Shown here: one piece after another, positions 1 through 64,000 of the stretch
How positions within the stretch are numbered: position 1 is the stretch's first letter
Layout: every line of letters begins with the position of its first letter
Made by a program: the position numbers and the translations under genes
Assembly (NCBI GenBank): GCA_015075725.1
Contig: JABTTV010000001.1
Coordinates: forward strand, 2,232,001-2,296,000
From: Anaerolineales bacterium
Lineage (GTDB): Bacteria; Chloroflexota; Anaerolineae; Anaerolineales; Villigracilaceae
Length of the DNA: 64,000 nucleotides
Direction of reading: 5' to 3'
The notes under the pieces: generated by a model
Told to the model about the DNA's origin: nothing
The model's input: the letters and a program-made list of their open reading frames with translations, nothing else
Database searches by the model: none

Positions 1-1
1 T

Positions 2-121
2 GCGGGGATTTCGTTCGATATCATCGACATCTCCGCGCCGTATTGGCTGGGGAGTTTGTTTGCGCTGGTCGCTTTGGGGATTGCGACGATGGACGATAGA
101 CGGCTGACCGCTGACCGCTGA
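2..121 (+). CDS. C-terminal end of a membrane protein (partial, cut by window start)
   Basis: An open frame enters from the left edge and stops at TGA. It encodes about 39 residues: a short hydrophilic piece, then one hydrophobic segment (tyrosine-tryptophan-leucine-glycine, then Ala/Leu/Val-rich), then a charged tail MDDRRLTADR. The layout resembles the last transmembrane helix of an MFS-type transporter, but too little is visible to name a family. The charged tail and the stop codon fall inside a degenerate tandem repeat, so the natural C-terminus seems to have been rewritten by that repeat. Confidence 0.5.
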   Translation, partial: AGISFDIIDISAPYWLGSLFALVALGIATMDDRRLTADR

Positions 122-145
122 TCGCTGTCGGTCGTCCGCTGTCAG
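86..145. repeat. Degenerate CGATGGACGA / GCTGACC repeat element
   Basis: Short units (CGATGGACGAT, GACGGCTGACC, GCTGACCGCTGATC) are followed by the partly complementary TCGGTCGTCCGCTGTC. It lies between convergent genes, provides the end of the left gene and abuts the stop codon of the glycosyltransferase on the minus strand. A clearly related element lies near 50936-51000 between a histidine kinase and its response regulator. Confidence 0.6.
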
Positions 146-1401
146 ATATTTTGGATTGCTTTCACTGCTGTCATAACCCCATCTTCTTTGCTCAACGCCT
201 CGCTGATTTCTTTTGCCTTCGCGTTCATAGCCTTGTTGTTTAATGCTTCGGTAATCGCTTGCGCTAGATTTTCTGCGTTGAGTTTTCTCTGTGGAATGGA
301 CATGCCAACACCTAATTTTTGAACCCGCTCGCCCCAGAAGAACTGGTCGATGGCGAGGGGCAGGGCAATGGTTGGAATGCCTGCATGAAGGCTGGCGGAA
401 GTGGTCCCTGCGCCGCCGTGATGGACGGCGGCTTTCACGCGTGGATACAGCCATCCATGCGGGACGTATTCGATGGGAAAGATGTTCTTGGATTTGATCT
501 CGCCGTGCCATTTGGTTGGGAGAGTCAACACGGCTTGGGCGTTGGCGATATGCAAGGCTTCCTCGAGCATGGGCAAATATCCCTGCGTGCCGGGGCTGCC
601 GAATCCTATTGCGATGAGATTCTTTGCTGAGTCGATAAATCTTTGCACACTTTCGAACTCGTCAACCCCTTCACTCGTTTCTTCTTTCGATCTCCAGTAC
701 CCCGTGATGATTTGTTTCTTATTCCAATCTTTTGGACGCGGCACGACATGTTCACTGAAGGCGTTGAGGGTGAGCGGTTGGTGTGAGTCCGCTTGGAGGG
801 AAGGGTCAAGCCAATGGGCGAGACCCAGCCCAAAGTCCGCGTGACGCGCGTGGTTGATCTCAGAGCGCCACGAAAGCCAGGTGGCTTGAGTCACTGCCCA
901 ATGCGAGAGCCAGTTCCCGATCCCTGAGAGAGAAAAACGAAAAGGCAACAGCGCGGATGGAAATTCGCGGGTGGGGGTGAGCGGCTGCAAGTTTGCGCGG
1001 ACGGCAGGATTGCCCAAGCCTTCGGCGATATGCGCGCCCCAGATGGTGGGCAAGCCGTGAATGAGCAGGTCTGAGCCGCGGCAGGCTTGGGCGGCAGTAT
1101 GCAGCATGTGACGATAAAGCGGGCGGGCTTTTTGCAAAAAGGTGCGCGTGGATTGAAACGAACGAATGGGATCGGTGCCGAGCGTGAAGGGTGTAAAGTC
1201 GCCCTGCTCGATCATCAGGTCTGTGGGGTTGCCGTCGAATGGCGCGAAAGGAACGTGATGGCTCTGAATGAGGGGCGCAAACCCGCGCGGCGCTGAAATG
1301 CGGACGTTGTAACCCGCATTTTGTAAACCTTTGCCAAGCGCGATGTAAGGGATGACATCTCCACGCGTGCCACTGGTGAGAAGGGTGATGGTTTTGGGCA
1401 T
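142..1401 (-). CDS. Glycosyltransferase, GT1/GT28-like (sterol glucosyltransferase / MGT type)
   Basis: About 419 residues when started at MPKTITLLTSGTRGDV, the glycine-rich first strand and loop typical of UDP-sugar-dependent GT-B enzymes; the in-frame ATG seven codons upstream would run into a repeat and is less likely. The C-terminal half has the donor-site signature HHGGAGTTSASLHAGIP followed by a PLAIDQFFWGERV motif, as in sterol 3-beta-glucosyltransferases and macrolide glycosyltransferases. It would move a sugar from a nucleotide donor to a lipophilic acceptor at the cytoplasmic face. A SAM methyltransferase lies just upstream on the same strand, so the two may modify one terpenoid or lipid product; that is inference. 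The acceptor is unknown. Confidence 0.8.
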   Translation of the reverse strand: MPKTITLLTSGTRGDVIPYIALGKGLQNAGYNVRISAPRGFAPLIQSHHVPFAPFDGNPTDLMIEQGDFTPFTLGTDPIRSFQSTRTFLQKARPLYRHMLHTAAQACRGSDLLIHGLPTIWGAHIAEGLGNPAVRANLQPLTPTREFPSALLPFRFSLSGIGNWLSHWAVTQATWLSWRSEINHARHADFGLGLAHWLDPSLQADSHQPLTLNAFSEHVVPRPKDWNKKQIITGYWRSKEETSEGVDEFESVQRFIDSAKNLIAIGFGSPGTQGYLPMLEEALHIANAQAVLTLPTKWHGEIKSKNIFPIEYVPHGWLYPRVKAAVHHGGAGTTSASLHAGIPTIALPLAIDQFFWGERVQKLGVGMSIPQRKLNAENLAQAITEALNNKAMNAKAKEISEALSKEDGVMTAVKAIQNI

Positions 1402-1407
1402 CAATTC

Positions 1408-1476
1408 ACCACAGATACACACAGATGAAAAGGATATGTTGAGAAAAATCTGCGTTTATCTGTGTTCATCTGTGGT
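1408..1476. repeat. Palindromic ATCTGTGTTCATCTGTGG-type intergenic repeat
   Basis: The arms ACCACAGATACACACAGAT (1408-1426) and its near-complement at 1458-1476 form a 19-bp stem with two mismatches and a 31-nt loop. The motif repeats the unit ATCTGTG. It fills the gap between the methyltransferase and glycosyltransferase and also encodes the last residues (NHR) and stop codon of the methyltransferase. From memory, very similar words occur between genes in many unrelated bacterial genomes. Confidence 0.7.
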
Positions 1477-2320
1477 TGATTTTTTCAAAAACTAACATCC
1501 GATACTCCACCACTTTCATATGCAAACACTGCTGCAATGCCATGCTCCCCAGCATGGATGGCACGATGACATGTTTGATCGGAAGTTTTTCACCGAGGAA
1601 GTGCAATGCACTGGCGATGACGTTGGGCAGATTGCGCAGACGGAGATAGGGTGTCAGTTCATCGTTTTTGATGAGCAGAAGCTGATGGGCTTGCGCGAAT
1701 TGTTTGCTTTGCTCAACCGTGCGCACACCGGGGACGTACCAGCCATTTATGAAAGCGTCGAACCATTTTTGTTCGTTTGAGCTGAACGAGCGCGCCGCCT
1801 GATAATCATCCACGAGAATAAGCTTGCCGCCTTTGCAAAGCAGTCGACTCGCTTCTTTGAAATAGTTTTCCGGCTTGATGGCATGACAAACCGCTTCTAC
1901 AGAATAGACAACATTAAGCGATTCGCTGGGAAGCGGGACCGATGTGAAATCACCTTCGGCAAAATGGATTTTATTCTGCAAACCGAGTTGTTTTGCAGAA
2001 TCTTGCGCCAATCGGGCTTGCACAGGGCTGAGGGTCAATCCTAGGGCGGGGGCGGGGCTATGCAGGCGCGGGTGGATGTAAAACAGACTCGCGCCCACAC
2101 CGCAGCCAAGGTCTGCAATGTGGGCGTTTTCGGGCGCAACCGATTCGATCTCTTTCAAGATAAGTGCATTCGAGGTGTTAAGCGCGTCTTCGAGAGACTT
2201 GGTCTCAGGCATCCATAACGAGCGGTGGATGTTCCGGGCTTGTTTATGACCGCTGAAATTCAGGAAGAGTTTGGTATTCTCATCGTAATACGTGCGGACG
2301 GAATCGGTGGTGGTTGGCAT
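1466..2320 (-). CDS. Class I SAM-dependent methyltransferase
   Basis: About 284 residues. Motif I reads IADLGCGVGAS (SAM binding), followed by an acidic region, GDFTSVPLPSESLNVVYSVEAVCH (motifs II/III in positional terms) and LCKGGKLILVDDY, the usual Methyltransf_11 layout seen in sterol, tocopherol and UbiE-like enzymes. The start MPTTTDSVRTYYDENT is chosen because a TATAAT box on the minus strand ends six bases before this ATG; longer in-frame starts would lie upstream of that box. The substrate is unknown. The downstream glycosyltransferase in the same direction suggests a shared lipophilic product. The final residues are encoded by a palindromic repeat. Confidence 0.8.
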   Translation of the reverse strand: MPTTTDSVRTYYDENTKLFLNFSGHKQARNIHRSLWMPETKSLEDALNTSNALILKEIESVAPENAHIADLGCGVGASLFYIHPRLHSPAPALGLTLSPVQARLAQDSAKQLGLQNKIHFAEGDFTSVPLPSESLNVVYSVEAVCHAIKPENYFKEASRLLCKGGKLILVDDYQAARSFSSNEQKWFDAFINGWYVPGVRTVEQSKQFAQAHQLLLIKNDELTPYLRLRNLPNVIASALHFLGEKLPIKHVIVPSMLGSMALQQCLHMKVVEYRMLVFEKINHR

Positions 2321-2326
2321 ATAAAA

Positions 2327-2332
2327 ATTATA
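2327..2332 (-). promoter_or_regulatory. -10 box giving a leaderless methyltransferase mRNA
   Basis: On the minus strand TATAAT is followed by six bases and then the ATG of the methyltransferase, so transcription would begin at or next to the start codon. No Shine-Dalgarno sequence is present. It overlaps the upstream part of the promoter for the divergent R2lox operon. Confidence 0.6.
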
Positions 2333-2347
2333 ACGTAGCTGCTTGGG

Positions 2348-2353
2348 TATAAT
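2348..2353 (+). promoter_or_regulatory. -10 box of the R2lox operon
   Basis: TATAAT lies 41 bases before the R2lox ATG, which has a good AAGGAGA ribosome site. It is back to back with the methyltransferase -10 box, only 15 bases apart; no convincing -35 was seen for either. Confidence 0.5.
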
Positions 2354-2394
2354 TCTGTTGTATAGGTCTGTAGACTGCACTACAAGGAGAACTT

Positions 2395-3300
2395 ATGCCT
2401 CACACTGCATTTGCCACCATCACACGTGGGCTGAATCGCGATCTGCCGCCGATGCGTCTGTACGAGAAGGCGAAGAAACTCGGCATTTGGAATCCATCCG
2501 ATATTGACTTGACGAAAGATAAACAGGATTGGGCGGGTTTCTCCGAGGAAGAAAAAGACCTGTGCCTGTTGCTGCTTTCCATGTTCGTGGCAGGCGAAGA
2601 GGCAGTCACGCTCGATCTGCTTCCGCTGATTCAAGCCATTGCCGAAGAAGGGCGCATCGAAGAGGAAATGTATCTCACCACCTTCCTCTTTGAAGAAGCC
2701 AAACATACCGATTTCTTCCGCCGCTTCATGGATGAGGTCGCGTTCCCCTCTCCTTTAGGGGAGGGGTCAGACTTGACCCGCTTTCACGGCGACAACTATC
2801 GCCAGCTTTTCTACATTTCACTGCCGGAGGCGCTCAACGCGCTTCGCACCGACCCGTCACCTGCCAGCCAAATTCGAGCTTCGGTTACCTATAACATGAT
2901 CGTCGAAGGCGTGCTTGCAGAAACAGGCTACCAAGCCTTCTTTACCATGTTGGAGCGCAATGACCTTCTCCCTGGTCTTCGAAAGGGAATCTCGCTCTTG
3001 AAACAGGATGAGTCCCGCCATATTGCCTACGGAGTGTACCTGCTCTCGCGCCTGATGGCGGAACACCCGGACGAGTGGGACAATCTGCAAATGCAAATGA
3101 ACATGCTTCTGCCCTCTGCCATCGGCGTGATCGGCGATGCCTTTGCGCGGTATGACGTGGTGCCTTTTGGCTTGGTGGAAGAGGACTTTGTCAATTACGC
3201 CATGAGCCAGTTCAGCAAACGCTTTGAAAGGCTCGAAAAAGCGCGCGGGGCAAGCCTGGATGAGATCAATAAAGTTGCGAGAGAAACCGAGGATTCATAG
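2395..3300 (+). CDS. R2-like ligand-binding oxidase (Mn/Fe R2lox)
   Basis: 301 residues of the ferritin-like ribonucleotide-reductase R2 superfamily. The metal ligands expected for R2lox can be read: Glu69 (AGEEAVT), Glu101 and His104 (FEEAKH), Glu171 (IVEGVLAETGY), Glu206 and His209 (DESRH). Val71 and Tyr166 are at the places where R2lox proteins form their Val-Tyr ether cross-link. Family knowledge: a Mn/Fe cofactor, a bound long-chain fatty acid, and an unknown physiological oxidation. Residues about 117-126 form an extra loop encoded by a GC-rich palindrome that seems inserted; it explains a four-residue offset of the later ligands relative to the numbering I recall for the mycobacterial protein. 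First gene of an operon with NUDIX and methyltransferase genes. Confidence 0.9.
   Translation: MPHTAFATITRGLNRDLPPMRLYEKAKKLGIWNPSDIDLTKDKQDWAGFSEEEKDLCLLLLSMFVAGEEAVTLDLLPLIQAIAEEGRIEEEMYLTTFLFEEAKHTDFFRRFMDEVAFPSPLGEGSDLTRFHGDNYRQLFYISLPEALNALRTDPSPASQIRASVTYNMIVEGVLAETGYQAFFTMLERNDLLPGLRKGISLLKQDESRHIAYGVYLLSRLMAEHPDEWDNLQMQMNMLLPSAIGVIGDAFARYDVVPFGLVEEDFVNYAMSQFSKRFERLEKARGASLDEINKVARETEDS
2745..2766. repeat. Palindrome embedded in the R2lox gene
   Basis: CCCCTCTCC, loop TTTA, then GGGGAGGGG: nine pairs with one G-T wobble. It encodes part of the loop PSPLGEGSD between the second and third metal-ligand helices. The CCCCTCTCC...GGAGAGGGG word is familiar from intergenic palindromes in other bacteria, so this looks like an in-frame insertion tolerated in a surface loop. 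Confidence 0.6.
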
Positions 3301-3302
3301 CC

Positions 3303-3836
3303 GTGTCCCTTACCCCCTGGAAAATTCTTGAATCGCGCCATCCCTTCCCGAAGTTCCGCATGGATACATGCGAACTCCCGAGCGGTAAACCATATAAGGC
3401 ATTTGTATTGGAATTCGATGCATGGGCAAATGTGGTTGCAATAACCAAAAAGAACGAAGTCGTTTTAGTGCGCCAATATCGCCACGGCGTGCAGGAGATC
3501 TCTCTGGAACTTCCCGGCGGTGTCGTGGATGCTGGTGAAGATCCGCTGGAGGGGGTGAGGCGCGAATTGTTGGAGGAAACGGGATATGGCGGGGGAACCG
3601 TCGTGGAGGTTGGCAGAATCTACCCCAACCCGGCGATCCAACAGAACACCTTGTATTGCTATCTCGCCACAGATGTTGAATGGGTGGGTGAGCAGCATTT
3701 GGATGAATCCGAAGAGATCGAAGTGGCTCTTGTTCCATTGGATGAGATGATCGAAATGGTGCAACAGGGAAGGTTACGGCATGCTTTGAATGTGGCGGTT
3801 TTGTTTCGGGCGCTGATGCATTTGAAACGGATTTGA
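3303..3836 (+). CDS. NUDIX hydrolase, ADP-ribose pyrophosphatase-like
   Basis: 177 residues starting at GTG, two bases after the R2lox stop. The NUDIX box is complete: GGVVDAGEDPLEGVRRELLE followed by ETGYGGG (G-x5-E-x7-REUXEE-x2-GU). The upstream strand LVRQYRHGVQEISLELPGG matches ADP-sugar pyrophosphatases, which cleave ADP-ribose to AMP and ribose 5-phosphate with Mg2+. Translational coupling to R2lox and to the following methyltransferase is likely from the 2-3 bp gaps. The exact substrate is not fixed by the sequence. Confidence 0.88.
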   Translation: MSLTPWKILESRHPFPKFRMDTCELPSGKPYKAFVLEFDAWANVVAITKKNEVVLVRQYRHGVQEISLELPGGVVDAGEDPLEGVRRELLEETGYGGGTVVEVGRIYPNPAIQQNTLYCYLATDVEWVGEQHLDESEEIEVALVPLDEMIEMVQQGRLRHALNVAVLFRALMHLKRI

Positions 3837-3839
3837 AGC

Positions 3840-4649
3840 ATGGCATATAACTTTGGATTAACGGCGCACGATTACACCAAATATCGCGCGGGGTTCCCCG
3901 ATGAATTTTTCGATCGCGTTTTCAGCGAAGGGATTGTCACACCCGGCGTTTCATTATTGGACCTCGGAACGGGTACCGGCACCCTCGCCCGCGGATTTGC
4001 ATCCCGCGGCTGCAAGGTCATTGGCGTGGATATTGCGGCACAACTGCTCGAACAGGCAAAGGATCTGAGCATTCGACAAGGCTTAGATGTGGAGTTTCGC
4101 TGGAGCAAGGCCGAAGAGACGGGCTTACCCGCAGGGTCGTTCGATGTTGTCTCCGCCGGGCAATGCTGGCACTGGTTCGACCGCCCGCAAACGGCGCGGG
4201 AGGTGAAGCGCCTGCTCAAGCCGAATGGCAGGGCCTTGATCGCGCACTTCGACTGGCTTCCACTCGACGGCAATGTGGTGGACATGACCGAAAAGCTGAT
4301 TCAGAAATTCAACCCAACCTGGTACGACCGGTTTGGGAACAGGAACGGGATATATCCCGATTGGTTTCGCGATCTGGGTGAAGCGGGGTTTGAAAAAATC
4401 CAATCTTTCTCATTTGATCTGAATGTGCCGTACACGGCCGATGCGTGGCGTGGACGGATCCGCGCGAGCTCTGGGGTGGGGGCGAGCTTGTCGGACGAAG
4501 AAGTGGGGCGATTCGACTTGGAATTTAAAGGTCTGCTTGAAGGGTTGGAGGAGGCGCAGGTCACGAAGGAAGCGGGGGCAGGTCTCATGTTGCAAATTCC
4601 GCATCGCGTGTTCGTCATCCATGCGCACAAGCCAAAATTCATTTCCTGA
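3840..4649 (+). CDS. Class I SAM-dependent methyltransferase
   Basis: 269 residues. Motif I is LLDLGTGTGTLARGFASRG, followed by VIGVDIAAQLLEQA with the acidic residue that binds the SAM ribose, then AGSFDVVSAGQCWHWFDRP and a post-motif LLKPNGRALIAHFDWLPL. This matches the Methyltransf_11/UbiE-like small-molecule group; the conserved tryptophan-histidine-tryptophan patch after motif II is typical of a subgroup with trans-aconitate methyltransferase-like annotation. The ATG is four bases past the NUDIX stop, so it is the third gene of the R2lox operon. Substrate unknown. Confidence 0.82.
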   Translation: MAYNFGLTAHDYTKYRAGFPDEFFDRVFSEGIVTPGVSLLDLGTGTGTLARGFASRGCKVIGVDIAAQLLEQAKDLSIRQGLDVEFRWSKAEETGLPAGSFDVVSAGQCWHWFDRPQTAREVKRLLKPNGRALIAHFDWLPLDGNVVDMTEKLIQKFNPTWYDRFGNRNGIYPDWFRDLGEAGFEKIQSFSFDLNVPYTADAWRGRIRASSGVGASLSDEEVGRFDLEFKGLLEGLEEAQVTKEAGAGLMLQIPHRVFVIHAHKPKFIS

Positions 4650-4819
4650 AACGGTTGTGCAATTCCATCAACGGGCGTAAAATGGGCGCGGCTTAAAAGC
4701 AGGAATCATGTATCACACCGACGAGAGCGATTTAGGTTCTTCCGATAGTAATCCGCCAAGTAGAAGCGGATGGCACGTGTTTAAATTTGTAAAACCCGTC
4801 ACGTAGGTGCGCGGCGCGC

Positions 4820-4844
4820 CCTTGCGTGACTATCCCACGCAAGG
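4820..4844 (+). promoter_or_regulatory. Hairpin overlapping the corA Shine-Dalgarno
   Basis: CCTTGCGTG (4820-4828) and CACGCAAGG (4836-4844) form a perfect 9-bp stem with a 7-nt loop. The right arm shares AAGG with the ribosome site AAGGAGG (4841-4847), whose ATG is at 4853. Folding would hide half of the ribosome site, so this may control CorA translation. The 203-nt gap before corA is otherwise unexplained; only a small TCCGC/GCGGA stem was seen near 4750-4770, and it does not match a magnesium riboswitch I can recognise. Confidence 0.5.
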
Positions 4845-4852
4845 AGGCAGCC

Positions 4853-5779
4853 ATGCTGAACATCTACAAAACCACCGAGGGCGGGCTGGAAACGCTCGAT
4901 ACCATTGCGAACGGCGCATGGGTCAACGTGGTCGACCCGACGCCCGAAGAAATGGAGAAGCTCGTCAATTGGGGGATGGAGATGGACTTTATCAATTATT
5001 CCCTCGACCAGGATGAAATGCCGCGCATGGAACGCGATGAAGATTACACCTTCATCCTGCTTCGCATTCCCATTCATCAGCCGGATAGCGATATTCCTTA
5101 TAACACCGTGCCGTTGGGCATCATGATCCTGGGCAACAAGATCATTTCGGTCTGCCGCTACGACAGCGATATTTTCAAGCCGCTGACCAACGGCAAACAC
5201 CGCTTCATGAAAACCGGTAAACGCTACCGCCTCACGTTGTATATCTTCCTTGAAACGGCGGCGCGTTATTTGAACCTGCTGCGCGAGATCAACCGCGCCA
5301 CCGAAGCCGTGGAAGACCGCCTGCAAAAATCCACGCAGAACCGCGAATTGCTCGAACTGCTCAAGTATCAAAAGAGTCTGACCTACTTCGCGACCGCGCT
5401 CCGCTCGAACGAGGTGATGATGGAGCGCGTGCAAAAGACGCAGCTCTTCAACTATTACGAGGAGGACCAGGACCTGCTCGAAGATGTGCTGACCGAAAAC
5501 CAGCAAGCCATACAAATGACCAGCATCAACACGGAAATCCTCTCCAGCATGATGGATGCATTTGCATCGATCATCTCGAACAACCTGAACGTGGTCATGA
5601 AAGCGCTTGCCGCGCTGACCATCGTCTTGAATGTGCCGACCATTATCGCATCATTTTACGGGATGAACGTGGCACTGCCGGGCGAGGGTCATCCGCTGGC
5701 ATTTCTTACGGTCATTGGGCTGTCTTTGGGGTTGACCGCATTTGCAACCTATATCTTCTACAGGAGGAATTGGTTCTAA
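4853..5779 (+). CDS. corA: CorA-family magnesium/divalent cation transporter
   Basis: About 308 residues. A long acidic cytoplasmic domain with the PTPEEMEKL and DQDEMPRMERDEDYTFILLRIP stretches is followed by a helical stalk and two C-terminal membrane helices joined by the signature YGMNVALPG (the GMN selectivity filter). It forms a pentameric channel for Mg2+ (also Co2+/Ni2+). Start chosen at MLNIYKTTEGG because it has a strong AAGGAGG at the right distance; an upstream in-frame ATG lies within the hairpin. Its TAA overlaps the ATG of the SMP-30 gene by one base, so they are co-transcribed. Confidence 0.93.
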   Translation: MLNIYKTTEGGLETLDTIANGAWVNVVDPTPEEMEKLVNWGMEMDFINYSLDQDEMPRMERDEDYTFILLRIPIHQPDSDIPYNTVPLGIMILGNKIISVCRYDSDIFKPLTNGKHRFMKTGKRYRLTLYIFLETAARYLNLLREINRATEAVEDRLQKSTQNRELLELLKYQKSLTYFATALRSNEVMMERVQKTQLFNYYEEDQDLLEDVLTENQQAIQMTSINTEILSSMMDAFASIISNNLNVVMKALAALTIVLNVPTIIASFYGMNVALPGEGHPLAFLTVIGLSLGLTAFATYIFYRRNWF

Positions 5780-6627
5780 TGAACGTCGAGTTGGTGTTTG
5801 ACGGCAAAGCTACGCTGGGCGAAGGTCCCGCCTGGAATGATAAGACCCAGACTTTATATTGGGTCGACATCATTCAGAAAAAAATCTATGCCGGGATAGT
5901 GGTGCTCGCAGAACTGGATGACTTCATCGGATGTCTTGCCCCATGCACGAATGGGCATTTGATCTTGGGAAAGCGCGCCTCTTTTGTGGACTTCGACCCC
6001 GTTACCTCCCGGCAGACTCTTCTCTTCGCTTTGAACGAACCTGCCACCAACCGGCTCAACGACGGCAAATGCGATCCAGGAGGTCGTTTCATCGCCGGGA
6101 CGATGGACATGAACGAAAAGGACCCGACCGGCTCGGTCTATTCCTTCGACGGCACGGGCGCGCGCACATTGCTTCACGATGTAACCATATCCAATGGCAT
6201 GGCATGGAGTCTGGACTACAAGAAGTTTTATTACATCGATACACCCACCCGGCAAGTCAAGGCCTTTGACTACGATTTAACTTCAGGCGAAATATCCAAT
6301 CCACGCACGGCGATTCGCGTGCCCGAATCCCTGGGCTGGCCCGATGGCATGACCTCCGACACCGAAGGCAATTTATGGATCGCCCTCTGGGGTGGGGCGG
6401 CGGTTTCGCGCTGGAACCCGAACACAGGTCAATTGCTCGAGCAGATTCAAGTGCCAGCTTTGCATACTTCCTCATGCGTTTTCGGGGGGAGGGATCGTAA
6501 TGAGTTATATATCACATCTGCTAGAAAGAATATGAGCGAAGCCGATTTACAAAAATACCCGCTCTCCGGTGGGCTGTTCAGGGTGGAGACGAAAGTCGAG
6601 GGGATGCCGACCTTTGAATTTGGGTAA
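5779..6627 (+). CDS. SMP-30/gluconolactonase family protein
   Basis: About 282 residues forming the six-bladed propeller of the SMP-30/LRE family. Metal ligands expected for the family are visible: Glu in LGEGPAW, Asn in ISNGMAWS, Asp in GWPDGMTSD, plus the substrate-side NRLNDGKCDPGGRF stretch. Family members hydrolyse sugar lactones such as glucono-1,5-lactone or related aldonolactones. Preceded by AGGAGG; ATG overlaps the corA stop. The product likely feeds sugar-acid metabolism; the precise lactone is not determined. The gene ends in a strong hairpin shared with the convergent cupin gene. Confidence 0.88.
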   Translation: MNVELVFDGKATLGEGPAWNDKTQTLYWVDIIQKKIYAGIVVLAELDDFIGCLAPCTNGHLILGKRASFVDFDPVTSRQTLLFALNEPATNRLNDGKCDPGGRFIAGTMDMNEKDPTGSVYSFDGTGARTLLHDVTISNGMAWSLDYKKFYYIDTPTRQVKAFDYDLTSGEISNPRTAIRVPESLGWPDGMTSDTEGNLWIALWGGAAVSRWNPNTGQLLEQIQVPALHTSSCVFGGRDRNELYITSARKNMSEADLQKYPLSGGLFRVETKVEGMPTFEFG

Positions 6628-6629
6628 AG

Positions 6630-6668
6630 AAGAGGAAAGAAGATCAACCCTCTTTCTTCTTTCCTCTT
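6630..6668. terminator. Bidirectional hairpin between convergent genes
   Basis: AAGAGGAAAGAAGA (6630-6643) and TCTTCTTTCCTCTT (6655-6668) are perfect 14-bp complements with an 11-nt loop. The purine/pyrimidine asymmetry is unusual for a classical terminator, and it may instead belong to the dispersed-repeat class. It ends at the cupin stop codon. Confidence 0.55.
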
Positions 6669-7094
6669 TCATCGTTTCCACAATAGTTCTGTTAGCTTCA
6701 CCACCTCTTTACACTGACCCTCCGTCAACCCCACAAACGGCGAATTTGCATCCACCGTATCGCGGTTCTCCACAACCAACACCCGCGCATCCCTACTGAA
6801 GGTATGCGAATGCCAAACTCCGCGTTTGACGTTGTAGAGTTTGTACGGCTCCATATCCACGGCATGGACTTTCGTCACTGAGTCTTCCCCTTCGCCGATG
6901 AATAATATGCAGCGTCCCGCCATCAGCACGAAGACCTCGTCGGTTTCCGTGTGCTTTTGCATCCGGTTGATCTTGTCGGGGGTCAGGTCATCGGTGTAAT
7001 TCATCAACGCCACCCGCCAGGTTTGGAAATCGATGAGGGGTTTGTAATCCGGTCCGGTGTGGTCGCGGACTTCGATCAATGTTTCGGGAAGCAT
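6669..7094 (-). CDS. Small cupin-domain protein
   Basis: About 141 residues when started at MLPETLIEVRD, which has GGAG nine bases upstream. The middle carries a single cupin barrel: TDEVFVLMAGRCILFIGEG then KLYNVKRGVWHSHTFSRDARVLVVENRD. The first cupin motif is degenerate (few His ligands); the second keeps a histidine pair (WHSH). Function is open: sensor, isomerase or dioxygenase are all possible in this superfamily. It follows a metallopeptidase gene on the same strand, separated by a terminator-like hairpin, so read-through may be limited. Confidence 0.75.
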   Translation of the reverse strand: MLPETLIEVRDHTGPDYKPLIDFQTWRVALMNYTDDLTPDKINRMQKHTETDEVFVLMAGRCILFIGEGEDSVTKVHAVDMEPYKLYNVKRGVWHSHTFSRDARVLVVENRDTVDANSPFVGLTEGQCKEVVKLTELLWKR

Positions 7095-7111
7095 GGTTGT
7101 TCTCCAAAAGA

Positions 7112-7134
7112 AGAGGCGGGGTCGCCCCGCCTCT
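7112..7134 (-). terminator. Terminator-like hairpin after the YgjP-type gene
   Basis: AGAGGCGGGG, loop TCG, CCCCGCCTCT: a perfect 10-bp stem. On the minus strand it is followed by TCTTTT. The stop codon of the metallopeptidase gene lies inside the stem. The sequence also resembles the widespread GAGGCGGGG...CCCCGCCTC intergenic repeat. Confidence 0.65.
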
Positions 7135-7816
7135 ACAAATTTAATTTCTCCCCATTTTCTCTCAGCCACTTGCGGAGACGTTTGAAATCGGGGCAGAGCG
7201 ATTCTACCAATTTCCAAAATCGCGGGGAATGATTTTTGATTTTCAAATGCGCCAGTTCATGCAGTACGACATAATCGATCACCTCGGGCGGAGCCATGAC
7301 CAGCCGCCAGGTGAAGTTGATCGTCCCGTCTGCGACGCACGATCCCCAGCGAGTCTTTGCCGAATTGACCCTGACCCGCCGCGGGAAGAATCCATGCAAG
7401 GCAGAAAAATGATTGACCCGCTCGGTAAAGATCGTCAGTGCCTGGGACTTGTACCATTTGATGAATGCCTGTTCGCCGCGCAGGCGCGCAGAAGCTGCCA
7501 GCGTGAAACCACTGCCGAATTTCAGGGCAGGCCGCTGAGGCGGGACGAGGCGCAGTTCGTAATCCTGGCCGAGAAAAGGAAAGCGCTCGCCATCCGCAAA
7601 ATTCTTTTTGGGGATTTCGTCGATGGCTTTAAGTTTTTCGCGCGAGCGCAGGATCCAGTCCTTCTTTTCTTCGATGAAATTGTGGATGTCTCGCAGGGTT
7701 GCCCGCTTCGGCGCGCGGACGGTGAGACTTCCGTCCCGTTCGACGATGAGCGCAATGGTGCGGCGTTTGGCGCGGATGAAGGTGTCGATCTGAACTGCGG
7801 CGGACTCGTATGGCAT
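7133..7816 (-). CDS. YgjP/DUF45-type zinc metallopeptidase
   Basis: About 227 residues. Zinc site HELAH followed by KIKNHSPRFW (HExxH plus a third His), preceded by RWGSCVADGTINFTWRLVMAP, the standard WrbD/YgjP-type (M48-related, DUF45) arrangement. A predicted cytoplasmic protein with a basic N-terminal region. The start MPYESAAVQID is fixed by a TATAAT box six bases upstream on the minus strand, giving a leaderless message; a longer in-frame start would run through the dispersed palindrome upstream. Often found near restriction enzymes in other genomes, but no such neighbour is present here. Confidence 0.85.
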   Translation of the reverse strand: MPYESAAVQIDTFIRAKRRTIALIVERDGSLTVRAPKRATLRDIHNFIEEKKDWILRSREKLKAIDEIPKKNFADGERFPFLGQDYELRLVPPQRPALKFGSGFTLAASARLRGEQAFIKWYKSQALTIFTERVNHFSALHGFFPRRVRVNSAKTRWGSCVADGTINFTWRLVMAPPEVIDYVVLHELAHLKIKNHSPRFWKLVESLCPDFKRLRKWLRENGEKLNL

Positions 7817-7822
7817 GATGAG

Positions 7823-7828
7823 ATTATA
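7823..7828 (-). promoter_or_regulatory. -10 box giving a leaderless metallopeptidase mRNA
   Basis: TATAAT on the minus strand, six bases, then ATG. Same geometry as at 2327-2332 and 53731-53736. No ribosome-binding site. Confidence 0.6.
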
Positions 7829-7878
7829 CCCAGCGAAATAAAAAATCCGCTGTTCATAGCGGATGAAAAAACCCCTTT

Positions 7879-7900
7879 GGGACAGTCTTGAGACTGTCCC
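7879..7900. repeat. Perfect palindrome GGGACAGTCT / AGACTGTCCC
   Basis: Two 10-base arms with a two-base centre (TG). On either strand it gives a strong hairpin. It lies in the divergent gap between the metallopeptidase and the XRE regulator. From memory this word is a common dispersed intergenic palindrome in environmental genomes. Confidence 0.6.
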
Positions 7901-7923
7901 ATTCATGATTTCCGAGGCTGTTC

Positions 7924-7939
7924 CCCTTAGCGCTAAGGG
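7924..7939. repeat. Perfect palindrome CCCTTAGCGCTAAGGG
   Basis: A 16-base fully self-complementary sequence about 145 bases upstream of the XRE regulator. It could be an operator or a member of the dispersed palindromes; no second copy was seen in the window. Confidence 0.45.
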
Positions 7940-8083
7940 CTCTCGGCTGCAACGTCAAGTAAATACAAGAATACGTTTATTATCCGTCTAATTCATGAAA
8001 AGACAATATAAAATCCTTGTATTTTCCTGTAAAATCGATAAAAATATACTTTAATAATTATTATAGTTCCCAGGAGAGAGAGG

Positions 8084-8977
8084 ATGGACCGATTTGAGTT
8101 TGGGGTACTCGTGGCTTCATTGAGGGAAGATATGCGTTGGACGCAGGTGGAGCTGGCGGAAAAATCGGGTGTGGACCCGGCTGCCATCAGCAACATCGAG
8201 CGTGGGGCGCGGCGTGACCTGCTGAAGGACAACCTTATTATCAAACTTGCCGATGCCTTTCGGTTGACGACTTTGGAACGGCAGGAATTCCTATTCGCCG
8301 CGAGCGGGGTCGGTCACGATGCGGTGCTGCGCAGGGAGAAGGATCACGCAAAATTGAGCTTCGACCCCGTTGCATTCATTACCGAGATCGGGGAACATAT
8401 CGGTCGGCTGACCCTGCCCGCTCTCGTGACGGATTCGTTCTGCGACATTCTTCTGGTCAATCGTTGTTTGCTGGAGTATTACGATGCGCCTCCGTCCCTG
8501 CTACAAACCGCGGGCGACAGCCTTGAGGGATTCAACCAGATGCGGTATGTGTTCCACGCCGATTCGAACTTCCGCAGCCTGGTGGGCGATGCAGAATGGG
8601 AAAAATTCACTCTGATCAATGCCCGCTACTTCCGCCGGCGGACACTGCGCGTGCGCTCCAAGCCGTACTTTGCGAGCCTGTTGAACGAATTTCTCGACAA
8701 CAAACGCTACCCTTCCTTTGAACCCTGCTGGCGCAAGATGGTTTACGAAGACAAGGACGATTATTACATTCCCTTTGAAAAGGATGTCAAGGAGGACAGC
8801 ATTCACAGTCTTGTGGCGGTTGAGTCCCTGTTGGCGCTGACCCCCTACGGTGACCTGTACCTCCAGCAGCTTTTACCGTTGACGCGCATGACCGCAAAGC
8901 GCATTGATACGATTCTCGATAAAGTCGGGCAGGGCTATATGAAACTCGCACCCTTCCCGGATATGCGAAAACGTTGA
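8084..8977 (+). CDS. XRE-family regulator with MmyB-like C-terminal domain
   Basis: 297 residues. Residues 1-65 are a helix-turn-helix of the lambda-repressor/XRE class (VASLREDMRWTQVELAEKSGVDPAAISNIERG, split here only for description). The rest resembles the MmyB-like ligand-binding domain: LPALVTDSFCDILLVNRCLLEYYDAPP, NQMRYVFHADSNFRSL, WEKFTLINARYFRRRTLR. In actinobacterial MmyB relatives this fold binds a fatty-acid-like ligand. Strong GGAGAGAGAGG ribosome site. Monocistronic; terminator follows. Upstream is AT-rich with an ATACAAG/CTTGTAT inverted pair. Targets unknown. Confidence 0.82.
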   Translation: MDRFEFGVLVASLREDMRWTQVELAEKSGVDPAAISNIERGARRDLLKDNLIIKLADAFRLTTLERQEFLFAASGVGHDAVLRREKDHAKLSFDPVAFITEIGEHIGRLTLPALVTDSFCDILLVNRCLLEYYDAPPSLLQTAGDSLEGFNQMRYVFHADSNFRSLVGDAEWEKFTLINARYFRRRTLRVRSKPYFASLLNEFLDNKRYPSFEPCWRKMVYEDKDDYYIPFEKDVKEDSIHSLVAVESLLALTPYGDLYLQQLLPLTRMTAKRIDTILDKVGQGYMKLAPFPDMRKR

Positions 8978-8985
8978 TGAGAACG

Positions 8986-9017
8986 AAGACCCGCCTGCCG
9001 GTAAAAAGGCGGGTCTT
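8986..9017 (+). terminator. Rho-independent terminator of the XRE gene
   Basis: AAGACCCGCCT and AGGCGGGTCTT form a perfect 11-bp stem with a 10-nt loop, directly after the stop codon, followed by GGTTT. Confidence 0.8.
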
Positions 9018-9076
9018 GGTTTAAACCTTCAAATAAACATGGTTAACCAAACCATCCATCCTCCTTCGTAAGATGT

Positions 9077-10051
9077 CTATCGTCCGTATACTTCCGGGTT
9101 CACGCAATGCGGCAGTTTTTCGCCCTTTACTCCCGCGACCAGGTTTTCCGCCGCGAGGCGCGACATATCATCGCGAGTCCTTTCACTGGCGCTGCCGATA
9201 TGCGGGACGATCAAACAATTATCCAGAGTAAGCAGGGGAGAATCCAACGGAAGGGGTTCCGGGTCGGTCACATCCAGCGCGGCGGAAAAGATCTGGCGGG
9301 ATTTCAAAGCTTCAAACAAAGCAGCTTGGTCTACCACAGGTCCGCGCGACGTGTTGACGAAGACGGCATTCGGCTTCATCCGTGAGAGAAAATCCGTATT
9401 CACCAGATGCCGCGTGGACTCATTCAAAGGCGTATGCACTGATACAAAATCCGCTTCGTGTAACAACTCGTTAAGGCTGTTCATTTTTATCGCGCCGAAT
9501 CCCGGCAGGGCGGTCGGGTCGTGATAAATCACGCGCAGGTCAAAACCGACGGCGCGTTTCGCCACAGCCTGCCCGATGCGCCCAAAACCGACAAGCCCCA
9601 GCGTTTTCCCGGCGAGGTCCGCTCCCAACAGCGCAGACGGTTCCCAGGTCTTCCATTTCCCGTTTCTCAAGTATCGTTCGGCTTCGGGTAAACGTCTTGC
9701 CGCCGCAAGCAGCAGCGCGAAAGCGATGTCGGCTGTGGCATCCGTCAAAATGCCCGGCGTATTTCCCACGGGGATTCCGCGCGCTGTCGCATCCGCCACG
9801 AGGATATTATCGAATCCCACCGCGTGGTTGCTGACCACTTTCAACTGCGGTCCCGCCGCGTCCAATAATTCGCCGTCCACAAAGTCGGTGAGCAGGCAGA
9901 GCAAACCGTCCACGCCGCGCACTCGCTCGAGCATGATCTCACGCGGGGGCGGCATGTCGCCGGACCAGATATCGGCGTGGCAAAATTCGCGGATGAGATT
10001 CAAGCCTGCGTCCCGTATGATGCGCGTGATAAACACTCTGGGTTTGGTCAT
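9077..10051 (-). CDS. D-2-hydroxyacid dehydrogenase (glyoxylate/hydroxypyruvate reductase)
   Basis: 324 residues. NAD(P)-binding motif GLVGFGRIGQAVAKR near residue 150; catalytic Arg in VNTSRGPVVDQ, Glu in DVTDPEPLP, and His in IVPHIGSASERT, the full set of this superfamily. The early VVSNHAVGFDNI and IPVGNTPGILTDATAD segments fit GyaR/GRHPR-type glyoxylate and hydroxypyruvate reductases. Divergent from a glycerate kinase, which would phosphorylate its product D-glycerate; together they link serine/glyoxylate to glycolysis. GGAG lies nine bases before the ATG. Confidence 0.9.
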   Translation of the reverse strand: MTKPRVFITRIIRDAGLNLIREFCHADIWSGDMPPPREIMLERVRGVDGLLCLLTDFVDGELLDAAGPQLKVVSNHAVGFDNILVADATARGIPVGNTPGILTDATADIAFALLLAAARRLPEAERYLRNGKWKTWEPSALLGADLAGKTLGLVGFGRIGQAVAKRAVGFDLRVIYHDPTALPGFGAIKMNSLNELLHEADFVSVHTPLNESTRHLVNTDFLSRMKPNAVFVNTSRGPVVDQAALFEALKSRQIFSAALDVTDPEPLPLDSPLLTLDNCLIVPHIGSASERTRDDMSRLAAENLVAGVKGEKLPHCVNPEVYGR

Positions 10052-10093
10052 CGGATCTCCATGTGCGGTATCATACTATTACATTCGATTCCC

Positions 10094-11413
10094 GTGAAAA
10101 ATTTTTATTCAGCCACTTTGCAGAATCATCCGCGCGGAGGGGATGTCGTCCAGATCATGAACGCCTGCATCGAAGCCGTCGAGCCGGGAAATGCCATCCG
10201 ACGTTTTGTAAAACGCGAAAAAAATCTCCTGTACATCGAAGATCGAATCTATCTATTGGATGAATTTGACCGGATGACCGTGCTTGGCCTGGGGAAAGCG
10301 ACCGAAGCCATGTCGCGCACGTTGTTGGACTTGCTCCCGCCTCGCTCCAGCCGCGGCCTGCTCATTCCAAAACGAACCTTTGATTTCCCTGCCAGCGGAT
10401 TCGAAGTCTGCCCGGGCGGGCATCCGGTTCCGACTGAAGCGAGTGTTCTGGCAGGCGATAAAGCTCTCGATCTTGTTTCCTCGCTCACCGAACGGGATCT
10501 GCTCATCTGCCTTATCTCCGGCGGCGGCTCGGCATTGATGACTTCTCCACAATCCGGATTGCAACTTGCGGACCTGCAAACGTTGACGAAATTATTGCTC
10601 GCTTGCGGCGCGCGCGTGGATGAGATCAACACCCTGCGCCGTCATCTCGACCGTGTGAAAGGCGGTGGAATAGCCAAGTCAGCAAACGGAGCGCGAATTG
10701 CCAGCTTAATTCTTTCAGACGTTGTAGCTAATCCGCTCGAAGCGATAGCATCCGGTCCCACTGCGCCAGACCCCACCACGAAAGAAGATGCGTTCAATAT
10801 TTTGAAGAAATATGATTTGCTAGAAAAAATTCCCGCCACGATCTTGAAGGTTTTGGAAGATTCGCCTGAAACCTCAAAACCCAATGACCCATTATTCGAA
10901 CGGGTACAGAATGTTTTGATTGGCAGTAATTCCCTCGCAGCACAAGCCGGTTTGGAAATGGCGGAGTCTCTCGGTTTTCATGCGAATTTTCTCGGCGATA
11001 CCTGGCAGGGCGAAGCGCGCGGGGTTGCCAGGGAACTGTGCGGGTATTTCGAACTCAATTACGAACGTCCCTTCTGTCTCATCGCAGGCGGCGAAACCAC
11101 CGTCACCCTGCGCGGAGACGGCAAAGGCGGACGCAACCAGGAACTTGCCCTCGCTGCTGCAATCGAAATGAACGGTTTGGAAAACGTCATGCTCGTCAGC
11201 CTCGCCACTGACGGCGAAGACGGTCCCACCGACGCGGCTGGGGCGGTGGCGACGGGAGAGACGTTTGAACGCGCAAGGAAAATTGGCATGGATGTCGAAT
11301 CTATTTGGGGAAATAATGACTCGTATTCATTCTTTGATCGATTGGGAGATTTGCTCAAACCAGGTCCAACCGGGACGAATGTCAACGACCTGATGCTTCT
11401 CTTTGGGTTTTAG
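10094..11413 (+). CDS. Glycerate 2-kinase (MOFRL family)
   Basis: About 439 residues if started at the GTG of VKNFYSATLQNH. An N-terminal domain with LGLGKATEAMSRTLLDLL, GGHPVPTEAS and LICLISGGGSALM precedes the MOFRL domain CLIAGGETTVTLRGDGKGGRNQEL and SLATDGEDGPTDAAGA. These are signatures of class II glycerate kinases that make 2-phosphoglycerate from D-glycerate with ATP. The start is uncertain: an ATG 33 bases upstream (10061) is also in frame. A TATCAT/TACTAT region near 10067-10079 may be its -10 box. Paired with the divergent hydroxypyruvate reductase. Confidence 0.9.
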   Translation: MKNFYSATLQNHPRGGDVVQIMNACIEAVEPGNAIRRFVKREKNLLYIEDRIYLLDEFDRMTVLGLGKATEAMSRTLLDLLPPRSSRGLLIPKRTFDFPASGFEVCPGGHPVPTEASVLAGDKALDLVSSLTERDLLICLISGGGSALMTSPQSGLQLADLQTLTKLLLACGARVDEINTLRRHLDRVKGGGIAKSANGARIASLILSDVVANPLEAIASGPTAPDPTTKEDAFNILKKYDLLEKIPATILKVLEDSPETSKPNDPLFERVQNVLIGSNSLAAQAGLEMAESLGFHANFLGDTWQGEARGVARELCGYFELNYERPFCLIAGGETTVTLRGDGKGGRNQELALAAAIEMNGLENVMLVSLATDGEDGPTDAAGAVATGETFERARKIGMDVESIWGNNDSYSFFDRLGDLLKPGPTGTNVNDLMLLFGF

Positions 11414-11427
11414 CAATAAAACGAAAA

Positions 11428-11450
11428 ACCCGCCATGCGGCAGGTCTTTT
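11428..11450. terminator. Imperfect hairpin after glycerate kinase, probably bidirectional
   Basis: ACCCGCC, loop ATGC, GGCAGGT (one mismatch) with A-run before and TCTTTT after. On the minus strand it is followed by TTTTTCGTTTT, so it may also end the tRNA transcript. Confidence 0.6.
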
Positions 11451-11453
11451 CTG

Positions 11454-11485
11454 GATCACTGATTACTATTCACTGATCACCGATG
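11454..11485. repeat. Degenerate ATCACTGATTACT repeat
   Basis: Units ATCACTGATTACT, ATTCACTGATCACCGAT in tandem between the glycerate kinase and the tRNA gene. It resembles the other degenerate short-unit intergenic repeats here. Confidence 0.45.
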
Positions 11486-11488
11486 TAG

Positions 11489-11560
11489 TGCCGAGGGGGA
11501 GATTTGAACTCCCGACCAAGGGCTTATGAGTCCCCTGCTCTGCCACTGAGCTACCTCGGC
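11489..11560 (-). tRNA. tRNA-Met (anticodon CAU)
   Basis: A 72-nt cloverleaf reads on the minus strand: acceptor GCCGAGG/CCUCGGC (seven pairs), D arm GCUC/GAGC, anticodon loop CUCAUAA (CAU), T arm GGGAG/CUCCC with loop UUCAAAU, discriminator A. CCA is not encoded. The three G-C pairs of initiator tRNA are absent at the base of the anticodon loop, so it is an elongator Met tRNA or possibly the tRNA-Ile that is lysidine-modified at CAU. The closing anticodon-stem pair is an A31-G39 mismatch. Confidence 0.95.
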
Positions 11561-11578
11561 GTGGTCAAAGCGGGGCAA

Positions 11579-11607
11579 ATATTACTACGGGGGTGTGGAA
11601 TTGTCAA
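11579..11607 (-). promoter_or_regulatory. Sigma-70-type promoter of the tRNA gene
   Basis: On the minus strand TTGACA, 17 bases, TAATAT, ending 18 bases before the tRNA 5' end. The clearest full -35/-10 promoter in the window. Confidence 0.75.
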
Positions 11608-11652
11608 CGCGATGACATGGAAGGTGAAAATTTATCATACATCGAATTCCTG

Positions 11653-11680
11653 TTGTTCGAAGAGAACCTCCTGCTATAAT
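11653..11680 (+). promoter_or_regulatory. Promoter of the receiver-GGDEF gene
   Basis: TTGTTC, 16 bases, TATAAT. The -10 box overlaps an in-frame ATG at 11679, which rules that codon out as the start and supports ATG at 11700. Confidence 0.5.
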
Positions 11681-11699
11681 GGAAAAAAAGGGCACAGTC

Positions 11700-12602
11700 A
11701 TGAACATTCTCGTGCTGGAAACAGATCCCAGGGAACTAGGCATCATCCAACAGGCATTGGATGAGAAACGAAATTCGATATATCATGCCGCTTCGAGCGG
11801 GCAGGCATGGAGCGCGGTTCAGGCTGGCGGGATGCGTTTCATGATCGTTGACGAAGACACCACCGACGCGGGCGAAACGCAGTTGATCCGGCGCGTGCGC
11901 GATGCACAGTCCCTCGATCCGATCTATATTCTTTTGATCACATCCCGTGATACCGAAGCATCTCCCGCGCCCGGCGTGGACGATACCTTGCGCCGTCCCT
12001 TTCAAAAAGCGGAATTGAAGAACCGCGTCACCATCGCGGAGCGGATCATTTCCCTGACCTCCAGCCTGCTCACAGCGCGGGAGCAGTTGGAATCTCAGGC
12101 GGCGTACGACTCGCTGACAGGTGTGATGAACCGCGCGGCTTTCCTGCGTCAGTCCGCTGGCGAGTTGGAACGCTCACGCCGCATTTCACAGCCGCTGAGT
12201 CTGATCGCGATGGATATCGACAATTTCAAGGACTTCAACGACAACTTCGGGGCAGAGACCGGGGATGAAGTGCTCAAGGCGGTTGCTAATACGATCCGTG
12301 AGAAAAGCCGGCCCTATGATTGTGTTGGGCGGTGGACGGGGGATGAGTTCCTGATTGCGCTTCCGGGCGTCATCGGCGCGGATGCGGAAAGGATATCGGA
12401 GAGGATCATTGCCGGAGTGCGCGGCACCAGGGTCGAGGTCCCGAATGAACCGCCGCTGAATGTCAGGATCAGCGCAGGAGTCGCATCCATCATGCGAATC
12501 ACAACGAACACCGAGATCGAACCGATCATCCAGGAGGCGAGACGCGCAGTGACGCGCGCCAAGGAGGCCGGGGGGAATCAAGTCTATCTGGTTTTTCTAT
12601 AA
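11700..12602 (+). CDS. Receiver-GGDEF diguanylate cyclase-like protein
   Basis: About 300 residues. Residues 1-115 form a CheY-like domain (MNILVLETDPRELG, FMIVDEDTTDAGE with candidate phospho-Asp, LLITSRD), but the usual Lys-Pro is Arg-Pro (LRRPFQ). The C-terminal domain starts at YDSLTGVMNRAAF and has MDIDNFKDFND and the active-site loop RWTGDEF, a TGDEF variant of GGDEF. An RxxD inhibitory site (RPYD) lies five residues before it. It should make cyclic di-GMP if the variant is active. A GGAAAAAAAGGG stretch precedes the ATG. Ends at the convergent azlD gene, whose stop overlaps. Confidence 0.85.
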   Translation: MNILVLETDPRELGIIQQALDEKRNSIYHAASSGQAWSAVQAGGMRFMIVDEDTTDAGETQLIRRVRDAQSLDPIYILLITSRDTEASPAPGVDDTLRRPFQKAELKNRVTIAERIISLTSSLLTAREQLESQAAYDSLTGVMNRAAFLRQSAGELERSRRISQPLSLIAMDIDNFKDFNDNFGAETGDEVLKAVANTIREKSRPYDCVGRWTGDEFLIALPGVIGADAERISERIIAGVRGTRVEVPNEPPLNVRISAGVASIMRITTNTEIEPIIQEARRAVTRAKEAGGNQVYLVFL

Positions 12603-12917
12603 TCCCAGCCATTGCAGCAGGAATAGTGCCGCCATTCCGACGAGAATGGTTATCAGGGTGTTGCGCGAATACCACGCAGTGACGATGGCAAGGACGCCTG
12701 CCAGCAAGCGTGTGTTGGCAAACGAAAGATCGAGCGTATCGTTGGATAGAAGAAGTTCGGGGATGATGATGGCGGAAAAAATCGCAGGCGGGACGTAGTG
12801 GAGCGCGCGGCGCATGGTATCGGGAATATCGAATTTTCCGAACAGGTAGATCAGCGAGAAGCGCATGCCGAAGGTGATCAGCCCTCCGGCGAACATGACG
12901 AACCAAATATCCTTCAC
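12597..12917 (-). CDS. azlD: AzlD-family branched-chain amino acid exporter, small subunit
   Basis: 106 residues, almost wholly hydrophobic, with four predicted membrane helices (FAGGLITFGMRFSLIYLFG, ALHYVPPAIFSAIIIPELLL, LAGVLAIVTAWYSRNTLITILVGMAALFLL). This is the AzlD/YgaH layout; AzlC and AzlD together export branched-chain amino acids. ATG overlaps the azlC stop by four bases (ATGA), so they are translationally coupled. Third gene of the amine oxidase-azlC-azlD operon. Its end overlaps the convergent GGDEF gene by six bases. Confidence 0.87.
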   Translation of the reverse strand: MKDIWFVMFAGGLITFGMRFSLIYLFGKFDIPDTMRRALHYVPPAIFSAIIIPELLLSNDTLDLSFANTRLLAGVLAIVTAWYSRNTLITILVGMAALFLLQWLGL

Positions 12918-13615
12918 TGCTTCTCCTTCGCGGATTCCCGCTGTTCAAGAAGCATACCCACCAGGATGCCGACGAGCGCCGCAAGGATCAGCCCCAATTT
13001 ATAGGGGAGGGAATATGCCAGCAGGGCTGTCAGGCCGGCGCTCACTGCCGCAGCGATCACCGGCTGTTTTTTCATTACCGGAACGATCATGGCGATGAAC
13101 GTCAATGGCAGGGCAAAATCGAGCGAGAGATCGTCAGGGATCGATGCGCCCAGGAATACGCCGATGGCTGTGCTGATCTGCCAGTTCAACCAGAGGGAAA
13201 TACCCGCCCCGAACAGGAACCAATATTTATATTTTGCCAGCCCCTCCTTTTCGTAATACAGGATGGATGGGGCGTACGCCTCATCTGTGAGCAGGTAGGA
13301 GAGGAGCACCTTCCATTTCAACGATAAGTCTTTAAGGTAAGGCGCGAGGGATGCGCTGTACAACATGTGGCGCAAGTTCACAACTGCGATGGTAAGGATC
13401 ATGACAAAGGCTGGCGCGCCTTCGCTCACCAACTGGGCGGTGACAAACTGCGCCGACCCGGCAAAAACAATGGACGACATCATTTGAGCGGCCGTGGTGG
13501 AGAGCCCCGAATTGACAGCCAGCGCTCCGTAGATCATCCCAAACGGAAATACGCCGATCAAAATCGGCAATTCGGCGCGCAGACCTTCGATGAAATTTCT
13601 CCTCGCTTCGCTCAT
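12914..13615 (-). CDS. azlC: AzlC-family branched-chain amino acid exporter, large subunit
   Basis: 233 residues with about six membrane helices. Typical N-terminus FIEGLRAELPILIGVFPFGMIYG, then AAQMMSSIVFAGSAQFV and VVNLRHMLYSASLAPYL, conserved in AzlC/YgaZ. It pairs with AzlD to export leucine-type amino acids or analogues. Three bases separate it from the upstream amine oxidase stop, which suggests export of an amine-oxidase product or substrate; this is inference. Confidence 0.9.
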   Translation of the reverse strand: MSEARRNFIEGLRAELPILIGVFPFGMIYGALAVNSGLSTTAAQMMSSIVFAGSAQFVTAQLVSEGAPAFVMILTIAVVNLRHMLYSASLAPYLKDLSLKWKVLLSYLLTDEAYAPSILYYEKEGLAKYKYWFLFGAGISLWLNWQISTAIGVFLGASIPDDLSLDFALPLTFIAMIVPVMKKQPVIAAAVSAGLTALLAYSLPYKLGLILAALVGILVGMLLEQRESAKEKQ

Positions 13616-13618
13616 TTC

Positions 13619-14965
13619 CTATCCTTTATCGATAATGTGTTTTGCCGCGCGATGACCGCTCTCCACGGCGCCTTCCATAAAACCCTGATAAATGGTGGCG
13701 TGCTCCCCGGCAAAATACAAACGGCCGGCAGGGAAAAAAAGCGTTTGCCAGTGAGCGGTCATTTCGTTGGGGGCATACGCCATATAAGACCCCAACGTGA
13801 AGGCTTCGTTTCCCCAGGCAATGGTTTGTGCCTTCTCGATAAGATCTGAAGAACCCGGAAAATTTCTTTCGATGGCAGAGACGGCGGTTTGGATGCGTTC
13901 GGCATCCGATAAGCGTGTTAACTGCGCGCCAGGATCCCCGCCAGTGTAAGCGGTAAGGATGCCGTGTTCTCCCTCGAGATGGCTGGTGGCATCCCAGGTG
14001 AAGACAATCGGCAGGTCCGTATTGAGGCGTCCGTTCCAGCCGTGGTCAAGCCAGAAGCGTTTTCGATATTCGATCATTACCTTGGTCACCGAGCCGTAAG
14101 AAAGCCCGTGAACCATGGCTTGATGGGCGGAGGGTAATGTCCCTTCGAAATCGATCATCCGCGCGGTGGTGAGAGGCGTTGCGAGAATTGCATACGGGGC
14201 GCGGACGGTGTAGTAAGAGTCGATGTGCTTGTATGTAACAAGGACTTCCTCCGCTTTTATTTTGATCGATGTCACGACGGCGTTCAAGCGCACATCGGGC
14301 AGGCGCTTCGCAATCGCCTGCGGAAGTTGATCGTTGCCGCCGATGATGCGATACGCCGGGTCCTCGGCGTCCGGATCGCTGTAGTACAACGAGGCGTTGC
14401 GCGCCAGGTCCAAAAGTGAAAAATCCCCGGGCTCGCATGTATATTCTGAACGGATGTGGTTCTCGAACAATACCTTTGCCAGGGGGTGAACCTTTAGGCT
14501 TTGAATCCAACTCCCGGCATCTTGCCCGTCGAGTTCTTTCGCATTTGGCGCCGTTATGGGGTTGGATGGATCTGAGACTTGTTTGCCAAGTTCAGCCAAT
14601 GCAACCCATACGCGCCTATTCTCCTTCTCCAGGTTTACACCCCAAAGTGAAGCATCCCCCAATCGTCCCGCCCTGCCTTCCAGAACCGCCCAATCTCCGC
14701 TTTGGTTTTGCCAGGTGCCAACCCTGCCGAGTTGCAGATCGAACTCTTTGGCAAGCGAGATCATACGATGCTGGCTTTCGTTGATGTATTCCCCGCCGCC
14801 TTCCGCGTGAAGCCCGTTGGAAAATTCCCGCACTGTATGCACGCGCCCGCCAACTCGTGAGCGCGCCTCCAGAACGGTTGCAGCCCAACCGGCTTTTTTC
14901 AATTCGTGCGCGGCGGCAAGTCCTGCCATGCCTGCGCCAATGATGATGACGGATTTATCGTTCAT
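13619..14965 (-). CDS. Flavin-containing amine oxidase
   Basis: 448 residues. N-terminal FAD-binding Rossmann motif VIIIGAGMAGLAAAHELKKAG, second dinucleotide element LEARSRVGGRVHT, GGEYINESQHRM, and the C-terminal flavin site GRLYFAGEHATIYQGFMEGAVESG, all standard for monoamine oxidase/L-amino acid oxidase relatives. It would oxidise a primary amine or amino acid to the imine with O2. No signal peptide is seen. It leads an operon with azlCD, unlike most stand-alone amine oxidases. Upstream is a terminator for the preceding thiol peroxidase gene. Confidence 0.88.
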   Translation of the reverse strand: MNDKSVIIIGAGMAGLAAAHELKKAGWAATVLEARSRVGGRVHTVREFSNGLHAEGGGEYINESQHRMISLAKEFDLQLGRVGTWQNQSGDWAVLEGRAGRLGDASLWGVNLEKENRRVWVALAELGKQVSDPSNPITAPNAKELDGQDAGSWIQSLKVHPLAKVLFENHIRSEYTCEPGDFSLLDLARNASLYYSDPDAEDPAYRIIGGNDQLPQAIAKRLPDVRLNAVVTSIKIKAEEVLVTYKHIDSYYTVRAPYAILATPLTTARMIDFEGTLPSAHQAMVHGLSYGSVTKVMIEYRKRFWLDHGWNGRLNTDLPIVFTWDATSHLEGEHGILTAYTGGDPGAQLTRLSDAERIQTAVSAIERNFPGSSDLIEKAQTIAWGNEAFTLGSYMAYAPNEMTAHWQTLFFPAGRLYFAGEHATIYQGFMEGAVESGHRAAKHIIDKG

Positions 14966-14979
14966 GATTCATGTTTTAA

Positions 14980-15008
14980 AAAGCCGCCCCGGTAGTTGGG
15001 ACGGCTTT
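14980..15008 (-). terminator. Terminator downstream of thiol peroxidase
   Basis: AAAGCCG and CGGCTTT arms with further C/G pairing inside (one mismatch); on the minus strand the stem is followed by TTTTT. It lies 70 bases past the tpx stop. Confidence 0.7.
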
Positions 15009-15078
15009 CGCTTCTTTCGTCGACACTTCAATGCGGCTCGGTGCCAGCTTGGGCTTGATTCCATCGCCCAGGCATTTC

Positions 15079-15603
15079 CTAACCGAGAGCTTTCTTCGCC
15101 GCCGCGATCACCTCATCATAATCCGGCTCGGTACCCAGAGTGGGCAGGTAATTGACATAGGTCAGCTTGCCATCCCGCCCCACAATGAAGACCGAACGGC
15201 GCAGGTAACGCCGCTCCTTGATGAGGATTCCGTATTTGATCCCGAACTCCGCATCGATCACATCCGAGACGACCTTCACCTTGTCCACGCCTGCGGCTCC
15301 GCACCAGCGCTTCTGCGCCATGGGGAAATCCGTGCTGATGGTGTAGATGACGATATCATCGCTCAGTTTGGCGGCTTCCACGTTGAAACGGCGGGTTTCG
15401 CGGTCGCAGGTATCCGTATCCAGCGAAGGGACTGCAGAAAGGATGATCACCTTTCCCTTGGATTCCTGAAGCGGGTTCACGGTTGCCCATCCGGGTAGGA
15501 CACTGGTAAATTCCGGCGCAGCCTGCCCGACCTCGACTTCGTCTCCGAGTAAAGTGGCGAAATTATCGCCCAGTTTAAAAACATCTTTCCGAACTGTGGT
15601 CAT
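15079..15603 (-). CDS. tpx: Thiol peroxidase (peroxiredoxin)
   Basis: 174 residues. The peroxidatic cysteine is in VPSLDTDTCDRETRRFN and the resolving cysteine in MAQKRWCGAAG, the two-Cys arrangement of atypical Tpx. The thioredoxin fold core and length match. It reduces hydrogen peroxide and alkyl peroxides using thioredoxin. Monocistronic, divergent from the rhamnose operon. Confidence 0.93.
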   Translation of the reverse strand: MTTVRKDVFKLGDNFATLLGDEVEVGQAAPEFTSVLPGWATVNPLQESKGKVIILSAVPSLDTDTCDRETRRFNVEAAKLSDDIVIYTISTDFPMAQKRWCGAAGVDKVKVVSDVIDAEFGIKYGILIKERRYLRRSVFIVGRDGKLTYVNYLPTLGTEPDYDEVIAAAKKALG

Positions 15604-15699
15604 GTAATTTTTTCTCCCGAAGAGTTTATTTCAATTTTATCAGACGATCCCGCGCGTACAGCCCTTACGGCTACCGCCTGCCGTCGGATCGATTGCAGA

Positions 15700-15705
15700 T
15701 ATAAT
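15700..15705 (+). promoter_or_regulatory. -10 box of the dTDP-rhamnose operon
   Basis: TATAAT 42 bases before rfbC, in the divergent gap with tpx. No clear -35 or ribosome site before the rfbC ATG. Confidence 0.45.
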
Positions 15706-15747
15706 GGGAACCTGTTTGAAGACTTTGACAATGGAGTTCCCGCTCAA

Positions 15748-16296
15748 ATGGAATTCATTCCGACCACAATCCCAGAGATCTTGATCATCGAACCCAAAGT
15801 GTACGAAGACCCGCGCGGCTTCCTTATGGAAACCTACCGGGACGACCGATTTGCGACGGCCGGCATACCCGATAAATTTGTGCAGGAAAATCACTCGCGT
15901 TCGCAAAAGGGAGTATTGCGCGGACTTCATTACCAGATCCGCAATGCACAGGGGAAATTGGTGCGAGTGATCGCCGGGGAGATCTTCGATGTGGCGGTGG
16001 ATATCCGGCGTAGTTCGCCGACCTTCAAGCAGTCGGTTGGTATAATCCTCTCAGCCAGCAATCGACGCCAATTCTGGGTCCCTGAAGGTTTTGCGCACGG
16101 CTTTTATGTGTTGAGCGATTTCGCCGATGTGATCTACAAGGTCACGGATTATTATGCGCCGCAATGGGAGCGCAGTATTCAGTGGAACGACCCCGGTTTG
16201 GGGATCGAATGGCCCCTTGACGGCTCTTCTGCACCCATCCTCTCTCAAAAGGACTTGGATGCAAAACCTTTGACTAACGCTGAGATCTTCGATTAG
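15748..16296 (+). CDS. rfbC: dTDP-4-dehydrorhamnose 3,5-epimerase
   Basis: 182 residues. Cupin-fold RmlC signatures are visible: PRGFLMETYRDDRF, VQENHSRSQKGVLRGLHYQI (active-site His in LRGLHYQ), GEIFDVAVDIRRSSPTF and WVPEGFAHGFYVLSD. It epimerises C3 and C5 of dTDP-4-keto-6-deoxyglucose. First gene of a four-gene operon that makes dTDP-L-rhamnose for the glycosyltransferases downstream. Confidence 0.95.
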   Translation: MEFIPTTIPEILIIEPKVYEDPRGFLMETYRDDRFATAGIPDKFVQENHSRSQKGVLRGLHYQIRNAQGKLVRVIAGEIFDVAVDIRRSSPTFKQSVGIILSASNRRQFWVPEGFAHGFYVLSDFADVIYKVTDYYAPQWERSIQWNDPGLGIEWPLDGSSAPILSQKDLDAKPLTNAEIFD

Positions 16297-16309
16297 AAAG
16301 AAAACGGTT

Positions 16310-17383
16310 ATGAAAAATGTTCTGGTCACGGGCGGAGCGGGATTCATCGGCTCTAACTTCATCCGCTATCTTCTCCGAACCGAAACGGATATTCGCATCC
16401 TTAACTTCGATGCCTTGACCTATGCAGGAAACCGCGACAACCTTGCGGACCTTGAGGAAGATTTACGCTATCGTTTTGTTCAGGGGAATATCTGCGATGC
16501 CGCACAAGTTGACTCCGTGATACGCGAATATCAGATCGATACCATTGTTCACTTCGCCGCAGAGTCGCATGTGGATCGCTCCATCCTCGGTCCGCGCCAA
16601 TTCATCGAAACGAATGTTATGGGAACCTTCACCCTGCTGGATGCGGCGCGAAATTACTGGCTGAAAGAAAATGTTCTTCCTTTGGATTCGGTCCGTTTTC
16701 ACCACGTTTCCACAGATGAAGTATTCGGCTCGCTCAAACCCGGCGAACCAGCATGGACAGAGGAAACGCCTTATGCGCCAAATTCGCCCTATGCCGCATC
16801 CAAGGCGGCGAGTGATCATCTTGTCCGTTCGTATGGGCATACGTATGGATTGCCCTACACCATCACCAACTGCTCGAATAATTACGGACCTTACCAGTTT
16901 CCCGAAAAACTCATACCGTTAATCGTTCTCAACGCAATGGAAGGAAAGCCGCTTCCCGTCTATGGCGACGGGGGACAGATCCGCGACTGGCTGCATGTGG
17001 AAGACCATTGTGAGGCGATTCATCTTGTTTTGACGAAGGGGAAAATTCGTTCGACCTACAATATCGGCGGCGAAAACCAACCCGCCAATCTCAGCATTGT
17101 GGAAACCATCTGTGATATTCTCGATGAGATAGATTCGAACCTTGCGCACAAACCCCACCGAAAATTGATCCAATTTGTTAAAGACCGCCCCGGTCATGAC
17201 CGTCGTTATGATATGGACACCCGCAAGATACGCGCGGAATTGGGCTGGTCGCCGCGTCACACGCTCGACCAGGGTTTGTTGGATACCGTTCGTTGGTATC
17301 TTTCCCACCCGGAGTGGGTGGCTTCCATCCGCCAAAAGCATGAATACGAAGGCTGGCTGGATGCGAATTACAAATCACGATAG
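16310..17383 (+). CDS. rfbB: dTDP-glucose 4,6-dehydratase
   Basis: 357 residues of the extended short-chain dehydrogenase family. NAD motif [17 protein letters not shown] at the N-terminus; catalytic [12 protein letters not shown] (YxxxK) with upstream STDEVFGSL (Thr-Asp-Glu triad of RmlB); [13 protein letters not shown]. It converts dTDP-glucose to dTDP-4-keto-6-deoxyglucose. 13 bases after rfbC. Confidence 0.96.
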
Positions 17384-17399
17384 GAGAAATGATAATTCG

Positions 17400-18287
17400 A
17401 TGAAAGGCATCATCCTTGCAGGCGGGCGCGGCACACGCTTATACCCATTGACGTTGGCGATCAGCAAACAGATCCTGCCCGTTTATGATAAACCGATGAT
17501 CTACTATCCCCTGTCGATGCTTATGCTGGCGGGAATCCGCGATATTTTAGTCATCAGCTCTCCCGAGGATTTGCCCGGCTTCGAACGCCTGCTTGGCGAT
17601 GGCGCAAAATGGGGCATGAAATTTTCCTACGCAGAACAAGCCGAGCCGCGCGGATTGGCGGATGCCTTCATTGTTGGAGAAAAATTTACCGCGGGGGAAC
17701 GCGCCTGCCTGATCCTCGGCGATAACATTTTCTTTGGTCAGGGATTATCCGGGGAACTTGAAAAAGCCGCAGCTTTAAGTAGTGGCGCGCTTGTGTTCGC
17801 TTACCCGGTACACGACCCGGAGCGATATGGTGTGATCGAGTTTGATGAAAAAGGCAAAGCGATCAGCCTGGAAGAAAAACCGCAAAAGCCGCGCTCGAAA
17901 TTTGCCGTGCCTGGTTTGTATTTCTATGACGAGCGGGTGGTGGAGTTCGCCAAATCGCTCGAGCCATCGGCTCGCGGCGAGATCGAGATCACCGACTTGA
18001 ATCGCATTTACATGGAGATGGGGGAGTTAAATGTCATCCCGCTCGGGCGCGGCGTGGCCTGGTTGGATGCCGGGACTCACGAATCGCTCCTTCAGGCTTC
18101 CAATTTTGTCCAGACGGTCGAAGAGCGGCAGGGGCTCATGATCTCATCGCCTGAAGAGATCGCTTATTACAAAGGATTTATTGATCGCGGACAATTGCGG
18201 CGTCTTGCCGAAGAATTGGGAAATACCAGTTATGGGGAATATCTTCTTCGGCTTGCGGCTGAAACCGACCATCGCTTGAATTTATGA
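17400..18287 (+). CDS. rfbA: Glucose-1-phosphate thymidylyltransferase
   Basis: 295 residues starting at [18 protein letters not shown], the nucleotide-binding signature; TAGGAGAAATGATAATTCG provides a ribosome site. Conserved [27 protein letters not shown] (metal-binding Asp) and [10 protein letters not shown]-like EEKPQKPRS follow. It forms dTDP-glucose from dTTP and glucose 1-phosphate. A longer in-frame start would overlap rfbB by about 200 bases and is rejected. Its stop overlaps the rfbD start by four bases. Confidence 0.96.
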
Positions 18288-19165
18288 AGATTCTTCTGTT
18301 CGGCAGGAACGGTCAACTGGGATGGGAGGCGCAGCACACATTAAAGCCCTTGGGCGATATCATCGCTTGCGTCCGCGCTGAATTGGATATAGCAAACCTC
18401 GAAGCGCTTCGCCGGATGATTCGCGAGATCAAGCCGCAGGTTATTGTCAACGCCGCGGCGTATACCGCTGTGGATAAGGCTGAATCCGAGCCGGAGCTTG
18501 CGCGGACGATCAATGCCAGGGCGCCAGGCGTCATGGCGGAAGAGGCGCGAACGCTTGACATTCCGCTCATTCACATCTCCACCGATTATGTTTTCGACGG
18601 CGAAAAAGGCTCACCCTACATCGAAGAGGATAAAACGAATCCGCTCAACGTGTACGGTCAAAGCAAACTGGAGGGCGAACAAGCCATCGTTCAGGTTGGA
18701 GGCGCGCACGTCATCCTTCGCACGAGTTGGGTGTATAGTCTACGCGGTGATAACTTCGTGACCAAGATCATTGCCTGGTCGCGCGAGCAGGAAACCTTGA
18801 GGGTGGTTTCTGATCAAGTCGGCAGCCCCACTTGGGCGCGGATGCTGGCGGAAGCGATCTCCGAAATGGTGGATCGCAGTCTCCCTAACTTGAGGGAGTA
18901 TTTTGGTGAGCGCAGTGGAATCTACCACTTGGGCGGGAAGGGATCTGTTTCCCGTTTCGATTTTGCGAAGGCGATCCTGCGCCTCGATCCCCGTTCAAAG
19001 GAGCAGGTGACCCGGCGTCTCGAACCCGCCCTGACGGCGGATTTTCCCACCCCAGTCCGCCGCCCCCTCATCACGTCGCTGGATTGTTCACGTTTTGAGC
19101 AGGTCTTCGCCACGCGCCTGCCGGGCTGGGAGGAAAACCTGCAACTGGCGTTAAAAAACGCTTAA
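18284..19165 (+). CDS. rfbD: dTDP-4-dehydrorhamnose reductase
   Basis: 293 residues. [14 protein letters not shown] is the NADPH motif of Rml[35 protein letters not shown], and YGQSKLEGE (YxxxK) follow, then [14 protein letters not shown]. It performs the last reduction to dTDP-L-rhamnose. Translationally coupled to rfbA (ATGA overlap) and last in the operon; no terminator was evident before the next gene. Confidence 0.95.
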
Positions 19166-19244
19166 ATAACTAATATTTTTGCAAAGTGGATGTTAAATTC
19201 GTTATCCTTACCAATGGGTTAATCAAGTTAAAATGGTATTGATA

Positions 19245-19250
19245 TATAAT
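19245..19250 (+). promoter_or_regulatory. -10 box of the repeat-protein gene
   Basis: TATAAT 45 bases before the chosen ATG, in an AT-rich gap after rfbD. An ATG upstream of it (19233) is in frame but would precede the promoter, so the later ATG with AGGAAAGG is preferred. Confidence 0.5.
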
Positions 19251-19295
19251 GAATGTAATTGTTTTCGGTCAAATCAGCAGGAAAGGTTCTTAAAA

Positions 19296-22200
19296 ATGAA
19301 AAAGTATATTAATATCTCTCATTGGCTTGCCGCGGTGTTCCGAGTTTGTATAGTGGCAGTTTTGGTGGCTGTCACTTTTATTTATACCATTCCGGTCAAA
19401 GCGGCGGCGGGCGCGGGGACGTATGATAATACGGATGGGAACTGGACGTACACAGGGACGTGGACGGCGTCGACCGGGGTGGCGGGCGCCTACAACAACA
19501 CGTTCATATATTCAGGGACGACCGGGAATACGGCGACGTTCATGTTCAGCGGGACGCAGTTCATCTTTACGTACACGCAAAACACGAACCGGGGGAACAT
19601 CGAGGTGCGCGTGGATGGGAACCTGGTGACGACGATTAATGCGAACGGGGCTTTGCAATTCCAGAAGACGTACACCAGTCCGACCTTTGCCTCTGGGATG
19701 CACACGGTGGAGTTCAGGAATGCAGGCGGACCTGGGATTTACATCGATATCGACGCCATCCAGATATTGGACGGCGCAGCGCCAGGCGCGGGGACGTATG
19801 ATAATACGGATGGGAACTGGACGTACACAGGGACGTGGACGGCCTCGACAGGTGTGGCGGGCGCCTACAACAACACGTTCATATATTCAGGGACGACCGG
19901 GAATACGGCGACGTTCATGTTCAGCGGGACGCAGTTCATCTTTACGTACACGCAAAACACGAACCGGGGGAACATCGAGGTGCGCGTGGATGGGAACCTG
20001 GTGACGACGATCAATGCGAACGGGGCTTTGCAATTCCAGAAGACGTACACCAGTCCGACCTTTGCCTCCGGGACGCACACGGTGGAGTTCAGGAATGCAG
20101 GCGGACCTGGGATTTACATCGATATCGACGCCATCCAGATATTGAGCGGTGCTCTTCCCGGAACTCCCGGCGTGGGGACGTATGACGATAGCGACAGCAA
20201 TTGGACGTACACAGGGACGTGGACGGCCTCGACAGGTGTGGCGGGAGCCTACAACAACACGTTCAGATACACCGGGACAACCGGGGATAAGGCGACGTTC
20301 ACATTCAATGGGACGCAGTTTATTTTGACATATACGCAAAACACGAACCGGGGGAACATAGAGGTGCGCGTGGATGGGAACCTGGTGACGACGATCAATG
20401 CGAACGGCGCCTTGCTCTTCCAGAGGACGTACACCAGTCCGACCTATGCATCCGGGACGCACACGGTGGAGTTCAGGAATGCAGGCGGACCCGGGATTTA
20501 TATCGATATCGACGCCATCCAAGTTTTGGATGCGGGTGGAACGGGCGAACCCGATTTGACTGTGAACAAAAGCCACTCAGGAAGCGGAGTTGAGCAAGGT
20601 GAAACCGGTAAGATATTTACGATTACCGTGACCAACAGCGGCGACGCACCTACAACCGGCACCGTGACAGTTGTCGACTCGCTCCCTGCCAAACTGACCG
20701 CCACTGCCATGAGCGGCAGCGGATGGAGTTGTACGCTCGGTACGTTGACTTGCACACGCAATGATTCTTTGGACGGTTTTCTTAGTTACCCCGACATCAC
20801 TTTGATGGTAAATGTAGGCAATCCGATCGTTGCCAACAGCCTGACCAACGAGGTGACAGTGAGCGGCGGCGGAGAAACAAATACCGCCAACAACACAGAC
20901 AGCGACGAAGTGACGGTCTTGAAACCGGACCTTGTGATTCTTGGTTACGAATTGCGCAATGCCGCCAATGATGCTGTCATCACGACGCCGCTTCCTGATG
21001 AGGCGTTCCATATTCGTATGACGGTGAAGAACCAAGGTACAGCGCCTACGGGTCTCTTCTATCCCGGCGTGTTTTTGGATGATCAGCCCAATTACGGACC
21101 GGATACTGAGCCGTTTGGAAGGGTTTCGGATTGGACCGGCTACCGGCGCACTCCCAATGATGAGGATTCTGTCTCCGGCATAGGTTGTAATTATTATGAC
21201 CCGACCGATTCCATTAATCCCTTGACGACCGCTGTTGATACAGAACGCGGCAACTACACCCGTTCCAGCTTCAACAGCTCGCTCGATCCCGGTGCGCAGG
21301 CTAATGTGGATGTCTATATCGGTTACCCAGATTCCGAACCTGAATATTCCGATCCGGCATACGATCCTTATAGGACAGGTTTACCTGAAGGTTCCTATAC
21401 CGTTTATCTTTATGTTGACCCTAATTGTTCCGGTGGGGCAATGGAGAGTAATGAGGAGAATGCATTTGATCCCATCAATATAACTGTATCAAATACTTCC
21501 AGCGCGCCGGGAGCAGGGACGTATGACGATAGCGACAGCAATTGGGCATATACAGGGACTTGGACGGCGTCGACAGGTGTGGCGGGAGCCTACAACAACA
21601 CGTTCCGATATACCGGGACGAGCGGGGATAAGGCGACCTTCATGTTCAGCGGGACGCAGTTCATTTTGAAGTACACGCAGAACACGAACCGCGGGAACAT
21701 CGAGGTGCGCGTGGATGGGAACCTGGTGACGACGATCAATGCGAACGGGGCTTTGCAATTCCAGAAGACGTACACCAGTCCGACCTTCGCCTCCGGGACG
21801 CACACGGTGGAGTTCAGGAATGCAGGCGGACCCGGGATTTACATCGATATCGACGCCATCCAGATATTGAGCAGTGCAGCTCCCGGCGCGGGGACGTATG
21901 ACGATAGCGACAGCAATTGGACGTACACAGGGACGTGGACGGCCTCGACAGGTGTGGCGGGAGCCTACAACAACACGTTCAGATACACCGGGACAACCGG
22001 GGATAAGGCGACGTTCACATTCAATGGGACGCAATTCATTTTGAAGTATACGCAAAACACGAACCGCGGGAACATCGAGGTGCGCGTGGATGGGAACCTG
22101 GTGACGACGATCAATGCGAACGGGGTTTTGCAATTCCAGAAGACCTACACCAGTCCGACCTTTGCCTCCGGGACGCACACGGTGGAGTTCAGGAATGCAG

Positions 22201-22991
22201 GCGGACCTGGGATTTACATCGATATCGACGCCATCCAGATATTAAGCGGTGTTGCGCCGGGAGCAGGGACGTATGACGATAGCGACAGCAATTGGGCATA
22301 TACAGGGACTTGGACGGCGTCGACAGGTGTGGCGGGAGCCTACAACAACACGTTCCGATATACCGGGACGAGCGGGGATAAGGCGACCTTCATGTTCAGC
22401 GGGACGCAGTTCATTTTGAAGTACACGCAGAACACGAACCGCGGGAACATCGAGGTGCGCGTGGATGGGAACCTGGTGACGACGATCAATGCGAACGGGG
22501 CTTTGCAATTCCAGAAGACCTACACCAGTCCGACCTTTGCCTCCGGGACGCACACGGTGGAGTTCAGGAATGCAGGCGGACCCGGGATTTACATCGATAT
22601 CGACGCCATCCAGATATTGAGCGCGCCGGTAGCGGGGACGTATGACGATAGCGACAGCAATTGGACGTACACAGGGACGTGGACGGCCTCGACAGGTGTG
22701 GCGGGAGCCTACAACAACACGTTCAGATACACCGGGACAACCGGGGATAAGGCGACGTTCACATTCAATGGGACGCAATTCATTTTGAAGTATACGCAAA
22801 ACACGAACCGCGGGAACATCGAGGTGCGCGTGGATGGGAACCTGGTGACGACGATCAATGCGAACGGGGTTTTGCAATTCCAGAAGACCTACACCAGTCC
22901 GACCTTTGCCTCCGGGACGCACACGGTGGAGTTCAGGAATGCAGGCGGACCTGGGATTTACATCGATATCGACGCCATCCAGATTCAGTGA
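19296..22991 (+). CDS. Secreted protein with seven near-identical beta-sandwich-like repeats
   Basis: About 1231 residues. Signal peptide at 1-35 (basic start, hydrophobic core LAAVFRVCIVAVLVAVTFIYT, exit near VKAAAG). Repeats of 123-128 residues begin near 41, 166 and 294, then again near 741, 866, 991 and 1114. Each has GTYDD-DSNWTYTGTW, YNNTF-Y-G, FNGTQFI, RGNIEVRVDG, SGTHTVEFRN and PGIYIDIDAIQI. The spacer holds a DUF11-like domain (about 418-542; VTVTNSGDAPTTGTVTV style) and a CARDB-like domain (about 543-735, VKNQGTAPTG...). The repeat fold looks like a carbohydrate-binding jelly roll, which is inference. There is no sorting signal or C-terminal helix. Sits between the rhamnose operon and the glycan island, so a role at the cell surface is likely. 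Stop is followed by a terminator. Confidence 0.88.
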   Translation: MKKYINISHWLAAVFRVCIVAVLVAVTFIYTIPVKAAAGAGTYDNTDGNWTYTGTWTASTGVAGAYNNTFIYSGTTGNTATFMFSGTQFIFTYTQNTNRGNIEVRVDGNLVTTINANGALQFQKTYTSPTFASGMHTVEFRNAGGPGIYIDIDAIQILDGAAPGAGTYDNTDGNWTYTGTWTASTGVAGAYNNTFIYSGTTGNTATFMFSGTQFIFTYTQNTNRGNIEVRVDGNLVTTINANGALQFQKTYTSPTFASGTHTVEFRNAGGPGIYIDIDAIQILSGALPGTPGVGTYDDSDSNWTYTGTWTASTGVAGAYNNTFRYTGTTGDKATFTFNGTQFILTYTQNTNRGNIEVRVDGNLVTTINANGALLFQRTYTSPTYASGTHTVEFRNAGGPGIYIDIDAIQVLDAGGTGEPDLTVNKSHSGSGVEQGETGKIFTITVTNSGDAPTTGTVTVVDSLPAKLTATAMSGSGWSCTLGTLTCTRNDSLDGFLSYPDITLMVNVGNPIVANSLTNEVTVSGGGETNTANNTDSDEVTVLKPDLVILGYELRNAANDAVITTPLPDEAFHIRMTVKNQGTAPTGLFYPGVFLDDQPNYGPDTEPFGRVSDWTGYRRTPNDEDSVSGIGCNYYDPTDSINPLTTAVDTERGNYTRSSFNSSLDPGAQANVDVYIGYPDSEPEYSDPAYDPYRTGLPEGSYTVYLYVDPNCSGGAMESNEENAFDPINITVSNTSSAPGAGTYDDSDSNWAYTGTWTASTGVAGAYNNTFRYTGTSGDKATFMFSGTQFILKYTQNTNRGNIEVRVDGNLVTTINANGALQFQKTYTSPTFASGTHTVEFRNAGGPGIYIDIDAIQILSSAAPGAGTYDDSDSNWTYTGTWTASTGVAGAYNNTFRYTGTTGDKATFTFNGTQFILKYTQNTNRGNIEVRVDGNLVTTINANGVLQFQKTYTSPTFASGTHTVEFRNAGGPGIYIDIDAIQILSGVAPGAGTYDDSDSNWAYTGTWTASTGVAGAYNNTFRYTGTSGDKATFMFSGTQFILKYTQNTNRGNIEVRVDGNLVTTINANGALQFQKTYTSPTFASGTHTVEFRNAGGPGIYIDIDAIQILSAPVAGTYDDSDSNWTYTGTWTASTGVAGAYNNTFRYTGTTGDKATFTFNGTQFILKYTQNTNRGNIEVRVDGNLVTTINANGVLQFQKTYTSPTFASGTHTVEFRNAGGPGIYIDIDAIQIQ
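19416..20531 (+). repeat. Tandem coding repeats 1-3 (375-384 bp units)
   Basis: Three units start at 19416, 19791 and 20175. Units 1 and 2 are almost base-identical over 375 bp (for example ATG versus ACG in the SG-M/T-HTVEF codon); unit 3 is more diverged. Such near-identity at silent sites points to recent duplication or gene conversion. Confidence 0.9.
21516..22988 (+). repeat. Tandem coding repeats 4-7, a duplicated pair
   Basis: Units start at 21516, 21891, 22266 and 22635. Units 4 and 6 differ at only about two bases, and 5 and 7 are nearly identical, while 4 and 5 differ more. So a two-unit block (about 750 bp) was duplicated as a whole. Confidence 0.9.
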
Positions 22992-23458
22992 TGATAACGC
23001 TCCAGGACTCTTTTTTCCAAACGCACTTGCCAAGAAGCTGTTTGGATAATAACCAAGCGTCCTATTGATACAGACAGCGTGCATGAGAAATGATCTCCCA
23101 TGCACGCTGTTTTCGTTTTGGTCTTCGAATTGATCGTTTTGGTTGCAGGGTGTAATATCCGTCTGAAGAGCTAAATTCACCTCGTACTTTCCATTCCGTT
23201 GGTGACGCTCTTCTTTATTGCGTTCATTTGGATTGCCTTGGAAATAGTTTTCCAATTATTCTCTTAATACCAAATTCAGGGTGCCTTAACCGCTAGTTTC
23301 TTCATCTATTATGCCTCTTATTTGGCCTTCTCAAGAAGGGTTGACAAAATAGATTTTATTGCAAGGATTCAACGGAAGGAATATGAGCCAATTTTTCTAA
23401 AATCCTGTATCCTGTTACAATATAAGAAACTATTTTTGTAATTAAAGGAGTAAAACTA
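22992..23458. other. 467-bp gap at the left edge of the AT-rich island
   Basis: Apart from the terminator at 23074-23114 I see no gene. Base composition shifts toward AT here, and from about 23340 onward it stays AT-rich. A TTGACA at 23341 has no matching -10; TACAAT at 23416-23421, 38 bases before the next start, is a possible -10. Confidence 0.5.
23074..23114 (+). terminator. Rho-independent terminator of the repeat-protein gene
   Basis: ACAGCGTGCATG (23074-23085) and CATGCACGCTGT (23099-23110) form a perfect 12-bp stem followed by TTTTCGTTTT. Confidence 0.85.
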
Positions 23459-25798
23459 GTGAAGACAAAGATTGGTGTTCAATCAATTTTCTCAATATTA
23501 TTCTTTTTCTCAGGGTCTGCCGCGATAGCCTTCCAGGTAATCTGGCAGAAAGTTCTTGCCCAAGTAGTCGGAGTTGATTCGGTTTCGGTTGCAATCATAG
23601 TAATAATATTTATGTCTGGTTTAGGTTTTGGTTCCTTATACGCTGCATACTTTATTGAGCGTTTTAAAGGACGCCTTATATTTTATTATAGCTTTATAAA
23701 TATTTTTATTGGGTTTTATGGTTTTTTTTCGTTGAAATTAATTCGAAAGATCAATGAGTTATTAATCCCTTTCGTTCCCAATTCATTTCTTTCTGATCTT
23801 TTGATTAATTTCTTGATACTGTTCACACCCATATTCTTGATGGGTATGACGACGCCCGTGGTGATTGAGCTGTCGAAGGAAGATCTGGCGTCTCTTGGAA
23901 AGACGGAAGGATTTTTTTATGGAATTAATACATTAGGTTCGGCTATTGGGGCATTAATTACGAATTTTGTATTGATTGAATGGATAGGTTTTGCTGGCAC
24001 CGTAAGCTTGGCGTCTTTGTTGTACTTATTAATATCTGTTATCGTCTTCAGGATTTATCAAACAGAAACGAGGAAAAGTTACGAAACACTGGCGGGGGCT
24101 CGTAATTATTCTGCTGCTCTCGAGTTTGATATCATGCTCCCTTCATTTCTCTTTGGTTTTTCCAGTTTATCATTGGAACTGATACTTTTCAGGGTATTAA
24201 GTAATTATCTGACTATGTCAACATTGGTTTATCCTGTAATGATATCTTCCTTTTTGATATTGATTGCGGCAGGTAATTATGTCGGGGGAATATTAGTCGA
24301 CAGGCAATTTATCAACAAAGCAAAGCTGATTTTTTTTATTGGCATCAGTGCTTTGATTTTGATCACAATTCCTTTCATCATATCCCCCAGCGCTTTTGCC
24401 GGTGTAGGCGCTCTCGTTTTTACAAGCTTTAATGGGCAACTAGTATCTGAAATTCCCAATGTGCGGATAGGAGATCCAAATCCAATTATTGCTTTTTTAT
24501 TTTCTCTATTTTTTATGATTGGCATACTGCCTCTGGCGAGTTTTTTTACAATCATTGCCCGTATTTCGACTAAAAATATAGAATCCGCAGGGAGTCGATT
24601 TGCGCTCATACTTTTTTGGTATACAGTTGGGAATATTTTTGGGTCTTTCCTCACAGGATTATATTTCTTCGAGTGGTTCGGCACCATTGGATCGTTGTTA
24701 GTTGTTTTGGCTGTGATATTTCTAAGTGTAGCCATCCTTTTGTACTCACAGATAAAAAAAATCGATAAGGCTTATGTGAAACAGGGTTTTTTCTTGGCAA
24801 TGATCTTGATATTTTGCCTTTTTGTGATTCCCAAAGATTACTATATGCGTTTCAGATTGGGTAACTATGAACCAGCCAAAATCTATGAAGGACGGAATGG
24901 AGTTGTCTCGGTTGTGCCCACAAGCAGGTTTTATACAATTATTGATATGTTTAGAACAGCTTCTGCTTCAGCGATTGTTAGAGACCCGGAACCGGGTGAA
25001 CAGTATGAGGCTTGGAGGTGGAATATGTCTCAGATAATGGCATTGGATCCAGAATTCCGCCCTAAGAGGATTTTGATTATCGGATTAGGACACGGGTATC
25101 TTGTTAATGCGCTGTTAGATTATGATTTTGTTGAAGAAATAATAATTGTAGATATTTCCGATGAGATTGTTCTCGCTGTAGAAGAGAATACAGACGGATC
25201 CTATCAGCGAATGTTTGAAGATCCTCGTGTCAAAATCATAATTGACGATGGGAGACGTTATGCCCAACGGGCATTGGTTGCGGGAGAAAAATTCGATCTA
25301 ATTCAGAATAAAGTAAATGAACCATGGCATAGCGGATCTGCGAGTTTGTTTACTGTCGAATTCTTTGGTGTCATGCGCGACTTACTTACACCAAATGGCT
25401 ACGTAGCTGTCCGACCCAAGGTCGGACATGCGTTTGACGCTTTGAAAGTTTTTGATTACGCGATCTGGCCAACAGGCGACTATCATATGTATTTAGGACG
25501 CAATGAGAGTTTTCGCCCTTTTGAATTGCAAATTACTGATGATATTTATTCGGAATTTATTGCTACAACGCCTGGGCATCGGGATGATAGTACTGCTAAT
25601 AATAGGCGACAGAAAATTACAATCGTGTTATTGGAGCCTGGAGACTTAGTTGGTTATCAAAACAATACAGATGATCGTCCGGTTTTTGAGTATTACTGGC
25701 TTAATAATTTTAGTCAAAAGTATAATGATCCAAGAATTGATATTTCATTGGAACAGTACAGAGAAAAAATTATTACCGCTTATAGTAAGGAACAATGA
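23459..25798 (+). CDS. Membrane protein with spermidine-synthase-like C-terminal domain
   Basis: 779 residues starting at GTG with AAAGGAG upstream. About ten to twelve membrane helices fill residues 1-450 in the style of fused MFS/spermidine-synthase proteins (GSAAIAFQVIWQKVLAQVVG at the start is typical). The C-terminal Rossmann domain has LIIGLGHGYLVNAL (motif I), IVDISDEIV, and IIDDGRRYAQ. At the catalytic place of aminopropyl transferases, where two Asp are expected, this protein reads QNKVNEPWHSG, with Asn in both places, so true spermidine synthesis is doubtful. Its role may be membrane-linked methyl or aminopropyl transfer in surface-glycan export. First gene of the AT-rich island. 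Confidence 0.8.
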   Translation: MKTKIGVQSIFSILFFFSGSAAIAFQVIWQKVLAQVVGVDSVSVAIIVIIFMSGLGFGSLYAAYFIERFKGRLIFYYSFINIFIGFYGFFSLKLIRKINELLIPFVPNSFLSDLLINFLILFTPIFLMGMTTPVVIELSKEDLASLGKTEGFFYGINTLGSAIGALITNFVLIEWIGFAGTVSLASLLYLLISVIVFRIYQTETRKSYETLAGARNYSAALEFDIMLPSFLFGFSSLSLELILFRVLSNYLTMSTLVYPVMISSFLILIAAGNYVGGILVDRQFINKAKLIFFIGISALILITIPFIISPSAFAGVGALVFTSFNGQLVSEIPNVRIGDPNPIIAFLFSLFFMIGILPLASFFTIIARISTKNIESAGSRFALILFWYTVGNIFGSFLTGLYFFEWFGTIGSLLVVLAVIFLSVAILLYSQIKKIDKAYVKQGFFLAMILIFCLFVIPKDYYMRFRLGNYEPAKIYEGRNGVVSVVPTSRFYTIIDMFRTASASAIVRDPEPGEQYEAWRWNMSQIMALDPEFRPKRILIIGLGHGYLVNALLDYDFVEEIIIVDISDEIVLAVEENTDGSYQRMFEDPRVKIIIDDGRRYAQRALVAGEKFDLIQNKVNEPWHSGSASLFTVEFFGVMRDLLTPNGYVAVRPKVGHAFDALKVFDYAIWPTGDYHMYLGRNESFRPFELQITDDIYSEFIATTPGHRDDSTANNRRQKITIVLLEPGDLVGYQNNTDDRPVFEYYWLNNFSQKYNDPRIDISLEQYREKIITAYSKEQ

Positions 25799-26175
25799 TA
25801 TTGCTATGGTTTTCTCTACCCTTTTCTAATTTATTAACTTATCTTTGACTTGGAAGTAATTTTGTAATGATATATAACTGTGATGTCTATGACTTCAGCA
25901 ATTTCAAGTTTGAAATTAACACTTTGGAAAGTTGCTCATTTATTATATTTTCTACAAGATGGTTTTTGTAGCATGATTAGACAATCCGCAACCATCAATT
26001 TGTCGGATTGCGTCGAGCTTTTGGGAAATTTGTGCCTTTTGTAATCGTTTCAGAGTTTACACTGTTTTGATTTGGAATTATTATTGTAGTTCCTAAGCTA
26101 GTAGAGTTGTCTTATTCGTTATGGTATATTTCATGTGCTTTATTGGTATCGATAATAAACACCAGGAGTTAAGTT
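25799..26175. other. 377-bp AT-rich gap
   Basis: No open frame of note. It holds a near-perfect inverted repeat, AATTTCAA-GT-TTGAAATT (25900-25917), and a looser CAATCCG/CGGATTG pair (25982-26010). The next gene has AGGAG before its ATG. No strong promoter recognised. Confidence 0.4.
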
Positions 26176-27135
26176 ATGTATAAAGACAAAACAATTGCTG
26201 TAGTTGTGCCTGCATACCAAGAAGAATTGCTGATAGGGCGCGTAATTGAAACGATGCCGGAATTTGTTGATAAAATTGTGATTGTTGATGACTTTAGTTC
26301 TGATAATACTGTTTCCATTGTAAATAGTCATCTGGATAAACTTCCAAAGAAAATCGTGCTTATTCGCCATGAAGTAAATCAGGGCGTGGGAGGTGCGATT
26401 GCCACAGGTTATAAATGGTGCCGCGATCATGGTTTCGATGTTGCAGTTGTGATGGCGGGCGATGCTCAAATGGACCCTAAAGACTTACCCGCAATACTCG
26501 ATCCCGTAGTCGCCGGAATTGTCGATTTTTCCAAAGGTAATAGACTTATTACAGGTGATGCATGGGAAAAAATACCAAAGGTTCGCTATTTGGGTAACTC
26601 AGTTTTATCATTACTGACTAAAATTGCATCTGGTTATTGGCATGTTGCCGATTCGCAAACCGGTTACACGGCTATTAATAAACGAGCTTTGAAGTTAATT
26701 GATTGGAATAAGATGTATAAGCGGTATGGGCAACCGAATGATTTGCTTGTTCGGTTGAATATTTATAATCTGCGAGTATGTGATGTGGCAGTTACTCCAG
26801 TTTATAATATTGGTGAGAAAAGCGGTATTAAACCATTTCGAATTATCCCCAAGATGTCCGCCCTGCTTTTTAAGCTATTTCTGTATCGTATGACCCAAAA
26901 GTATATTATTCGCGATTTTCACCCGCTGATATTTTTCTATTTTGCCGGATTTCTTTTCTTTATCTTGGATTCATTATTTCTTATTCGTTTTTTTATTCTA
27001 TGGACGCGTTCAGGCAACATTCCTGAGATAACAGCACTTTCAATAGTATTTTGCACTTTTTCCAGCATGTTGTTCACCCTTTTTGCAATGTTGTTTGACA
27101 TGGAATACAATCGCTCACTGGGAAAAGATTGGTGA
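26176..27135 (+). CDS. Family 2 glycosyltransferase, polyprenyl-phosphate type
   Basis: 319 residues. GT-A core: TIAVVVPAYQEELLIGRVIE, KIVIVDDFSSDNTVSIV, VNQGVGGAIATGYKWC, VAVVMAGDAQMDPKDLPAIL (DxD-like Asp). It resembles DPM1/dolichyl-phosphate mannosyltransferase relatives. Two C-terminal membrane helices (FFYFAGFLFFILDSLFLI; SSMLFTLFAMLFDMEY). It probably makes a polyprenyl-phosphate sugar donor that GT-C enzymes such as the next gene use outside the membrane. AGGAG precedes the start; low GC like its neighbours. Confidence 0.88.
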   Translation: MYKDKTIAVVVPAYQEELLIGRVIETMPEFVDKIVIVDDFSSDNTVSIVNSHLDKLPKKIVLIRHEVNQGVGGAIATGYKWCRDHGFDVAVVMAGDAQMDPKDLPAILDPVVAGIVDFSKGNRLITGDAWEKIPKVRYLGNSVLSLLTKIASGYWHVADSQTGYTAINKRALKLIDWNKMYKRYGQPNDLLVRLNIYNLRVCDVAVTPVYNIGEKSGIKPFRIIPKMSALLFKLFLYRMTQKYIIRDFHPLIFFYFAGFLFFILDSLFLIRFFILWTRSGNIPEITALSIVFCTFSSMLFTLFAMLFDMEYNRSLGKDW

Positions 27136-27185
27136 AGGAATCGCACTAGGAAATTAATGATGTGGATGGTGTCTGATAGATAAAT

Positions 27186-30100
27186 ATGCGACGTATAGAT
27201 AAGAAACATCTCCCTATATTCCTCATCTTATTCAGTGTCATATTGGTTCTCGGTACCATATCAATTTTATCCGCCCAATACGAAGAATCACAATACGAAG
27301 AACCGATTTACAAAGACCCACAGATCGAAGAACTGCAATACGAAGTAGAACAGTACGATGGGATGTATAAATATTCCATAGAGAGGGATTACAAAGCCCT
27401 TTTACGGCATTTTTCGGAAGAGAATCCTGGACGTGGAGTCTTAGATTATCCTGGAAATGAAACTTCTGATTATGCCAAATCCTATGCAATGTTTCTTAGC
27501 GCAGAGCTGTTACGGGCGCAGCGAGAGCCGGAATTTCACTTATCGGATATGGGGGAAAATGCAGGAAATTGGCTACTTGATAATGCAGATATCGATGGCG
27601 ATGGCGTAGTTGGATGGGGGCTTCCTGTAGAATGGGATGCTTATGGGGATGGGACGGTAAATCCTCCAAACACGATATACACCATTACTACTGCTATTGC
27701 AATCAATGGATTATTAGATTGGCTGGAGATGGATCCTGATGCCCCTGAAGAACGAATAATTACGACAGTTGATGCTGCGTTTGAGCCATTTATAGATCCA
27801 AAAGCTTTAACACAAGATGGGCTATTAATGTATTCTCTGTCAAGTAATGACCAAGCTTACAGTACATTTAACCCGGGGGCTTATATGGCTGGTCAGATGC
27901 AACGGTTCAGTAGCGTTCATTCCAATTCTGCAAAACGTGATCAATTGCGTTTTGTTTCAGATACGATTATGGAATCTTTGCTTGTCTATAAACAACTAGA
28001 TCAAAATGGGGGCTGGTATTGGAATTATAGTATAGATGAACATGTCCCGAACGATGCGACACATTCCATTTATATTATTGAGGGAATTTACCAGTATATA
28101 AGATATCAAGGATCATTGGCAAATCAATTTGATTGGGTTGCGATAAACAGGCATATTCTTCTATTTTATTCTCCCGAAGAACTGCAATTTAAGCGCTTTC
28201 CACAGGTTTTGAATTATTCATTTCCTGGACAGCCTCGTTTATATGAATTGGGTATGTTAATGTATTATATGGGGAAATTTGACCTGAAAGAAACTGGTGA
28301 TGCCTTATATGCCTTTTCAGCAACATACCGTTTACCGGATGGCACCTACGCTAAACTTCCAGTAAGTGAAGACGGTTCAGAAAACAAATTGGTCGTTAAT
28401 GAATATATGTCTTATTTACTATATGGATTTAGTTCGTTGATTAACCGTCCTGTTCCCGAAAATATACAATCCCTAAGGAGCGATTGGAATTTGTTGCTTG
28501 ACCCTGTTGCATTGCTACCAACTGATACAAACGAGAATATCCTTGTCCCTTTTTCTTATTTTGACGTGGAAGACTACAATATTGAGCTCCTGTTCAATGT
28601 TCGTTTGTTGAAGGGTGAGCTGGTAGTGAATAATACAAGAATTGCCCTGCCAGCACGGGTTTTACCAATTAAGATCCTCGAATGGAATAAGAAGAATTTG
28701 GTCATTTTTACACGTGCTCTTTGGTCGAATAAAATCCAAGTTTGGAAACTTGACATTGAATCGAAATATTTTCAATCAATTCCCATGCCAGATTATCTGG
28801 ATGAAGGTATGTTCCGGCAGGGGATTTTATTTAATGAGCATATTGTCTTTATTCTTTTTGACCCGATTGCGAAGACGAATTATATATACCGGATTATTCC
28901 GACTAATGAATCTGATCAATCACTCCAATTTGACGAAAATTATAAACAGGAGTATTTCATCAACGAGCAGCTGGGTTATCGACAGCAACCAAAAATATTA
29001 ATGACAAAATTTCAGGGACACCTAATCATTGCTTCCGACTCGATCGTTTACGATTATGATTATTCGCCTACTATCGAAAAAACTACTCTACAACGTTCCA
29101 CTGATCTCCCTAATCGATATAAATTACTTGAACTTTCCTCTGACGATATTGGTGTTTTTGCATTATATAAGGATATCGAATTCTCCTTTGACAAACCAAT
29201 TTCGAGAGATAATAGACCGTTTATACTATATGATGTTGCTAACAAAAAAATTTTCCTTGATGATTATAAAGGACGTGTACCTTATAATTTGCAAGTAATT
29301 GATGGACAAGCAACAATTCATTTTGTTGAATCGCAAGAAGATATAATTAAATTGTTTTTGCTAGACCTACAAAATATGCCCGCCTCAGGTCTGATGAGTG
29401 CCGGAGTAAATAACTTTGAGGGAGAGGTTATCTGGACTCAATCTTACTATTTGAATGCGATGATAGACATATTGAGTGCGAATGAAGATTATCATACGAT
29501 AGACCCTTTTAACCCTATCAGATCACAACTTAAACAACGCTTGGATTTTGAGATGGCATTAATTGATAGGATGATATTGGAGGGTCCTGGATTACTTTGT
29601 AAAACATTTACGGTAGATCGTACGCCAACCTTGCATGCTGTTCAGACCGGAAAGTTTCTATTATTGTTGAAACGGTACTTAACCCTTCCGAATGCAATTG
29701 AAATGAGTAGTTATGAGGAATTTCGTAAGAGAGTAATTAACTTGGATGGGCACATTGAGGTCTTTGCTCAAGCAGAATCTAGTAACCCTTGGTTGACTGA
29801 AGGTAGATATTACTTGATGTGGCCAAAAGGGTCACCGTTTTGGGCAGATGGCGTTGGTATCCCCTATAATCATCAAAATATGTGGGCGGCTGGTGTTTTA
29901 TATGGTGAAGATTTGAACGATTTACCGGATGACGACCTGAGACAGATCACCTATGATATTAGCTCACAAGTTTTGGATCTAGAGGGGTTTCGCAGGGTTA
30001 TTCCAAAACATAGTCATTGGTTTGCAAAATCTTCGGGATATTATCAATGGTATTATTGGTGGGGACCTGCAAAGGAGGGATGGGCTGAAGCTGATGACAT

Positions 30101-31892
30101 ATCGGTAAATACCCCGTCATGGCGCGGTGATGGTGATAACATTGCACTGCCTGTTTATAGGACTTTTGATGCAATCACTATCTTGATCGCAGGTAAACAT
30201 TTTAATAATTTTTTACCAACTGGCATCTTGGAATATTTTAGAAACGGGATCGAAAAAGGTGAACTGGAATTGTTTATAATTCCATATTTAGAACAATATG
30301 GCAAAATTCCCAATATTGACCAGGGATTAGCAATTAAGAATTTGCGCAGTGCCAGCCAGCCAGATATGCGAAATGCTGTCTGGGCTTATCGTTATCTTTC
30401 TTATAGTATTAATAGCCCGCTATATTCAGTAAGTTCGGAGACTAACTCTCAGATTCCAATGGTGGGCACCTTTATCTTGGATGTGGCACTTGTTTTATTA
30501 TGTGCTTTTTTGCTTAATGCCATATTGCGGATTGACAGGCTCATACCTTGGTTGATAGGGTTATACCTTTTTGTTTACGCTATAGTCGTATTGACTATAG
30601 TATTGAGCAGTCTGCTTTCGCTTCTAAATAGCAAAGCATTTTTCTTGTTATTCCATTGGTCGTTCTTGGTAATCCTTACATTAATTTGGTTATTGAGAGA
30701 TGCTCCCGATTTATTCATGCCATTACGGTTGCTCAACCTCAATCCTGCATCTTGGCTGCCTTCTTTCAAGCCACATTGGGATATTTGGATAGCGGGCGTA
30801 ATATGTGCTTTTGGTTTTGTTTTTATTGGATATTCAAATTTAGTCCTTCCACAATCTATCGACGATGTCCTCACTGCTCACCTTTCACGCATAGGTTACT
30901 GGCTGCAATTTGGCAATTTGAAGCCATGGCAGGCTGATACATATCAAATGGCACAGGTCATATATCCATTTAATGCCCAGGCTCAAATTTACTGGAGTTT
31001 ATTGTTCTTAAGGACGGATCAACTGGCGGGCTTTTCGCAATGGATTGCATTGCCGATCATGATATTGACCATTTATGGTTTTTGCCGGATGATGAAGATG
31101 GGTCGCAAGTGGGCGATAATGGCGTCTTTGACTGTATTTTCGCTGCCTAGCATATATTTACAGACTTTTAGCGCGATGACAGATCTGATCAGTGCTGTGT
31201 TGTTTGTTAGTATGCTTTATTTATTGTTATCAGGGTTGGAGAGCAGGCGATTGGAAATCTTGGGATTGTCAGGATTGGCTTTGGGGCTTTCCATTGGAAC
31301 CAAGCAGACCATCATCTTTGCTATTCCGGGTCTGATAATTGTTCTAATATATATTGTGATAATAAAGAAGAAAGCTGTGATTAAGTATTTATTACAATGG
31401 GCAGGAGCATCCTTTGCTTCGATTTCTATAACTGGTGCATATATTTATATAGCCAATTATTATTGGTGGGGAAGCCCTTTCGGTCCTCCAGCGACCTTTC
31501 AAGGATTTACAAATAGAGAAACAACTCTATCCGTATTTGATACTTTAATAAGGTTTTTATTGAATGCGAAAAGTCTGTTGGCGGCAATATTTCACCTTGA
31601 CCTGTTCAGTTGGAATTATTCAGTGGTAAATCCGAGTCCGGGACCTGTGTTTGGATTATTGATATTATTCACATTTATTTACATGGGATCAATTATTAGG
31701 ACAAGGCAAAAAAATGTACCTGCTTTTTCCTTATTTATTATTTCTGTTTTTTACGGTTTGACCCTGTTAGTTGTGCGTGAATATACAACTGCTTTGTTGC
31801 GATATCTTATTATCTCGTATGTGCTTTTAATACCGCTGGCATTTTCGGGTCTCTCAGTTTTTGCTGAAGAAAAATTTAAGACTGAGGAGTAG
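27186..31892 (+). CDS. 1568-residue fusion: large ectodomain plus GT-C-like membrane domain
   Basis: Signal-anchor helix at the start (IFLILFSVILVLGTISIL), then an acidic Glu/Tyr-rich stretch with YEE/YKD repeats (about 34-60). Residues about 60-1090 are soluble and should be extracytoplasmic; they contain helical-barrel-like parts (NAGNWLLDNADIDGDGVVGWG; WYWNYSIDEH; TEGRYYLMWPKGSPFWADG) reminiscent of epimerase or glycoside-hydrolase alpha/alpha folds, but I cannot name a family. From about residue 1098 to the end are some 12 membrane helices with a GT-C/ArnT-like loop LPQSIDDVLTAHLSRIGYW carrying paired acidic residues. It may both transfer and process a glycan. Ends four bases before the next gene. 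Very low GC. Confidence 0.7.
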   Translation: MRRIDKKHLPIFLILFSVILVLGTISILSAQYEESQYEEPIYKDPQIEELQYEVEQYDGMYKYSIERDYKALLRHFSEENPGRGVLDYPGNETSDYAKSYAMFLSAELLRAQREPEFHLSDMGENAGNWLLDNADIDGDGVVGWGLPVEWDAYGDGTVNPPNTIYTITTAIAINGLLDWLEMDPDAPEERIITTVDAAFEPFIDPKALTQDGLLMYSLSSNDQAYSTFNPGAYMAGQMQRFSSVHSNSAKRDQLRFVSDTIMESLLVYKQLDQNGGWYWNYSIDEHVPNDATHSIYIIEGIYQYIRYQGSLANQFDWVAINRHILLFYSPEELQFKRFPQVLNYSFPGQPRLYELGMLMYYMGKFDLKETGDALYAFSATYRLPDGTYAKLPVSEDGSENKLVVNEYMSYLLYGFSSLINRPVPENIQSLRSDWNLLLDPVALLPTDTNENILVPFSYFDVEDYNIELLFNVRLLKGELVVNNTRIALPARVLPIKILEWNKKNLVIFTRALWSNKIQVWKLDIESKYFQSIPMPDYLDEGMFRQGILFNEHIVFILFDPIAKTNYIYRIIPTNESDQSLQFDENYKQEYFINEQLGYRQQPKILMTKFQGHLIIASDSIVYDYDYSPTIEKTTLQRSTDLPNRYKLLELSSDDIGVFALYKDIEFSFDKPISRDNRPFILYDVANKKIFLDDYKGRVPYNLQVIDGQATIHFVESQEDIIKLFLLDLQNMPASGLMSAGVNNFEGEVIWTQSYYLNAMIDILSANEDYHTIDPFNPIRSQLKQRLDFEMALIDRMILEGPGLLCKTFTVDRTPTLHAVQTGKFLLLLKRYLTLPNAIEMSSYEEFRKRVINLDGHIEVFAQAESSNPWLTEGRYYLMWPKGSPFWADGVGIPYNHQNMWAAGVLYGEDLNDLPDDDLRQITYDISSQVLDLEGFRRVIPKHSHWFAKSSGYYQWYYWWGPAKEGWAEADDISVNTPSWRGDGDNIALPVYRTFDAITILIAGKHFNNFLPTGILEYFRNGIEKGELELFIIPYLEQYGKIPNIDQGLAIKNLRSASQPDMRNAVWAYRYLSYSINSPLYSVSSETNSQIPMVGTFILDVALVLLCAFLLNAILRIDRLIPWLIGLYLFVYAIVVLTIVLSSLLSLLNSKAFFLLFHWSFLVILTLIWLLRDAPDLFMPLRLLNLNPASWLPSFKPHWDIWIAGVICAFGFVFIGYSNLVLPQSIDDVLTAHLSRIGYWLQFGNLKPWQADTYQMAQVIYPFNAQAQIYWSLLFLRTDQLAGFSQWIALPIMILTIYGFCRMMKMGRKWAIMASLTVFSLPSIYLQTFSAMTDLISAVLFVSMLYLLLSGLESRRLEILGLSGLALGLSIGTKQTIIFAIPGLIIVLIYIVIIKKKAVIKYLLQWAGASFASISITGAYIYIANYYWWGSPFGPPATFQGFTNRETTLSVFDTLIRFLLNAKSLLAAIFHLDLFSWNYSVVNPSPGPVFGLLILFTFIYMGSIIRTRQKNVPAFSLFIISVFYGLTLLVVREYTTALLRYLIISYVLLIPLAFSGLSVFAEEKFKTEE

Positions 31893-31895
31893 CTC

Positions 31896-33224
31896 GTGTT
31901 ACAAAAGGTGCGTAAACTAGCAAGGGATACTATGGAGAAAAAAGACCTAAAATCCCTCCTCATAGGGATCCTTCTTGGATTTCCGATTGTGTTAAGTTTT
32001 TCTGGTCATTTCCTATTTTTTTGGTCGCGTAGTGATGTAGTTAAATATCTTATCTTTTTCGGATTGTTAATTTTGTCAGGAGTATTGATTGGTTTACTTC
32101 TTAATAAATCTTTGAGGACAAGGCCAAAACTGACTAATAATGAACTGGTGATATTTCTTATCTTGCTTTGTATGATTTTGGGATTTGGCTTGGTGTTTAG
32201 ATCAAGAATTCCTTTGCCCCTGTTGCCGCCAACAATGTACAACATGATTTTAACTATAAGTGGTGAAAATACAGATGCCACAAGTTATTCAAAACCTATA
32301 ATCGGAATAAGGATGCTGGAAGCAAAAAGCAACAGAGCTATTTCTCTTTCGACAATATCATGTGATGGTGATTTTCTTGAGGCTAAAAGGAATGCATATT
32401 ATTTTGAGTTAGGTTCTTCTGAAGGCAAATTGCGATGCTCCTTTCGGGGGAATGTGCGTGACGCTATTATATTTATTTTCTTAAAACCACAAAACGAGGG
32501 GAGGGTGGTCGAGACGGTTTTTCGTTCTGATGCAGGGATGACGACACAAGAAACGTTTTATGTTCAATATTCTAATAATCCAACGAAAAGTTATGGTGTG
32601 TTGTTACCACACACATACTTTAGTATTTTCTGTTTGTTGTTAGATATTATTTCATTCGCGATCATTTTATCTCTTTTAATTTATGTGTTCTTCCAAGAAA
32701 TAAGAAAATTAATACCGAGAGTATTTATTTTATTTCCCGCTATAACTATGTTGTATTTGATGATCTATCCATATTCCAGCGGATATATAATTGGTAAAGA
32801 TCGTACAGATTTTCAGTTATACAGGCTTCCTGAATACGAACGGATGATTCGGGATGTAGATCGTTATGTGCCCGAAGACGCTTCCATGGTGATTGTTTAT
32901 CCCGGGAAGTATCCCGTCTCGCCTTTATTTGGTCAAAATTACACGCGTCGCTTGTTGCCTCAATATCCTGCTCCAGAATCGATTTCTGCTGACTACTTAG
33001 TCAGCTTGGGTGCAGAATATCTACTTATGAGCGCGGAGTTATTTGAAAAAGATAAACTTGAGCCCGATGGACAACTTCATTTTGTTATTTATGGAGGAGG
33101 GGAAGTACTATACCCTAATTACTCACTGTATGGCATGCTAAAATCAGGACTTATAATCGTCGCATCTTGCGTAAAACAGCCTGATTGTTTGGTTAGATAT
33201 TATATATTTAGTGTACAGAGATAA
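31896..33224 (+). CDS. Unrecognised membrane protein
   Basis: 442 residues from GTG (GAGGAG upstream), three bases after the previous stop. Three helices near the N-terminus (about 20-110), an extracytoplasmic beta-rich region (about 125-225), two helices (about 230-290), then a soluble C-terminal part with YRLPEYERMIRDVDRYVPEDASMVIVYPG and ADYLVSLGAEYLLMSAE. The last region resembles the ligand-binding tail seen after GT-C domains, so it may be a partner of the preceding fusion protein. No family assigned. Confidence 0.7.
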   Translation: MLQKVRKLARDTMEKKDLKSLLIGILLGFPIVLSFSGHFLFFWSRSDVVKYLIFFGLLILSGVLIGLLLNKSLRTRPKLTNNELVIFLILLCMILGFGLVFRSRIPLPLLPPTMYNMILTISGENTDATSYSKPIIGIRMLEAKSNRAISLSTISCDGDFLEAKRNAYYFELGSSEGKLRCSFRGNVRDAIIFIFLKPQNEGRVVETVFRSDAGMTTQETFYVQYSNNPTKSYGVLLPHTYFSIFCLLLDIISFAIILSLLIYVFFQEIRKLIPRVFILFPAITMLYLMIYPYSSGYIIGKDRTDFQLYRLPEYERMIRDVDRYVPEDASMVIVYPGKYPVSPLFGQNYTRRLLPQYPAPESISADYLVSLGAEYLLMSAELFEKDKLEPDGQLHFVIYGGGEVLYPNYSLYGMLKSGLIIVASCVKQPDCLVRYYIFSVQR

Positions 33225-33269
33225 TCCAAACGCGCTTTATATAAAAATACTTGCATTAAGGAGTTAAAA

Positions 33270-35318
33270 ATGTGCGGAATATTTGGCGTAATTGCTCGAC
33301 CCGATCCTGAGCTTTCAGTTTCAAACGTTAAAATGGTAATGGATAAACTGTTTTTGCTTTCCGAGTCTCGAGGAAAAGAAGCAGCAGGTATAGCTTATAT
33401 AAATCCTGATTCTATTTATGTTGCGAAATATGCAGAAACAGCTTCCCAAGTGATAAAACGAAAGACCTACAAAGATATTTTTGATCGCAACACATCCGCC
33501 GAAAGTATCCATGGAAGTATTAAGGGAGGATTTCCTATTTGTATGATGGGCCATTCTCGCCTTGTGACCAATGGCGGACAGCAATTTCATGCTAATAACC
33601 AGCCAGCCATTGCATGCGGAATAGTGGCGATTCATAATGGGATCATTACCAACTCCAATGATTTATGGCTTCGATACCCTCACCTGGAAAAATCTACCCA
33701 ATTGGATACAGAAGTATTTTTGGCGATGCTTCGTGATAAGTTAAGACAAACTGAAAGTCTGACGGAAGCCGTCAGTTCGACCTACATGGATGTAGAAGGA
33801 GTTGCATCCATAATTGCCTATTTTGAGGATATAAATTGTGTACTTCTATCGACAAATAACGGATCGTTGTATTTTGGAACGAACCGAGAGAAAGGAATTT
33901 ACGTTTTTGCTTCTGAAAAATATATTTTGACTAGCTTTGCGAAATCTAGGGGGATTCCAGTCTCAATGCAGAATCTGATTGTTCGCCAGGTTGAACCCGG
34001 TCAGGGAATAGTCATCTCCTTGGATACCCTGAGTTTAGAGAGTTTTCGGTTCGATCAAAATCGACCCATAGAAATCTCCTTGGCTCCATTGGAAACTCCA
34101 AGGAAAATCGTGGATCTCTCTCTTCCTGAGCATTTAGGCACCAATGAATTAAAAATGCCGGGAGAAGGTCCATATATCCTGCCGCCTAATTTTATTGATG
34201 AATTTCCAAAGAATATAAATGCGATAAATTCTCTCCGCCGCTGTTCAAAATGTATTTTGCCTGAAACAATGCCTTTCATTGAGTTCGATAATGATGGGGT
34301 TTGTAATTATTGTCGCAGCTATCAACCTATCACCTATTTAGGATTGGAAGCATTGCAAGAAAAATTAGTGCCATATAGAAAAACGAATGGTGACCCCGAT
34401 TGTTTGGTCACTTTTAGTGGCGGACGCGATTCCAGTTATGCTGTTCACATTCTAAAGAATTTGCTGGGAATGCGCCCGGTTACTTATACTTATGATTGGG
34501 GAATGATCACAGATCTTGGGCGTCGAAATCAAATGCGCATATGTGGGAAACTTGGGCTTGAAAATATACTAGTCTCTGCAGATATTGGGCGCAAAAGGGA
34601 AAATATTAAAAAAAATATATTGGCATGGTTAAAAACCCCGGATCTTGGAACAATCCCACTATTTATGGCGGGAGATAAACAATATTTTTATTACGCCAAC
34701 AAGGTTGGAGAGCAAACGAATAGCAAACTTATTGTTCTTGGTGAGAACCTGCTAGAAACCACTCGGTTTAAATCAGGCTTTTGTGGAATCGAACCTCAAT
34801 TTGAGGAAAGTCATACTTATACACTTTCCTTTGCAAACAAATTTAAATTAGCTATGTATTATGCTAGACAGTATTCTATAAATCCCGCCTATATTAATTC
34901 TTCGCTTATTGACACGATTGGTGCATATATATCCTATTATTTTATTCCACATAATTATCTGAATATATATCAGTATATTAAGTGGGATGAACGGGAAATT
35001 GATCGTACCCTTATTGAAGTTTATGACTGGGAAACGGCTAAGGATACAAAAACGACATGGCGGATTGGGGATGGAACAGCATCTTTTTATAACTATATTT
35101 ATTTCACAATGGCTGGTTTTACAGAAAACGATACATTTAGAAGCAACCAAATTCGTGAAGGTATGTTGACTCGGGAAGAGGCGCTAGGAAAAATAGAAAC
35201 GGATAATCAACCGAGATATGAGTCCATCCAATGGTACTGCGATATCATAGGGATTGACTTCGATACAACATTACAAAAGATAAACCTTGCCCCCAAGCTT
35301 TATCAGATTTATCTTTGA
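33270..35318 (+). CDS. Class II glutaminase fused to WbpG-like sugar amidotransferase
   Basis: 682 residues with AAGGAG upstream. Residues 1-260: Ntn glutamine amidotransferase (MCGIFGVIARPDPE, so Cys2 is the nucleophile; GHSRLVTNGGQQFHANNQPA; AIHNGIITN). Residues 320-620: a zinc-type C-x2-C pair (CSKC at 325-328, CNYC at 345-348) and a PP-loop SGGRDSS at 383-389, then GMITDLGRRNQMRICGKLG and LVLGENLLETTRF-like residues, as in the N-acetyl sugar amidotransferase WbpG/PseA group, which makes acetamidino sugars. In those systems ammonia normally comes from separate HisH/HisF-like partners; here the glutaminase is built in. The likely product is an amidated nucleotide or lipid-linked sugar for the surface glycan. 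Confidence 0.88.
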   Translation: MCGIFGVIARPDPELSVSNVKMVMDKLFLLSESRGKEAAGIAYINPDSIYVAKYAETASQVIKRKTYKDIFDRNTSAESIHGSIKGGFPICMMGHSRLVTNGGQQFHANNQPAIACGIVAIHNGIITNSNDLWLRYPHLEKSTQLDTEVFLAMLRDKLRQTESLTEAVSSTYMDVEGVASIIAYFEDINCVLLSTNNGSLYFGTNREKGIYVFASEKYILTSFAKSRGIPVSMQNLIVRQVEPGQGIVISLDTLSLESFRFDQNRPIEISLAPLETPRKIVDLSLPEHLGTNELKMPGEGPYILPPNFIDEFPKNINAINSLRRCSKCILPETMPFIEFDNDGVCNYCRSYQPITYLGLEALQEKLVPYRKTNGDPDCLVTFSGGRDSSYAVHILKNLLGMRPVTYTYDWGMITDLGRRNQMRICGKLGLENILVSADIGRKRENIKKNILAWLKTPDLGTIPLFMAGDKQYFYYANKVGEQTNSKLIVLGENLLETTRFKSGFCGIEPQFEESHTYTLSFANKFKLAMYYARQYSINPAYINSSLIDTIGAYISYYFIPHNYLNIYQYIKWDEREIDRTLIEVYDWETAKDTKTTWRIGDGTASFYNYIYFTMAGFTENDTFRSNQIREGMLTREEALGKIETDNQPRYESIQWYCDIIGIDFDTTLQKINLAPKLYQIYL

Positions 35319-35347
35319 TAAAGTGCGGAAATCCTGGGCGTAGATGA

Positions 35348-35382
35348 AAAGTAGCCATCCCTTATTATGAGATGGCTACTTT
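35348..35382 (+). terminator. Hairpin after the amidotransferase gene
   Basis: AAAGTAGCCATC and GATGGCTACTTT form a perfect 12-bp stem with an 11-nt loop; the T-run after it is short (TTTATG). Confidence 0.6.
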
Positions 35383-35481
35383 ATGCATAATATATTTTGG
35401 TTGATAATATATGCTATGACGGCTCGAGTACGTAATTATTTTGCGGTACGTACATAGAAGATAATTGATATTGGATTTTAT

Positions 35482-36771
35482 ATGAATTACTTATCATCCA
35501 TTCTTGCTCGCTCTGGCGTCTCAGAAAAAATTTCAACAAATGTTATGTGGAACATTGCCAGTTATGGGATTATAGCAGTGATTGGACTGCTATTAAACTT
35601 CGTTATAGCGTTTTACTATGATACAGCAGTCTTGGGGGTTTTTAATCAAGTCTTTGCATATTATATTTTCCTTTCGCAATTAGCTGTAGGAGGGGTTCAT
35701 CTGTCAATGTTGAAGGCAGTTGCTCAATCTCACAATGATGAAGATCGGGTAATTAAACTTTTTACCTCTGGCATGATACTTACATTATTAACTTCTCTAT
35801 TTGTTTCATTGATCACTTATTTGTTAAAAGAATTTTTAGGAGAAATATTAAGGAGTCAGGACGTAAGTGTCGGAGTAGGATATATTGTTCCGGGGTTGTT
35901 ATTTTTCTCTTTGAATAAGACGATGCTTGCACTTATTAATGGGTTGAACCAAATGAAAGATTACGCGATCTTTCAAGCCCTGCGATATATCTTTTTCCTG
36001 CTTAGTATTTCCTGTCTGGTTGCATTGTCTTTCCCAGGAAATGTGCTTCCTGTAATATTTTCATTGTCAGAGGGTGCTTTGTTCTTATTGCTTTTGATAA
36101 AAACCTATAAACATCTCGATATTAATGGTTCTTGGTTATACAAAGACTTGTATTATTCTCATGCTTTATTTGGTCTGAAAGCTGCTGGCGGAAATTTGCT
36201 TTTGGACATCAACACGCGAGTTGACGTCATAGTTTTGGGTTATTTTGCCTCCGACCGAATAGTGGGTATTTATAGTATTGCAGCTTTAGTCGTTGAAGGG
36301 TTCTGCCAGCTGCCGGTTGTATTAAGGGCTAATGTTAATCCGTTAATTACTCAGGGTTTCTACAATAAAAATAGACAGGACTTTCAAAAATTATTAATAA
36401 AGATTAGAAATTTATCCTTCCTTGTTCTTAGCCCTGTTGGGATAATTATTGCATTGGCTTTTCCTTTGCTATTTCTAATATGGTCCGACCCAGACCTCAT
36501 AGCTTCCTGGAAACCATTGGTTATTATCATGGTCGGTGTTCTAATGAGCGTCGGATACTTACCTTTGCTCACAATTTTTAATCAAACTGGCCATCCCGCA
36601 AGTCAAACTATATTAATTTTTGTAATTTTTCTAACAAATTTAATTTTGAATATTCTTTTAGTGCCATTATATGGTTTAATAGGATCGGCAATAGCAACTG
36701 GATTAACATTTGCGTTACAGGGGTTATATATTCGTTGGCTTGTTTTTCGAATAATAAAATCAAAAATTTAG
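35482..36771 (+). CDS. Polysaccharide flippase, Wzx/MATE-like (first of two)
   Basis: 429 residues with about 12-14 hydrophobic helices across the whole length and no large soluble part. The N-terminus VMWNIASYGIIAVIGLLLNFVIAFYYDTAVLG and the GLKAAGGNLLLDINTRVDVIVLG segment are typical of polysaccharide_synt/RfbX-family lipid-linked oligosaccharide flippases. It should move undecaprenyl-linked repeat units outward. No ribosome site is evident; TTTATATG lies right at the ATG. Confidence 0.85.
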   Translation: MNYLSSILARSGVSEKISTNVMWNIASYGIIAVIGLLLNFVIAFYYDTAVLGVFNQVFAYYIFLSQLAVGGVHLSMLKAVAQSHNDEDRVIKLFTSGMILTLLTSLFVSLITYLLKEFLGEILRSQDVSVGVGYIVPGLLFFSLNKTMLALINGLNQMKDYAIFQALRYIFFLLSISCLVALSFPGNVLPVIFSLSEGALFLLLLIKTYKHLDINGSWLYKDLYYSHALFGLKAAGGNLLLDINTRVDVIVLGYFASDRIVGIYSIAALVVEGFCQLPVVLRANVNPLITQGFYNKNRQDFQKLLIKIRNLSFLVLSPVGIIIALAFPLLFLIWSDPDLIASWKPLVIIMVGVLMSVGYLPLLTIFNQTGHPASQTILIFVIFLTNLILNILLVPLYGLIGSAIATGLTFALQGLYIRWLVFRIIKSKI

Positions 36772-36910
36772 TCATTTTATCTTTTGGCAGTCGGCGGGAT
36801 TAATATATCTGCAATGGTAATGGCGAGTTTGATTATTCTTCCTGCTTGAATTGGGTCAAGAATATGATTAGGAGTGTTTCATGCTCTGACGTTTGACATT
36901 GGATGGTAAT

Positions 36911-36939
36911 TTGGAACTTTTTTCCCAATGTATTACAAT
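36911..36939 (+). promoter_or_regulatory. Promoter before the second flippase
   Basis: TTGGAA, 17 bases, TACAAT in a 227-base gap; predicted start of transcription about 50 bases before the ATG. Suggests the second flippase and following genes have their own promoter. Confidence 0.5.
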
Positions 36940-36998
36940 CTTCAGGTTCCTTGATGTGATCGCCAACTTTCGAGGGACAACGATAATGGCAGAAAAAA

Positions 36999-38438
36999 AT
37001 GATAAGAGAATTTATCAAGTCCAGTTCGGTGTATTCAATTCCATCATTTATATCTCAGGGACTCTCGTTTCTATTAATACCCATATACACCAGAATTCTA
37101 AGTCCCTCAGATTACGGTTTTCTCGATCTCGTGATCGTTTTTGCTACATTGGTGAACCTCACTATCCCCCTCCAGATTTCTCAAGGCCTGGCTTATTTTT
37201 ATGGAAAAGAAAATGTTCTAGAACGTAAAAAGAAATATTCATCTTCTGCTTTGTGGTTCACGATTGCCTCCTATAGTTGTTTTGTTTTGTTGTTTGTTTT
37301 TCAAGCAGATCAAATTTCCATAATAATAATGGGAAGCCGGGCTTGGCAGACCTCTGCCCAATTAGGGATTCTCTACATTTGGAGTAATGGTATATATTTT
37401 CTTGTGCAAAATCAATTCCGTTGGGAATTGCGGAGCAGACAATATGTAGTGGTGAACCTGATAATGAACATAGTGACTACAGGAGCTTCATTGTGGTTGG
37501 CATTTGGATGCGAAATGGGGTTAGAAGGTGTGATTATAGGTAAGTTTATAGGGAACTTGGTTGGTATTGGGTTTTCAATATATTGGTTGCGTGAGAGTTA
37601 TCTTTTTCAAATTGACATCAAGATCCTTCAAGAATTACTTGTCTTCTCTTTGCCATTAGTAATAGCTGGAATTTCTGTCTGGGCTAATCTCTATATAGAC
37701 CGTTTGATGATTAATGCTATTCTTACTATAAAAGAGGTTGGTATTTACGGCATCGGAAATCGTTTTTCCAATTTGGCATCCACAGCGATGATCGGTTTTC
37801 AGCTTGCTCTACCACCACTTATTTACAATCATTATCAAGCCGAGGAGACACCTAGGCATATCTCGAAAATCCTGAATGTATATCTTGCTTTTGCTTTAAC
37901 TATATTTATGATCCTGGCTCTTTTTATTAATGACATCTTGCGATTAATGACAACTAAACCGTTCTATGGTGCTGCAGATTTGATAATTTATCTTGTCCCT
38001 GCCGCTTTTTTGGGACAAATGTATATTTTTTCCCCTGGCTTAGTAATTTCTAAAAAGACAAATATGATTGGCTATATTAACTTAGGTGGTGCAATAATCA
38101 ACCTTGGATTAAACCTTTTCCTAATCCCTTATTTCGGTGTTAAGGGCGCAGCTATCGCAACTCTTCTGAGCAATTTTTTCATATTTATAGCCCTCATGAG
38201 CTTAGGTCAGAAGTATTATCGAATACCCTATGAATGGCGTTCGGTTATCGTAATGGTGGCAACTGCCAGCATTATAATTGTCACTATTCCTAATTTACTA
38301 CCGGCCGTGTATTTGATGGCTCTTGTGATAAAACTCCTTGGGATTGGATTATTCATATTTGCATTGAATATATTCAAGGTAATAAATTTTAAAACAATTA
38401 AAAATGAACTCCATTTACTGATTACCAAACAATTCTAG
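36999..38438 (+). CDS. Polysaccharide flippase, Wzx/MATE-like (second of two)
   Basis: 479 residues, about 14 helices. SVYSIPSFISQGLSFLLIPIYTRILSPSDYGFLDLVIVFATL is the canonical flippase N-terminus (quoted in pieces: TRILSPSDYGFLDL). Later GIYGIGNRFSNLAS and IINLGLNLFLIPYFGVKGAAIATLLSNF match oligosaccharide flippases more strongly than the first copy. Two adjacent flippases may serve two glycans. The last clearly AT-rich gene before composition returns to the flanking level. Confidence 0.9.
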   Translation: MIREFIKSSSVYSIPSFISQGLSFLLIPIYTRILSPSDYGFLDLVIVFATLVNLTIPLQISQGLAYFYGKENVLERKKKYSSSALWFTIASYSCFVLLFVFQADQISIIIMGSRAWQTSAQLGILYIWSNGIYFLVQNQFRWELRSRQYVVVNLIMNIVTTGASLWLAFGCEMGLEGVIIGKFIGNLVGIGFSIYWLRESYLFQIDIKILQELLVFSLPLVIAGISVWANLYIDRLMINAILTIKEVGIYGIGNRFSNLASTAMIGFQLALPPLIYNHYQAEETPRHISKILNVYLAFALTIFMILALFINDILRLMTTKPFYGAADLIIYLVPAAFLGQMYIFSPGLVISKKTNMIGYINLGGAIINLGLNLFLIPYFGVKGAAIATLLSNFFIFIALMSLGQKYYRIPYEWRSVIVMVATASIIIVTIPNLLPAVYLMALVIKLLGIGLFIFALNIFKVINFKTIKNELHLLITKQF

Positions 38439-38541
38439 CAAGAACCTTATCGGTTATGTTTAATAGGTGAACATTACATTGTCAAAGTTGGCGATAAAAT
38501 CTTTCATTTAACCAGCCTGAGTGTTAATGAGTTTGTGATTA

Positions 38542-39861
38542 ATGAAAATTCTGATAGTTACCATCTTTTTTCCCCCCCTAAACTCAGTAGCTTCATTTCG
38601 CCCGTACTCCTGGGCAAAATACTGGTCGCGGGCCGGACACGACGTCACCGTTCTGACCACAAAGAAACACGAACACCCCACCGACTCTCCCTATCCCTTC
38701 ACCGGCTTCGAAGCCCGTGAAGTTGAAATGCCCCTCTTCAACCGTTTACGCGGAGCTCTGGGCAGGGAAAATACAGCGAAGGTTGTCGGATCCAATAACG
38801 GTGTGAAAGCAACTGTACTCTCATCGCTTCTCGCCCGGGCGAATAAATCGATCCAGTTTCTACAGCGAAGGTTCGGCGTTCTCAATTATTGCCGGATGCC
38901 CGATCTAACGGATTTATGGGCGGCGCGTGCCTATCAAAGCGTTTCGTCCGAGCAATGGGATTTGGTTGTAAGCACTGCCTGGCCTTATACAGTTCACCAG
39001 ATCGCATATCGCCTGCGCAAAAAGGGACTGGCAAAAAAATGGATCGCAGACTGGCGCGACATCTGGATCGGCAATCATTTATATGCTGGGCTTTTTCCTT
39101 TCACGCTTATAGAAAGGTATTACGAACGCCTCTGGATGAAAAAAGCAGATTTCATCACCACCGTCTCCGAGCCGCTCGCTGGGATTCTGCGAAAACGATA
39201 CGGTGACAAAGTCTCGGTCATTTATAACGGATTCGACCCCGAAGATAATGAAGGTCTTCCGCCGGAAAAAGCCTACCCCGATGATGGCGTCTTCCGCATC
39301 GTATATACTGGCTCTATCTACGCTGGCTGGCAGGACCCCTCTCCGCTTTTCGAAGCCATCGTCCGTTTAAAGAGCCAAGAGCAAATCACACCAGAGCATC
39401 TACAAGTCATTTTTTATGGGAACAATGCGGATATGACTCCGCTGGCAAATAAATTCAATATTTCTGAATATGTCCAGTATGGCGGCTTCCTCCCACGCCA
39501 GCAATCATTGCATTTCCAAAGGGATGCGGATGCGCTTTTATTTTTGGAATTCGAGTCTAAAAATCTGCGCGGCATCCTAACCGGCAAGTTGTTCGAGTAT
39601 TTGTTCGCAGGTCCGCCGATTTTGTCTGTAGGGAGTGGAGTGGACGACTCCGTAGGTGTAGTGTTGAAGGAGACCGGACGGGGAGAATCATTCGGTATTC
39701 GAGTTGACTTGATTGCTCAAAATATCGTCGCATTGATGAGAACCCAAAAAAGTGGTTTGGTTCCAGCCCGACCGCTTAACGCGCTTCAAGAAGACCCGGA
39801 TGTTTTTCAATATTCAAGAAGAAGACAGGCGGGAATACTTCTGGGTTTAGCATTGGACTAA
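38542..39861 (+). CDS. Family 4 glycosyltransferase
   Basis: 439 residues. GT-B fold: KILIVTIFFPPLNSVASFRP with the acceptor-side start, then AKKWIADWRDIWIGNH, FITTVSEPLAGILRKRYGDKVSVIYNGFDPED (a GT4 hallmark), FRIVYTGSIYAGWQDPSP and LTGKLFEYLFAGPPILSVG (donor-binding Glu in KLFEYL). Higher GC than the genes to its left, so it marks the right edge of the island. It probably adds a sugar to the lipid-linked glycan. Followed by a strong terminator. Confidence 0.9.
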   Translation: MKILIVTIFFPPLNSVASFRPYSWAKYWSRAGHDVTVLTTKKHEHPTDSPYPFTGFEAREVEMPLFNRLRGALGRENTAKVVGSNNGVKATVLSSLLARANKSIQFLQRRFGVLNYCRMPDLTDLWAARAYQSVSSEQWDLVVSTAWPYTVHQIAYRLRKKGLAKKWIADWRDIWIGNHLYAGLFPFTLIERYYERLWMKKADFITTVSEPLAGILRKRYGDKVSVIYNGFDPEDNEGLPPEKAYPDDGVFRIVYTGSIYAGWQDPSPLFEAIVRLKSQEQITPEHLQVIFYGNNADMTPLANKFNISEYVQYGGFLPRQQSLHFQRDADALLFLEFESKNLRGILTGKLFEYLFAGPPILSVGSGVDDSVGVVLKETGRGESFGIRVDLIAQNIVALMRTQKSGLVPARPLNALQEDPDVFQYSRRRQAGILLGLALD

Positions 39862-39891
39862 ATACATTGTTATCCCACTGAATGATCCCTT

Positions 39892-39921
39892 ACCGGGGCG
39901 GCGGACTTGCCGCCCCGGTTT
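39892..39921 (+). terminator. Rho-independent terminator after the GT4 gene
   Basis: ACCGGGGCGGC and GCCGCCCCGGT form a perfect 11-bp GC-rich stem, loop GGACTT, then TTTCG. Confidence 0.85.
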
Positions 39922-39933
39922 CGTCTGTCCATT

Positions 39934-39939
39934 TATAAT
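39934..39939 (+). promoter_or_regulatory. -10 box giving a leaderless GT2 mRNA
   Basis: TATAAT, six bases, ATG at 39946, with no ribosome site. It lies directly after the GT4 terminator, so a new transcription unit begins here. An earlier ATG at 39940 is in frame but only one base from the box. Confidence 0.6.
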
Positions 39940-39945
39940 ATGATC

Positions 39946-40947
39946 ATGCCGCCCATCCCGTCCGCAACCATCATCATTGTCGTCTGGAACAGCGGTGGTC
40001 ACCTGGAACAGTGCCGTTCCGCTCTCTTGAAGCAAACCCGGCGGGACTTTGAAATCGTCCTTGTGGATAACGGCTCCACGGACGGGTCGCTTGACGGGAT
40101 TGAAGACCGCTGGAAAGATTTTCCCCTCGTCGTTGAACGTCTGGGCGGGAATAAAGGATTTACCGTAGGAAACAATATTGGCATGAAGCTCGCTCGCGGA
40201 AAATGGATCGTCCTCCTCAATGCCGATGCCTACCCGGAACCGGGTTGGTTGGCAAGTCTCATTCGCGCCGCGGAGGAGAACCCGGGGTATATTGCTTTTT
40301 CCTCCCGCCAACTTCAATATGATTCGCCGAACTTCCTGGATGGGGCAGGGGATGCTTATCACATCAGCGGATTGGCTTGGAGGAATCATTACAACCTCCC
40401 CGCCGATCAATACGGACTTGAAGCCAAAGAGATTTTCAGCCCTTGCGCCGCCGCCGCAATGTATTTGCGCGAGGAGTTTCTAAATGCGGGTGGATTCGAT
40501 GAGGATTATTTTTCCTATTTCGAAGATATCGACCTTGGTTTCCGTCTTCGCCTGAATGGAGGGAAATGCCTGTATGTGCCGGATGCAGTTGTCCGTCACG
40601 TAGGAAGTGCAAGTACCGGCAGGCGCAGCGATTTTTCCGTCTATTACGGCTATCGCAATCTTATGTGGACCTTCATCAAAGACATGCCCGATCCATGGTT
40701 TTGGATTTTATTACCGCTTCATGGAGCGACCATATTATTTTTTGCAATTTACATCACCCTGCGCGGGCAGGGCAGGGCGATCTGGAGCGCGATCTTCGAC
40801 GCGATTCGCGGCGCGCCTAAAATGTTCGTGAAACGAAAGAAAATTCAAAAGAATGGAAAAGTTAAACCAGTTGAATTGCTTCGTGTAATGTCGACTGGCT
40901 TGTTCACACCCTATCGGGAATTCATCAAGCGGAATCGCAAACCATGA
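39946..40947 (+). CDS. Family 2 glycosyltransferase, rhamnosyltransferase-like
   Basis: About 333 residues. GT-A core SATIIIVVWNSGGHLEQCRSALLKQT, IVLVDNGSTDGSLDGIEDRW, GFTVGNNIGMKLARGKWIVLLNADAYPEPGW (DxD as DAD), then EDYFSYFEDIDLGFRLRLNGGKCLYVPDAVVRHVGS with the conserved ED(I/V)D. Similar to WbbL/RfbF-type rhamnosyltransferases, so it is a good candidate for using the dTDP-L-rhamnose made by the operon to the left. A C-terminal hydrophobic stretch (FWILLPLHGATILFFAIYITL) may anchor it to the membrane. Overlaps the next gene by four bases. Confidence 0.9.
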   Translation: MPPIPSATIIIVVWNSGGHLEQCRSALLKQTRRDFEIVLVDNGSTDGSLDGIEDRWKDFPLVVERLGGNKGFTVGNNIGMKLARGKWIVLLNADAYPEPGWLASLIRAAEENPGYIAFSSRQLQYDSPNFLDGAGDAYHISGLAWRNHYNLPADQYGLEAKEIFSPCAAAAMYLREEFLNAGGFDEDYFSYFEDIDLGFRLRLNGGKCLYVPDAVVRHVGSASTGRRSDFSVYYGYRNLMWTFIKDMPDPWFWILLPLHGATILFFAIYITLRGQGRAIWSAIFDAIRGAPKMFVKRKKIQKNGKVKPVELLRVMSTGLFTPYREFIKRNRKP

Positions 40948-41726
40948 ACCACGCTCCAATTTTCACCCTCTCCATTGTCAGCCATGGGGATTCCGGCAAA
41001 ACCTTCCGCCTGCTAGAAAGTATTCGCACGAACGAACCGGATACGCAAACGCGCTTTCAAGTGCTCGTTACTGATAACTTGAAAAACGACCTGCCAGATT
41101 TCGATCCCATTCCCTGGGTGTCCCTCACTGTATTACGAAATGAGCGTCGATTGGGATTTGCCGAAAACCACAATCACGCCTTCGAACAAGCACAGGGCGA
41201 ATATTTTGTCATCCTCAATCCCGACCTTGTCTTTCAAAAACCCATCTTCGCCGATTTGCTGAAAAGCATGTTGACACATAAGGCGGATTTGATCGCCCCC
41301 CAGATCGTGGACGAGACCGGAGTCATTCAGGACTCCTACCGCCCGCTTCCGACGCCCTTCGAGTTGATTCAACGCCGTTTACCGGGTTATACCTTCAAAC
41401 CTTATCTGCCAGACCTCGACGGCATCATCCGCCCCGATTGGATCGCGGGTATGTTCTGGCTGGTGCGTTCCGATACTTATCGCCAATTGGGCGGCATGGA
41501 TGAAAAATTCTTCCTTTATCTCGAGGACGTGGATTTTTGTTCCCGCGCGCGGCTGCGAGGGAAGAAGATTATGGTGGAACCCAACATCCAGGTCCGGCAT
41601 GATGCGCAGCGGACCAGCCGTCGTAAGTTGTATTACCTCTATCTGCATTCCCGCAGTGCCCTGCGATTCTTTTTTTCTCCGGTGTACCGGCAAATTCGAC
41701 GCTTTTCGCGGAAGTTGGAAACTTAA
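40944..41726 (+). CDS. Family 2 glycosyltransferase
   Basis: 260 residues. FTLSIVSHGDSGKTFRLLESI at the start, VLRNERRLGFAENHNHAFEQAQGEYFVILNPDLVF (DxD-like NPD), MDEKFFLYLEDVDFCSRARLRGKKIMVEPNIQVRHDAQRT (ED-D catalytic region). Same subfamily as the gene before it; ATG overlaps its stop (ATGA), so they are coupled. Probably another rhamnosyl- or hexosyltransferase of chain assembly. No membrane anchor. Confidence 0.9.
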   Translation: MNHAPIFTLSIVSHGDSGKTFRLLESIRTNEPDTQTRFQVLVTDNLKNDLPDFDPIPWVSLTVLRNERRLGFAENHNHAFEQAQGEYFVILNPDLVFQKPIFADLLKSMLTHKADLIAPQIVDETGVIQDSYRPLPTPFELIQRRLPGYTFKPYLPDLDGIIRPDWIAGMFWLVRSDTYRQLGGMDEKFFLYLEDVDFCSRARLRGKKIMVEPNIQVRHDAQRTSRRKLYYLYLHSRSALRFFFSPVYRQIRRFSRKLET

Positions 41727-41803
41727 GGCTGGGTATCCTGCCGAAGGTTGGGAAAACTCTGATAAACTACAAGCCGCAAGCTCACCTGGAATTTCACGAC
41801 GAT

Positions 41804-42847
41804 ATGGGCATTCCCCTCCTTTTTGGAATCATCAGTCTGGCGTTGACTCTCGTGCTGGGTATTCCCGCCTCGATTCTTGCCAGACGCCTGGGCATCATGG
41901 ACGTTCCCGGTTCCGCGCCCCATAAGCAACACGCCCGCTCCATGCCTCTTGCAGGTGGGATTTTGCTGATCATCGTCCTTTTGATATTGACCGTAAATTT
42001 TCGCGATTCTCTCAGCCGTGAGATGCTGGCGGTATCCATCGGGGCGTTCGCGGTGTTTGTGTTCGGGCTTTGGGACGATTACAAAGGTTTATCCGCAGGT
42101 CCCAAACTGATTGGACAATTGATCGCCTCGGGGATATTGATCTCCTTCGGTGTTCAGGTCCGTTTTGTGACTGTGCTGTCTGACCCGATCGTTGTTTCCC
42201 CGGTAACCTCTCAAGTACTTAACATCTTGATCACGCTCTTTTGGCTGGTCGGCATCACCAATGCCATGAACCTGATCGACAGCATGGACGGCATTGTTGC
42301 CGGTCTTGGGGTCATTGCATCGGGATTTTTCATGGGGGCGGCGAGTCTTGCAGAACAACCGGCTCTCGCGCTGATGGCGGCGGGTTTGCTGGGTATTTGC
42401 ATTGGTTTGTATTTCTGGAATGCCATTGAGGTGAGGTTCTTCCTCGGCGATTCCGGGGCGCAATCGATCGGGTTTCTTCTCGCCTCCTTCGGCATCCTTT
42501 ATAATCCATTGGACAGAAACCCCGAATCGTCCTGGATCGTCCCGATCATGTTGTTGGGAGTTCCCATCTTCGATACAACGCTTGTGGTGCTTTCCCGTTT
42601 GCGCAGGCAACAGCCCGTCGGGACAGGCAGGCGCGACCATACCTACCATCGTTTCATCGTGCTTGGCGTCCAACCGCGTTATGCTGTGCTTGGCGTTCAT
42701 CTTATGGCTCTTACCGTTAGTGGTTTTGCCTTCCTTACCTTTTATCTCAAACCCTGGGTCGCATTGATTCTATTTTTCCTTGCAATTACTGGCGGCCTTG
42801 CATTCCTCCTTTGGCTCGAGCGCAAGCCCGCACTGGACAGCGATTAG
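41804..42847 (+). CDS. WecA/MraY-family undecaprenyl-phosphate sugar-phosphate transferase
   Basis: 347 residues, about 10-11 membrane helices. Conserved cytoplasmic motifs: LGIMDVPGSAPHKQHARSMPLAGG (early loop), FVFGLWDDYKGLSAGPKLIGQ (DD-Mg site), NAMNLIDSMDGIVAGLG, RFFLGDSGAQSIGFLLAS and RRDHTYHRF (His loop). This fits WecA/TagO-type initiation on undecaprenyl phosphate rather than peptidoglycan MraY, given the context of surface-glycan genes. 77 bases after the preceding gene, eight before the next. Confidence 0.92.
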   Translation: MGIPLLFGIISLALTLVLGIPASILARRLGIMDVPGSAPHKQHARSMPLAGGILLIIVLLILTVNFRDSLSREMLAVSIGAFAVFVFGLWDDYKGLSAGPKLIGQLIASGILISFGVQVRFVTVLSDPIVVSPVTSQVLNILITLFWLVGITNAMNLIDSMDGIVAGLGVIASGFFMGAASLAEQPALALMAAGLLGICIGLYFWNAIEVRFFLGDSGAQSIGFLLASFGILYNPLDRNPESSWIVPIMLLGVPIFDTTLVVLSRLRRQQPVGTGRRDHTYHRFIVLGVQPRYAVLGVHLMALTVSGFAFLTFYLKPWVALILFFLAITGGLAFLLWLERKPALDSD

Positions 42848-42855
42848 GTTTCTCC

Positions 42856-45417
42856 ATGCTTCACCCTCAAAAAAGACTCCCTGCCTACGGGCTTTTCCTT
42901 TCCCTTGGTGCATTCATCACTCTCGTTGTGATGCTCGCATCCCCGTCGGATCCGAAGAACGCGTTCTTTCTTGGATACTCCCTTGAGCGGATTCTTCTTG
43001 CGGCTGGGATTCTAATTCCCGGAGCCGCGCTTCTTTACCTGACTTTGCGCCTGTTTCGCCAACCTGAACATTCTCAACGCCTATGGTTGGATGTTTCTGC
43101 CCGTGGATGGATCAGCGATTCGATATTTTTCCTTTCGCTTGCCGCCTTCTTTACAGGCTGGATTCTCCTATTCATGCCCTCCTACCGGCTTGGCGCTTTG
43201 GCGGGATACGTTCAAAGGTTGGCTCCCATCATCGGCTGGCTGGCAGTGAGCGGCGCAGTCACGAGCGCGATTCTCCTTATCGAAAGGAGAAATGAATCCG
43301 CAAATCCCAAAGACTCAACGCGGATCATTTTGCGAGTCGCACTCATCTTTTTTGGAGTTTTTGTTTTGATGGGCGGACTCGTTGCCTTCACCGGCATCGG
43401 CATCGATTACCCGGCAGATTATTGGTATGGCGCAGGGGTGCCCGTGCTCGGATTGCAGGTATTGTTCTGCCTGCTGATTGGGGCGGTATTTTTATGGATC
43501 GAAGGTAATACCCGGTTCCTCGATAAAAGGGGAATCGATGTGGTCATCTTTATTATCCTTTGGCTGATGGCTGCGTGGCTATGGTCGCGGGAACCTCTCC
43601 ACCCGAATTATTTCATGCCTGATACGGCGGATAACGTGATTTATCCCTATTCAGACGGCGCGACATTCGACCAGGGCGCGCAGTACCTGCTGATCGGGCA
43701 GGGATTGTTCAATGGGCAGTTCTTCGAACGATCTTTATACAGCATTTTCCTTGCATACCTTCACATGGCTCTCGGGCAGGATTTTGAAAACTTGATGACC
43801 GCCCAGGCGGCGTTGTTCGCGGTGTTGCCGGCGGTTGTCTATTTGATCGGGGTGGAATTGCACAGCCGGCCGTTTGGAATTACCGCTGGCGCGTTGATCG
43901 CCCTGCGGGGAATGAACGCTGTCATCGCCGCAAAATGGATCGATACCGCCAGCCCGAAAATGATGTTGACGGATTTTCCTGCAGCGATCCTGATTTCGCT
44001 CTTCCTCCTTCTTCTTTTGAAATGGATCAGAGATCCGTCGCGGCTGGGATTGCTCGGATGGATGGGTGCCGTCTTTGGGTTTGCGCTCATGGTGCGCACG
44101 CACGCCATTTCCTTGTTGCCTGCCGCGCTGATCTTTCTTCCCTTCGCCATGAAAATTCGCTGGAAGGGATTTGTGCTGACAGGGCTTCTGATCGCGCTTG
44201 GGTTGTTTGCGGTCACGCTGCCATGGGAAATTCGGAACCAATCGAAGGGGATTCCGATGTATTCGTCGTACTATTCCCGTTTTATGGTCATCCTCCGCCA
44301 TCGATACGGGTTGGATGCGGATGCGTACATCCCTTCTCATATATCCTCGCGCGCTTCCGAATCCAGGCGCGGATTTTCCCACCAACTCATGTTGCATTCT
44401 TCGACAGAACCTTTTTGTGATTCAGCGCCCTGTTCGATTGCAAATCACCTGGTTCACAACGTGGTCACCTCCCTCGTCTCTCTTCCATCCTCATTGACCT
44501 TTGATGACTTATGGAACACCATCAAAGCCGATACGCCATACTGGAAGAAAAGTTGGAGCGAAGGACAGATTGGAGCGGGGGGAGCGTTGATGATCGTTTT
44601 CAATCTCGCAATGATCGCACTGGGTTTGGGATCGATCTGGGGACGGGTGAGAATCCTTTCACTTTTACCTGTATTTTTCTTTATCGCATATCTATTTGCC
44701 AATTCCGCTGGTTTCACTTCCGGCGGTCGTTACATCGCCCCTGTGGACTGGATCGTCTGCCTTTTTTATTCCGCGGGCGGATTGCAATTGGTGACTTGGG
44801 TGTTGAGAGCGGCGGGATTCCTGAAATTTTCCGAACAAAGTCGTTTGCAGGGAACACTCTTCCCGATAATTTCAAAGACAGCCTATATCAAGCTCCTTCC
44901 AACCTTTTTATTCATTCTTGTAGTCGGTTCGCTTTTGCCTCTTTCCGAGGCGTTCGCCAAACCGCGCTATCAAGCCAGGGAGCCTGGGGAGATTTTAGTT
45001 ATATTGGAAGAGTCCGGACTTTTGCAGCAAACGGGTTTTTCACGTCAGGAACTGACGGCGTTCCTTGCCCAGCCCAATGCGATGATTAGCGAAGGGCGCG
45101 CACTTTATCCGCGTTACTATCGCACGGGAGAGGGCGAACCGGATCGGAGCACCTATTACCGCTTCCTGGATTATCAACGCCTCGTCCTTACGCTGATCGG
45201 ACCGGACAACCCAATGGCGGAAGGAGTGGTCATTCCCGGCGACCCGCCACCATTCTCCTTTCACGCAGAAGATGTGATTGCGATTGGATGTTGGAATACT
45301 AATTATTACGCGCCTTATATCGATTCTGTGGCAGTGTTCGTTTTATCGGGAGAAGGATATGTTTATACCCGCTCTCCAAGCGCACCCTTGCAGTGTCCAT
45401 TACCGGAACCGCGTTGA
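42856..45417 (+). CDS. GT-C-fold membrane glycosyltransferase-like protein
   Basis: About 853 residues when started at MLHPQKRLPAYG. Some 14-16 membrane helices; first extracytoplasmic loop after the opening helices has YFMPDTADNVIYPYSDGATFDQGAQYLLIGQGLFNGQFF with paired Asp residues as in PMT/ArnT GT-C enzymes. Later LRGMNAVIAAKWIDTASPKMMLTDFPAA and a C-terminal soluble domain (from about 690) with ILVILEESGLLQ. It may transfer the finished or growing glycan outside the membrane using polyprenyl-linked sugar. Directly follows the initiating transferase. Substrate unknown. Confidence 0.78.
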   Translation: MLHPQKRLPAYGLFLSLGAFITLVVMLASPSDPKNAFFLGYSLERILLAAGILIPGAALLYLTLRLFRQPEHSQRLWLDVSARGWISDSIFFLSLAAFFTGWILLFMPSYRLGALAGYVQRLAPIIGWLAVSGAVTSAILLIERRNESANPKDSTRIILRVALIFFGVFVLMGGLVAFTGIGIDYPADYWYGAGVPVLGLQVLFCLLIGAVFLWIEGNTRFLDKRGIDVVIFIILWLMAAWLWSREPLHPNYFMPDTADNVIYPYSDGATFDQGAQYLLIGQGLFNGQFFERSLYSIFLAYLHMALGQDFENLMTAQAALFAVLPAVVYLIGVELHSRPFGITAGALIALRGMNAVIAAKWIDTASPKMMLTDFPAAILISLFLLLLLKWIRDPSRLGLLGWMGAVFGFALMVRTHAISLLPAALIFLPFAMKIRWKGFVLTGLLIALGLFAVTLPWEIRNQSKGIPMYSSYYSRFMVILRHRYGLDADAYIPSHISSRASESRRGFSHQLMLHSSTEPFCDSAPCSIANHLVHNVVTSLVSLPSSLTFDDLWNTIKADTPYWKKSWSEGQIGAGGALMIVFNLAMIALGLGSIWGRVRILSLLPVFFFIAYLFANSAGFTSGGRYIAPVDWIVCLFYSAGGLQLVTWVLRAAGFLKFSEQSRLQGTLFPIISKTAYIKLLPTFLFILVVGSLLPLSEAFAKPRYQAREPGEILVILEESGLLQQTGFSRQELTAFLAQPNAMISEGRALYPRYYRTGEGEPDRSTYYRFLDYQRLVLTLIGPDNPMAEGVVIPGDPPPFSFHAEDVIAIGCWNTNYYAPYIDSVAVFVLSGEGYVYTRSPSAPLQCPLPEPR

Positions 45418-45437
45418 ATGGATATTAATCTTAAGAT

Positions 45438-45462
45438 GACCGGTGTCAGCGCCGGTCTTTTT
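45438..45462 (+). terminator. Rho-independent terminator closing the glycan cluster
   Basis: GACCGGTG, loop TCAG, CGCCGGTC (one G-T pair) followed by TTTTT. Confidence 0.85.
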
Positions 45463-45516
45463 GATTTGAAGTATGATTTCCGCCCGATAGGTCATCACCA
45501 TTTCTGAAAGGTAATC

Positions 45517-47001
45517 ATGTCTCGCAACCGGATCATTTTAGTAACGATCGGAATCATGCTCAGCCTCTTCCTTGCTTCGATGGAATCGACGGTTGTAGCA
45601 ACCGCCACACCAACCATCGTTGGCGAGTTGGGCGGATTGAGCCATTTTTCGTGGGTGTTTTCAGCGTACATGCTCGCCTCCACGACCACCGTCCCCTTAT
45701 ACGGAAAACTTTCCGACCTTTACGGCCGCCGCAGGTTATATATCTTCGCAATGGTTTTGTTCCTCATTGGCTCGGTCCTGTGCGGACAAGCCAACTCGAT
45801 GACACAGCTTATTTTGGCACGCGGACTTCAAGGCGTCGGTGCGGGCGGAATCATGCCCCTCGCGTTCATTTTGATCGGCGAGATGTTCTCTCTCCAGCAG
45901 CGCACCAAAATGCAGGGATTCTTTTCCGGCGTGTGGGGCGTCTCGTCGATCCTGGGTCCTTTGTTGGGCGGCTTTCTCGTCGATTCACTTTCCTGGCGCT
46001 GGGTTTTTTACATTAACATCATCCCCGGATTAATGGCGGCGGGATTGGTCGCCTATGCCTGGCGCGATGTGATCATCGGCGCTGAAAAACCGTCGGTCGA
46101 TTATGCAGGCGCGGTCCTGCTGATGACCGCCATCGTCACCTTATTGCTCGCGTTATTGGACGACTCCGGCCTGTTCGATAAATGGGCGATGATCGGCGTA
46201 TCGGTAATTTTGTTCATCGCATTGTTTTGGGTTGAATCTCACGCAGCAGACCCGATTCTCCCATTGGAATTATTTCGGGGAAAATTATTCTCTACAGCCA
46301 TTGTCCATGGAATATTTTCCGGTTGGGCTTTGTTCGGGAGCATCTCCTTCATTCCGTTGTTCGTGCAATCTGTGTTGGGTACCAGCGCCACACAAGCGGG
46401 GATCACCATCTCGCCCATGCTGCTTGGCTGGGTGGCATCCAGCATCATTGGCACGCGCATTCTGTTGAAAGTCGGGTATCGCAGGCTTGCGATCATTGGG
46501 ACTTTTCTCCTTGTGGTTGGGTCGTTTTTTATGTCGCAAATCGATGCCGGGACGGATCAAATTGCCATGATGGTCTTTGTGATGTTGATGGGCATCGGTA
46601 TGGGATTTTCGATCCCATCGTTTTTGATAGCCGTACAGACAATGGTATATCGGCGTTATCTCGGAACAGCAACATCCACAATGCAGTTCAGCCGTTCGAT
46701 GGGCGGGACGTTGGGAGTGAGCGTGATGGGTGCTGTGCTGACCGCCCGCCTGTCGGCGAATCTTGCCGCTTCCAACCTGGACCCGGAATTGGTCTCACAA
46801 TTATTGGAACCAACGCCTGCCGCAGGATTGGTCGTTAATGAAAGTGCGCGTCTTGCGCTGGCAGATGCGATTTCAGCAGTCTTTGTGATCGCATTCGTCA
46901 CCGCCGCGCTTGCATTGGTGAGCGTCTTCTTCGCTCCCAAAGTTGAATTGGACGAGAAGGTTTCTTCTGAGGAATCCCCATCGCCGGTGAGCGCGGATTG
47001 A
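45517..47001 (+). CDS. MFS multidrug/drug:H+ antiporter, DHA2 (14-helix) type
   Basis: 494 residues with about 14 helices. SMESTVVATATPTIVGELGG (TMS1 region), motif A GKLSDLYGRRRLYIFAM, motif B-like LARGLQGVGAGGIMPLAF, and motif C-like GVWGVSSILGPLLGGFLVDSLSWRWVFYIN are all typical of EmrB/QacA exporters. Monocistronic with its own terminator. A GAAAGG ribosome site precedes the ATG. Substrate unknown; export of a toxic or surface-related compound is possible. Confidence 0.92.
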   Translation: MSRNRIILVTIGIMLSLFLASMESTVVATATPTIVGELGGLSHFSWVFSAYMLASTTTVPLYGKLSDLYGRRRLYIFAMVLFLIGSVLCGQANSMTQLILARGLQGVGAGGIMPLAFILIGEMFSLQQRTKMQGFFSGVWGVSSILGPLLGGFLVDSLSWRWVFYINIIPGLMAAGLVAYAWRDVIIGAEKPSVDYAGAVLLMTAIVTLLLALLDDSGLFDKWAMIGVSVILFIALFWVESHAADPILPLELFRGKLFSTAIVHGIFSGWALFGSISFIPLFVQSVLGTSATQAGITISPMLLGWVASSIIGTRILLKVGYRRLAIIGTFLLVVGSFFMSQIDAGTDQIAMMVFVMLMGIGMGFSIPSFLIAVQTMVYRRYLGTATSTMQFSRSMGGTLGVSVMGAVLTARLSANLAASNLDPELVSQLLEPTPAAGLVVNESARLALADAISAVFVIAFVTAALALVSVFFAPKVELDEKVSSEESPSPVSAD

Positions 47002-47099
47002 AACTTTGTTATTAAAAGCGTATTTAGGAACAGATTGAGATGCCGCCATCATATTGATGTTTCCAGATATGCTAAGCGTTCCTGAACAGATATTGGCGT

Positions 47100-47138
47100 A
47101 AAAGGCTTCCGAAGTTAGTGCGCTTCGGAAGCCTTTTT
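47100..47138. terminator. Strong bidirectional terminator
   Basis: AAAAGGCTTCCGAAG (47100-47114) and CTTCGGAAGCCTTTT (47123-47137) are perfect 15-bp complements with an 8-nt loop, T-runs on both strands, between convergent genes. Confidence 0.92.
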
Positions 47139-47139
47139 C

Positions 47140-49311
47140 CTATTTGCAATCGTACAATTTCATCTGCTGCCCGCCTGGTCCTGCGGGTCCGGTTTGGGCG
47201 AGGGAAATCCCTTCCACTGCTGTACATGATGAACCAATCCAATTGGCAATGTCTTGTTTATTGCCCCGATCGCCGCCGTAAAGGATGTAGCGCAGTTCAC
47301 CGCTGGCAACCATTTCTTTCAGATCATCGACAGTTACCACTTCGTCCTGCCCGGCGAAGCCGCCCATGTAAAGAACAGGCAGTCCTGTCGCAAGCACTAA
47401 ATTCGAACCCTGTTGGGAGGAAGGCACCGCAACTAGATATTCGACCTCCTGCGTGTTGGCTTGCAGGAATTCCACCAACTCAGAGTTAACGGGTATGTCG
47501 CCGCGATTCCCTCCATCTTGAGCAGGCGAAGTGAGGAAGTTACCCTGCCCATCGTTCCGCCCGTTGTACGCGGTGGGAAGGTTGTTGTTTGAACCGTTGG
47601 TGACGGTCATGATGCTCCAGTATGAGGGGATGATCATTGCCGCGCTCAGGATGACGGCATACGCCGCCCGCCTCGAAACGGACAGGAGCAGGATTCCAAG
47701 CCCGAGCAGGATTCCTGATCCAAGCATCCACGGCGCGAACTCGTTGTATTGCGTGCTGGCAAAGAGTTGGAAGCCAAGCGTGACCAACACGGCAAGGATC
47801 AAGCCAACGACAACCCAACTTTTGGATTTGCCCCATTGATAGATTTGACCGAATCCGATGCCCACCATCGCTCCCAATGCCGGGGCGAGCATGATGGCAT
47901 AGTAGGCGTGGAAGATGCCGGAGACCATGCTAAAGAAGACTACACAGGTCAACAGCCAGCCTCCCCAGAGAATCGACGCTTTGTGAGCGCCGGACTCGAC
48001 AGGCAATCGTATTTTGGAGGCAAATACCGCCAGCAGGACACTGATCAGCGCGAAGGGCAGCAACCATGACATCTGCTTGGAAAGCGGAGCAGTGAAGAAG
48101 CGGAGCACGCCGGGGGAACCCGTTTCGTTGCTGAAGGGTGTGCCTCCGTTTTGGCCGTCGAGTCTGCCATAAGGAGCGCCGGTTGGCTGGGCATTTGGCG
48201 CCTGACCGGGGATCGTTCCCTGCGGGGCGCAGGCTAACGTGGGTTGATTTGGCGGCGTGATACACGAGCCGTTGATGGTCATTCCGTTAGGTTGGGTAAA
48301 AGAACAAAATGAACCCCGAGTTTGCCCTGAACACGCTTCAAGCGCAGCGGGAGGTGGTCCCTGGAACTGTCCCAGATGTGGCTGTCCTTGACTTGGATAC
48401 GGCTGGGGCGGAGTCCCCTGATTGAAAGGCTGACCAGCATCCGTTCCAGTAGGAGGCGCGTTGTTGTCGCGTTGGTTATCCAGCCGCGATATTCCGTTAT
48501 GTCCGAAGATCAATCCCATCACCGTGTTGTCATCGCTGGAGCCGATGTAGGGGCGATTCTCGGCGGGGACCAAATCCACAATGACCGCCCAAGAAAGTGA
48601 CACAACGACGAGCAGGATGGTGGCGATGACGAGGTTGAGAATCTTGTTGAACCAGCCTTCCTTCGAGCCGAAGAAATACAGCGCGTAGAATGCGGGCAGG
48701 GGTAAAAAGGCTTGAAGCATTTTGATGTTGAAACCCAGACCAACGATGATTGCGCCCAACATCAGCCAGCGTGTTTTGCCGCTTTCGGTGGCTTTAATGA
48801 ACGCCCATGCCGCGAGTAAAAGCGTGAAGACCAACATCCCGTCCATGGTGTTGTTGCGGTTGGTGGCGACAAAGACCGGTGTGATCGCCATGACGAATGC
48901 GGCAACGATGCCTGCCAGTTCGCCCATGTATTTTTTGACCATGCTGTACAGCAGGGGAATGCCGAAGACGCCCGCGAGAATGTTCGGCAATGAAACGCTG
49001 AATCCGCTCACGCCGAGGAAGTAGGCGAAGACCGCTTCGATCCATAGACCCAGCGGGGGCTTATCGACAGTGACCGAGCCGCCGGGTTCCGCCGCCACGA
49101 AGAAGAAGTTGCTCCACGATTTGAGCATCGACTCGACTGCCGCAGTGTAATATTCATTCGCATTGCCGATGGCGTCGATGTTATACATGTGCAGAGCGAA
49201 CGCCGCAGTCATGATCAGCGCGACGATAAGCGCACCAAGGCTGGCACCGGGGAATATCCTTTTGCCAAGCAGGGATGATTGAACCTGTGGGGGTAAAGTT
49301 TCTATTGTCAT
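47140..49311 (-). CDS. GT39-family membrane glycosyltransferase (YkcB-like)
   Basis: About 723 residues started at MTIETLPPQVQS, with AGGAGTC upstream; longer starts would read through a repeat. Early GT-C loop IGNANEYYTAAVESMLKSW and EPGGSVTVDKPPLGLWIEA with the conserved DKPP, as in PMT_2/ArnT-like proteins. Between helices there is a Pro/Gly/Gln-rich low-complexity loop of about 125 residues (APPTGTDAGQPFNQGT... to GTPFSNETG) with four Cys. C-terminal soluble domain ELVEFLQANTQEVEYLVAVPSS, LPVLYMGGFAGQDEVV and LRYILYGG, typical of YkcB proteins. It probably glycosylates an extracellular target; possibly controlled by the two-component system opposite. Confidence 0.85.
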   Translation of the reverse strand: MTIETLPPQVQSSLLGKRIFPGASLGALIVALIMTAAFALHMYNIDAIGNANEYYTAAVESMLKSWSNFFFVAAEPGGSVTVDKPPLGLWIEAVFAYFLGVSGFSVSLPNILAGVFGIPLLYSMVKKYMGELAGIVAAFVMAITPVFVATNRNNTMDGMLVFTLLLAAWAFIKATESGKTRWLMLGAIIVGLGFNIKMLQAFLPLPAFYALYFFGSKEGWFNKILNLVIATILLVVVSLSWAVIVDLVPAENRPYIGSSDDNTVMGLIFGHNGISRLDNQRDNNAPPTGTDAGQPFNQGTPPQPYPSQGQPHLGQFQGPPPAALEACSGQTRGSFCSFTQPNGMTINGSCITPPNQPTLACAPQGTIPGQAPNAQPTGAPYGRLDGQNGGTPFSNETGSPGVLRFFTAPLSKQMSWLLPFALISVLLAVFASKIRLPVESGAHKASILWGGWLLTCVVFFSMVSGIFHAYYAIMLAPALGAMVGIGFGQIYQWGKSKSWVVVGLILAVLVTLGFQLFASTQYNEFAPWMLGSGILLGLGILLLSVSRRAAYAVILSAAMIIPSYWSIMTVTNGSNNNLPTAYNGRNDGQGNFLTSPAQDGGNRGDIPVNSELVEFLQANTQEVEYLVAVPSSQQGSNLVLATGLPVLYMGGFAGQDEVVTVDDLKEMVASGELRYILYGGDRGNKQDIANWIGSSCTAVEGISLAQTGPAGPGGQQMKLYDCK

Positions 49312-49326
49312 TGAAAGACTCCTATT

Positions 49327-49381
49327 CGAACCGCCGAGTTCGCCAAGAAAGACGATTCTTTCATTGCGCTCTTTGCGGTCA
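49327..49381. repeat. Palindromic AACCGCCGAG...CTCTTTGCGGT repeat
   Basis: Left arm GAACCGCCGAGTTCGCCAAG and right arm GCGCTCTTTGCGGTC are imperfect complements around AAAGACGATTC. It resembles the widespread ACCGCAGAG...CTCTGCGGT words and the element at 55515. Confidence 0.55.
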
Positions 49382-49542
49382 ATTGTTATTGACCGTCCAC
49401 ATCCGGTTTGCAAAGTAATTCCAAATTATTTACGCCTTCCGAAATTCTCTTTAAGTTTCATGCATCACGGCTTACATTCCCAAGTCTACATATCTCCCAA
49501 AAAACACCGGAGTGCGCCCTGTCACGACTTACCACGCCGACC

Positions 49543-49558
49543 CATGACTGGAGTCATG
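49543..49558. promoter_or_regulatory. Operator-like box 1: CATGAC-N4-GTCATG
   Basis: CATGACTGGAGTCATG, a perfect inverted repeat. An identical-core box starts 32 bases downstream (three helical turns). Candidate binding site for the NarL-type response regulator encoded behind the kinase. Confidence 0.6.
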
Positions 49559-49574
49559 ACACGATTGCGGAGGA

Positions 49575-49590
49575 CATGACCCTCGTCATG
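49575..49590. promoter_or_regulatory. Operator-like box 2: CATGAC-N4-GTCATG, inside a longer hairpin
   Basis: CATGAC CCTC GTCATG, flanked by GCGGAGG (49567-49573) and CCTCCGC (49592-49598), giving a 14-bp stem with one mismatch. It overlaps the expected -35 area of the kinase promoter, fitting control by the product regulator. Confidence 0.6.
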
Positions 49591-49612
49591 CCCTCCGCCT
49601 TTCCCTTCGTGA

Positions 49613-49618
49613 TAAGAT
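49613..49618 (+). promoter_or_regulatory. -10 box of the two-component operon
   Basis: TAAGAT, six bases, ATG at 49625, the same geometry as the other leaderless promoters here. A GTG at 49619 would be too close to the box. Confidence 0.45.
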
Positions 49619-49624
49619 GTGGAC

Positions 49625-50932
49625 ATGCGCGCATCCGAAGACTCCTCTCGCGTCCTTCGCATCGCCGCCTGGATCTGGCTCGGCTTCCTGCTGGGAATGG
49701 CGTTGATGGACCTTGCGCTGTACACGCCGCAAGTCCAGCAAGTTCTTGGCGATACCGCGCGCATCCAGCCACAACTCCAGGGATCGAACGCGCCCAACCC
49801 CGGCCTGCCTTTGCGCATCAACCTTTTTCCTGTCTTTCTTTTCTATTCATTGAACGGAATGACGGCTCTCCTGTTCCTTGCGATCACGTATTGGGATTGG
49901 ATACAGGAACAATTGGGCGAGACTTTTTATCCCGTCATGCTTGTGGTGATCTCTGCCGCGCCCATCCTGATCAGCGCCTTGATCGTCCCTCGCTTTCCGC
50001 CGGGTCCGCTCGCAAATGCGGAGGGAATGGCATTGCGTCAACTGCCTGTGCTTTTCGTCGCGCTTGCCCTGACGGCCTGGAAATATCAATTTGTGCATGT
50101 CGTCATCTTCAGCCTAACCGCCACTACGTTCGAACTCGGCTTGATCGCGGCAAACCCTTTCGAGAATCGCAATATTTCAGTTTTCTTATTCATTGCCATC
50201 ATCCGCACCATCAGTTTTATCGCTGTCGGTTACTTCATCAGCGCCCTTGTCTCGCGCCTGCGCGAACAGCGCGAATCCCTGCGCAAAGCGAACGCCAACC
50301 TGACGCATTACGCCTCCACCCTTGAACAGTTGACCGTGAGTCGCGAGCGTAACCGCCTCGCGCGCGAACTTCACGATACCCTCGCGCATTCGCTCACTGC
50401 AATCTCCGTCTCGCTCGAAACCGCAAAAGCGTATTTCGATATCGATGTCAAAGAGACCCGCGAATTGATCGATAAATCCCTCGAAGCGACCCGCAAGGGA
50501 GTGGATGAAACCCGCCGCGCATTGAAGGCTTTACGTTCATCGGATTTGGTTGATATGGGCTTGAGACTCGCCGTCAAAAAAGCGGCTGAATCAGCCGCCT
50601 CCCGCTTCAGCCTGGACCTCGAACTGGATCTGCAGGACCCCATGCCTTCCCTCAGCCCAGATGTGGAGCAGACCATCCTGCGTGTCACGCAGGAAGCCAT
50701 CGAAAACCTGACCAAGCATTCGCGCGCCAAAAAGTTTGGCATTCGTCTTTTCAATAACGGACGGACTACACTGATGGTGGAGGATGACGGTGTCGGCTTC
50801 GATATGAAATCGAGAGAATCCAGCGGTCATTTCGGGCTGGTCGGGATGCGCGAACGCGCGGAGCTGGCAGGCGGAATCTTGAAAGTGGAAAGCGATAAAG
50901 GGAAGGGGACGAGGGTCGTGTTGACGATCTAA
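49625..50932 (+). CDS. NarL-type sensor histidine kinase (HisKA_3)
   Basis: About 435 residues. About six to seven membrane helices in residues 1-200 with no large sensor domain (AAWIWLGFLLGMALMDLALY; INLFPVFLFYSLNGMTALLFLAITYWDW; ISVFLFIAIIRTISFIAVGYF), a coiled region, then the HisKA_3 box ERNRLARELHDTLAHSLTAIS with phospho-His250 and a HATPase_c domain (EQTILRVTQEAIENLTKHSRAKK; VEDDGVGFDM; HFGLVGMRERAEL). It senses a membrane or envelope signal and phosphorylates the downstream regulator. Its promoter carries the two palindromic boxes. Confidence 0.92.
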   Translation: MRASEDSSRVLRIAAWIWLGFLLGMALMDLALYTPQVQQVLGDTARIQPQLQGSNAPNPGLPLRINLFPVFLFYSLNGMTALLFLAITYWDWIQEQLGETFYPVMLVVISAAPILISALIVPRFPPGPLANAEGMALRQLPVLFVALALTAWKYQFVHVVIFSLTATTFELGLIAANPFENRNISVFLFIAIIRTISFIAVGYFISALVSRLREQRESLRKANANLTHYASTLEQLTVSRERNRLARELHDTLAHSLTAISVSLETAKAYFDIDVKETRELIDKSLEATRKGVDETRRALKALRSSDLVDMGLRLAVKKAAESAASRFSLDLELDLQDPMPSLSPDVEQTILRVTQEAIENLTKHSRAKKFGIRLFNNGRTTLMVEDDGVGFDMKSRESSGHFGLVGMRERAELAGGILKVESDKGKGTRVVLTI

Positions 50933-50935
50933 ACA

Positions 50936-51000
50936 CACGACGATGGACGACGGACTGTGGATGGAAAAACGGTCAACAGCCCATCGTCCACGGTCAGGAA
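50936..51000. repeat. Degenerate CGATGGACGACGG repeat between kinase and regulator
   Basis: ACGACGATGGACGACGGACTGTGGATGG is followed by AACGGTC and CCATCGTCCACGGTC, partly complementary. Clearly the same type as 86-145. It separates the kinase stop from the regulator start, where coupled pairs usually have a few bases. Confidence 0.55.
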
Positions 51001-51007
51001 CTTGATT

Positions 51008-51640
51008 ATGAAAATTCTGCTTTGTGACGACCAGGCTGTGATACGCGATGGATTGGAAATGCTTCTCACGTTGGAGAAGGATTTCCAGGTTGTCGGCTCT
51101 GCCCAGGACGGGCAGGAGGCGCTTGAACTCGTCGCAAAAAAATCCCCCGATCTCATCCTTATGGATTTGAAAATGCCGGGTATGAACGGAATCGAGGCCA
51201 CGCGCGAAATCCGTAAAAAATATCCGGATATAAAAATCCTTGTGCTGACCACCTACGACGAAGACGAATGGGTCTTCGACGCGATCCGCGCTGGGGCGTT
51301 GGGCTACCTGCTCAAAGATACGCCGCGCCAAAAGATCATCGAAGCCATCCGCGGCACTGTGGAAGGGAAGTCCTTTGTCGACCCGGCTGTGGCGGGAAAA
51401 TTATTGAATCAAGTGGCAAATAACCAAACCCAGCCCGCCTCGATTTTGACCGACAAACTTACCGAGCGCGAACTCGACGTGTTACGGTTGCTCGCCAAGG
51501 GCATGACCAACACCGACATCGCCGGGACTCTTCATCTCTCCGAAGGTACGGTGCGGAACCACGTCAGCGCGATTTTGGAGAAATTGAGCGTATCCGATAG
51601 AACGCAGGCAGCGGTGATTGCCATACAGCACGGGCTGTAG
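51008..51640 (+). CDS. NarL/LuxR-type response regulator
   Basis: 210 residues started at MKILLCDDQAVIRDGLEML. Receiver domain with acidic pair DD, phospho-Asp53 in DLILMDLKMPG, Thr in VLTTYDEDE, Lys in YLLKDTPRQ; C-terminal LuxR helix-turn-helix LTERELDVLRLLAKGMTNTDIAGTLHLSEGTVRNHVSAILEKL. It would bind inverted repeats as a dimer, and the CATGAC-N4-GTCATG pair upstream of its operon is the obvious candidate site. Partner of the preceding kinase. Confidence 0.94.
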   Translation: MKILLCDDQAVIRDGLEMLLTLEKDFQVVGSAQDGQEALELVAKKSPDLILMDLKMPGMNGIEATREIRKKYPDIKILVLTTYDEDEWVFDAIRAGALGYLLKDTPRQKIIEAIRGTVEGKSFVDPAVAGKLLNQVANNQTQPASILTDKLTERELDVLRLLAKGMTNTDIAGTLHLSEGTVRNHVSAILEKLSVSDRTQAAVIAIQHGL

Positions 51641-51705
51641 GTCAGGCTGGCAGCCCGACACTTCGATGAAATTCTTGATTTGGCGGGGTGAAAGCCCGTC
51701 CTACA

Positions 51706-53724
51706 TTACGGCTGACATTCTTTTTGCAGCAGGCTTTTTGCTTGCGAAGCATCCACTTCCCCCGAAACTCGATTCAATATTGTATTCAGTGCCGGGCATA
51801 ACGTGGGCTGACCTTTGATCGTCCGCTCGGTTAGTTTGAAGGCGGTATCCATGTCGCCGGTCAGGGCGAAGGCTTCGATGAAGGGGAGATATTCAACAGG
51901 CAGGGCGGGGGATAACTCATTTTCCTGCGCTTGCTTGTATAACTTGACAACCTCTTCCCAGTCGTCGTTTTGCCTAGCGATCTCCGCTTTGGCGTAGGTG
52001 TAACACCAGTGATGCGGAGGTTCGTCGCCAAACAAAGTCTTTTCCATAACAGGAGCGGGAGCATCGGCAAGGATCAAATCCGGGTTGGAGAGCGGGATGG
52101 CTTCGAGCAGATAAAAACTCGCGCCGGGGACGGTTTCGGCGTTGTTATACACCGGGTCGAGGACGCGCAGGCATCCGTCCGCTTCTTTGTAGATAACCAC
52201 AACATTTGATGTATTTCCGCTGAAGGTTGTGGTGCGATACGTAATCTCAATGAGCTGGTCTGGCTTGATCTCGAATGCTTCATACCTTGTTTTGAGATAT
52301 TGCAAGGCAAAAGGCAGTTTTCGCTCCTCGAAGTTTGGCGCGTACATCCAATTTACCGCTGACATCAACTGATAATCGGACAGGTATTGGATGGGTAACT
52401 CATAAGTCAGGACGGCTGTGCCTTCCTTTAATGAGGGCATCCGCCAAGCCATTTGCCAGAATAGGTCTTGCGTATTCGCCCAGTCACGCCGGTAGGTGTT
52501 TGCAACCGTGAATTGATACGCCGCTGACATGCTGATGATGAGACTCAAAATAATAAGTTTGACGCGCCCTTCTTTCAGGATCAAATCCGCGAGACCGACG
52601 ATGAAGAGACTCGCTCCCAGCATGATGGAGAGGAAAAAGCGGTCGTAGTCGAACTCGATCTTTAGCGGAAGTCCCGCCGCCCAGGAGGGGAGACGTCCTG
52701 CGAAGATGGCGATGAGTCCGATGAATAGGAACCAGTGGTGAGTGGAAAGCGGGGACTGGAAAGTGGATGGAGATTCTTTACTCGTTACTTGTTGCTCGTA
52801 ACCCGTTACTGCAAAGGTAATTACAAACGCAAGGAGAAAAACGCAAAACGCAATGATCTGGGTGGTGGAAGTATCTATGGCGGCGAAGATGTTGAAGATG
52901 TTCAGCCACGATACAAAGCCCGAGAGGGACAGGGTGTTGATGAATTCGTTGATGAGAGCGAGTGGCGAAAGCAGGGATGGAAGGCTTATCTGATACGAGT
53001 TGTATGCTTGCGAGCGGTGGTAGGAGTATGTCCAGACGGCGTTGACGATCCAGACGATGAGATAGGGCAGCCATTGAACCGCCGATTTTTTGAGCAGGCC
53101 TTTTTTGTCCGCGATGGATTCGGAGAGGATGGCAAGGATGAAGAACAGGCGCAAGATTTCGAGACCGAAGAAGTATTCGGTGGAGAACAGACCAAAGATT
53201 TGTAATAAGATGGCGAAGGCGATTGGAGTTTTGGAGTTGCTGTCATTGCGTAAAAGATTTACGGTGACGATGAAAGAAGAAAGAAGAAAGATGAGGGGGA
53301 TGAATTCTTGATTTACATGGGTCAGCGCAACCCATTGTTGACCGAAGGCGGGATAGACAGTGAAGAGCAAAGCAACCCACAGGGCGGAACGCTGACGGGT
53401 GGGAAAAACTTTCCGAAGCAGAGACCAGACCTGGAGCGAGAGAATGAGGCGGGCTATGAGACCAAGAATCTGCCAGAGAATTGGATTCCCCCCAACAATG
53501 GCGGTCGTTACGAGGAAGACATATCCCAACAAGGGGCGGAAGGGCTTGAAGGCGGGGATGAATTCGGCAGGACCGAAAAATTTCAGGAACCACGCAAAGG
53601 GCAGGTCGTCCCAGTAGAAGCCCATGCGCGGCGCGAGGATGCCGTAGGCGAGGAGAATGAGCAGAAGAAATGCAGCTGGAATTGCGAAAGGTTTTTGTAG
53701 GAGTATGCGGATTTTTTCTTTCAC
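51706..53724 (-). CDS. Multi-pass membrane protein with C-terminal TPR-like tail
   Basis: 672 residues started at GTG, with TAAAAT six bases upstream on the minus strand. About 11-12 helices in residues 1-400 (PAAFLLLILLAYGILAP; WDDLPFAWFLKFFGPAEF with paired Asp as in GT-C proteins), then an extracytoplasmic domain and a helical C-terminus (WCYTYAKAEIARQNDDWEEVVKLYKQAQ) like two TPR units. Residues about 305-330 (YEQQVTSKESPSTFQSPLS region) are encoded by repeat-like DNA and sit between helices. It is probably a GT-C relative; the family is not certain. Divergent from the GT39-like pair. Confidence 0.72.
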   Translation of the reverse strand: MKEKIRILLQKPFAIPAAFLLLILLAYGILAPRMGFYWDDLPFAWFLKFFGPAEFIPAFKPFRPLLGYVFLVTTAIVGGNPILWQILGLIARLILSLQVWSLLRKVFPTRQRSALWVALLFTVYPAFGQQWVALTHVNQEFIPLIFLLSSFIVTVNLLRNDSNSKTPIAFAILLQIFGLFSTEYFFGLEILRLFFILAILSESIADKKGLLKKSAVQWLPYLIVWIVNAVWTYSYHRSQAYNSYQISLPSLLSPLALINEFINTLSLSGFVSWLNIFNIFAAIDTSTTQIIAFCVFLLAFVITFAVTGYEQQVTSKESPSTFQSPLSTHHWFLFIGLIAIFAGRLPSWAAGLPLKIEFDYDRFFLSIMLGASLFIVGLADLILKEGRVKLIILSLIISMSAAYQFTVANTYRRDWANTQDLFWQMAWRMPSLKEGTAVLTYELPIQYLSDYQLMSAVNWMYAPNFEERKLPFALQYLKTRYEAFEIKPDQLIEITYRTTTFSGNTSNVVVIYKEADGCLRVLDPVYNNAETVPGASFYLLEAIPLSNPDLILADAPAPVMEKTLFGDEPPHHWCYTYAKAEIARQNDDWEEVVKLYKQAQENELSPALPVEYLPFIEAFALTGDMDTAFKLTERTIKGQPTLCPALNTILNRVSGEVDASQAKSLLQKECQP
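52737..52810. repeat. Short-unit repeats embedded in a membrane-protein gene
   Basis: Units GTGGAAAGCGGGGACTGGAAAGTGGA and then TTTACTCGTTACTTGTTGCTCGTAACCCGTTACT-type words (TTACTCG, TTACTTG, TAACCCG) lie in a row inside the coding sequence. They resemble intergenic degenerate repeats and encode a polar Gln/Ser/Thr-rich loop between hydrophobic helices. Confidence 0.5.
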
Positions 53725-53730
53725 GGGTTG

Positions 53731-53736
53731 ATTTTA
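53731..53736 (-). promoter_or_regulatory. -10 box giving a leaderless GTG-start mRNA
   Basis: TAAAAT on the minus strand, six bases, GTG at 53724. Back to back with the promoter at 53755. Confidence 0.5.
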
Positions 53737-53754
53737 CCATTTGGGATGGGGCGG

Positions 53755-53760
53755 TATAAT
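53755..53760 (+). promoter_or_regulatory. -10 box giving a leaderless GT39-like mRNA
   Basis: TATAAT, seven bases, ATG at 53768. The in-frame ATG at 53741 lies upstream of the box and is rejected. Confidence 0.6.
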
Positions 53761-53767
53761 TCCAGTC

Positions 53768-55492
53768 ATGAATCGAAATAAGTTAGTTGACGTTGTTATT
53801 TACCTCACCCTGATCGCCGTCTTTCTCGCGCCGCGGCTGGCGGGCATCGGCGATTTTGTCACGCTTGACGAACCTTCGTGGCTGAGTCAGGGCGCGAATT
53901 ATTATTACGCGTTGGGGCAGAGGGAATTCGATAAAACGGTCTACGAATACCAGCCTGCTGTGACGACGATGACGATCATCTCAGCGGCGATGCTGATGTA
54001 CTTCCCTGAGTATCGCGGATTTGGTCAGGGCTATCTCGACTATGAAAAGGGGCGGCTCGATCCGTTCATGGTTTCGCACGGCAAAGACCCGTTGACGCTC
54101 TTGATCTATTCGCGCGTCATTCAGGTTTTTGTCCTGCTTGTTTTATTCCTTGTTCTGTACTTCTTGTTACAAAAATTCTTCCCGAAGCCGGTTGCGATAT
54201 TCGCTCTATTGTTCGCGATGTTCGACCCGTTCTACCTGAGTCAACATCGGTTGATGGACCACGAAGGCATGGTATCGCTCTTCGGAATGATCTCGCTGGT
54301 CTCGCTTGCGATCTATCTTTTCAAGGAAAACAAGTTTTGGTATGTGCTCCTGTCCGGCGTCGCGGCGGGATTTATGTCGTTGTCGAAGTCGTCGTCCATT
54401 GCGACGCTGGCGGCGGTGGGCGTTTTGCTTTTGTGGAAGTTACTTCAAGAACGCGGGCAGGGATGGGGGAAGGGATTATTATCCGCGCTGAAAACTTTCG
54501 GGTTGTGGTTTTTGTTCTTGGCGATTACTTACTTTGTTTTCTGGCCCGGCATGTGGGTTGCCCCCGGTAAGATGCTTTACGAAGTGTACGGCAACGCCTT
54601 CAGTTACGCCTTTCAGGGCGCGCGGCTCAAGATCACCGAGGAATTGGATGTTTCTCAATTTACGCTCAACACACGCTTTACGGATGTGTGGGAGGTGGCG
54701 AAGATTTTTCTTTACCGGACGACTCCCGTGACCTGGCTCGGTGTGATTTTGGGATTCGCCCTCCCGTTCACGCGCGACCCGGAGCGGGCTCAGCGGAATC
54801 GGCTTTTCTTTACGCTGTGGCTTGTCAATGGAATTACGTTTATCCTCCTGATCGGCGTTGCGCAGGGACGCAACTCTCCGCATTACATCCTTTCGAGTTA
54901 TCTCTCTTTCAATCTGCTGGCGGGACTTGGCTGGTTTCATTTTGCGGAATGGCTTTCAACGCGAATTCATTCTTCGCGCAACCTCTGGCAATACGGCTTG
55001 CTTGCCGTTGTGATGCTTTATCAAGCCGGGAGCGCGTTGGCGAATTATCCGTACTACTTCACCTACCGCAATCCCATCCTTTACGCCGCCGGTTGGTACA
55101 ACGAATTTCCTCACTTCCCATATTGCGAAGGCTTGGAGACCGCCGCGCATTTTCTCGCTGACTTGCCCGATGCCGAGAACGCGACCGTCTTCTCCTATTA
55201 CAGCCGTGGGTGCGTTTCGTATTATTATCCCGGTCCCACCATCAGCTATCGCCCGTATTATTCGGATGGCGAACATACCGAAGACCTGCTCAATAATTTG
55301 AACGCCTCGGAATATCTCATCGTCTATTATGCCAACCAGGGACAACTGGCGCATCACCTGAATTTTGTCAATGCCATGGCGCAGGCGGAGCCCTTCCACG
55401 TGGTCTGGCTGAACGGATATGAATATGTCCGCATTTACAAAGTGGATGACCTCGGTCCCGAAATCTATGAGGCGTTGGCGCATTTGAAATGA
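53768..55492 (+). CDS. GT-C/GT39-like membrane glycosyltransferase (first of a tandem pair)
   Basis: 574 residues, about 11-12 helices. The first extracytoplasmic loop reads ITLDEPSWLSQGANYYYALGQREFDKTVYEYQPAVTTMTI-like sequence with the acidic pair DE (FVTLDEPSW) that is catalytic in GT-C enzymes, then YFPEYRGFGQGYLDYEKGRLDPF. SLSKSSSIATLAAVG and FYVFWPGMWVAPGKMLYEVYGNAFSYAFQGA follow. The C-terminal soluble part ends in YVRIYKVDDLGPEIYEAL. It should use a polyprenyl-phosphate sugar outside the membrane. The next gene is a paralogue of the same length. Confidence 0.82.
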   Translation: MNRNKLVDVVIYLTLIAVFLAPRLAGIGDFVTLDEPSWLSQGANYYYALGQREFDKTVYEYQPAVTTMTIISAAMLMYFPEYRGFGQGYLDYEKGRLDPFMVSHGKDPLTLLIYSRVIQVFVLLVLFLVLYFLLQKFFPKPVAIFALLFAMFDPFYLSQHRLMDHEGMVSLFGMISLVSLAIYLFKENKFWYVLLSGVAAGFMSLSKSSSIATLAAVGVLLLWKLLQERGQGWGKGLLSALKTFGLWFLFLAITYFVFWPGMWVAPGKMLYEVYGNAFSYAFQGARLKITEELDVSQFTLNTRFTDVWEVAKIFLYRTTPVTWLGVILGFALPFTRDPERAQRNRLFFTLWLVNGITFILLIGVAQGRNSPHYILSSYLSFNLLAGLGWFHFAEWLSTRIHSSRNLWQYGLLAVVMLYQAGSALANYPYYFTYRNPILYAAGWYNEFPHFPYCEGLETAAHFLADLPDAENATVFSYYSRGCVSYYYPGPTISYRPYYSDGEHTEDLLNNLNASEYLIVYYANQGQLAHHLNFVNAMAQAEPFHVVWLNGYEYVRIYKVDDLGPEIYEALAHLK

Positions 55493-55514
55493 GAGGACCG
55501 ACTAACCCTCCGAT

Positions 55515-55574
55515 CTTTAACGCAAGGACCCAAAGCCGCAAAGAAAAAAGAAAACTTTGCGCCTTGGCGTTAAG
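55515..55574. repeat. Palindromic AACGCAAGG...CCTTGGCGTT repeat between paralogues
   Basis: Left TTTAACGCAAGGACC and GCCGCAAAG, right CTTTGCGCCTTGGCGTTAAG around an A-rich centre. It forms an imperfect long hairpin. From memory, near-identical words (GCAAAG...CTTTGC with CTTGGCG) occur in many bacterial intergenic regions. Confidence 0.65.
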
Positions 55575-55601
55575 AATTTTGGAAGATCATGAAAGCAAAC
55601 A

Positions 55602-57326
55602 ATGACTGGATTATTTAGTCAGCATCGAATAAAAATAATTTATGCCCTGCTCCTTCTTGCATTGACATTGCCATCGCGCCTCACGCGCATCGATGCCGCT
55701 GTCAACATCGACGAGCCGTGGTGGGTGATCTCCAGTTCCAATTTCTATTACGCTGTCACACACAGGGATTTCGAAGACACCTACTTCGAGTATCACCCCG
55801 GTGTGACGAATATGTGGGTCATCTCGACGGCGATGCTGGCATACTTTCCTGATTACCGCGGCTTCGGTCAGGGATTCTTCGATCAGCGCAAACCGTTCTA
55901 TGAAGAATTCCTGCGCGAGAACGGGAAGGAGACCATCGATCTCGTCCGCTATGCTCGTTACATTCAGGCAGGCGTGCTGGCGATCTTCGCAATCATCGCC
56001 TTCCTTCTTTTGAGTCTCATTGTCGGTGAGAATCTTGCCTTCCTCTCGATAACGCTGGCAACCCTCTCGCCGTTTTTTCTCGGTCACTCGCGCCTGCTCA
56101 ACATGGAGACAATGGGAGCGATGTTCGTTTTGGTTTCGTTCCTCGGTTTCCATCTATATCGTTATCAAAACCGATTTATCTACCTGCTGATCTCCGGCGC
56201 GGCATTCGGCTTGGCGCAGTTGAACAAGTCCACTTCGATTGCATTGCTTGGGGTGGTCGGGATGATGTTAATCATCAGTCTATTTGAAAGAGATAAGTCG
56301 CTCAAAACAAAAATTCTCACTGCGCTAAAAACCTTCGGGATTTGGTTCGGGGCGGCGGCTCTCGTTTACTTCATCCTCTGGCCTGGCATGTGGGTGGATC
56401 CGGCTCGGATGCTGCGCGAAGTGTATGGCAACGCCTTTAGTTATGCTTTTCAGGGAGCCCGCCTCGACGTAACCGAGGAACTGGATCCCGCTTCATTCAG
56501 TGTTGTCACGCGCTGGGACGGAATCCTGCTCTACCTTCGTTATTATTTTTCCGGCACAACCTTCATCACCTGGCTGGGATTGATTTTCGCACTCGTATTG
56601 TTATTTGCCAAAGGGAAAGAACGCCTGTCCGACCAGGTCCGCTCGATGATCGGTTATCTTGCCCTGCTCGGCGTTCTGTTCATATTGATGTTCGGCATCG
56701 CGCAGGGACGCAACCACGCGCACTACATCATGAACGCCTTCGTCGGGTTCGATGTCATTGCAGGAGTCGGGTGGGGGGGCATTATTGCATGGCCGGCTTC
56801 AAGCGGGAAGGGCTTTTCGAAACCGGTCGCGCCGCTCATGGCATCCCTCGTTTTGATCCTCGCGCAGATCGGTTTCGGATTACCGTATGCGCCTTATTAT
56901 TTCACCTACCGCAATCCGCTGGCGAAAGAGGCGGCGACTTTGGGTTACGGTGAAGGTTTGGCGGAAGCTTCAGATTATCTCTCCCAAAAACCGGATGCAA
57001 AAGATATCAAAGCCTATGTCTACAACGGCATGGGGACGTTCTCGTGGTATTTCCCCGGCGAGACCATCGTTTTGAAACGCATCAATGTGTTGAACGATGA
57101 CTTTGTTACCATCACGGACGAAATGCGGAAGTCGGATTATCTCGTGTTGTATCCGATCACCCGCGCCAAACATCCTGAGACTGAAAAGATGCTTTCTGAA
57201 TTCGAAGGCGTGGTGGAACCGGAGAAGGTTATCTACATCGACGGGCTGGAGTACATCCAGATCTATAAAGTGACGGATATTCCCGAATCGGTGTACGAGG
57301 CCCTGCTCGCAAAACATAAACCTTAA
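55602..57326 (+). CDS. GT-C/GT39-like membrane glycosyltransferase (second of a tandem pair)
   Basis: 574 residues, same length and helix plan as the gene before. Matching landmarks: VNIDEPWWVISSSNFYYAV (catalytic acidic pair), YHPGVTNMWVISTAML, YFPDYRGFGQGFFDQRK, LAQLNKSTSIALLGVVG, YFILWPGMWVDPARMLREVYGNAFSYAFQGA, and the C-terminal EYIQIYKVTDIPESVYEAL. The clear similarity shows tandem duplication followed by divergence. It likely acts on the same kind of acceptor with a different sugar donor. Confidence 0.82.
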   Translation: MTGLFSQHRIKIIYALLLLALTLPSRLTRIDAAVNIDEPWWVISSSNFYYAVTHRDFEDTYFEYHPGVTNMWVISTAMLAYFPDYRGFGQGFFDQRKPFYEEFLRENGKETIDLVRYARYIQAGVLAIFAIIAFLLLSLIVGENLAFLSITLATLSPFFLGHSRLLNMETMGAMFVLVSFLGFHLYRYQNRFIYLLISGAAFGLAQLNKSTSIALLGVVGMMLIISLFERDKSLKTKILTALKTFGIWFGAAALVYFILWPGMWVDPARMLREVYGNAFSYAFQGARLDVTEELDPASFSVVTRWDGILLYLRYYFSGTTFITWLGLIFALVLLFAKGKERLSDQVRSMIGYLALLGVLFILMFGIAQGRNHAHYIMNAFVGFDVIAGVGWGGIIAWPASSGKGFSKPVAPLMASLVLILAQIGFGLPYAPYYFTYRNPLAKEAATLGYGEGLAEASDYLSQKPDAKDIKAYVYNGMGTFSWYFPGETIVLKRINVLNDDFVTITDEMRKSDYLVLYPITRAKHPETEKMLSEFEGVVEPEKVIYIDGLEYIQIYKVTDIPESVYEALLAKHKP

Positions 57327-57456
57327 GGGGGAGAATCCGCTCGAGGGGGGTATCAACCTGAAGTCCGGGGTGAGGCGGGATTCCTTTCACCTTTGTCATG
57401 AAAGTACCATAGTCGGGCGGTGGTTTTGTGGAGTAAAATTTCCATCGAATTTCGCC

Positions 57457-60400
57457 ATGGGATACAACTCGTCGAACACTCGTCTTTCCGGTAAATTGGT
57501 GGACCGCATCCTGACGGGGATCGTTTTTCTTTATCAAGCGCTGGCAATCGTTGCGCTGATTTGGTCGCTTGTCCTTGCCGTCCAGTGGATTCGGGAACCG
57601 TTTCTCGGCACCTTCTACGAACACACGCTTGTCTTCACCGACACCGGCGGGGATGGCGATGCCTGGGCATTCAACGAAGCGGTGAAGAGCGGCGATCGCC
57701 TTTTGGCGGTCAATGGGCGGGAGGTGGAAACCAGCCGCGATGTGCGTTCCATCATCGTCGGGAAATTCGTGCCCGGTGAAAACGTCAACCTCACCGTTCA
57801 ATTTGCAGAAGGCGAAACGCGCGACTTGAGTGTCGAGTTGCAGCGCTTTCCGGAAGACGGCGTCAACGTTTACCTGCTCCTGCCTTTCATCATTTCCATA
57901 ATTTTTATCGCGCTCAGTATTTGGACGTTCGGTTTGCGGCGGAACGAACCAGCCGGTCGCGCGTTCACCATGTTCGCCTCTTCTTTTGCAATCGTGACCG
58001 GCACCATCTTCAACATCTGGACGAGCCACGAATTGACCCTGCTCTGGACGTTTGCCATCGCCATTGCTGGCGGCTCGACCCTTGCCCTGACCTTGTCTTT
58101 TCCATCTTCTCCACGCCTCCTTGTCAACCGTCCGTATATGCGATGGGTGGGTTTTCTATTCAGCCTTGTGCTTGCATTGGCGGTCACTCCCTATATCTTC
58201 AACCGGGAACAGCCTACGGCTTATATTCCCTTGTGGCGGAACATTTATTATTTCGATGCGCTCTGTATTTTGATCCTGCTTGGGTTTAATTTCTATTATG
58301 CATTCTCCTCGCCGTCGCCTGTGGTGAAGTCACAGGCGCGCAGCACACTGTTGGGCGCGTTCTTCGCCCTGGGTCCTCTGGCGTTCTTCCTTTCGCTTGG
58401 CGCGGTTTTCTCTATCGCATTCTCTCCCCTGCTGTTCCTGCCGGTTGTCATTTTCCCGGCTGTGATGGGGTATAACATCATGCGCTTCCGTTTCCTTCGC
58501 ACCGACGATTTCGCCCGGCGCGGAGTCATGTATGCCATCCTCACGGTCGTTGTTACGCTTGGGTATGCATTGGTTTCTTCCGGCGCGGGTTTGTTGTTCG
58601 GGAATGCCTTGCCCCAAAATTATCTTGCGGGAATTTTTATCCTTGTCCTTGCCCTTGTCCTCGAACCGCTCCGGTCCCGCCTTCAAAACCTGACCGATGC
58701 GATATTCTTCCGCGGATCGCGCGTGGCTGCGGAGCAATTGGAGGATTTTTCCCACAGGCTGACCACCGCTCTTGATTTGAACGCCATCAGTTCGCTTCTT
58801 CGGGACCAGATCGCCTCGACCCTGGCTCCTGAGCAGATTCACATTTTCACCTACGATTCACTGAATGATTTTTACAACGCCTCGCCCGGCGAGGGGCGCC
58901 GCGCGACGACCGATATCCGTTTTACTTCGGGGAGTCCGTTGGTGTCTTACTTCAAACGTGAAAGCCTGCCGCTTTATTTGGATAGCGGCACGGACCTTCC
59001 GGATTCTCTGCGCCCAGAGCAATCCCGCATTGCATTATTGGGAGCGCGGCTGTTCATCGCATTTCCCGGCAAGGACAAACCCAACGGCTGGATGGCGTTG
59101 GGTCCGCGCCTGACCGCTCAACCCTATTCCCCACAGGATCTGCGCTTTCTTGAAAATATCTGCGATCAGGCTTCGGTTGCCATTGAACGCGTACAAACAG
59201 TGGCGCATCTCGAACGGCGGATCCAGGAAATGAACGCCTTGACCCGCGTATCGCAGGGCGTGAATGTGACCCTGACCTTCGACGATGTGTTGGAATTGAT
59301 TTATGCCCAGACGGCGCAGATCCTGCCGACTTCGCATTTCCACATCACTCTTTATAACAAGGACAGCGATTATTACTATTACGGTTTCTGTCTCGAGAAT
59401 AACGAACGCATCGGCGAGCGTGAAAACCAGCCGTTTGCGGCGAATATCGGGCTTTCGCCGGAAGTGATCCGCAAGAGCCGCCCGATCATGACACAGGATT
59501 ACATCCGGGAGTGTCAGGCGCGCAACCTTATCCCGACCATCGAAAATGTCTTCGCCTGGATGGGGGTGCCCCTCAACGCCGGCGCTGAAACCATCGGCGC
59601 GCTCAGTGTCGGCAGCCGCGATGGCTCAACGGTCTACACCCGCGCGCAATTGGAACTCCTGCAAGCCATTGCAGATCAAACGGCCGGCGCCATTGTGAAG
59701 GCGCGTTTGTTGAAGGAAACCCAGGAACGCGCCCATCAACTGACAACACTGAATGACATCACCCGCCAATTGACTTCGACCCTGGAATTGAATCCGTTGC
59801 TTCAAAACATCCTCGAGAACGCCGTCGGAATTTTGAACTGCGAAGCGGGCAGCCTGTTCATGGTGGACGACCAGACCGATGAACTGGTCTTCCGCGTAAC
59901 GGTGGGACCCGTGGCGGGCAACCTGGTCGGTAAACGCCTTGCGCCCGGAACTGGAATTGTGGGACGTGCCGTGCAAACACGCAGACCCGTCATCGAAAAC
60001 GAAGACCAAAATTCGCCTTCACGATTCAAAGGGGTGGATCAGCAGACAGGATTCGTCAGCCGTTCGCTTCTGGCAGTGCCGCTTCAGGCAAAGGACCGCG
60101 TCATTGGTGTGATCGAGGTCATCAACCGGCGCGATGGACTGCCCTTTATCACGAATGACGAAACCCTGCTGACTGCCTTTGCAGGTCAGGCGGCGGTCGC
60201 CATAGAAAACGCCCGCTTATACACTCTGACCGATCAGGAACTCGCCAACCGCGTCGAGGAACTTTCGGTCATGCAGAGGATCGACCGCGAGTTGAATGCC
60301 AGCCTGGAGATCGACCGCGCCATGCGCATCACGCTCGACTGGGCGCTTCGCCAGTCCGGTGCGGAAGCGGGTTTGATCGGCATCCTCGAAGAAGAACGAT

Positions 60401-61455
60401 TGCGCGTGATGGCACACCAGGGGTTGGATGAGCAAATGGCCAACCTCGGCGATCAATTGGTGATGAAGATCGAACTGCCGTCCATGATCGCCGCTGTCGA
60501 GACGGGCCTTCCCCAAAACGTGGAAGTGGCGGTTGAAGCCTCGAAGAACAAACTCCTCCTGGCATCTCGAAACCAGATGGTGATCCCCATCCGCCGCGAG
60601 ATCACCGTGATCGGTCTGCTTTACCTGGAAAGCATCGGCGATACGCAGGTGGATATCGACTTCCTCACGCGTCTCACCGACCACGCCGCCATCGCCATTT
60701 CAAACGCCCAGCTTTATAGCGAGGTTCAGCGAGCCAACCTGGCAAAAAGCGATTTTGTTTCCTTGGTCGCGCACGAACTTAAGAACCCAATGACTTCCAT
60801 TAAAGGGTATACCGACCTGCTTGCAAGCGGAGCTGTGGGCCAGATCACCGAGATGCAGACGAACTTCCTTACGACGATCAAATCCAACGTCGAGCGCATG
60901 TCCACCCTGGTTTCCGACCTCAACGACAATTCCAAGATCGAAGCGGGACGTCTGCGCCTCGAATTCAAAGCCATTACCGCGGCTGATATCGTGGACGAGG
61001 TGGTTCGCACATTCACCCGTCAATTGGAGGAAAAGAAACAGAAACTCGAATTGAGCGTGCCGTCGAACCTTCCCGATATGTGGGCGGACCGCGTCCGTGT
61101 CGGGCAGGTGTTGACGAATCTCGTCAGCAATGCATATAAATACACTCCGGAGGGCGGACGTATTCACGTTGGGGTCGCGGAAAGCCCAAACCAATGGGAT
61201 CCCGATGGAGCGCCGCGCGTTCTTCATCTCTGGGTGAAGGACAGCGGGATCGGCATGGCTCCCGAGGATCAGCAAAAGATATTCCAGAAATTCTTCCGCT
61301 CGGAGGATCCCAAAGCGCGCGAATCACCGGGAACGGGGCTTGGCTTGAACATCACCAAGAGCCTCGTCGAAATGCAGGGCGGGAAAATCTGGTTCGAAAG
61401 CGAATACCGCAAAGGTACCGTTTTCCATTTCACGGTTCCTGTGGCAGAGGAATAG
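57457..61455 (+). CDS. PDZ-7TM-multi-GAF histidine kinase
   Basis: About 1332 residues started at MGYNSSNTRLSG; TAAAAT lies 18 bases upstream. Helix 1 (TGIVFLYQALAIVALIWSLVLAV) is followed by a PDZ-like extracytoplasmic domain (EAVKSGDRLLAVNGREVETSRDVRSIIVGKFVPGENV...). About seven helices follow (135-370), an arrangement that recalls ComP-type kinases. Then three to four GAF domains (for example TSTLELNPLLQNILENAVGILNCEAGSLFMVDD; DRELNASLEIDRAMRI...), the HisKA box FVSLVAHELKNPMTSIKGYTDL (phospho-His1106) and HATPase_c (VGQVLTNLVSNAYKYTPEGG; DSGIGMAPEDQ; GTGLGLNITKSL). No receiver is attached. Followed by a FIST gene after seven bases; the two probably form one sensory unit. Confidence 0.9.
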   Translation: MGYNSSNTRLSGKLVDRILTGIVFLYQALAIVALIWSLVLAVQWIREPFLGTFYEHTLVFTDTGGDGDAWAFNEAVKSGDRLLAVNGREVETSRDVRSIIVGKFVPGENVNLTVQFAEGETRDLSVELQRFPEDGVNVYLLLPFIISIIFIALSIWTFGLRRNEPAGRAFTMFASSFAIVTGTIFNIWTSHELTLLWTFAIAIAGGSTLALTLSFPSSPRLLVNRPYMRWVGFLFSLVLALAVTPYIFNREQPTAYIPLWRNIYYFDALCILILLGFNFYYAFSSPSPVVKSQARSTLLGAFFALGPLAFFLSLGAVFSIAFSPLLFLPVVIFPAVMGYNIMRFRFLRTDDFARRGVMYAILTVVVTLGYALVSSGAGLLFGNALPQNYLAGIFILVLALVLEPLRSRLQNLTDAIFFRGSRVAAEQLEDFSHRLTTALDLNAISSLLRDQIASTLAPEQIHIFTYDSLNDFYNASPGEGRRATTDIRFTSGSPLVSYFKRESLPLYLDSGTDLPDSLRPEQSRIALLGARLFIAFPGKDKPNGWMALGPRLTAQPYSPQDLRFLENICDQASVAIERVQTVAHLERRIQEMNALTRVSQGVNVTLTFDDVLELIYAQTAQILPTSHFHITLYNKDSDYYYYGFCLENNERIGERENQPFAANIGLSPEVIRKSRPIMTQDYIRECQARNLIPTIENVFAWMGVPLNAGAETIGALSVGSRDGSTVYTRAQLELLQAIADQTAGAIVKARLLKETQERAHQLTTLNDITRQLTSTLELNPLLQNILENAVGILNCEAGSLFMVDDQTDELVFRVTVGPVAGNLVGKRLAPGTGIVGRAVQTRRPVIENEDQNSPSRFKGVDQQTGFVSRSLLAVPLQAKDRVIGVIEVINRRDGLPFITNDETLLTAFAGQAAVAIENARLYTLTDQELANRVEELSVMQRIDRELNASLEIDRAMRITLDWALRQSGAEAGLIGILEEERLRVMAHQGLDEQMANLGDQLVMKIELPSMIAAVETGLPQNVEVAVEASKNKLLLASRNQMVIPIRREITVIGLLYLESIGDTQVDIDFLTRLTDHAAIAISNAQLYSEVQRANLAKSDFVSLVAHELKNPMTSIKGYTDLLASGAVGQITEMQTNFLTTIKSNVERMSTLVSDLNDNSKIEAGRLRLEFKAITAADIVDEVVRTFTRQLEEKKQKLELSVPSNLPDMWADRVRVGQVLTNLVSNAYKYTPEGGRIHVGVAESPNQWDPDGAPRVLHLWVKDSGIGMAPEDQQKIFQKFFRSEDPKARESPGTGLGLNITKSLVEMQGGKIWFESEYRKGTVFHFTVPVAEE

Positions 61456-61462
61456 GGTCAAG

Positions 61463-62623
61463 ATGACAGTTACCGGATCGGTTGGAACTGCTCAGGCATT
61501 GGATGGGCGCGAGGCGGGTTTGCAGGCGACGCATCAGGCTTTGAACCGACTTGGCGCAAATGCTCCCGGCCTGGCGGTGGTGATCGCATCTCATCAATAC
61601 CAGGCGGGAGAAGTGCTAAACGGCGCATCCAGTTTGTTGGGCGATACGCCCCTAATCGGTTTCAGTTCCCCGGCGGGATTGACCCGCGATGGCCAGCACC
61701 CGCACTCTGTTGTGGTTGCACTTCTGAGCGGTGATTTTCAGGCTGAGACACTTTGGCTGCCGGGCTACGCCCAATCCGGACGCGAGACCGCATCGAAAGT
61801 CGAAAATCATGCTTCGGCACGAACCGAACGTCAATCGATTCTCTTTTTTGCAGATGGATTTAACGGAGACGCGGAACAGTTTTGTAACTCGCTGTCCCCA
61901 GCTTTGGATGTGACCGGAGCGCTTTCAAGCGGCGACCTGCACACGGGTTCCACTTATCAAATCATAGGCAGCCAGTCTGGCATGGGCGGTATGACGGCGG
62001 CATTTATTCGCGGAGGAATCAACACCGGTATCGGAGCCGCTCATGGATGGGACCCGGTCGGGAATCAATTTCGCGTAACGCGTTCCCGCGGATTTTGGCT
62101 TCGCACTCTGGATGGACGTCCCGCCTCGGAGGCGTACGCAAGTTTATTCGGTTATCCCCCCCGCGATTGGGCATTCCCGCCGCTCAGCTATCTTGCGCGT
62201 TTGTACCCGCTCGGCATGGAACAGCAGGATGGATTGGTTGTGCGTGCGCCGATCCGCGTGGAGGCGGACGGGAGTTTCCGCATGAACGCCGCCATTCGCG
62301 ATGGCGTGGACGCGTTCCTGCTTGTGGGAAGTCCCGCCTCTTGCGAACGTGCCGCCAAGACGGCCGCCCAGCAAGCCTTGCTTAAACTTGGGGATGCAAA
62401 ACCCCGCCTCGCCCTCGTGCTGGTGGATGTTGCCTGGCAAATGCTGCTCAAAGCCCATCCCGGCGCGGAGATTGCCGCGGTGCAGGAGATCCTCGGTGAG
62501 TCCGTTCCGGTTGCCGGGGGATATACGCTGGGGCAGGTGGTAACTCCGGATGAGGAATCCAAACCAAAGTTCCTTAATCAACACATCGTGGTCGTTGTTT
62601 TTGGCGAACCGAAGGAAGATTGA
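61463..62623 (+). CDS. FIST-domain sensory protein
   Basis: 386 residues. FIST_N (about 25-215) includes LGDTPLIGFSSPAGLTRDGQHPHSVVVALLSG, RQSILFFADGFNGDAEQFCNSL and IGSQSGMGGMTAAFIRGGINTGIGAAHGWDPVG; FIST_C (about 220-375) includes FPPLSYLARLYPLGMEQQDGLVVRAPIRVEADG and LALVLVDVAWQMLLKAHPGAEIAAVQEIL with VAGGYTLGQVV. FIST proteins are thought to bind small ligands such as amino acids in front of kinases or cyclases. Seven bases after the kinase stop, so it is likely its co-sensor. The stop is close to a terminator. Confidence 0.88.
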   Translation: MTVTGSVGTAQALDGREAGLQATHQALNRLGANAPGLAVVIASHQYQAGEVLNGASSLLGDTPLIGFSSPAGLTRDGQHPHSVVVALLSGDFQAETLWLPGYAQSGRETASKVENHASARTERQSILFFADGFNGDAEQFCNSLSPALDVTGALSSGDLHTGSTYQIIGSQSGMGGMTAAFIRGGINTGIGAAHGWDPVGNQFRVTRSRGFWLRTLDGRPASEAYASLFGYPPRDWAFPPLSYLARLYPLGMEQQDGLVVRAPIRVEADGSFRMNAAIRDGVDAFLLVGSPASCERAAKTAAQQALLKLGDAKPRLALVLVDVAWQMLLKAHPGAEIAAVQEILGESVPVAGGYTLGQVVTPDEESKPKFLNQHIVVVVFGEPKED

Positions 62624-62705
62624 GACAAGTTGGAAAACGGCATTTATCATGAAGATGGTCGGGAAGAATTCGAAAAGAATCGATCCAAAAGCGAATGCAA
62701 AATAG

Positions 62706-62711
62706 TACAAT
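62706..62711 (+). promoter_or_regulatory. -10 box of the lipoprotein gene
   Basis: TACAAT; predicted transcription start falls inside the adjacent hairpin (62713-62732). This would leave only half of the hairpin in the lipoprotein mRNA. Confidence 0.35.
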
Positions 62712-62712
62712 G

Positions 62713-62740
62713 AACTGGCTGAAATGCCAGTTTTGTTTTT
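62713..62740 (+). terminator. Terminator after the FIST gene
   Basis: AACTGGC and GCCAGTT form a 7-bp stem with loop TGAAAT, followed by TTGTTTTT. It lies 90 bases past the FIST stop and 14 before the lipoprotein start, overlapping the latter's likely promoter. Confidence 0.75.
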
Positions 62741-62753
62741 GAAAGGATGAAGG

Positions 62754-63488
62754 ATGAGCCGCCTGCTTTTCATCTCGATGGTCCTGATTGTTTCTGCCTG
62801 CACCCCGCCTGTGGATGCGCCGCTTCCGCCAACGTCCATCTTCACATCCGCGCCAGCGCAGCCGACTGAGCCGCAAATCCTTCCTGCGATTACTCCACCT
62901 TTGATGATTCCCACATCCACTCCAGATCCCCAGACGCCTCTTTCGCTTAACGATATCCCGGCATATCTCACTTCCGTTCCTGAGAATTTCAATCCCGATT
63001 TTTGTCAGGACACCCGCGCCCTTCAATTGCTCCACGACCTGCAATCTGCGATCCAAAATAAGGACGGGAAATTGCTTGCCTCGCTCGTGAGTCCGAGCAC
63101 AGGAGTGGGCGTGCGCTTCATCCGCGAAGGAAAGGTCGTGACATATTTCGACAATATCAAATTCGTCTTCGAGACCACCTATGAAGCGGATTGGGGTCTT
63201 GGCGCGGGGAGCGGACTTCCTGTGAAAGGATCGTTCCAGGAGATCGTCCTGCCTTCGCTTGAACTGGTTTTTTCATCCAACCCGGTCCTTGCTTGCAATG
63301 AGTTGAGAACCGGCGGTGCGACGTATCTTCCCGATTGGCCCTATCAAGGCATGGATTTTTACTCCGTGCATTTTCCCGGCACAATTGAATTTGATGGATT
63401 GAATTGGGAGACCTGGGCAGTGGGGATGGTCTGGCAGTCGGGAAAGCCCATGCTCGCCGCGCTCATCCATTTTGCGTGGGAACCGTAA
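62754..63488 (+). CDS. Hypothetical lipoprotein
   Basis: 244 residues. Lipoprotein signal: basic start, hydrophobic LLFISMVLIV, lipobox VSAC with Cys at about 17. A Pro/Thr-rich linker (PPVDAPLPPTSIFTSAPAQPTEP, read in pieces) leads to a globular domain of about 180 residues (NPDFCQDTRALQLLHDLQSAIQNKDGKLLASLVSPSTGVGVRF; FETTYEADWGLGAGSGLPVKGSF; INWETWAVGMVWQSGKP-like end). It resembles DUF-type extracellular domains in Chloroflexota, but no function can be named. GAAGGATGAAGG precedes the ATG. Confidence 0.82.
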   Translation: MSRLLFISMVLIVSACTPPVDAPLPPTSIFTSAPAQPTEPQILPAITPPLMIPTSTPDPQTPLSLNDIPAYLTSVPENFNPDFCQDTRALQLLHDLQSAIQNKDGKLLASLVSPSTGVGVRFIREGKVVTYFDNIKFVFETTYEADWGLGAGSGLPVKGSFQEIVLPSLELVFSSNPVLACNELRTGGATYLPDWPYQGMDFYSVHFPGTIEFDGLNWETWAVGMVWQSGKPMLAALIHFAWEP

Positions 63489-63526
63489 AACCGTCCGAGT
63501 TCGCATAGAGATCCTGTTTGACCCCG

Positions 63527-63560
63527 ATTCCCTTCATCAACTGGCGAGGGGAATTTTTGT
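63527..63560 (+). terminator. Terminator-like hairpin after the lipoprotein gene
   Basis: ATTCCC and GGGAAT arms with a 16-nt loop (extendable by one or two pairs) followed by TTTTGTTTG. Confidence 0.5.
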
Positions 63561-63601
63561 TTGTAAGAAATACTCGTGTGTGATAATCTATGAAATAGGC
63601 A

Positions 63602-63619
63602 ATTGCAAAAAGTTGCAAT
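63602..63619. promoter_or_regulatory. TTGCAA-N4-TTGCAA operator before the Fur-family gene
   Basis: ATTGCAA AAAG TTGCAAT is a perfect inverted repeat located between a TGTGATAAT extended -10 (63579-63587) and the AAGGAG ribosome site. It fits autoregulation by the Fur-family protein. The arrangement recalls the nickel regulator Nur of streptomycetes, whose box, from memory, is TTGCAA-N5-TTGCAA; here the spacer is four. Confidence 0.6.
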
Positions 63620-63632
63620 AAGGAGAGAATGT

Positions 63633-64000
63633 ATGACCTGCGCCGAAGAGTACACCCCCCCACTCCGCGCCCGCGGCTACCGAATGACGCCTCAGCGGCT
63701 GGCGATTTTGCATGTGCTTCATCACGACGGAGGACATCTTTTACCGGCCGAGGTCTATGAACAGGCGCGGCGGCAATTGCCCCGATTGACCGAGCCAACC
63801 GTGTACCGCACACTCGAATTCCTTGCGGAGAATGGGTTGGCACGCCCTGGGTTGACAGGCAACGGGCATCTTTCGTATGAGATCGCGCGGCATGAGCATC
63901 ATCATCTGGTCTGCCGCCGGTGCGGGAGTGAATTGGAGGTCGATCATAATATTTTGAAATCCATGTATGCACGTTTGGAATTGGAAAGCGGCTATCGGCT
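63633..64000 (+). CDS. Fur-family metal-responsive regulator (partial, cut by window end)
   Basis: About 122 residues visible. Winged-helix: LRARGYRMTPQRLAILHVLHHDGGHLLPAEVYEQARRQLP, TVYRTLEFLAENGLARP; metal-binding hinge YEIARHEHHHLVCRRCGSELEVDH with a C-x2-C zinc motif and several His. Could be Fur, Zur, Nur or PerR type; the second C-x2-C and the rest of the dimer domain are beyond the window. An AAGGAG site and a palindromic operator precede the ATG. Regulates metal or peroxide homeostasis. Confidence 0.92.
   Translation, partial: MTCAEEYTPPLRARGYRMTPQRLAILHVLHHDGGHLLPAEVYEQARRQLPRLTEPTVYRTLEFLAENGLARPGLTGNGHLSYEIARHEHHHLVCRRCGSELEVDHNILKSMYARLELESGYR

Follow-up and report, generated by a model that had tools for sequence, protein, structure and literature searches.

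P0001 and P0002, adjacent forward-strand genes at positions 27186-33224 of the window (the whole 64,000-nucleotide stretch of DNA analysed), may well encode one split GT-C glycosyltransferase that decorates a surface glycan outside the cell; we put the probability of this reading at roughly 0.55. In such a pathway, the GT2 whose gene immediately precedes this pair would act in the cytoplasm, attaching a sugar to polyprenyl phosphate, and a flippase, which gene order suggests is perhaps one of two Wzx-type proteins of the same genomic island, would turn the lipid-linked sugar over. The GT-C core of P0001, completed by an N-module and a tail held by P0002, would then pass the sugar on to its acceptor outside the cell, while the large P0001 ectodomain would bind and position that acceptor through toroid and propeller-like parts. 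This would probably be an unusual version of known extracellular surface-sugar decoration. A sequence-only reading had proposed an 'export or glycosylation machine': glycosylation is the likely reading, and we rejected export because no export-type family was found in P0001 or P0002.

P0001 joins a large ectodomain to a GT-C membrane core in one frame

P0001 is an open reading frame of 1568 amino acids (27186..31892, + strand) with no internal stop, single-copy and intact in the genome, as expected from the proposed 1568-residue fusion of a large ectodomain and a GT-C membrane domain. We trained a codon-usage score on six island genes from the neighbourhood; it was positive for this frame in 15 of 15 sliding windows and negative for the five other frames. 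Because codon usage favours the frame throughout, P0001 is one coding frame rather than a chance read-through. Separate translation of the GT-C part from M1092 was rejected, as no ribosome-binding site lies there at the usual spacing.

Hydropathy analysis places one transmembrane (TM) anchor at the N-terminus (residues 11-29; 27216..27272, +) and nine clear TM segments between residues 1096 and 1559, with no TM segment in residues 30-1095. Given the N-terminal anchor and the orientation we infer from it, about 1060 residues would lie outside the cell, in agreement with the ~1000 extracytoplasmic residues predicted earlier. The order of ectodomain first and GT-C last had been called unusual, and indeed we found no second example in the searched genome panels, which overlap and were drawn from the same phylum. 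Since the full architecture occurs in one genome only among these panels, conservation cannot vouch for it.

The membrane core spans residues 1096-1560 (30471..31865, +) by hydropathy, alignment and PMT_2 similarity. PMT_2 (PF13231) scores 25.8 bits in whole P0001 against a cut-off of 26.1, and 28.4 bits when residues 1091-1568 are scanned alone, so the suspected C-terminal GT-C-type domain passes the cut-off when taken by itself. Within the order, the GT-C relatives of P0001 are of the ordinary kind, and their open frames measure 632-730 aa. Within an alignment of seven GT-C proteins, the invariant positions include D1227, D1333, N1424 and R1539 of P0001. The DD loop pointed out previously corresponds to D1226-D1227 (30861..30866, +) in the first extracytoplasmic loop of the core; its second Asp is the invariant one and, judging from this conservation, would be the likely catalytic or metal-binding residue. 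D1333, the second invariant Asp, falls in the motif MTD / QND (31182..31184, +). By homology, the GT-C domain of P0001 is thus predicted to be a sugar transferase using a lipid-linked donor. The protein ends directly after a TM segment, without the last TM segment and soluble tail present in the intact GT-C L002.

The following gene appears to supply missing GT-C modules

P0002 (31896..33224, +) encodes the anticipated 442-residue partner, with five TM segments, a beta domain and a soluble C-terminal part according to its open reading frame and hydropathy. Its GTG start codon lies 3 nt past the P0001 stop and 6 nt behind a GAGGAG ribosome-binding site located within the end of P0001 (31884..31889, +).

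Residues 19-269 of P0002 (31950..32702, +) match a module that stands at the N-terminus of intact GT-Cs in three congeneric genomes and is composed of three TM segments, a beta-type soluble stretch and one further TM segment. This profile match reached E 3e-9 among 1184 sequences, including 500 shuffled versions of P0002, none of which matched. Residues 273-357 (32712..32966, +) resemble the last TM segment and C-terminal tail of L002 (E 1.5e-4 among 1247 ORFs), though the similarity is weak in a whole-genome search (E 0.006). That P0002 carries the GT-C N-module missing from P0001 is therefore well supported by profile similarity; that it also carries the missing C-terminal tail is suggested more tentatively. 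These modules lend weight to the partnership that had been proposed for the two genes.

Between them, P0001 and P0002 hold pieces that other GT-Cs carry in one chain, although in a different order. The intact PMT_2-type GT-Cs L002 and L053-L055 share the membrane core and invariant Asp residues with P0001, and P0002 matches the N-module of L053-L055 and the C-tail of L002; unlike the P0001-P0002 pair, however, these are single chains of ~630-750 aa with no large ectodomain before the core. The usual description of a GT-C enzyme is of a single chain whose soluble parts are small. What looks new here is the placement of the N-module, and more tentatively the tail, in a separate following gene.

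Because P0002 holds modules that P0001 lacks, the region looks like a translationally coupled split GT-C behind a polyprenyl-phosphate-sugar-synthase-like GT2. The two genes share a frame and are separated by TAG CTC, and we considered whether a frameshift or sequencing artefact might lie between them; we rejected this, since a GAGGAG site at 6-nt spacing from the GTG, together with a separate module of 250 residues, points to a genuine second start. The division of modules together with translational coupling suggests that P0001 and P0002 would form an obligate complex.

The same features can also be read as the product of fusion and splitting events that took place recently in a horizontally acquired island, leaving genes that now do little or nothing. 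The single occurrence of the architecture, the odd partition of modules and the GC content (37% versus 53% around) are consistent with such an origin, but the 4.7 kb of P0001 are intact with coding signal throughout, the putative catalytic residues are kept and the translational coupling is tight. We regard this explanation as quite improbable, the least favoured of those considered here.

The ectodomain begins with a divergent alpha/alpha-toroid-type domain

A Chloroflexi MAG encodes two relatives of the first ectodomain region in neighbouring genes (E 4e-13 and 9e-15), and another genome encodes one more. From these relatives we reached a wider family of standalone proteins of ~400 aa, with homologues on plasmids of Vibrio, Methanosarcina, haloarchaea and others. 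Weak matches of family members are all to alpha/alpha toroids (GH76, GH88, the C5-epimerase C-terminus, pectate lyase and squalene cyclase), and the gene neighbours include nucleotide-sugar dehydrogenases, wecB, DUF354 and glycosyltransferases. When P0001 was compared by hhalign with six family members, the probability was 96% (P 4e-9, 246 columns), with shown homology over residues 97-378 (27474..28319, +). P0001 keeps the family residues W144, G145, W150, Q273, W279, Y281, D290 and H293. A later invariant His aligns with K368, in a part of the alignment that is uncertain. Profile comparison thus identifies residues ~97-378 as a divergent relative of standalone alpha/alpha-toroid proteins from bacterial and archaeal polysaccharide clusters. 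Because the first part of the ectodomain is homologous to proteins of such clusters, an acceptor-binding role for the ectodomain would be plausible.

Like the standalone proteins (L010, L030, L031, L038-L042 and plasmid homologues), P0001 97-378 contains W-G, W-x-Y and D-x-x-H motifs. In contrast to P0001, these proteins stand alone and mostly lack a signal peptide, and their conserved His near the C-terminus is unmatched in P0001. A match of A1 to the squalene-cyclase-like L025 was taken as generic toroid similarity, and ectodomain matches at E 0.01-0.1 were taken as chance.

The analysis also points to this toroid family as an unnamed and widespread one in its own right. Members from bacterial and archaeal polysaccharide clusters (L030, L031, L038-L042, L060, L062) are annotated variously as hypothetical protein or 'antibiotic ABC transporter permease', and their genes often adjoin DUF354 and nucleotide-sugar dehydrogenase genes. 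A secreted toroid gene occurs twice at one locus (L019 8483-10677, genome G141), as divergent copies on opposite strands with ~100 bp between them; the pair is flanked by genes for a UDP-sugar dehydrogenase and a phosphoglycerate dehydrogenase.

Structure models were unusable: AlphaFold2 reached a mean pLDDT of 38 for the ectodomain, from an input alignment of three rows, and of 35 when the first domain was modelled by itself. The predicted secondary structure, no more than a hint, runs from helices (~45-437) through strands (466-713; 28581..29324, +) to a second mostly helical region (717-1075; 29334..30410, +), which at low confidence would make the ectodomain tripartite (helical, beta-rich, helical). 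The beta-rich region had no family matches and could possibly be a beta-propeller; an apparent propeller match in L013 (E 2.5e-4) proved on reading to be a cupin-like cytosolic enzyme and was taken as chance. We rejected assignment of the second helical region, compared as residues 734-1095, to the same toroid family, as hhalign gave 0.1% and BLAST returned nothing. The earlier description of 'helical-barrel-like' segments accordingly stands for the first part of the ectodomain, through its 96% hhalign match, and for the last part amounts to low-confidence secondary structure. Searches of genome contigs, viral contigs and plasmids with the whole ectodomain, and of genome panels, found no relatives of residues ~430-1095, nor did a search of phages with the last ectodomain region, the only region searched there; the contig scans used short peptide patterns, which are insensitive to distant relatives.

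Could the ectodomain edit the glycan?

The toroid similarity raises the alternative that the ectodomain is itself an enzyme of the uronate C5-epimerase, lyase or hydrolase type, so that a single polypeptide would both edit the glycan and, through its GT-C, extend or decorate it. Relatives of the first domain weakly match GH76, GH88, C5-epim_C and pectate lyase, several toroid relatives adjoin nucleotide-sugar dehydrogenases (a uronate theme), and the D-x-x-H pair (D290, H293) is kept in P0001. However, the cut-off of a curated enzyme family is nowhere reached, no activity is known for the standalone toroid family, and K368 is the residue aligned with a His that is invariant across six family members. 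The D-glucuronyl C5-epimerase profile (PF06662) had no match in P0001 even at E 10, with one P0001 relative matching it weakly, below cut-off.

Gene order in a congener bears on the same question. There, in genome G021, the gene directly before a GT-C with a P0002-type N-module (L056 11786-14005) encodes a heparinase II/III protein of 815 aa that also has an alginate-lyase-like match (L056 9315-11762); 23 bp separate the two genes. Such an adjacency of a toroid sugar enzyme and a related GT-C would be expected if toroid enzymes and module-bearing GT-Cs cooperate, but it is a single case, as two other genomes with the P0002-type module have no adjacent heparinase-type enzyme, and P0001 itself has no match to Heparinase II/III (PF07940/PF16889).

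The suggestion of coupled glycan editing, made in the sequence-only reading, thus keeps part of its footing: the toroid and D-x-x-H pair are present, but they belong to a family without known activity, and one conserved His is unmatched. Editing by the ectodomain is possible on these motifs, though we think an enzymatic ectodomain unlikely. Less likely still is the fuller version, a two-subunit GT-C of divided fold whose toroid/beta-rich/helical enzyme would epimerise or cleave the glycan during decoration, adding and editing in one bifunctional system.

Relation to known transmembrane glycosylation systems

We favour a split GT-C that decorates a surface glycan, and this arrangement resembles multi-component (three-component) transmembrane glycosylation systems, in which a GT2 is expected to load polyprenyl phosphate (PMC8035078; PMC11127046). 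As in those systems, adjacent genes here would provide candidate flippases and an extracellularly acting PMT_2-type GT-C; the two Wzx-type genes lie nearby, with neither tied to the GT2 donor. In the GT-Cs described for such systems, TM helix 1 is usually followed by a small extracytoplasmic domain (PMC8035078; PMC11127046). P0001 differs in its huge N-terminal ectodomain before the GT-C core, and the pair differs in dividing the GT-C modules over two genes.

Extracellular glycan-handling parts are also found in AftD-type arabinosyltransferases, AftD being a GT-C with extracellular carbohydrate-binding domains (PMC8035078). We found no sequence relation between these and P0001, whose ectodomain, unlike theirs, comes first and carries a toroid. 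A review has further speculated that some GT-Cs may need a second protein for acceptor recognition (PMC8035078), a role that the P0001 ectodomain would fill here. If true, a split GT-C would bear on that question, and its combination with a ~1060-residue, probably glycan-handling ectodomain would bear on how GT-Cs recognise acceptor polymers, which the review also raises.

The genes lie in a low-GC sugar-polymer island

A stretch at ~23-38.5 kb has a GC content of 37-39%, compared with 53% in its surroundings, which suggests horizontal acquisition; this is probably a horizontally acquired sugar-polymer gene island. It contains an MFS/spermidine-synthase-like fusion, the GT2, P0001, P0002, a WbuX-like fusion and two Wzx-type flippases, followed by glycosyltransferase genes and an MraY-like GT4. 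The GT2 (26176..27135, +), which has C-terminal TM helices as would be anticipated for an enzyme that makes a GT-C donor, ends 50 bp upstream of P0001 and resembles AglJ and the polyprenyl-phospho-GalNAc synthase PpgS, both below cut-off; its similarity to these models makes it the likely donor maker for the GT-C. The flippase-like genes, both of the Polysacc_synt type, are located at 35482..36771 and 36999..38438 (both +). Within this setting, the acceptor would most likely be the island's own surface polysaccharide.

Alternatively, P0001 could be a protein O-glycosyltransferase following PMT/ArnT-like logic, its ectodomain recognising an S-layer or repeat surface protein such as the 19233-22991 product. 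The GT-C part does belong to PMT_2, and a large repeat surface protein is encoded 4 kb upstream; however, the island holds polysaccharide genes (flippases, WbuX-like), the toroid relatives sit in polysaccharide clusters, and the repeat protein gene falls outside the low-GC island. We therefore consider a protein acceptor improbable. The candidate itself is a 1252-aa ORF (19233-22991) with two arrays of ~375-bp tandem repeats, 92% alike, and CBM6/CE2_N-like and Golvesin_C matches; it probably encodes a repeat-bearing surface protein and lies a short way outside the low-GC island.

Several neighbouring genes have unusual architectures of their own. At 33270..35318 (+), a WbuX-like N-acetyl-sugar amidotransferase is fused to a class-II glutamine amidotransferase in one 682-aa chain; the two halves of such an amidation step are usually divided between two proteins. 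The 779-aa MFS/spermidine-synthase-like fusion (23459-25798) scores above cut-off for NF037959 and sits at the edge of the polysaccharide island. Finally, the MraY-like GT4 gene is followed by a gene for an 868-aa multi-spanning protein (42811-45417) that has no Pfam match and aligns with the GT-C set, including at the invariant Asp positions.

Follow-up and report, generated by a model that had tools for sequence, protein, structure and literature searches.

Does the window, a 64,000-nt stretch of the genome of an Anaerolineales bacterium (4.79 Mb, 97% complete), encode a sugar amidotransferase that carries its own glutaminase? A preliminary description of this DNA had placed a class II glutaminase ahead of a WbpG-like synthetase half in one chain, and this is borne out by the reading frame, by family matches and by all 75 aligned homologues. 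The frame is unbroken on the + strand from the ATG at 33270 to the TGA at 35318, and the deduced protein starts with MCGIFG. Scans for promoters and terminators around the gene gave results near chance. The gene, its start signal and its domains are:

33270..35318, + strand, stop included: fused class II glutaminase/NASAT-like amidotransferase of 682 aa (open reading frame; family and structure matches)
33258..33263, + strand: Shine-Dalgarno AAGGAG, six bases 5' of the ATG (sequence)
33270..34073, + strand: class II (Ntn) glutaminase domain, about aa 1-268 (GATase_6, GlmS and PurF matches; VIA-align)
34074..34226, + strand: linker of variable length, about aa 269-319, with a helix at 306-320 (alignment and model)
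34227..35315, + strand: NASAT-like PP-loop synthetase domain, about aa 320-682 (TIGR03573 match; 8WEX structural alignment)

Among 84,980 species genomes scanned, at least 263 relatives were found, of which the best 80 were kept; in these best 80, glutaminase and synthetase lie in one frame, and contig ends truncate two of the loci. All 75 sequences of the alignment set (homologues 38-56% identical to the window protein) have the order glutaminase, tetracysteine, PP-loop, and every one is matched by both the N-acetyl sugar amidotransferase (NASAT) model and the glutaminase models. Because the same order recurs in 75/75 homologues, the fusion reflects neither chance nor an assembly error. We found nothing in favour of two neighbouring genes having been joined by an assembly or frame error, and the same fusion occurs in about 80 loci, isolates and plasmids included, leaving this explanation a negligible probability. 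The distances of the two halves are correlated among homologues (r 0.64, with 0 of 2000 permutations as high).

The first half contains a GATase_6 match at aa 91-216 (E 1.7e-7; 31.8 bits against a Pfam cut-off of 27), and the GlmS (E 2e-15) and PurF (E 2.4e-12) models both cover aa 1-225 of the fused protein. Its predicted active-site residues are:

33273..33275, + strand: Cys2, predicted glutaminase nucleophile after Met removal (invariant, 75/75)
33558..33560, + strand: Arg97, predicted to bind the carboxylate of glutamine, as the counterpart of Arg in GlmS HTR (invariant, 75/75; GlmS alignment)
33636..33641, + strand: Asn123-Gly124 (HNG), predicted oxyanion hole (invariant, 75/75; aligned to GlmS HNG)
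33705..33707, + strand: Asp146 (DTEV), predicted glutamine amino-group binder (invariant, 75/75; aligned to GlmS DTEV)

The Cys nucleophile with its Arg, Asn-Gly and Asp partners, the family match and the fold all identify the domain as a class II (Ntn) amidotransferase domain. Some fused homologues start with MCGL, MCGV or MCGII, or follow another start codon.

The second half matches TIGR03573 (WbuX/N-acetyl sugar amidotransferase) over aa 324-663 (E 1.1e-37) with 130.2 bits, below the 203.2-bit cut-off, and the sequence of PDB 8WEX, a Legionella NASAT, over aa 336-647 (E 7e-14). Hallmarks of the NASAT family are a zinc-binding tetracysteine, CxxC-Xn-[GN]xCxxC, and an SGGxDS PP-loop, and ATP to AMP chemistry has been proposed (PMC10607449). 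Residues G343-V344-C345 and C348 of the fused protein fit the tetracysteine motif, and the conserved elements of this half are:

34242..34313, + strand: tetracysteine C325-x2-C328 ... C345-x2-C348, the zinc site in 8WEX (invariant, 75/75)
34416..34433, + strand: PP-loop SGGRDS, aa 383-388 (SGGRDSS, 383-389), with S, G, G, D and S invariant in 75/75
35058..35075, + strand: family-specific motif WRIGDG, aa 597-602, with W597, R598, D601 and G602 invariant and I599 and G600 conserved in at least 90% of fused proteins

Conservation common to fused and classical proteins comprises the tetracysteine, the PP-loop and a few core residues, whereas other positions, R386, E574, R598-G602 and E619 among them, are constant in fused proteins alone; R598, I599, D601 and G602 are not conserved in classical NASATs. 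At the fourth PP-loop position, Arg typifies the fused family and K or V occurs in most classical NASATs, and some fused homologues have SGGLDS. Scores against TIGR03573 range from 98 to 158 bits for the fused proteins of 50 genomes, as compared with mostly >203 for classical NASATs. A tree of 129 synthetase domains, built by a quick method and with the L089, L126, L212 and L120 rows counted as fused, resolves the fused proteins as a single group with strong support, which sits on a long branch separately from the SGGKDS and SGGVDS classical types. Because of the sub-cut-off scores, the separate grouping and the residues conserved only in fused proteins, we regard the protein, as judged from its sequence, as NASAT-like in plan and do not assign it to TIGR03573. 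The earlier label 'WbpG-type' thus holds for the NASAT-like fold, tetracysteine and PP-loop, but not as strict membership, the fused proteins being a sub-cut-off sister clade with residues of its own.

An AlphaFold2 model of the 682-aa protein, computed from the homologue alignment, was confident as one unit (pLDDT 92.6, pTM 0.92). VIA-align of this predicted model matched the first half to PurF and GlmS/GFAT (Z about 25) and the second half to 8WEX (Z 23.6, 322 residues, rmsd 4.3), and Foldseek agreed. Among the structural matches listed, those of the first half were class II (Ntn) glutaminase-type proteins, the best of the second half was 8WEX, and no entry spanned both folds. The preliminary description had named modelling as a check on the essential residues, and both active sites are intact in 75/75 and both folds were recovered in the confident model.

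Public records call the fused protein '7-cyano-7-deazaguanine synthase', 'glucosamine 6-phosphate synthetase' or 'hypothetical protein', which would favour a misread ordinary GlmS, AsnB or QueC. However, no full enzyme model reaches its cut-off in the window protein, and the alignment to 8WEX extends over 322 C-terminal residues, making an ordinary enzyme of these kinds very improbable. Each candidate was also rejected individually. The GlmS match is limited to aa 1-225, with 56 bits against a cut-off of 381 and the isomerase half unmatched; PF00733 (Asn_synthase) was found in none of the 75 members at E 1e-3 and was detected in an AsnB control from the same genome; and QueC gave a weak match in 2/75 members (best E 4.5e-4) and none for the window protein. 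The public-record naming of the family is wrong, and NCBIfam and Pfam contain no model dedicated to it. As had been anticipated, the plan is that of AsnB with a different, NASAT-like synthetase half.

If the built-in glutaminase supplies the ammonia, as we propose below, HisH and HisF would not be needed. Classical WbuX/HisF2/HisH clusters are on record (PMC11340318). HisH and/or HisF were found nearby for 31/41 classical NASATs and for 5/82 fused proteins (Fisher 2e-15, on related rows), in flanks of mostly 1.5 kb for the classical and up to 10 kb for the fused genes; such linkage is usual for NASATs without being a strict part of their definition. The preliminary description took WbpG/PseA-type enzymes to depend on separate glutaminase partners; ten of the 41 classical NASATs had neither HisH nor HisF within the flanks searched. 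In three of the five fused loci with HisH/HisF (L073, L076 and L124), a classical NASAT is present as well; the fourth (L123) has one elsewhere on its contig, and the fifth (L125) has HisH only. Neither gene occurs within 10 kb of the fused gene of the window. The window's genome (G000) was previously expected to have no HisH/HisF-like partner genes, and taken literally this fails: a WbpG-HisF-HisH set lies at C1:1374708-1377088, about 890 kb from the fused gene, followed by an AsnB-like gene (whole stretch, C1:1374594-1378977). This HisH/HisF set lies beside its own, classical WbpG, so that the expectation fails in the letter and not in spirit. No NASAT above the TIGR03573 cut-off was found in 35/50 genomes with the fusion, many of these genomes being incomplete bins.

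Two 393-aa proteins lacking the glutaminase (L046:17536-18717 in G085 and L178:9749-10930 in G428) nest inside the fused group of the tree, which is most simply explained, as far as the sequences tell, by loss of the glutaminase after fusion. No unfused glutaminase was seen beside them (L046/L047 and L178), and each adjoins an NAD(P)-binding oxidoreductase-like gene. Because such members exist, the glutaminase is not always required. Together with the HisH in the window's genome, they give some room to a degenerate or regulatory glutaminase half in an enzyme that uses free ammonia or a shared HisH; yet the glutaminase residues examined show no variation in any of the 75 members and HisH/HisF are seldom linked, and we consider this improbable.

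The fusion occurs in about 20 phylum-level groups among the best 80 of at least 263 relatives, so that rarity of the domain order, as implied by the preliminary description, is not borne out. It is present in isolates of Legionella londiniensis, Pseudomonas abietaniphila, Geomonas paludis, Polaribacter porphyrae and Nocardioides aequoreus, and on plasmids of Solidesulfovibrio and Agrobacterium. Relatives from Anaerolineales include L070 (a contig of G007) and L118 (G074), and in a 400-genome sample of the window's phylum, 17 genomes had NASAT-like proteins and two had the fusion. No full-length homologue was found in 50,697 phage records. Because phyla are intermixed in the synthetase tree (the phylum label changes 32 times, where 19 would be the minimum), its topology suggests transfer of the fused gene between lineages. 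We found no description of the fusion in the open-access literature, a search that covered subscription journals thinly, so that absence is not proof. The order is thus common, one half of what had been thought to count against its novelty, and a characterization, the other half, was not found. The fused form is a widespread, apparently uncharacterized variant of NASAT-like amidotransferases.

What might such an enzyme amidate? In the window, the fused gene lies in a polysaccharide region that includes:

26176..27135, + strand: family 2 glycosyltransferase, upstream in the same polysaccharide region (PF00535, 2.1e-20)
35482..36771, + strand: Wzx-type flippase, directly downstream of the fused gene (PF01943, 1.1e-12)
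36999..38438, + strand: second Wzx-type flippase (PF13440, 3.4e-17)

Further glycosyltransferase-like genes follow downstream. Directly upstream of the fused gene is a 442-aa membrane protein (31896-33224) without a Pfam match, preceded by a 1568-aa membrane protein (27186-31892) whose C-terminal part is PMT_2 mannosyltransferase-like, just below the cut-off, and whose long N-terminal part gave no match in a Pfam search. Across 84 loci, neighbours include GT2 (47), Wzx (36), DegT aminotransferase (18), WecB (13), AsnB (12), Gfo/Idh (10) and NDP-sugar dehydrogenase (9) genes, named by family search for L061 and L047 and otherwise judged from sequence; a few neighbours are duplicates from one genome. 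One arrangement recurs in Rhodospirillaceae-type loci (L102, L105, L106, L116 and L117): Wzx follows the fused gene, and on its other side lies an oppositely oriented gene for a membrane protein of about 615 aa.

The closest relative (L061, 56%) adjoins NDP-sugar dehydrogenase, Gfo/Idh-acetyltransferase, aminotransferase and WecB genes, which we take to be the set expected for 2,3-diacetamido-2,3-dideoxy-hexuronic acids, and the glutaminase-less relative in G085 is also near such a gene set. Sugars of this kind are the type of substrate that WbpG uses, and in P. aeruginosa O5, 2,3-diacetamido-uronic acids are the WbpG product type (PMC10607449). This pathway is not among the genes near the window's fused gene, and the complete set is missing at most loci; the best WbpB-like gene of the window's genome is near the classical WbpG set and not near the fused gene. 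No NeuB-type motif occurs in the DNA of any locus compared, leaving a nonulosonic acid acceptor without support.

The domain order, the intact residues of both active sites, the folds modelled for the two halves, the polysaccharide context and the weak HisH/HisF linkage make it probable that the protein is a single-chain, glutamine-hydrolysing, ATP-dependent amidotransferase for a surface-polysaccharide sugar, with ammonia passed internally; we infer from these observations its glutaminase activity, the transfer of ammonia, the use of ATP, and the acceptor and product. The Ntn domain, its Cys2 exposed once Met is removed, would convert glutamine to glutamate and ammonia, which would travel internally to the NASAT-like C-terminal half. 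The PP-loop of that half would use ATP, with release of AMP and PPi, for activation of a carbonyl oxygen in the sugar precursor, the likeliest acceptor being the N-acetyl amide of an acetamido-sugar nucleotide or of a lipid-linked sugar. Ammonia would then take the place of AMP, yielding an acetamidino group (or some other amide), and the amidated product would enter an exported surface polysaccharide.

The acceptor may differ from that of classical NASATs, given the differing conserved residues and sub-cut-off scores. The same two-step chemistry could act on a uronic acid carboxyl, producing a uronamide, or on another carbonyl; uronamide formation has been proposed for AsnB-like polysaccharide amidotransferases. 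The separate clade on its long branch, with 98-158 bits against the 203 cut-off, the family-specific R598-G602, E574, E619 and R386, and the scarcity of loci with a complete diacetamido-uronic acid pathway are consistent with such an acceptor. Nevertheless, AsnB-like genes in 12/84 loci may already cover uronamide formation there, and the core tetracysteine, PP-loop and fold are all as in 8WEX, so that we hold a uronic acid or other carbonyl acceptor to be rather unlikely. Broader still, and tentatively, the glutaminase-NASAT fusion may define a separate family that has been transferred widely among phyla and acts on an acceptor new to NASATs; many environmental bacteria would then have an undescribed nitrogen-containing sugar in their surface polysaccharides. 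If the single-chain amidotransferase reading is true, glutamine-dependent sugar amidation would have a one-gene route, as compared with three genes in the best-known systems, and the reaction would be easier to test with one purified protein. With a correct family label, amidated polysaccharides would become recognizable in many genomes, uncultured groups included.

Related arrangements were seen elsewhere. A 1479-aa NRPS-like protein of an Acidobacteriota genome (L214:2890-7329, G488), with condensation, adenylation and carrier domains, carries an inserted NASAT-like domain, with tetracysteine and SGGKDS PP-loop, which separates the adenylation core from the C-terminal subdomain of that core. 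Standalone NASAT-like PP-loop proteins of about 340 aa (L179:9751-10779, L181:9845-10867, L215:8030-9064 and L216:8970-10004) lie on long branches near this inserted domain, with AMP-ligase-like genes nearby in L179 and L181, and are possibly a carrier-linked amidation branch. Standalone class II glutaminases (L016:1327-2265, L032:1177-1935 and L182:8742-9572) adjoin a conserved gene of about 435 aa, which we presume may encode a COOH-NH2 ligase; none of the standalone glutaminases of G084, G091 and G282, nor a match in G169, is beside a NASAT. A 557-aa 'fused' classical NASAT (L198) was dismissed, its frame merely running upstream of the likely start.

Among known systems, NadE, a structural relative of 8WEX (PMC10607449), is a PP-loop synthetase reported with or without a glutaminase domain (PMC3376133); its glutaminase, unlike that of the fused protein, is nitrilase-like, and its substrate is deamido-NAD. 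Among solved structures, GlmS/GFAT and PurF come nearest to the glutaminase half (Z about 25), but the fused protein has neither a sugar isomerase nor a phosphoribosyltransferase half. AsnB and AsnB-like polysaccharide amidotransferases have the same succession of a Cys2 class II glutaminase and a PP-loop ATP pyrophosphatase synthetase, whereas the fused family has, instead of PF00733, a NASAT-like synthetase with a tetracysteine site. The TIGR03573 NASATs (WbpG, WbuX, PseA and LpNASAT, 8WEX) are alike in tetracysteine, SGGxDS, synthetase fold and surface-polysaccharide context; in contrast to them, the fused protein contains a class II glutaminase and a PP-loop Arg, scores below the cut-off, forms its own clade and is seldom linked to HisH/HisF.
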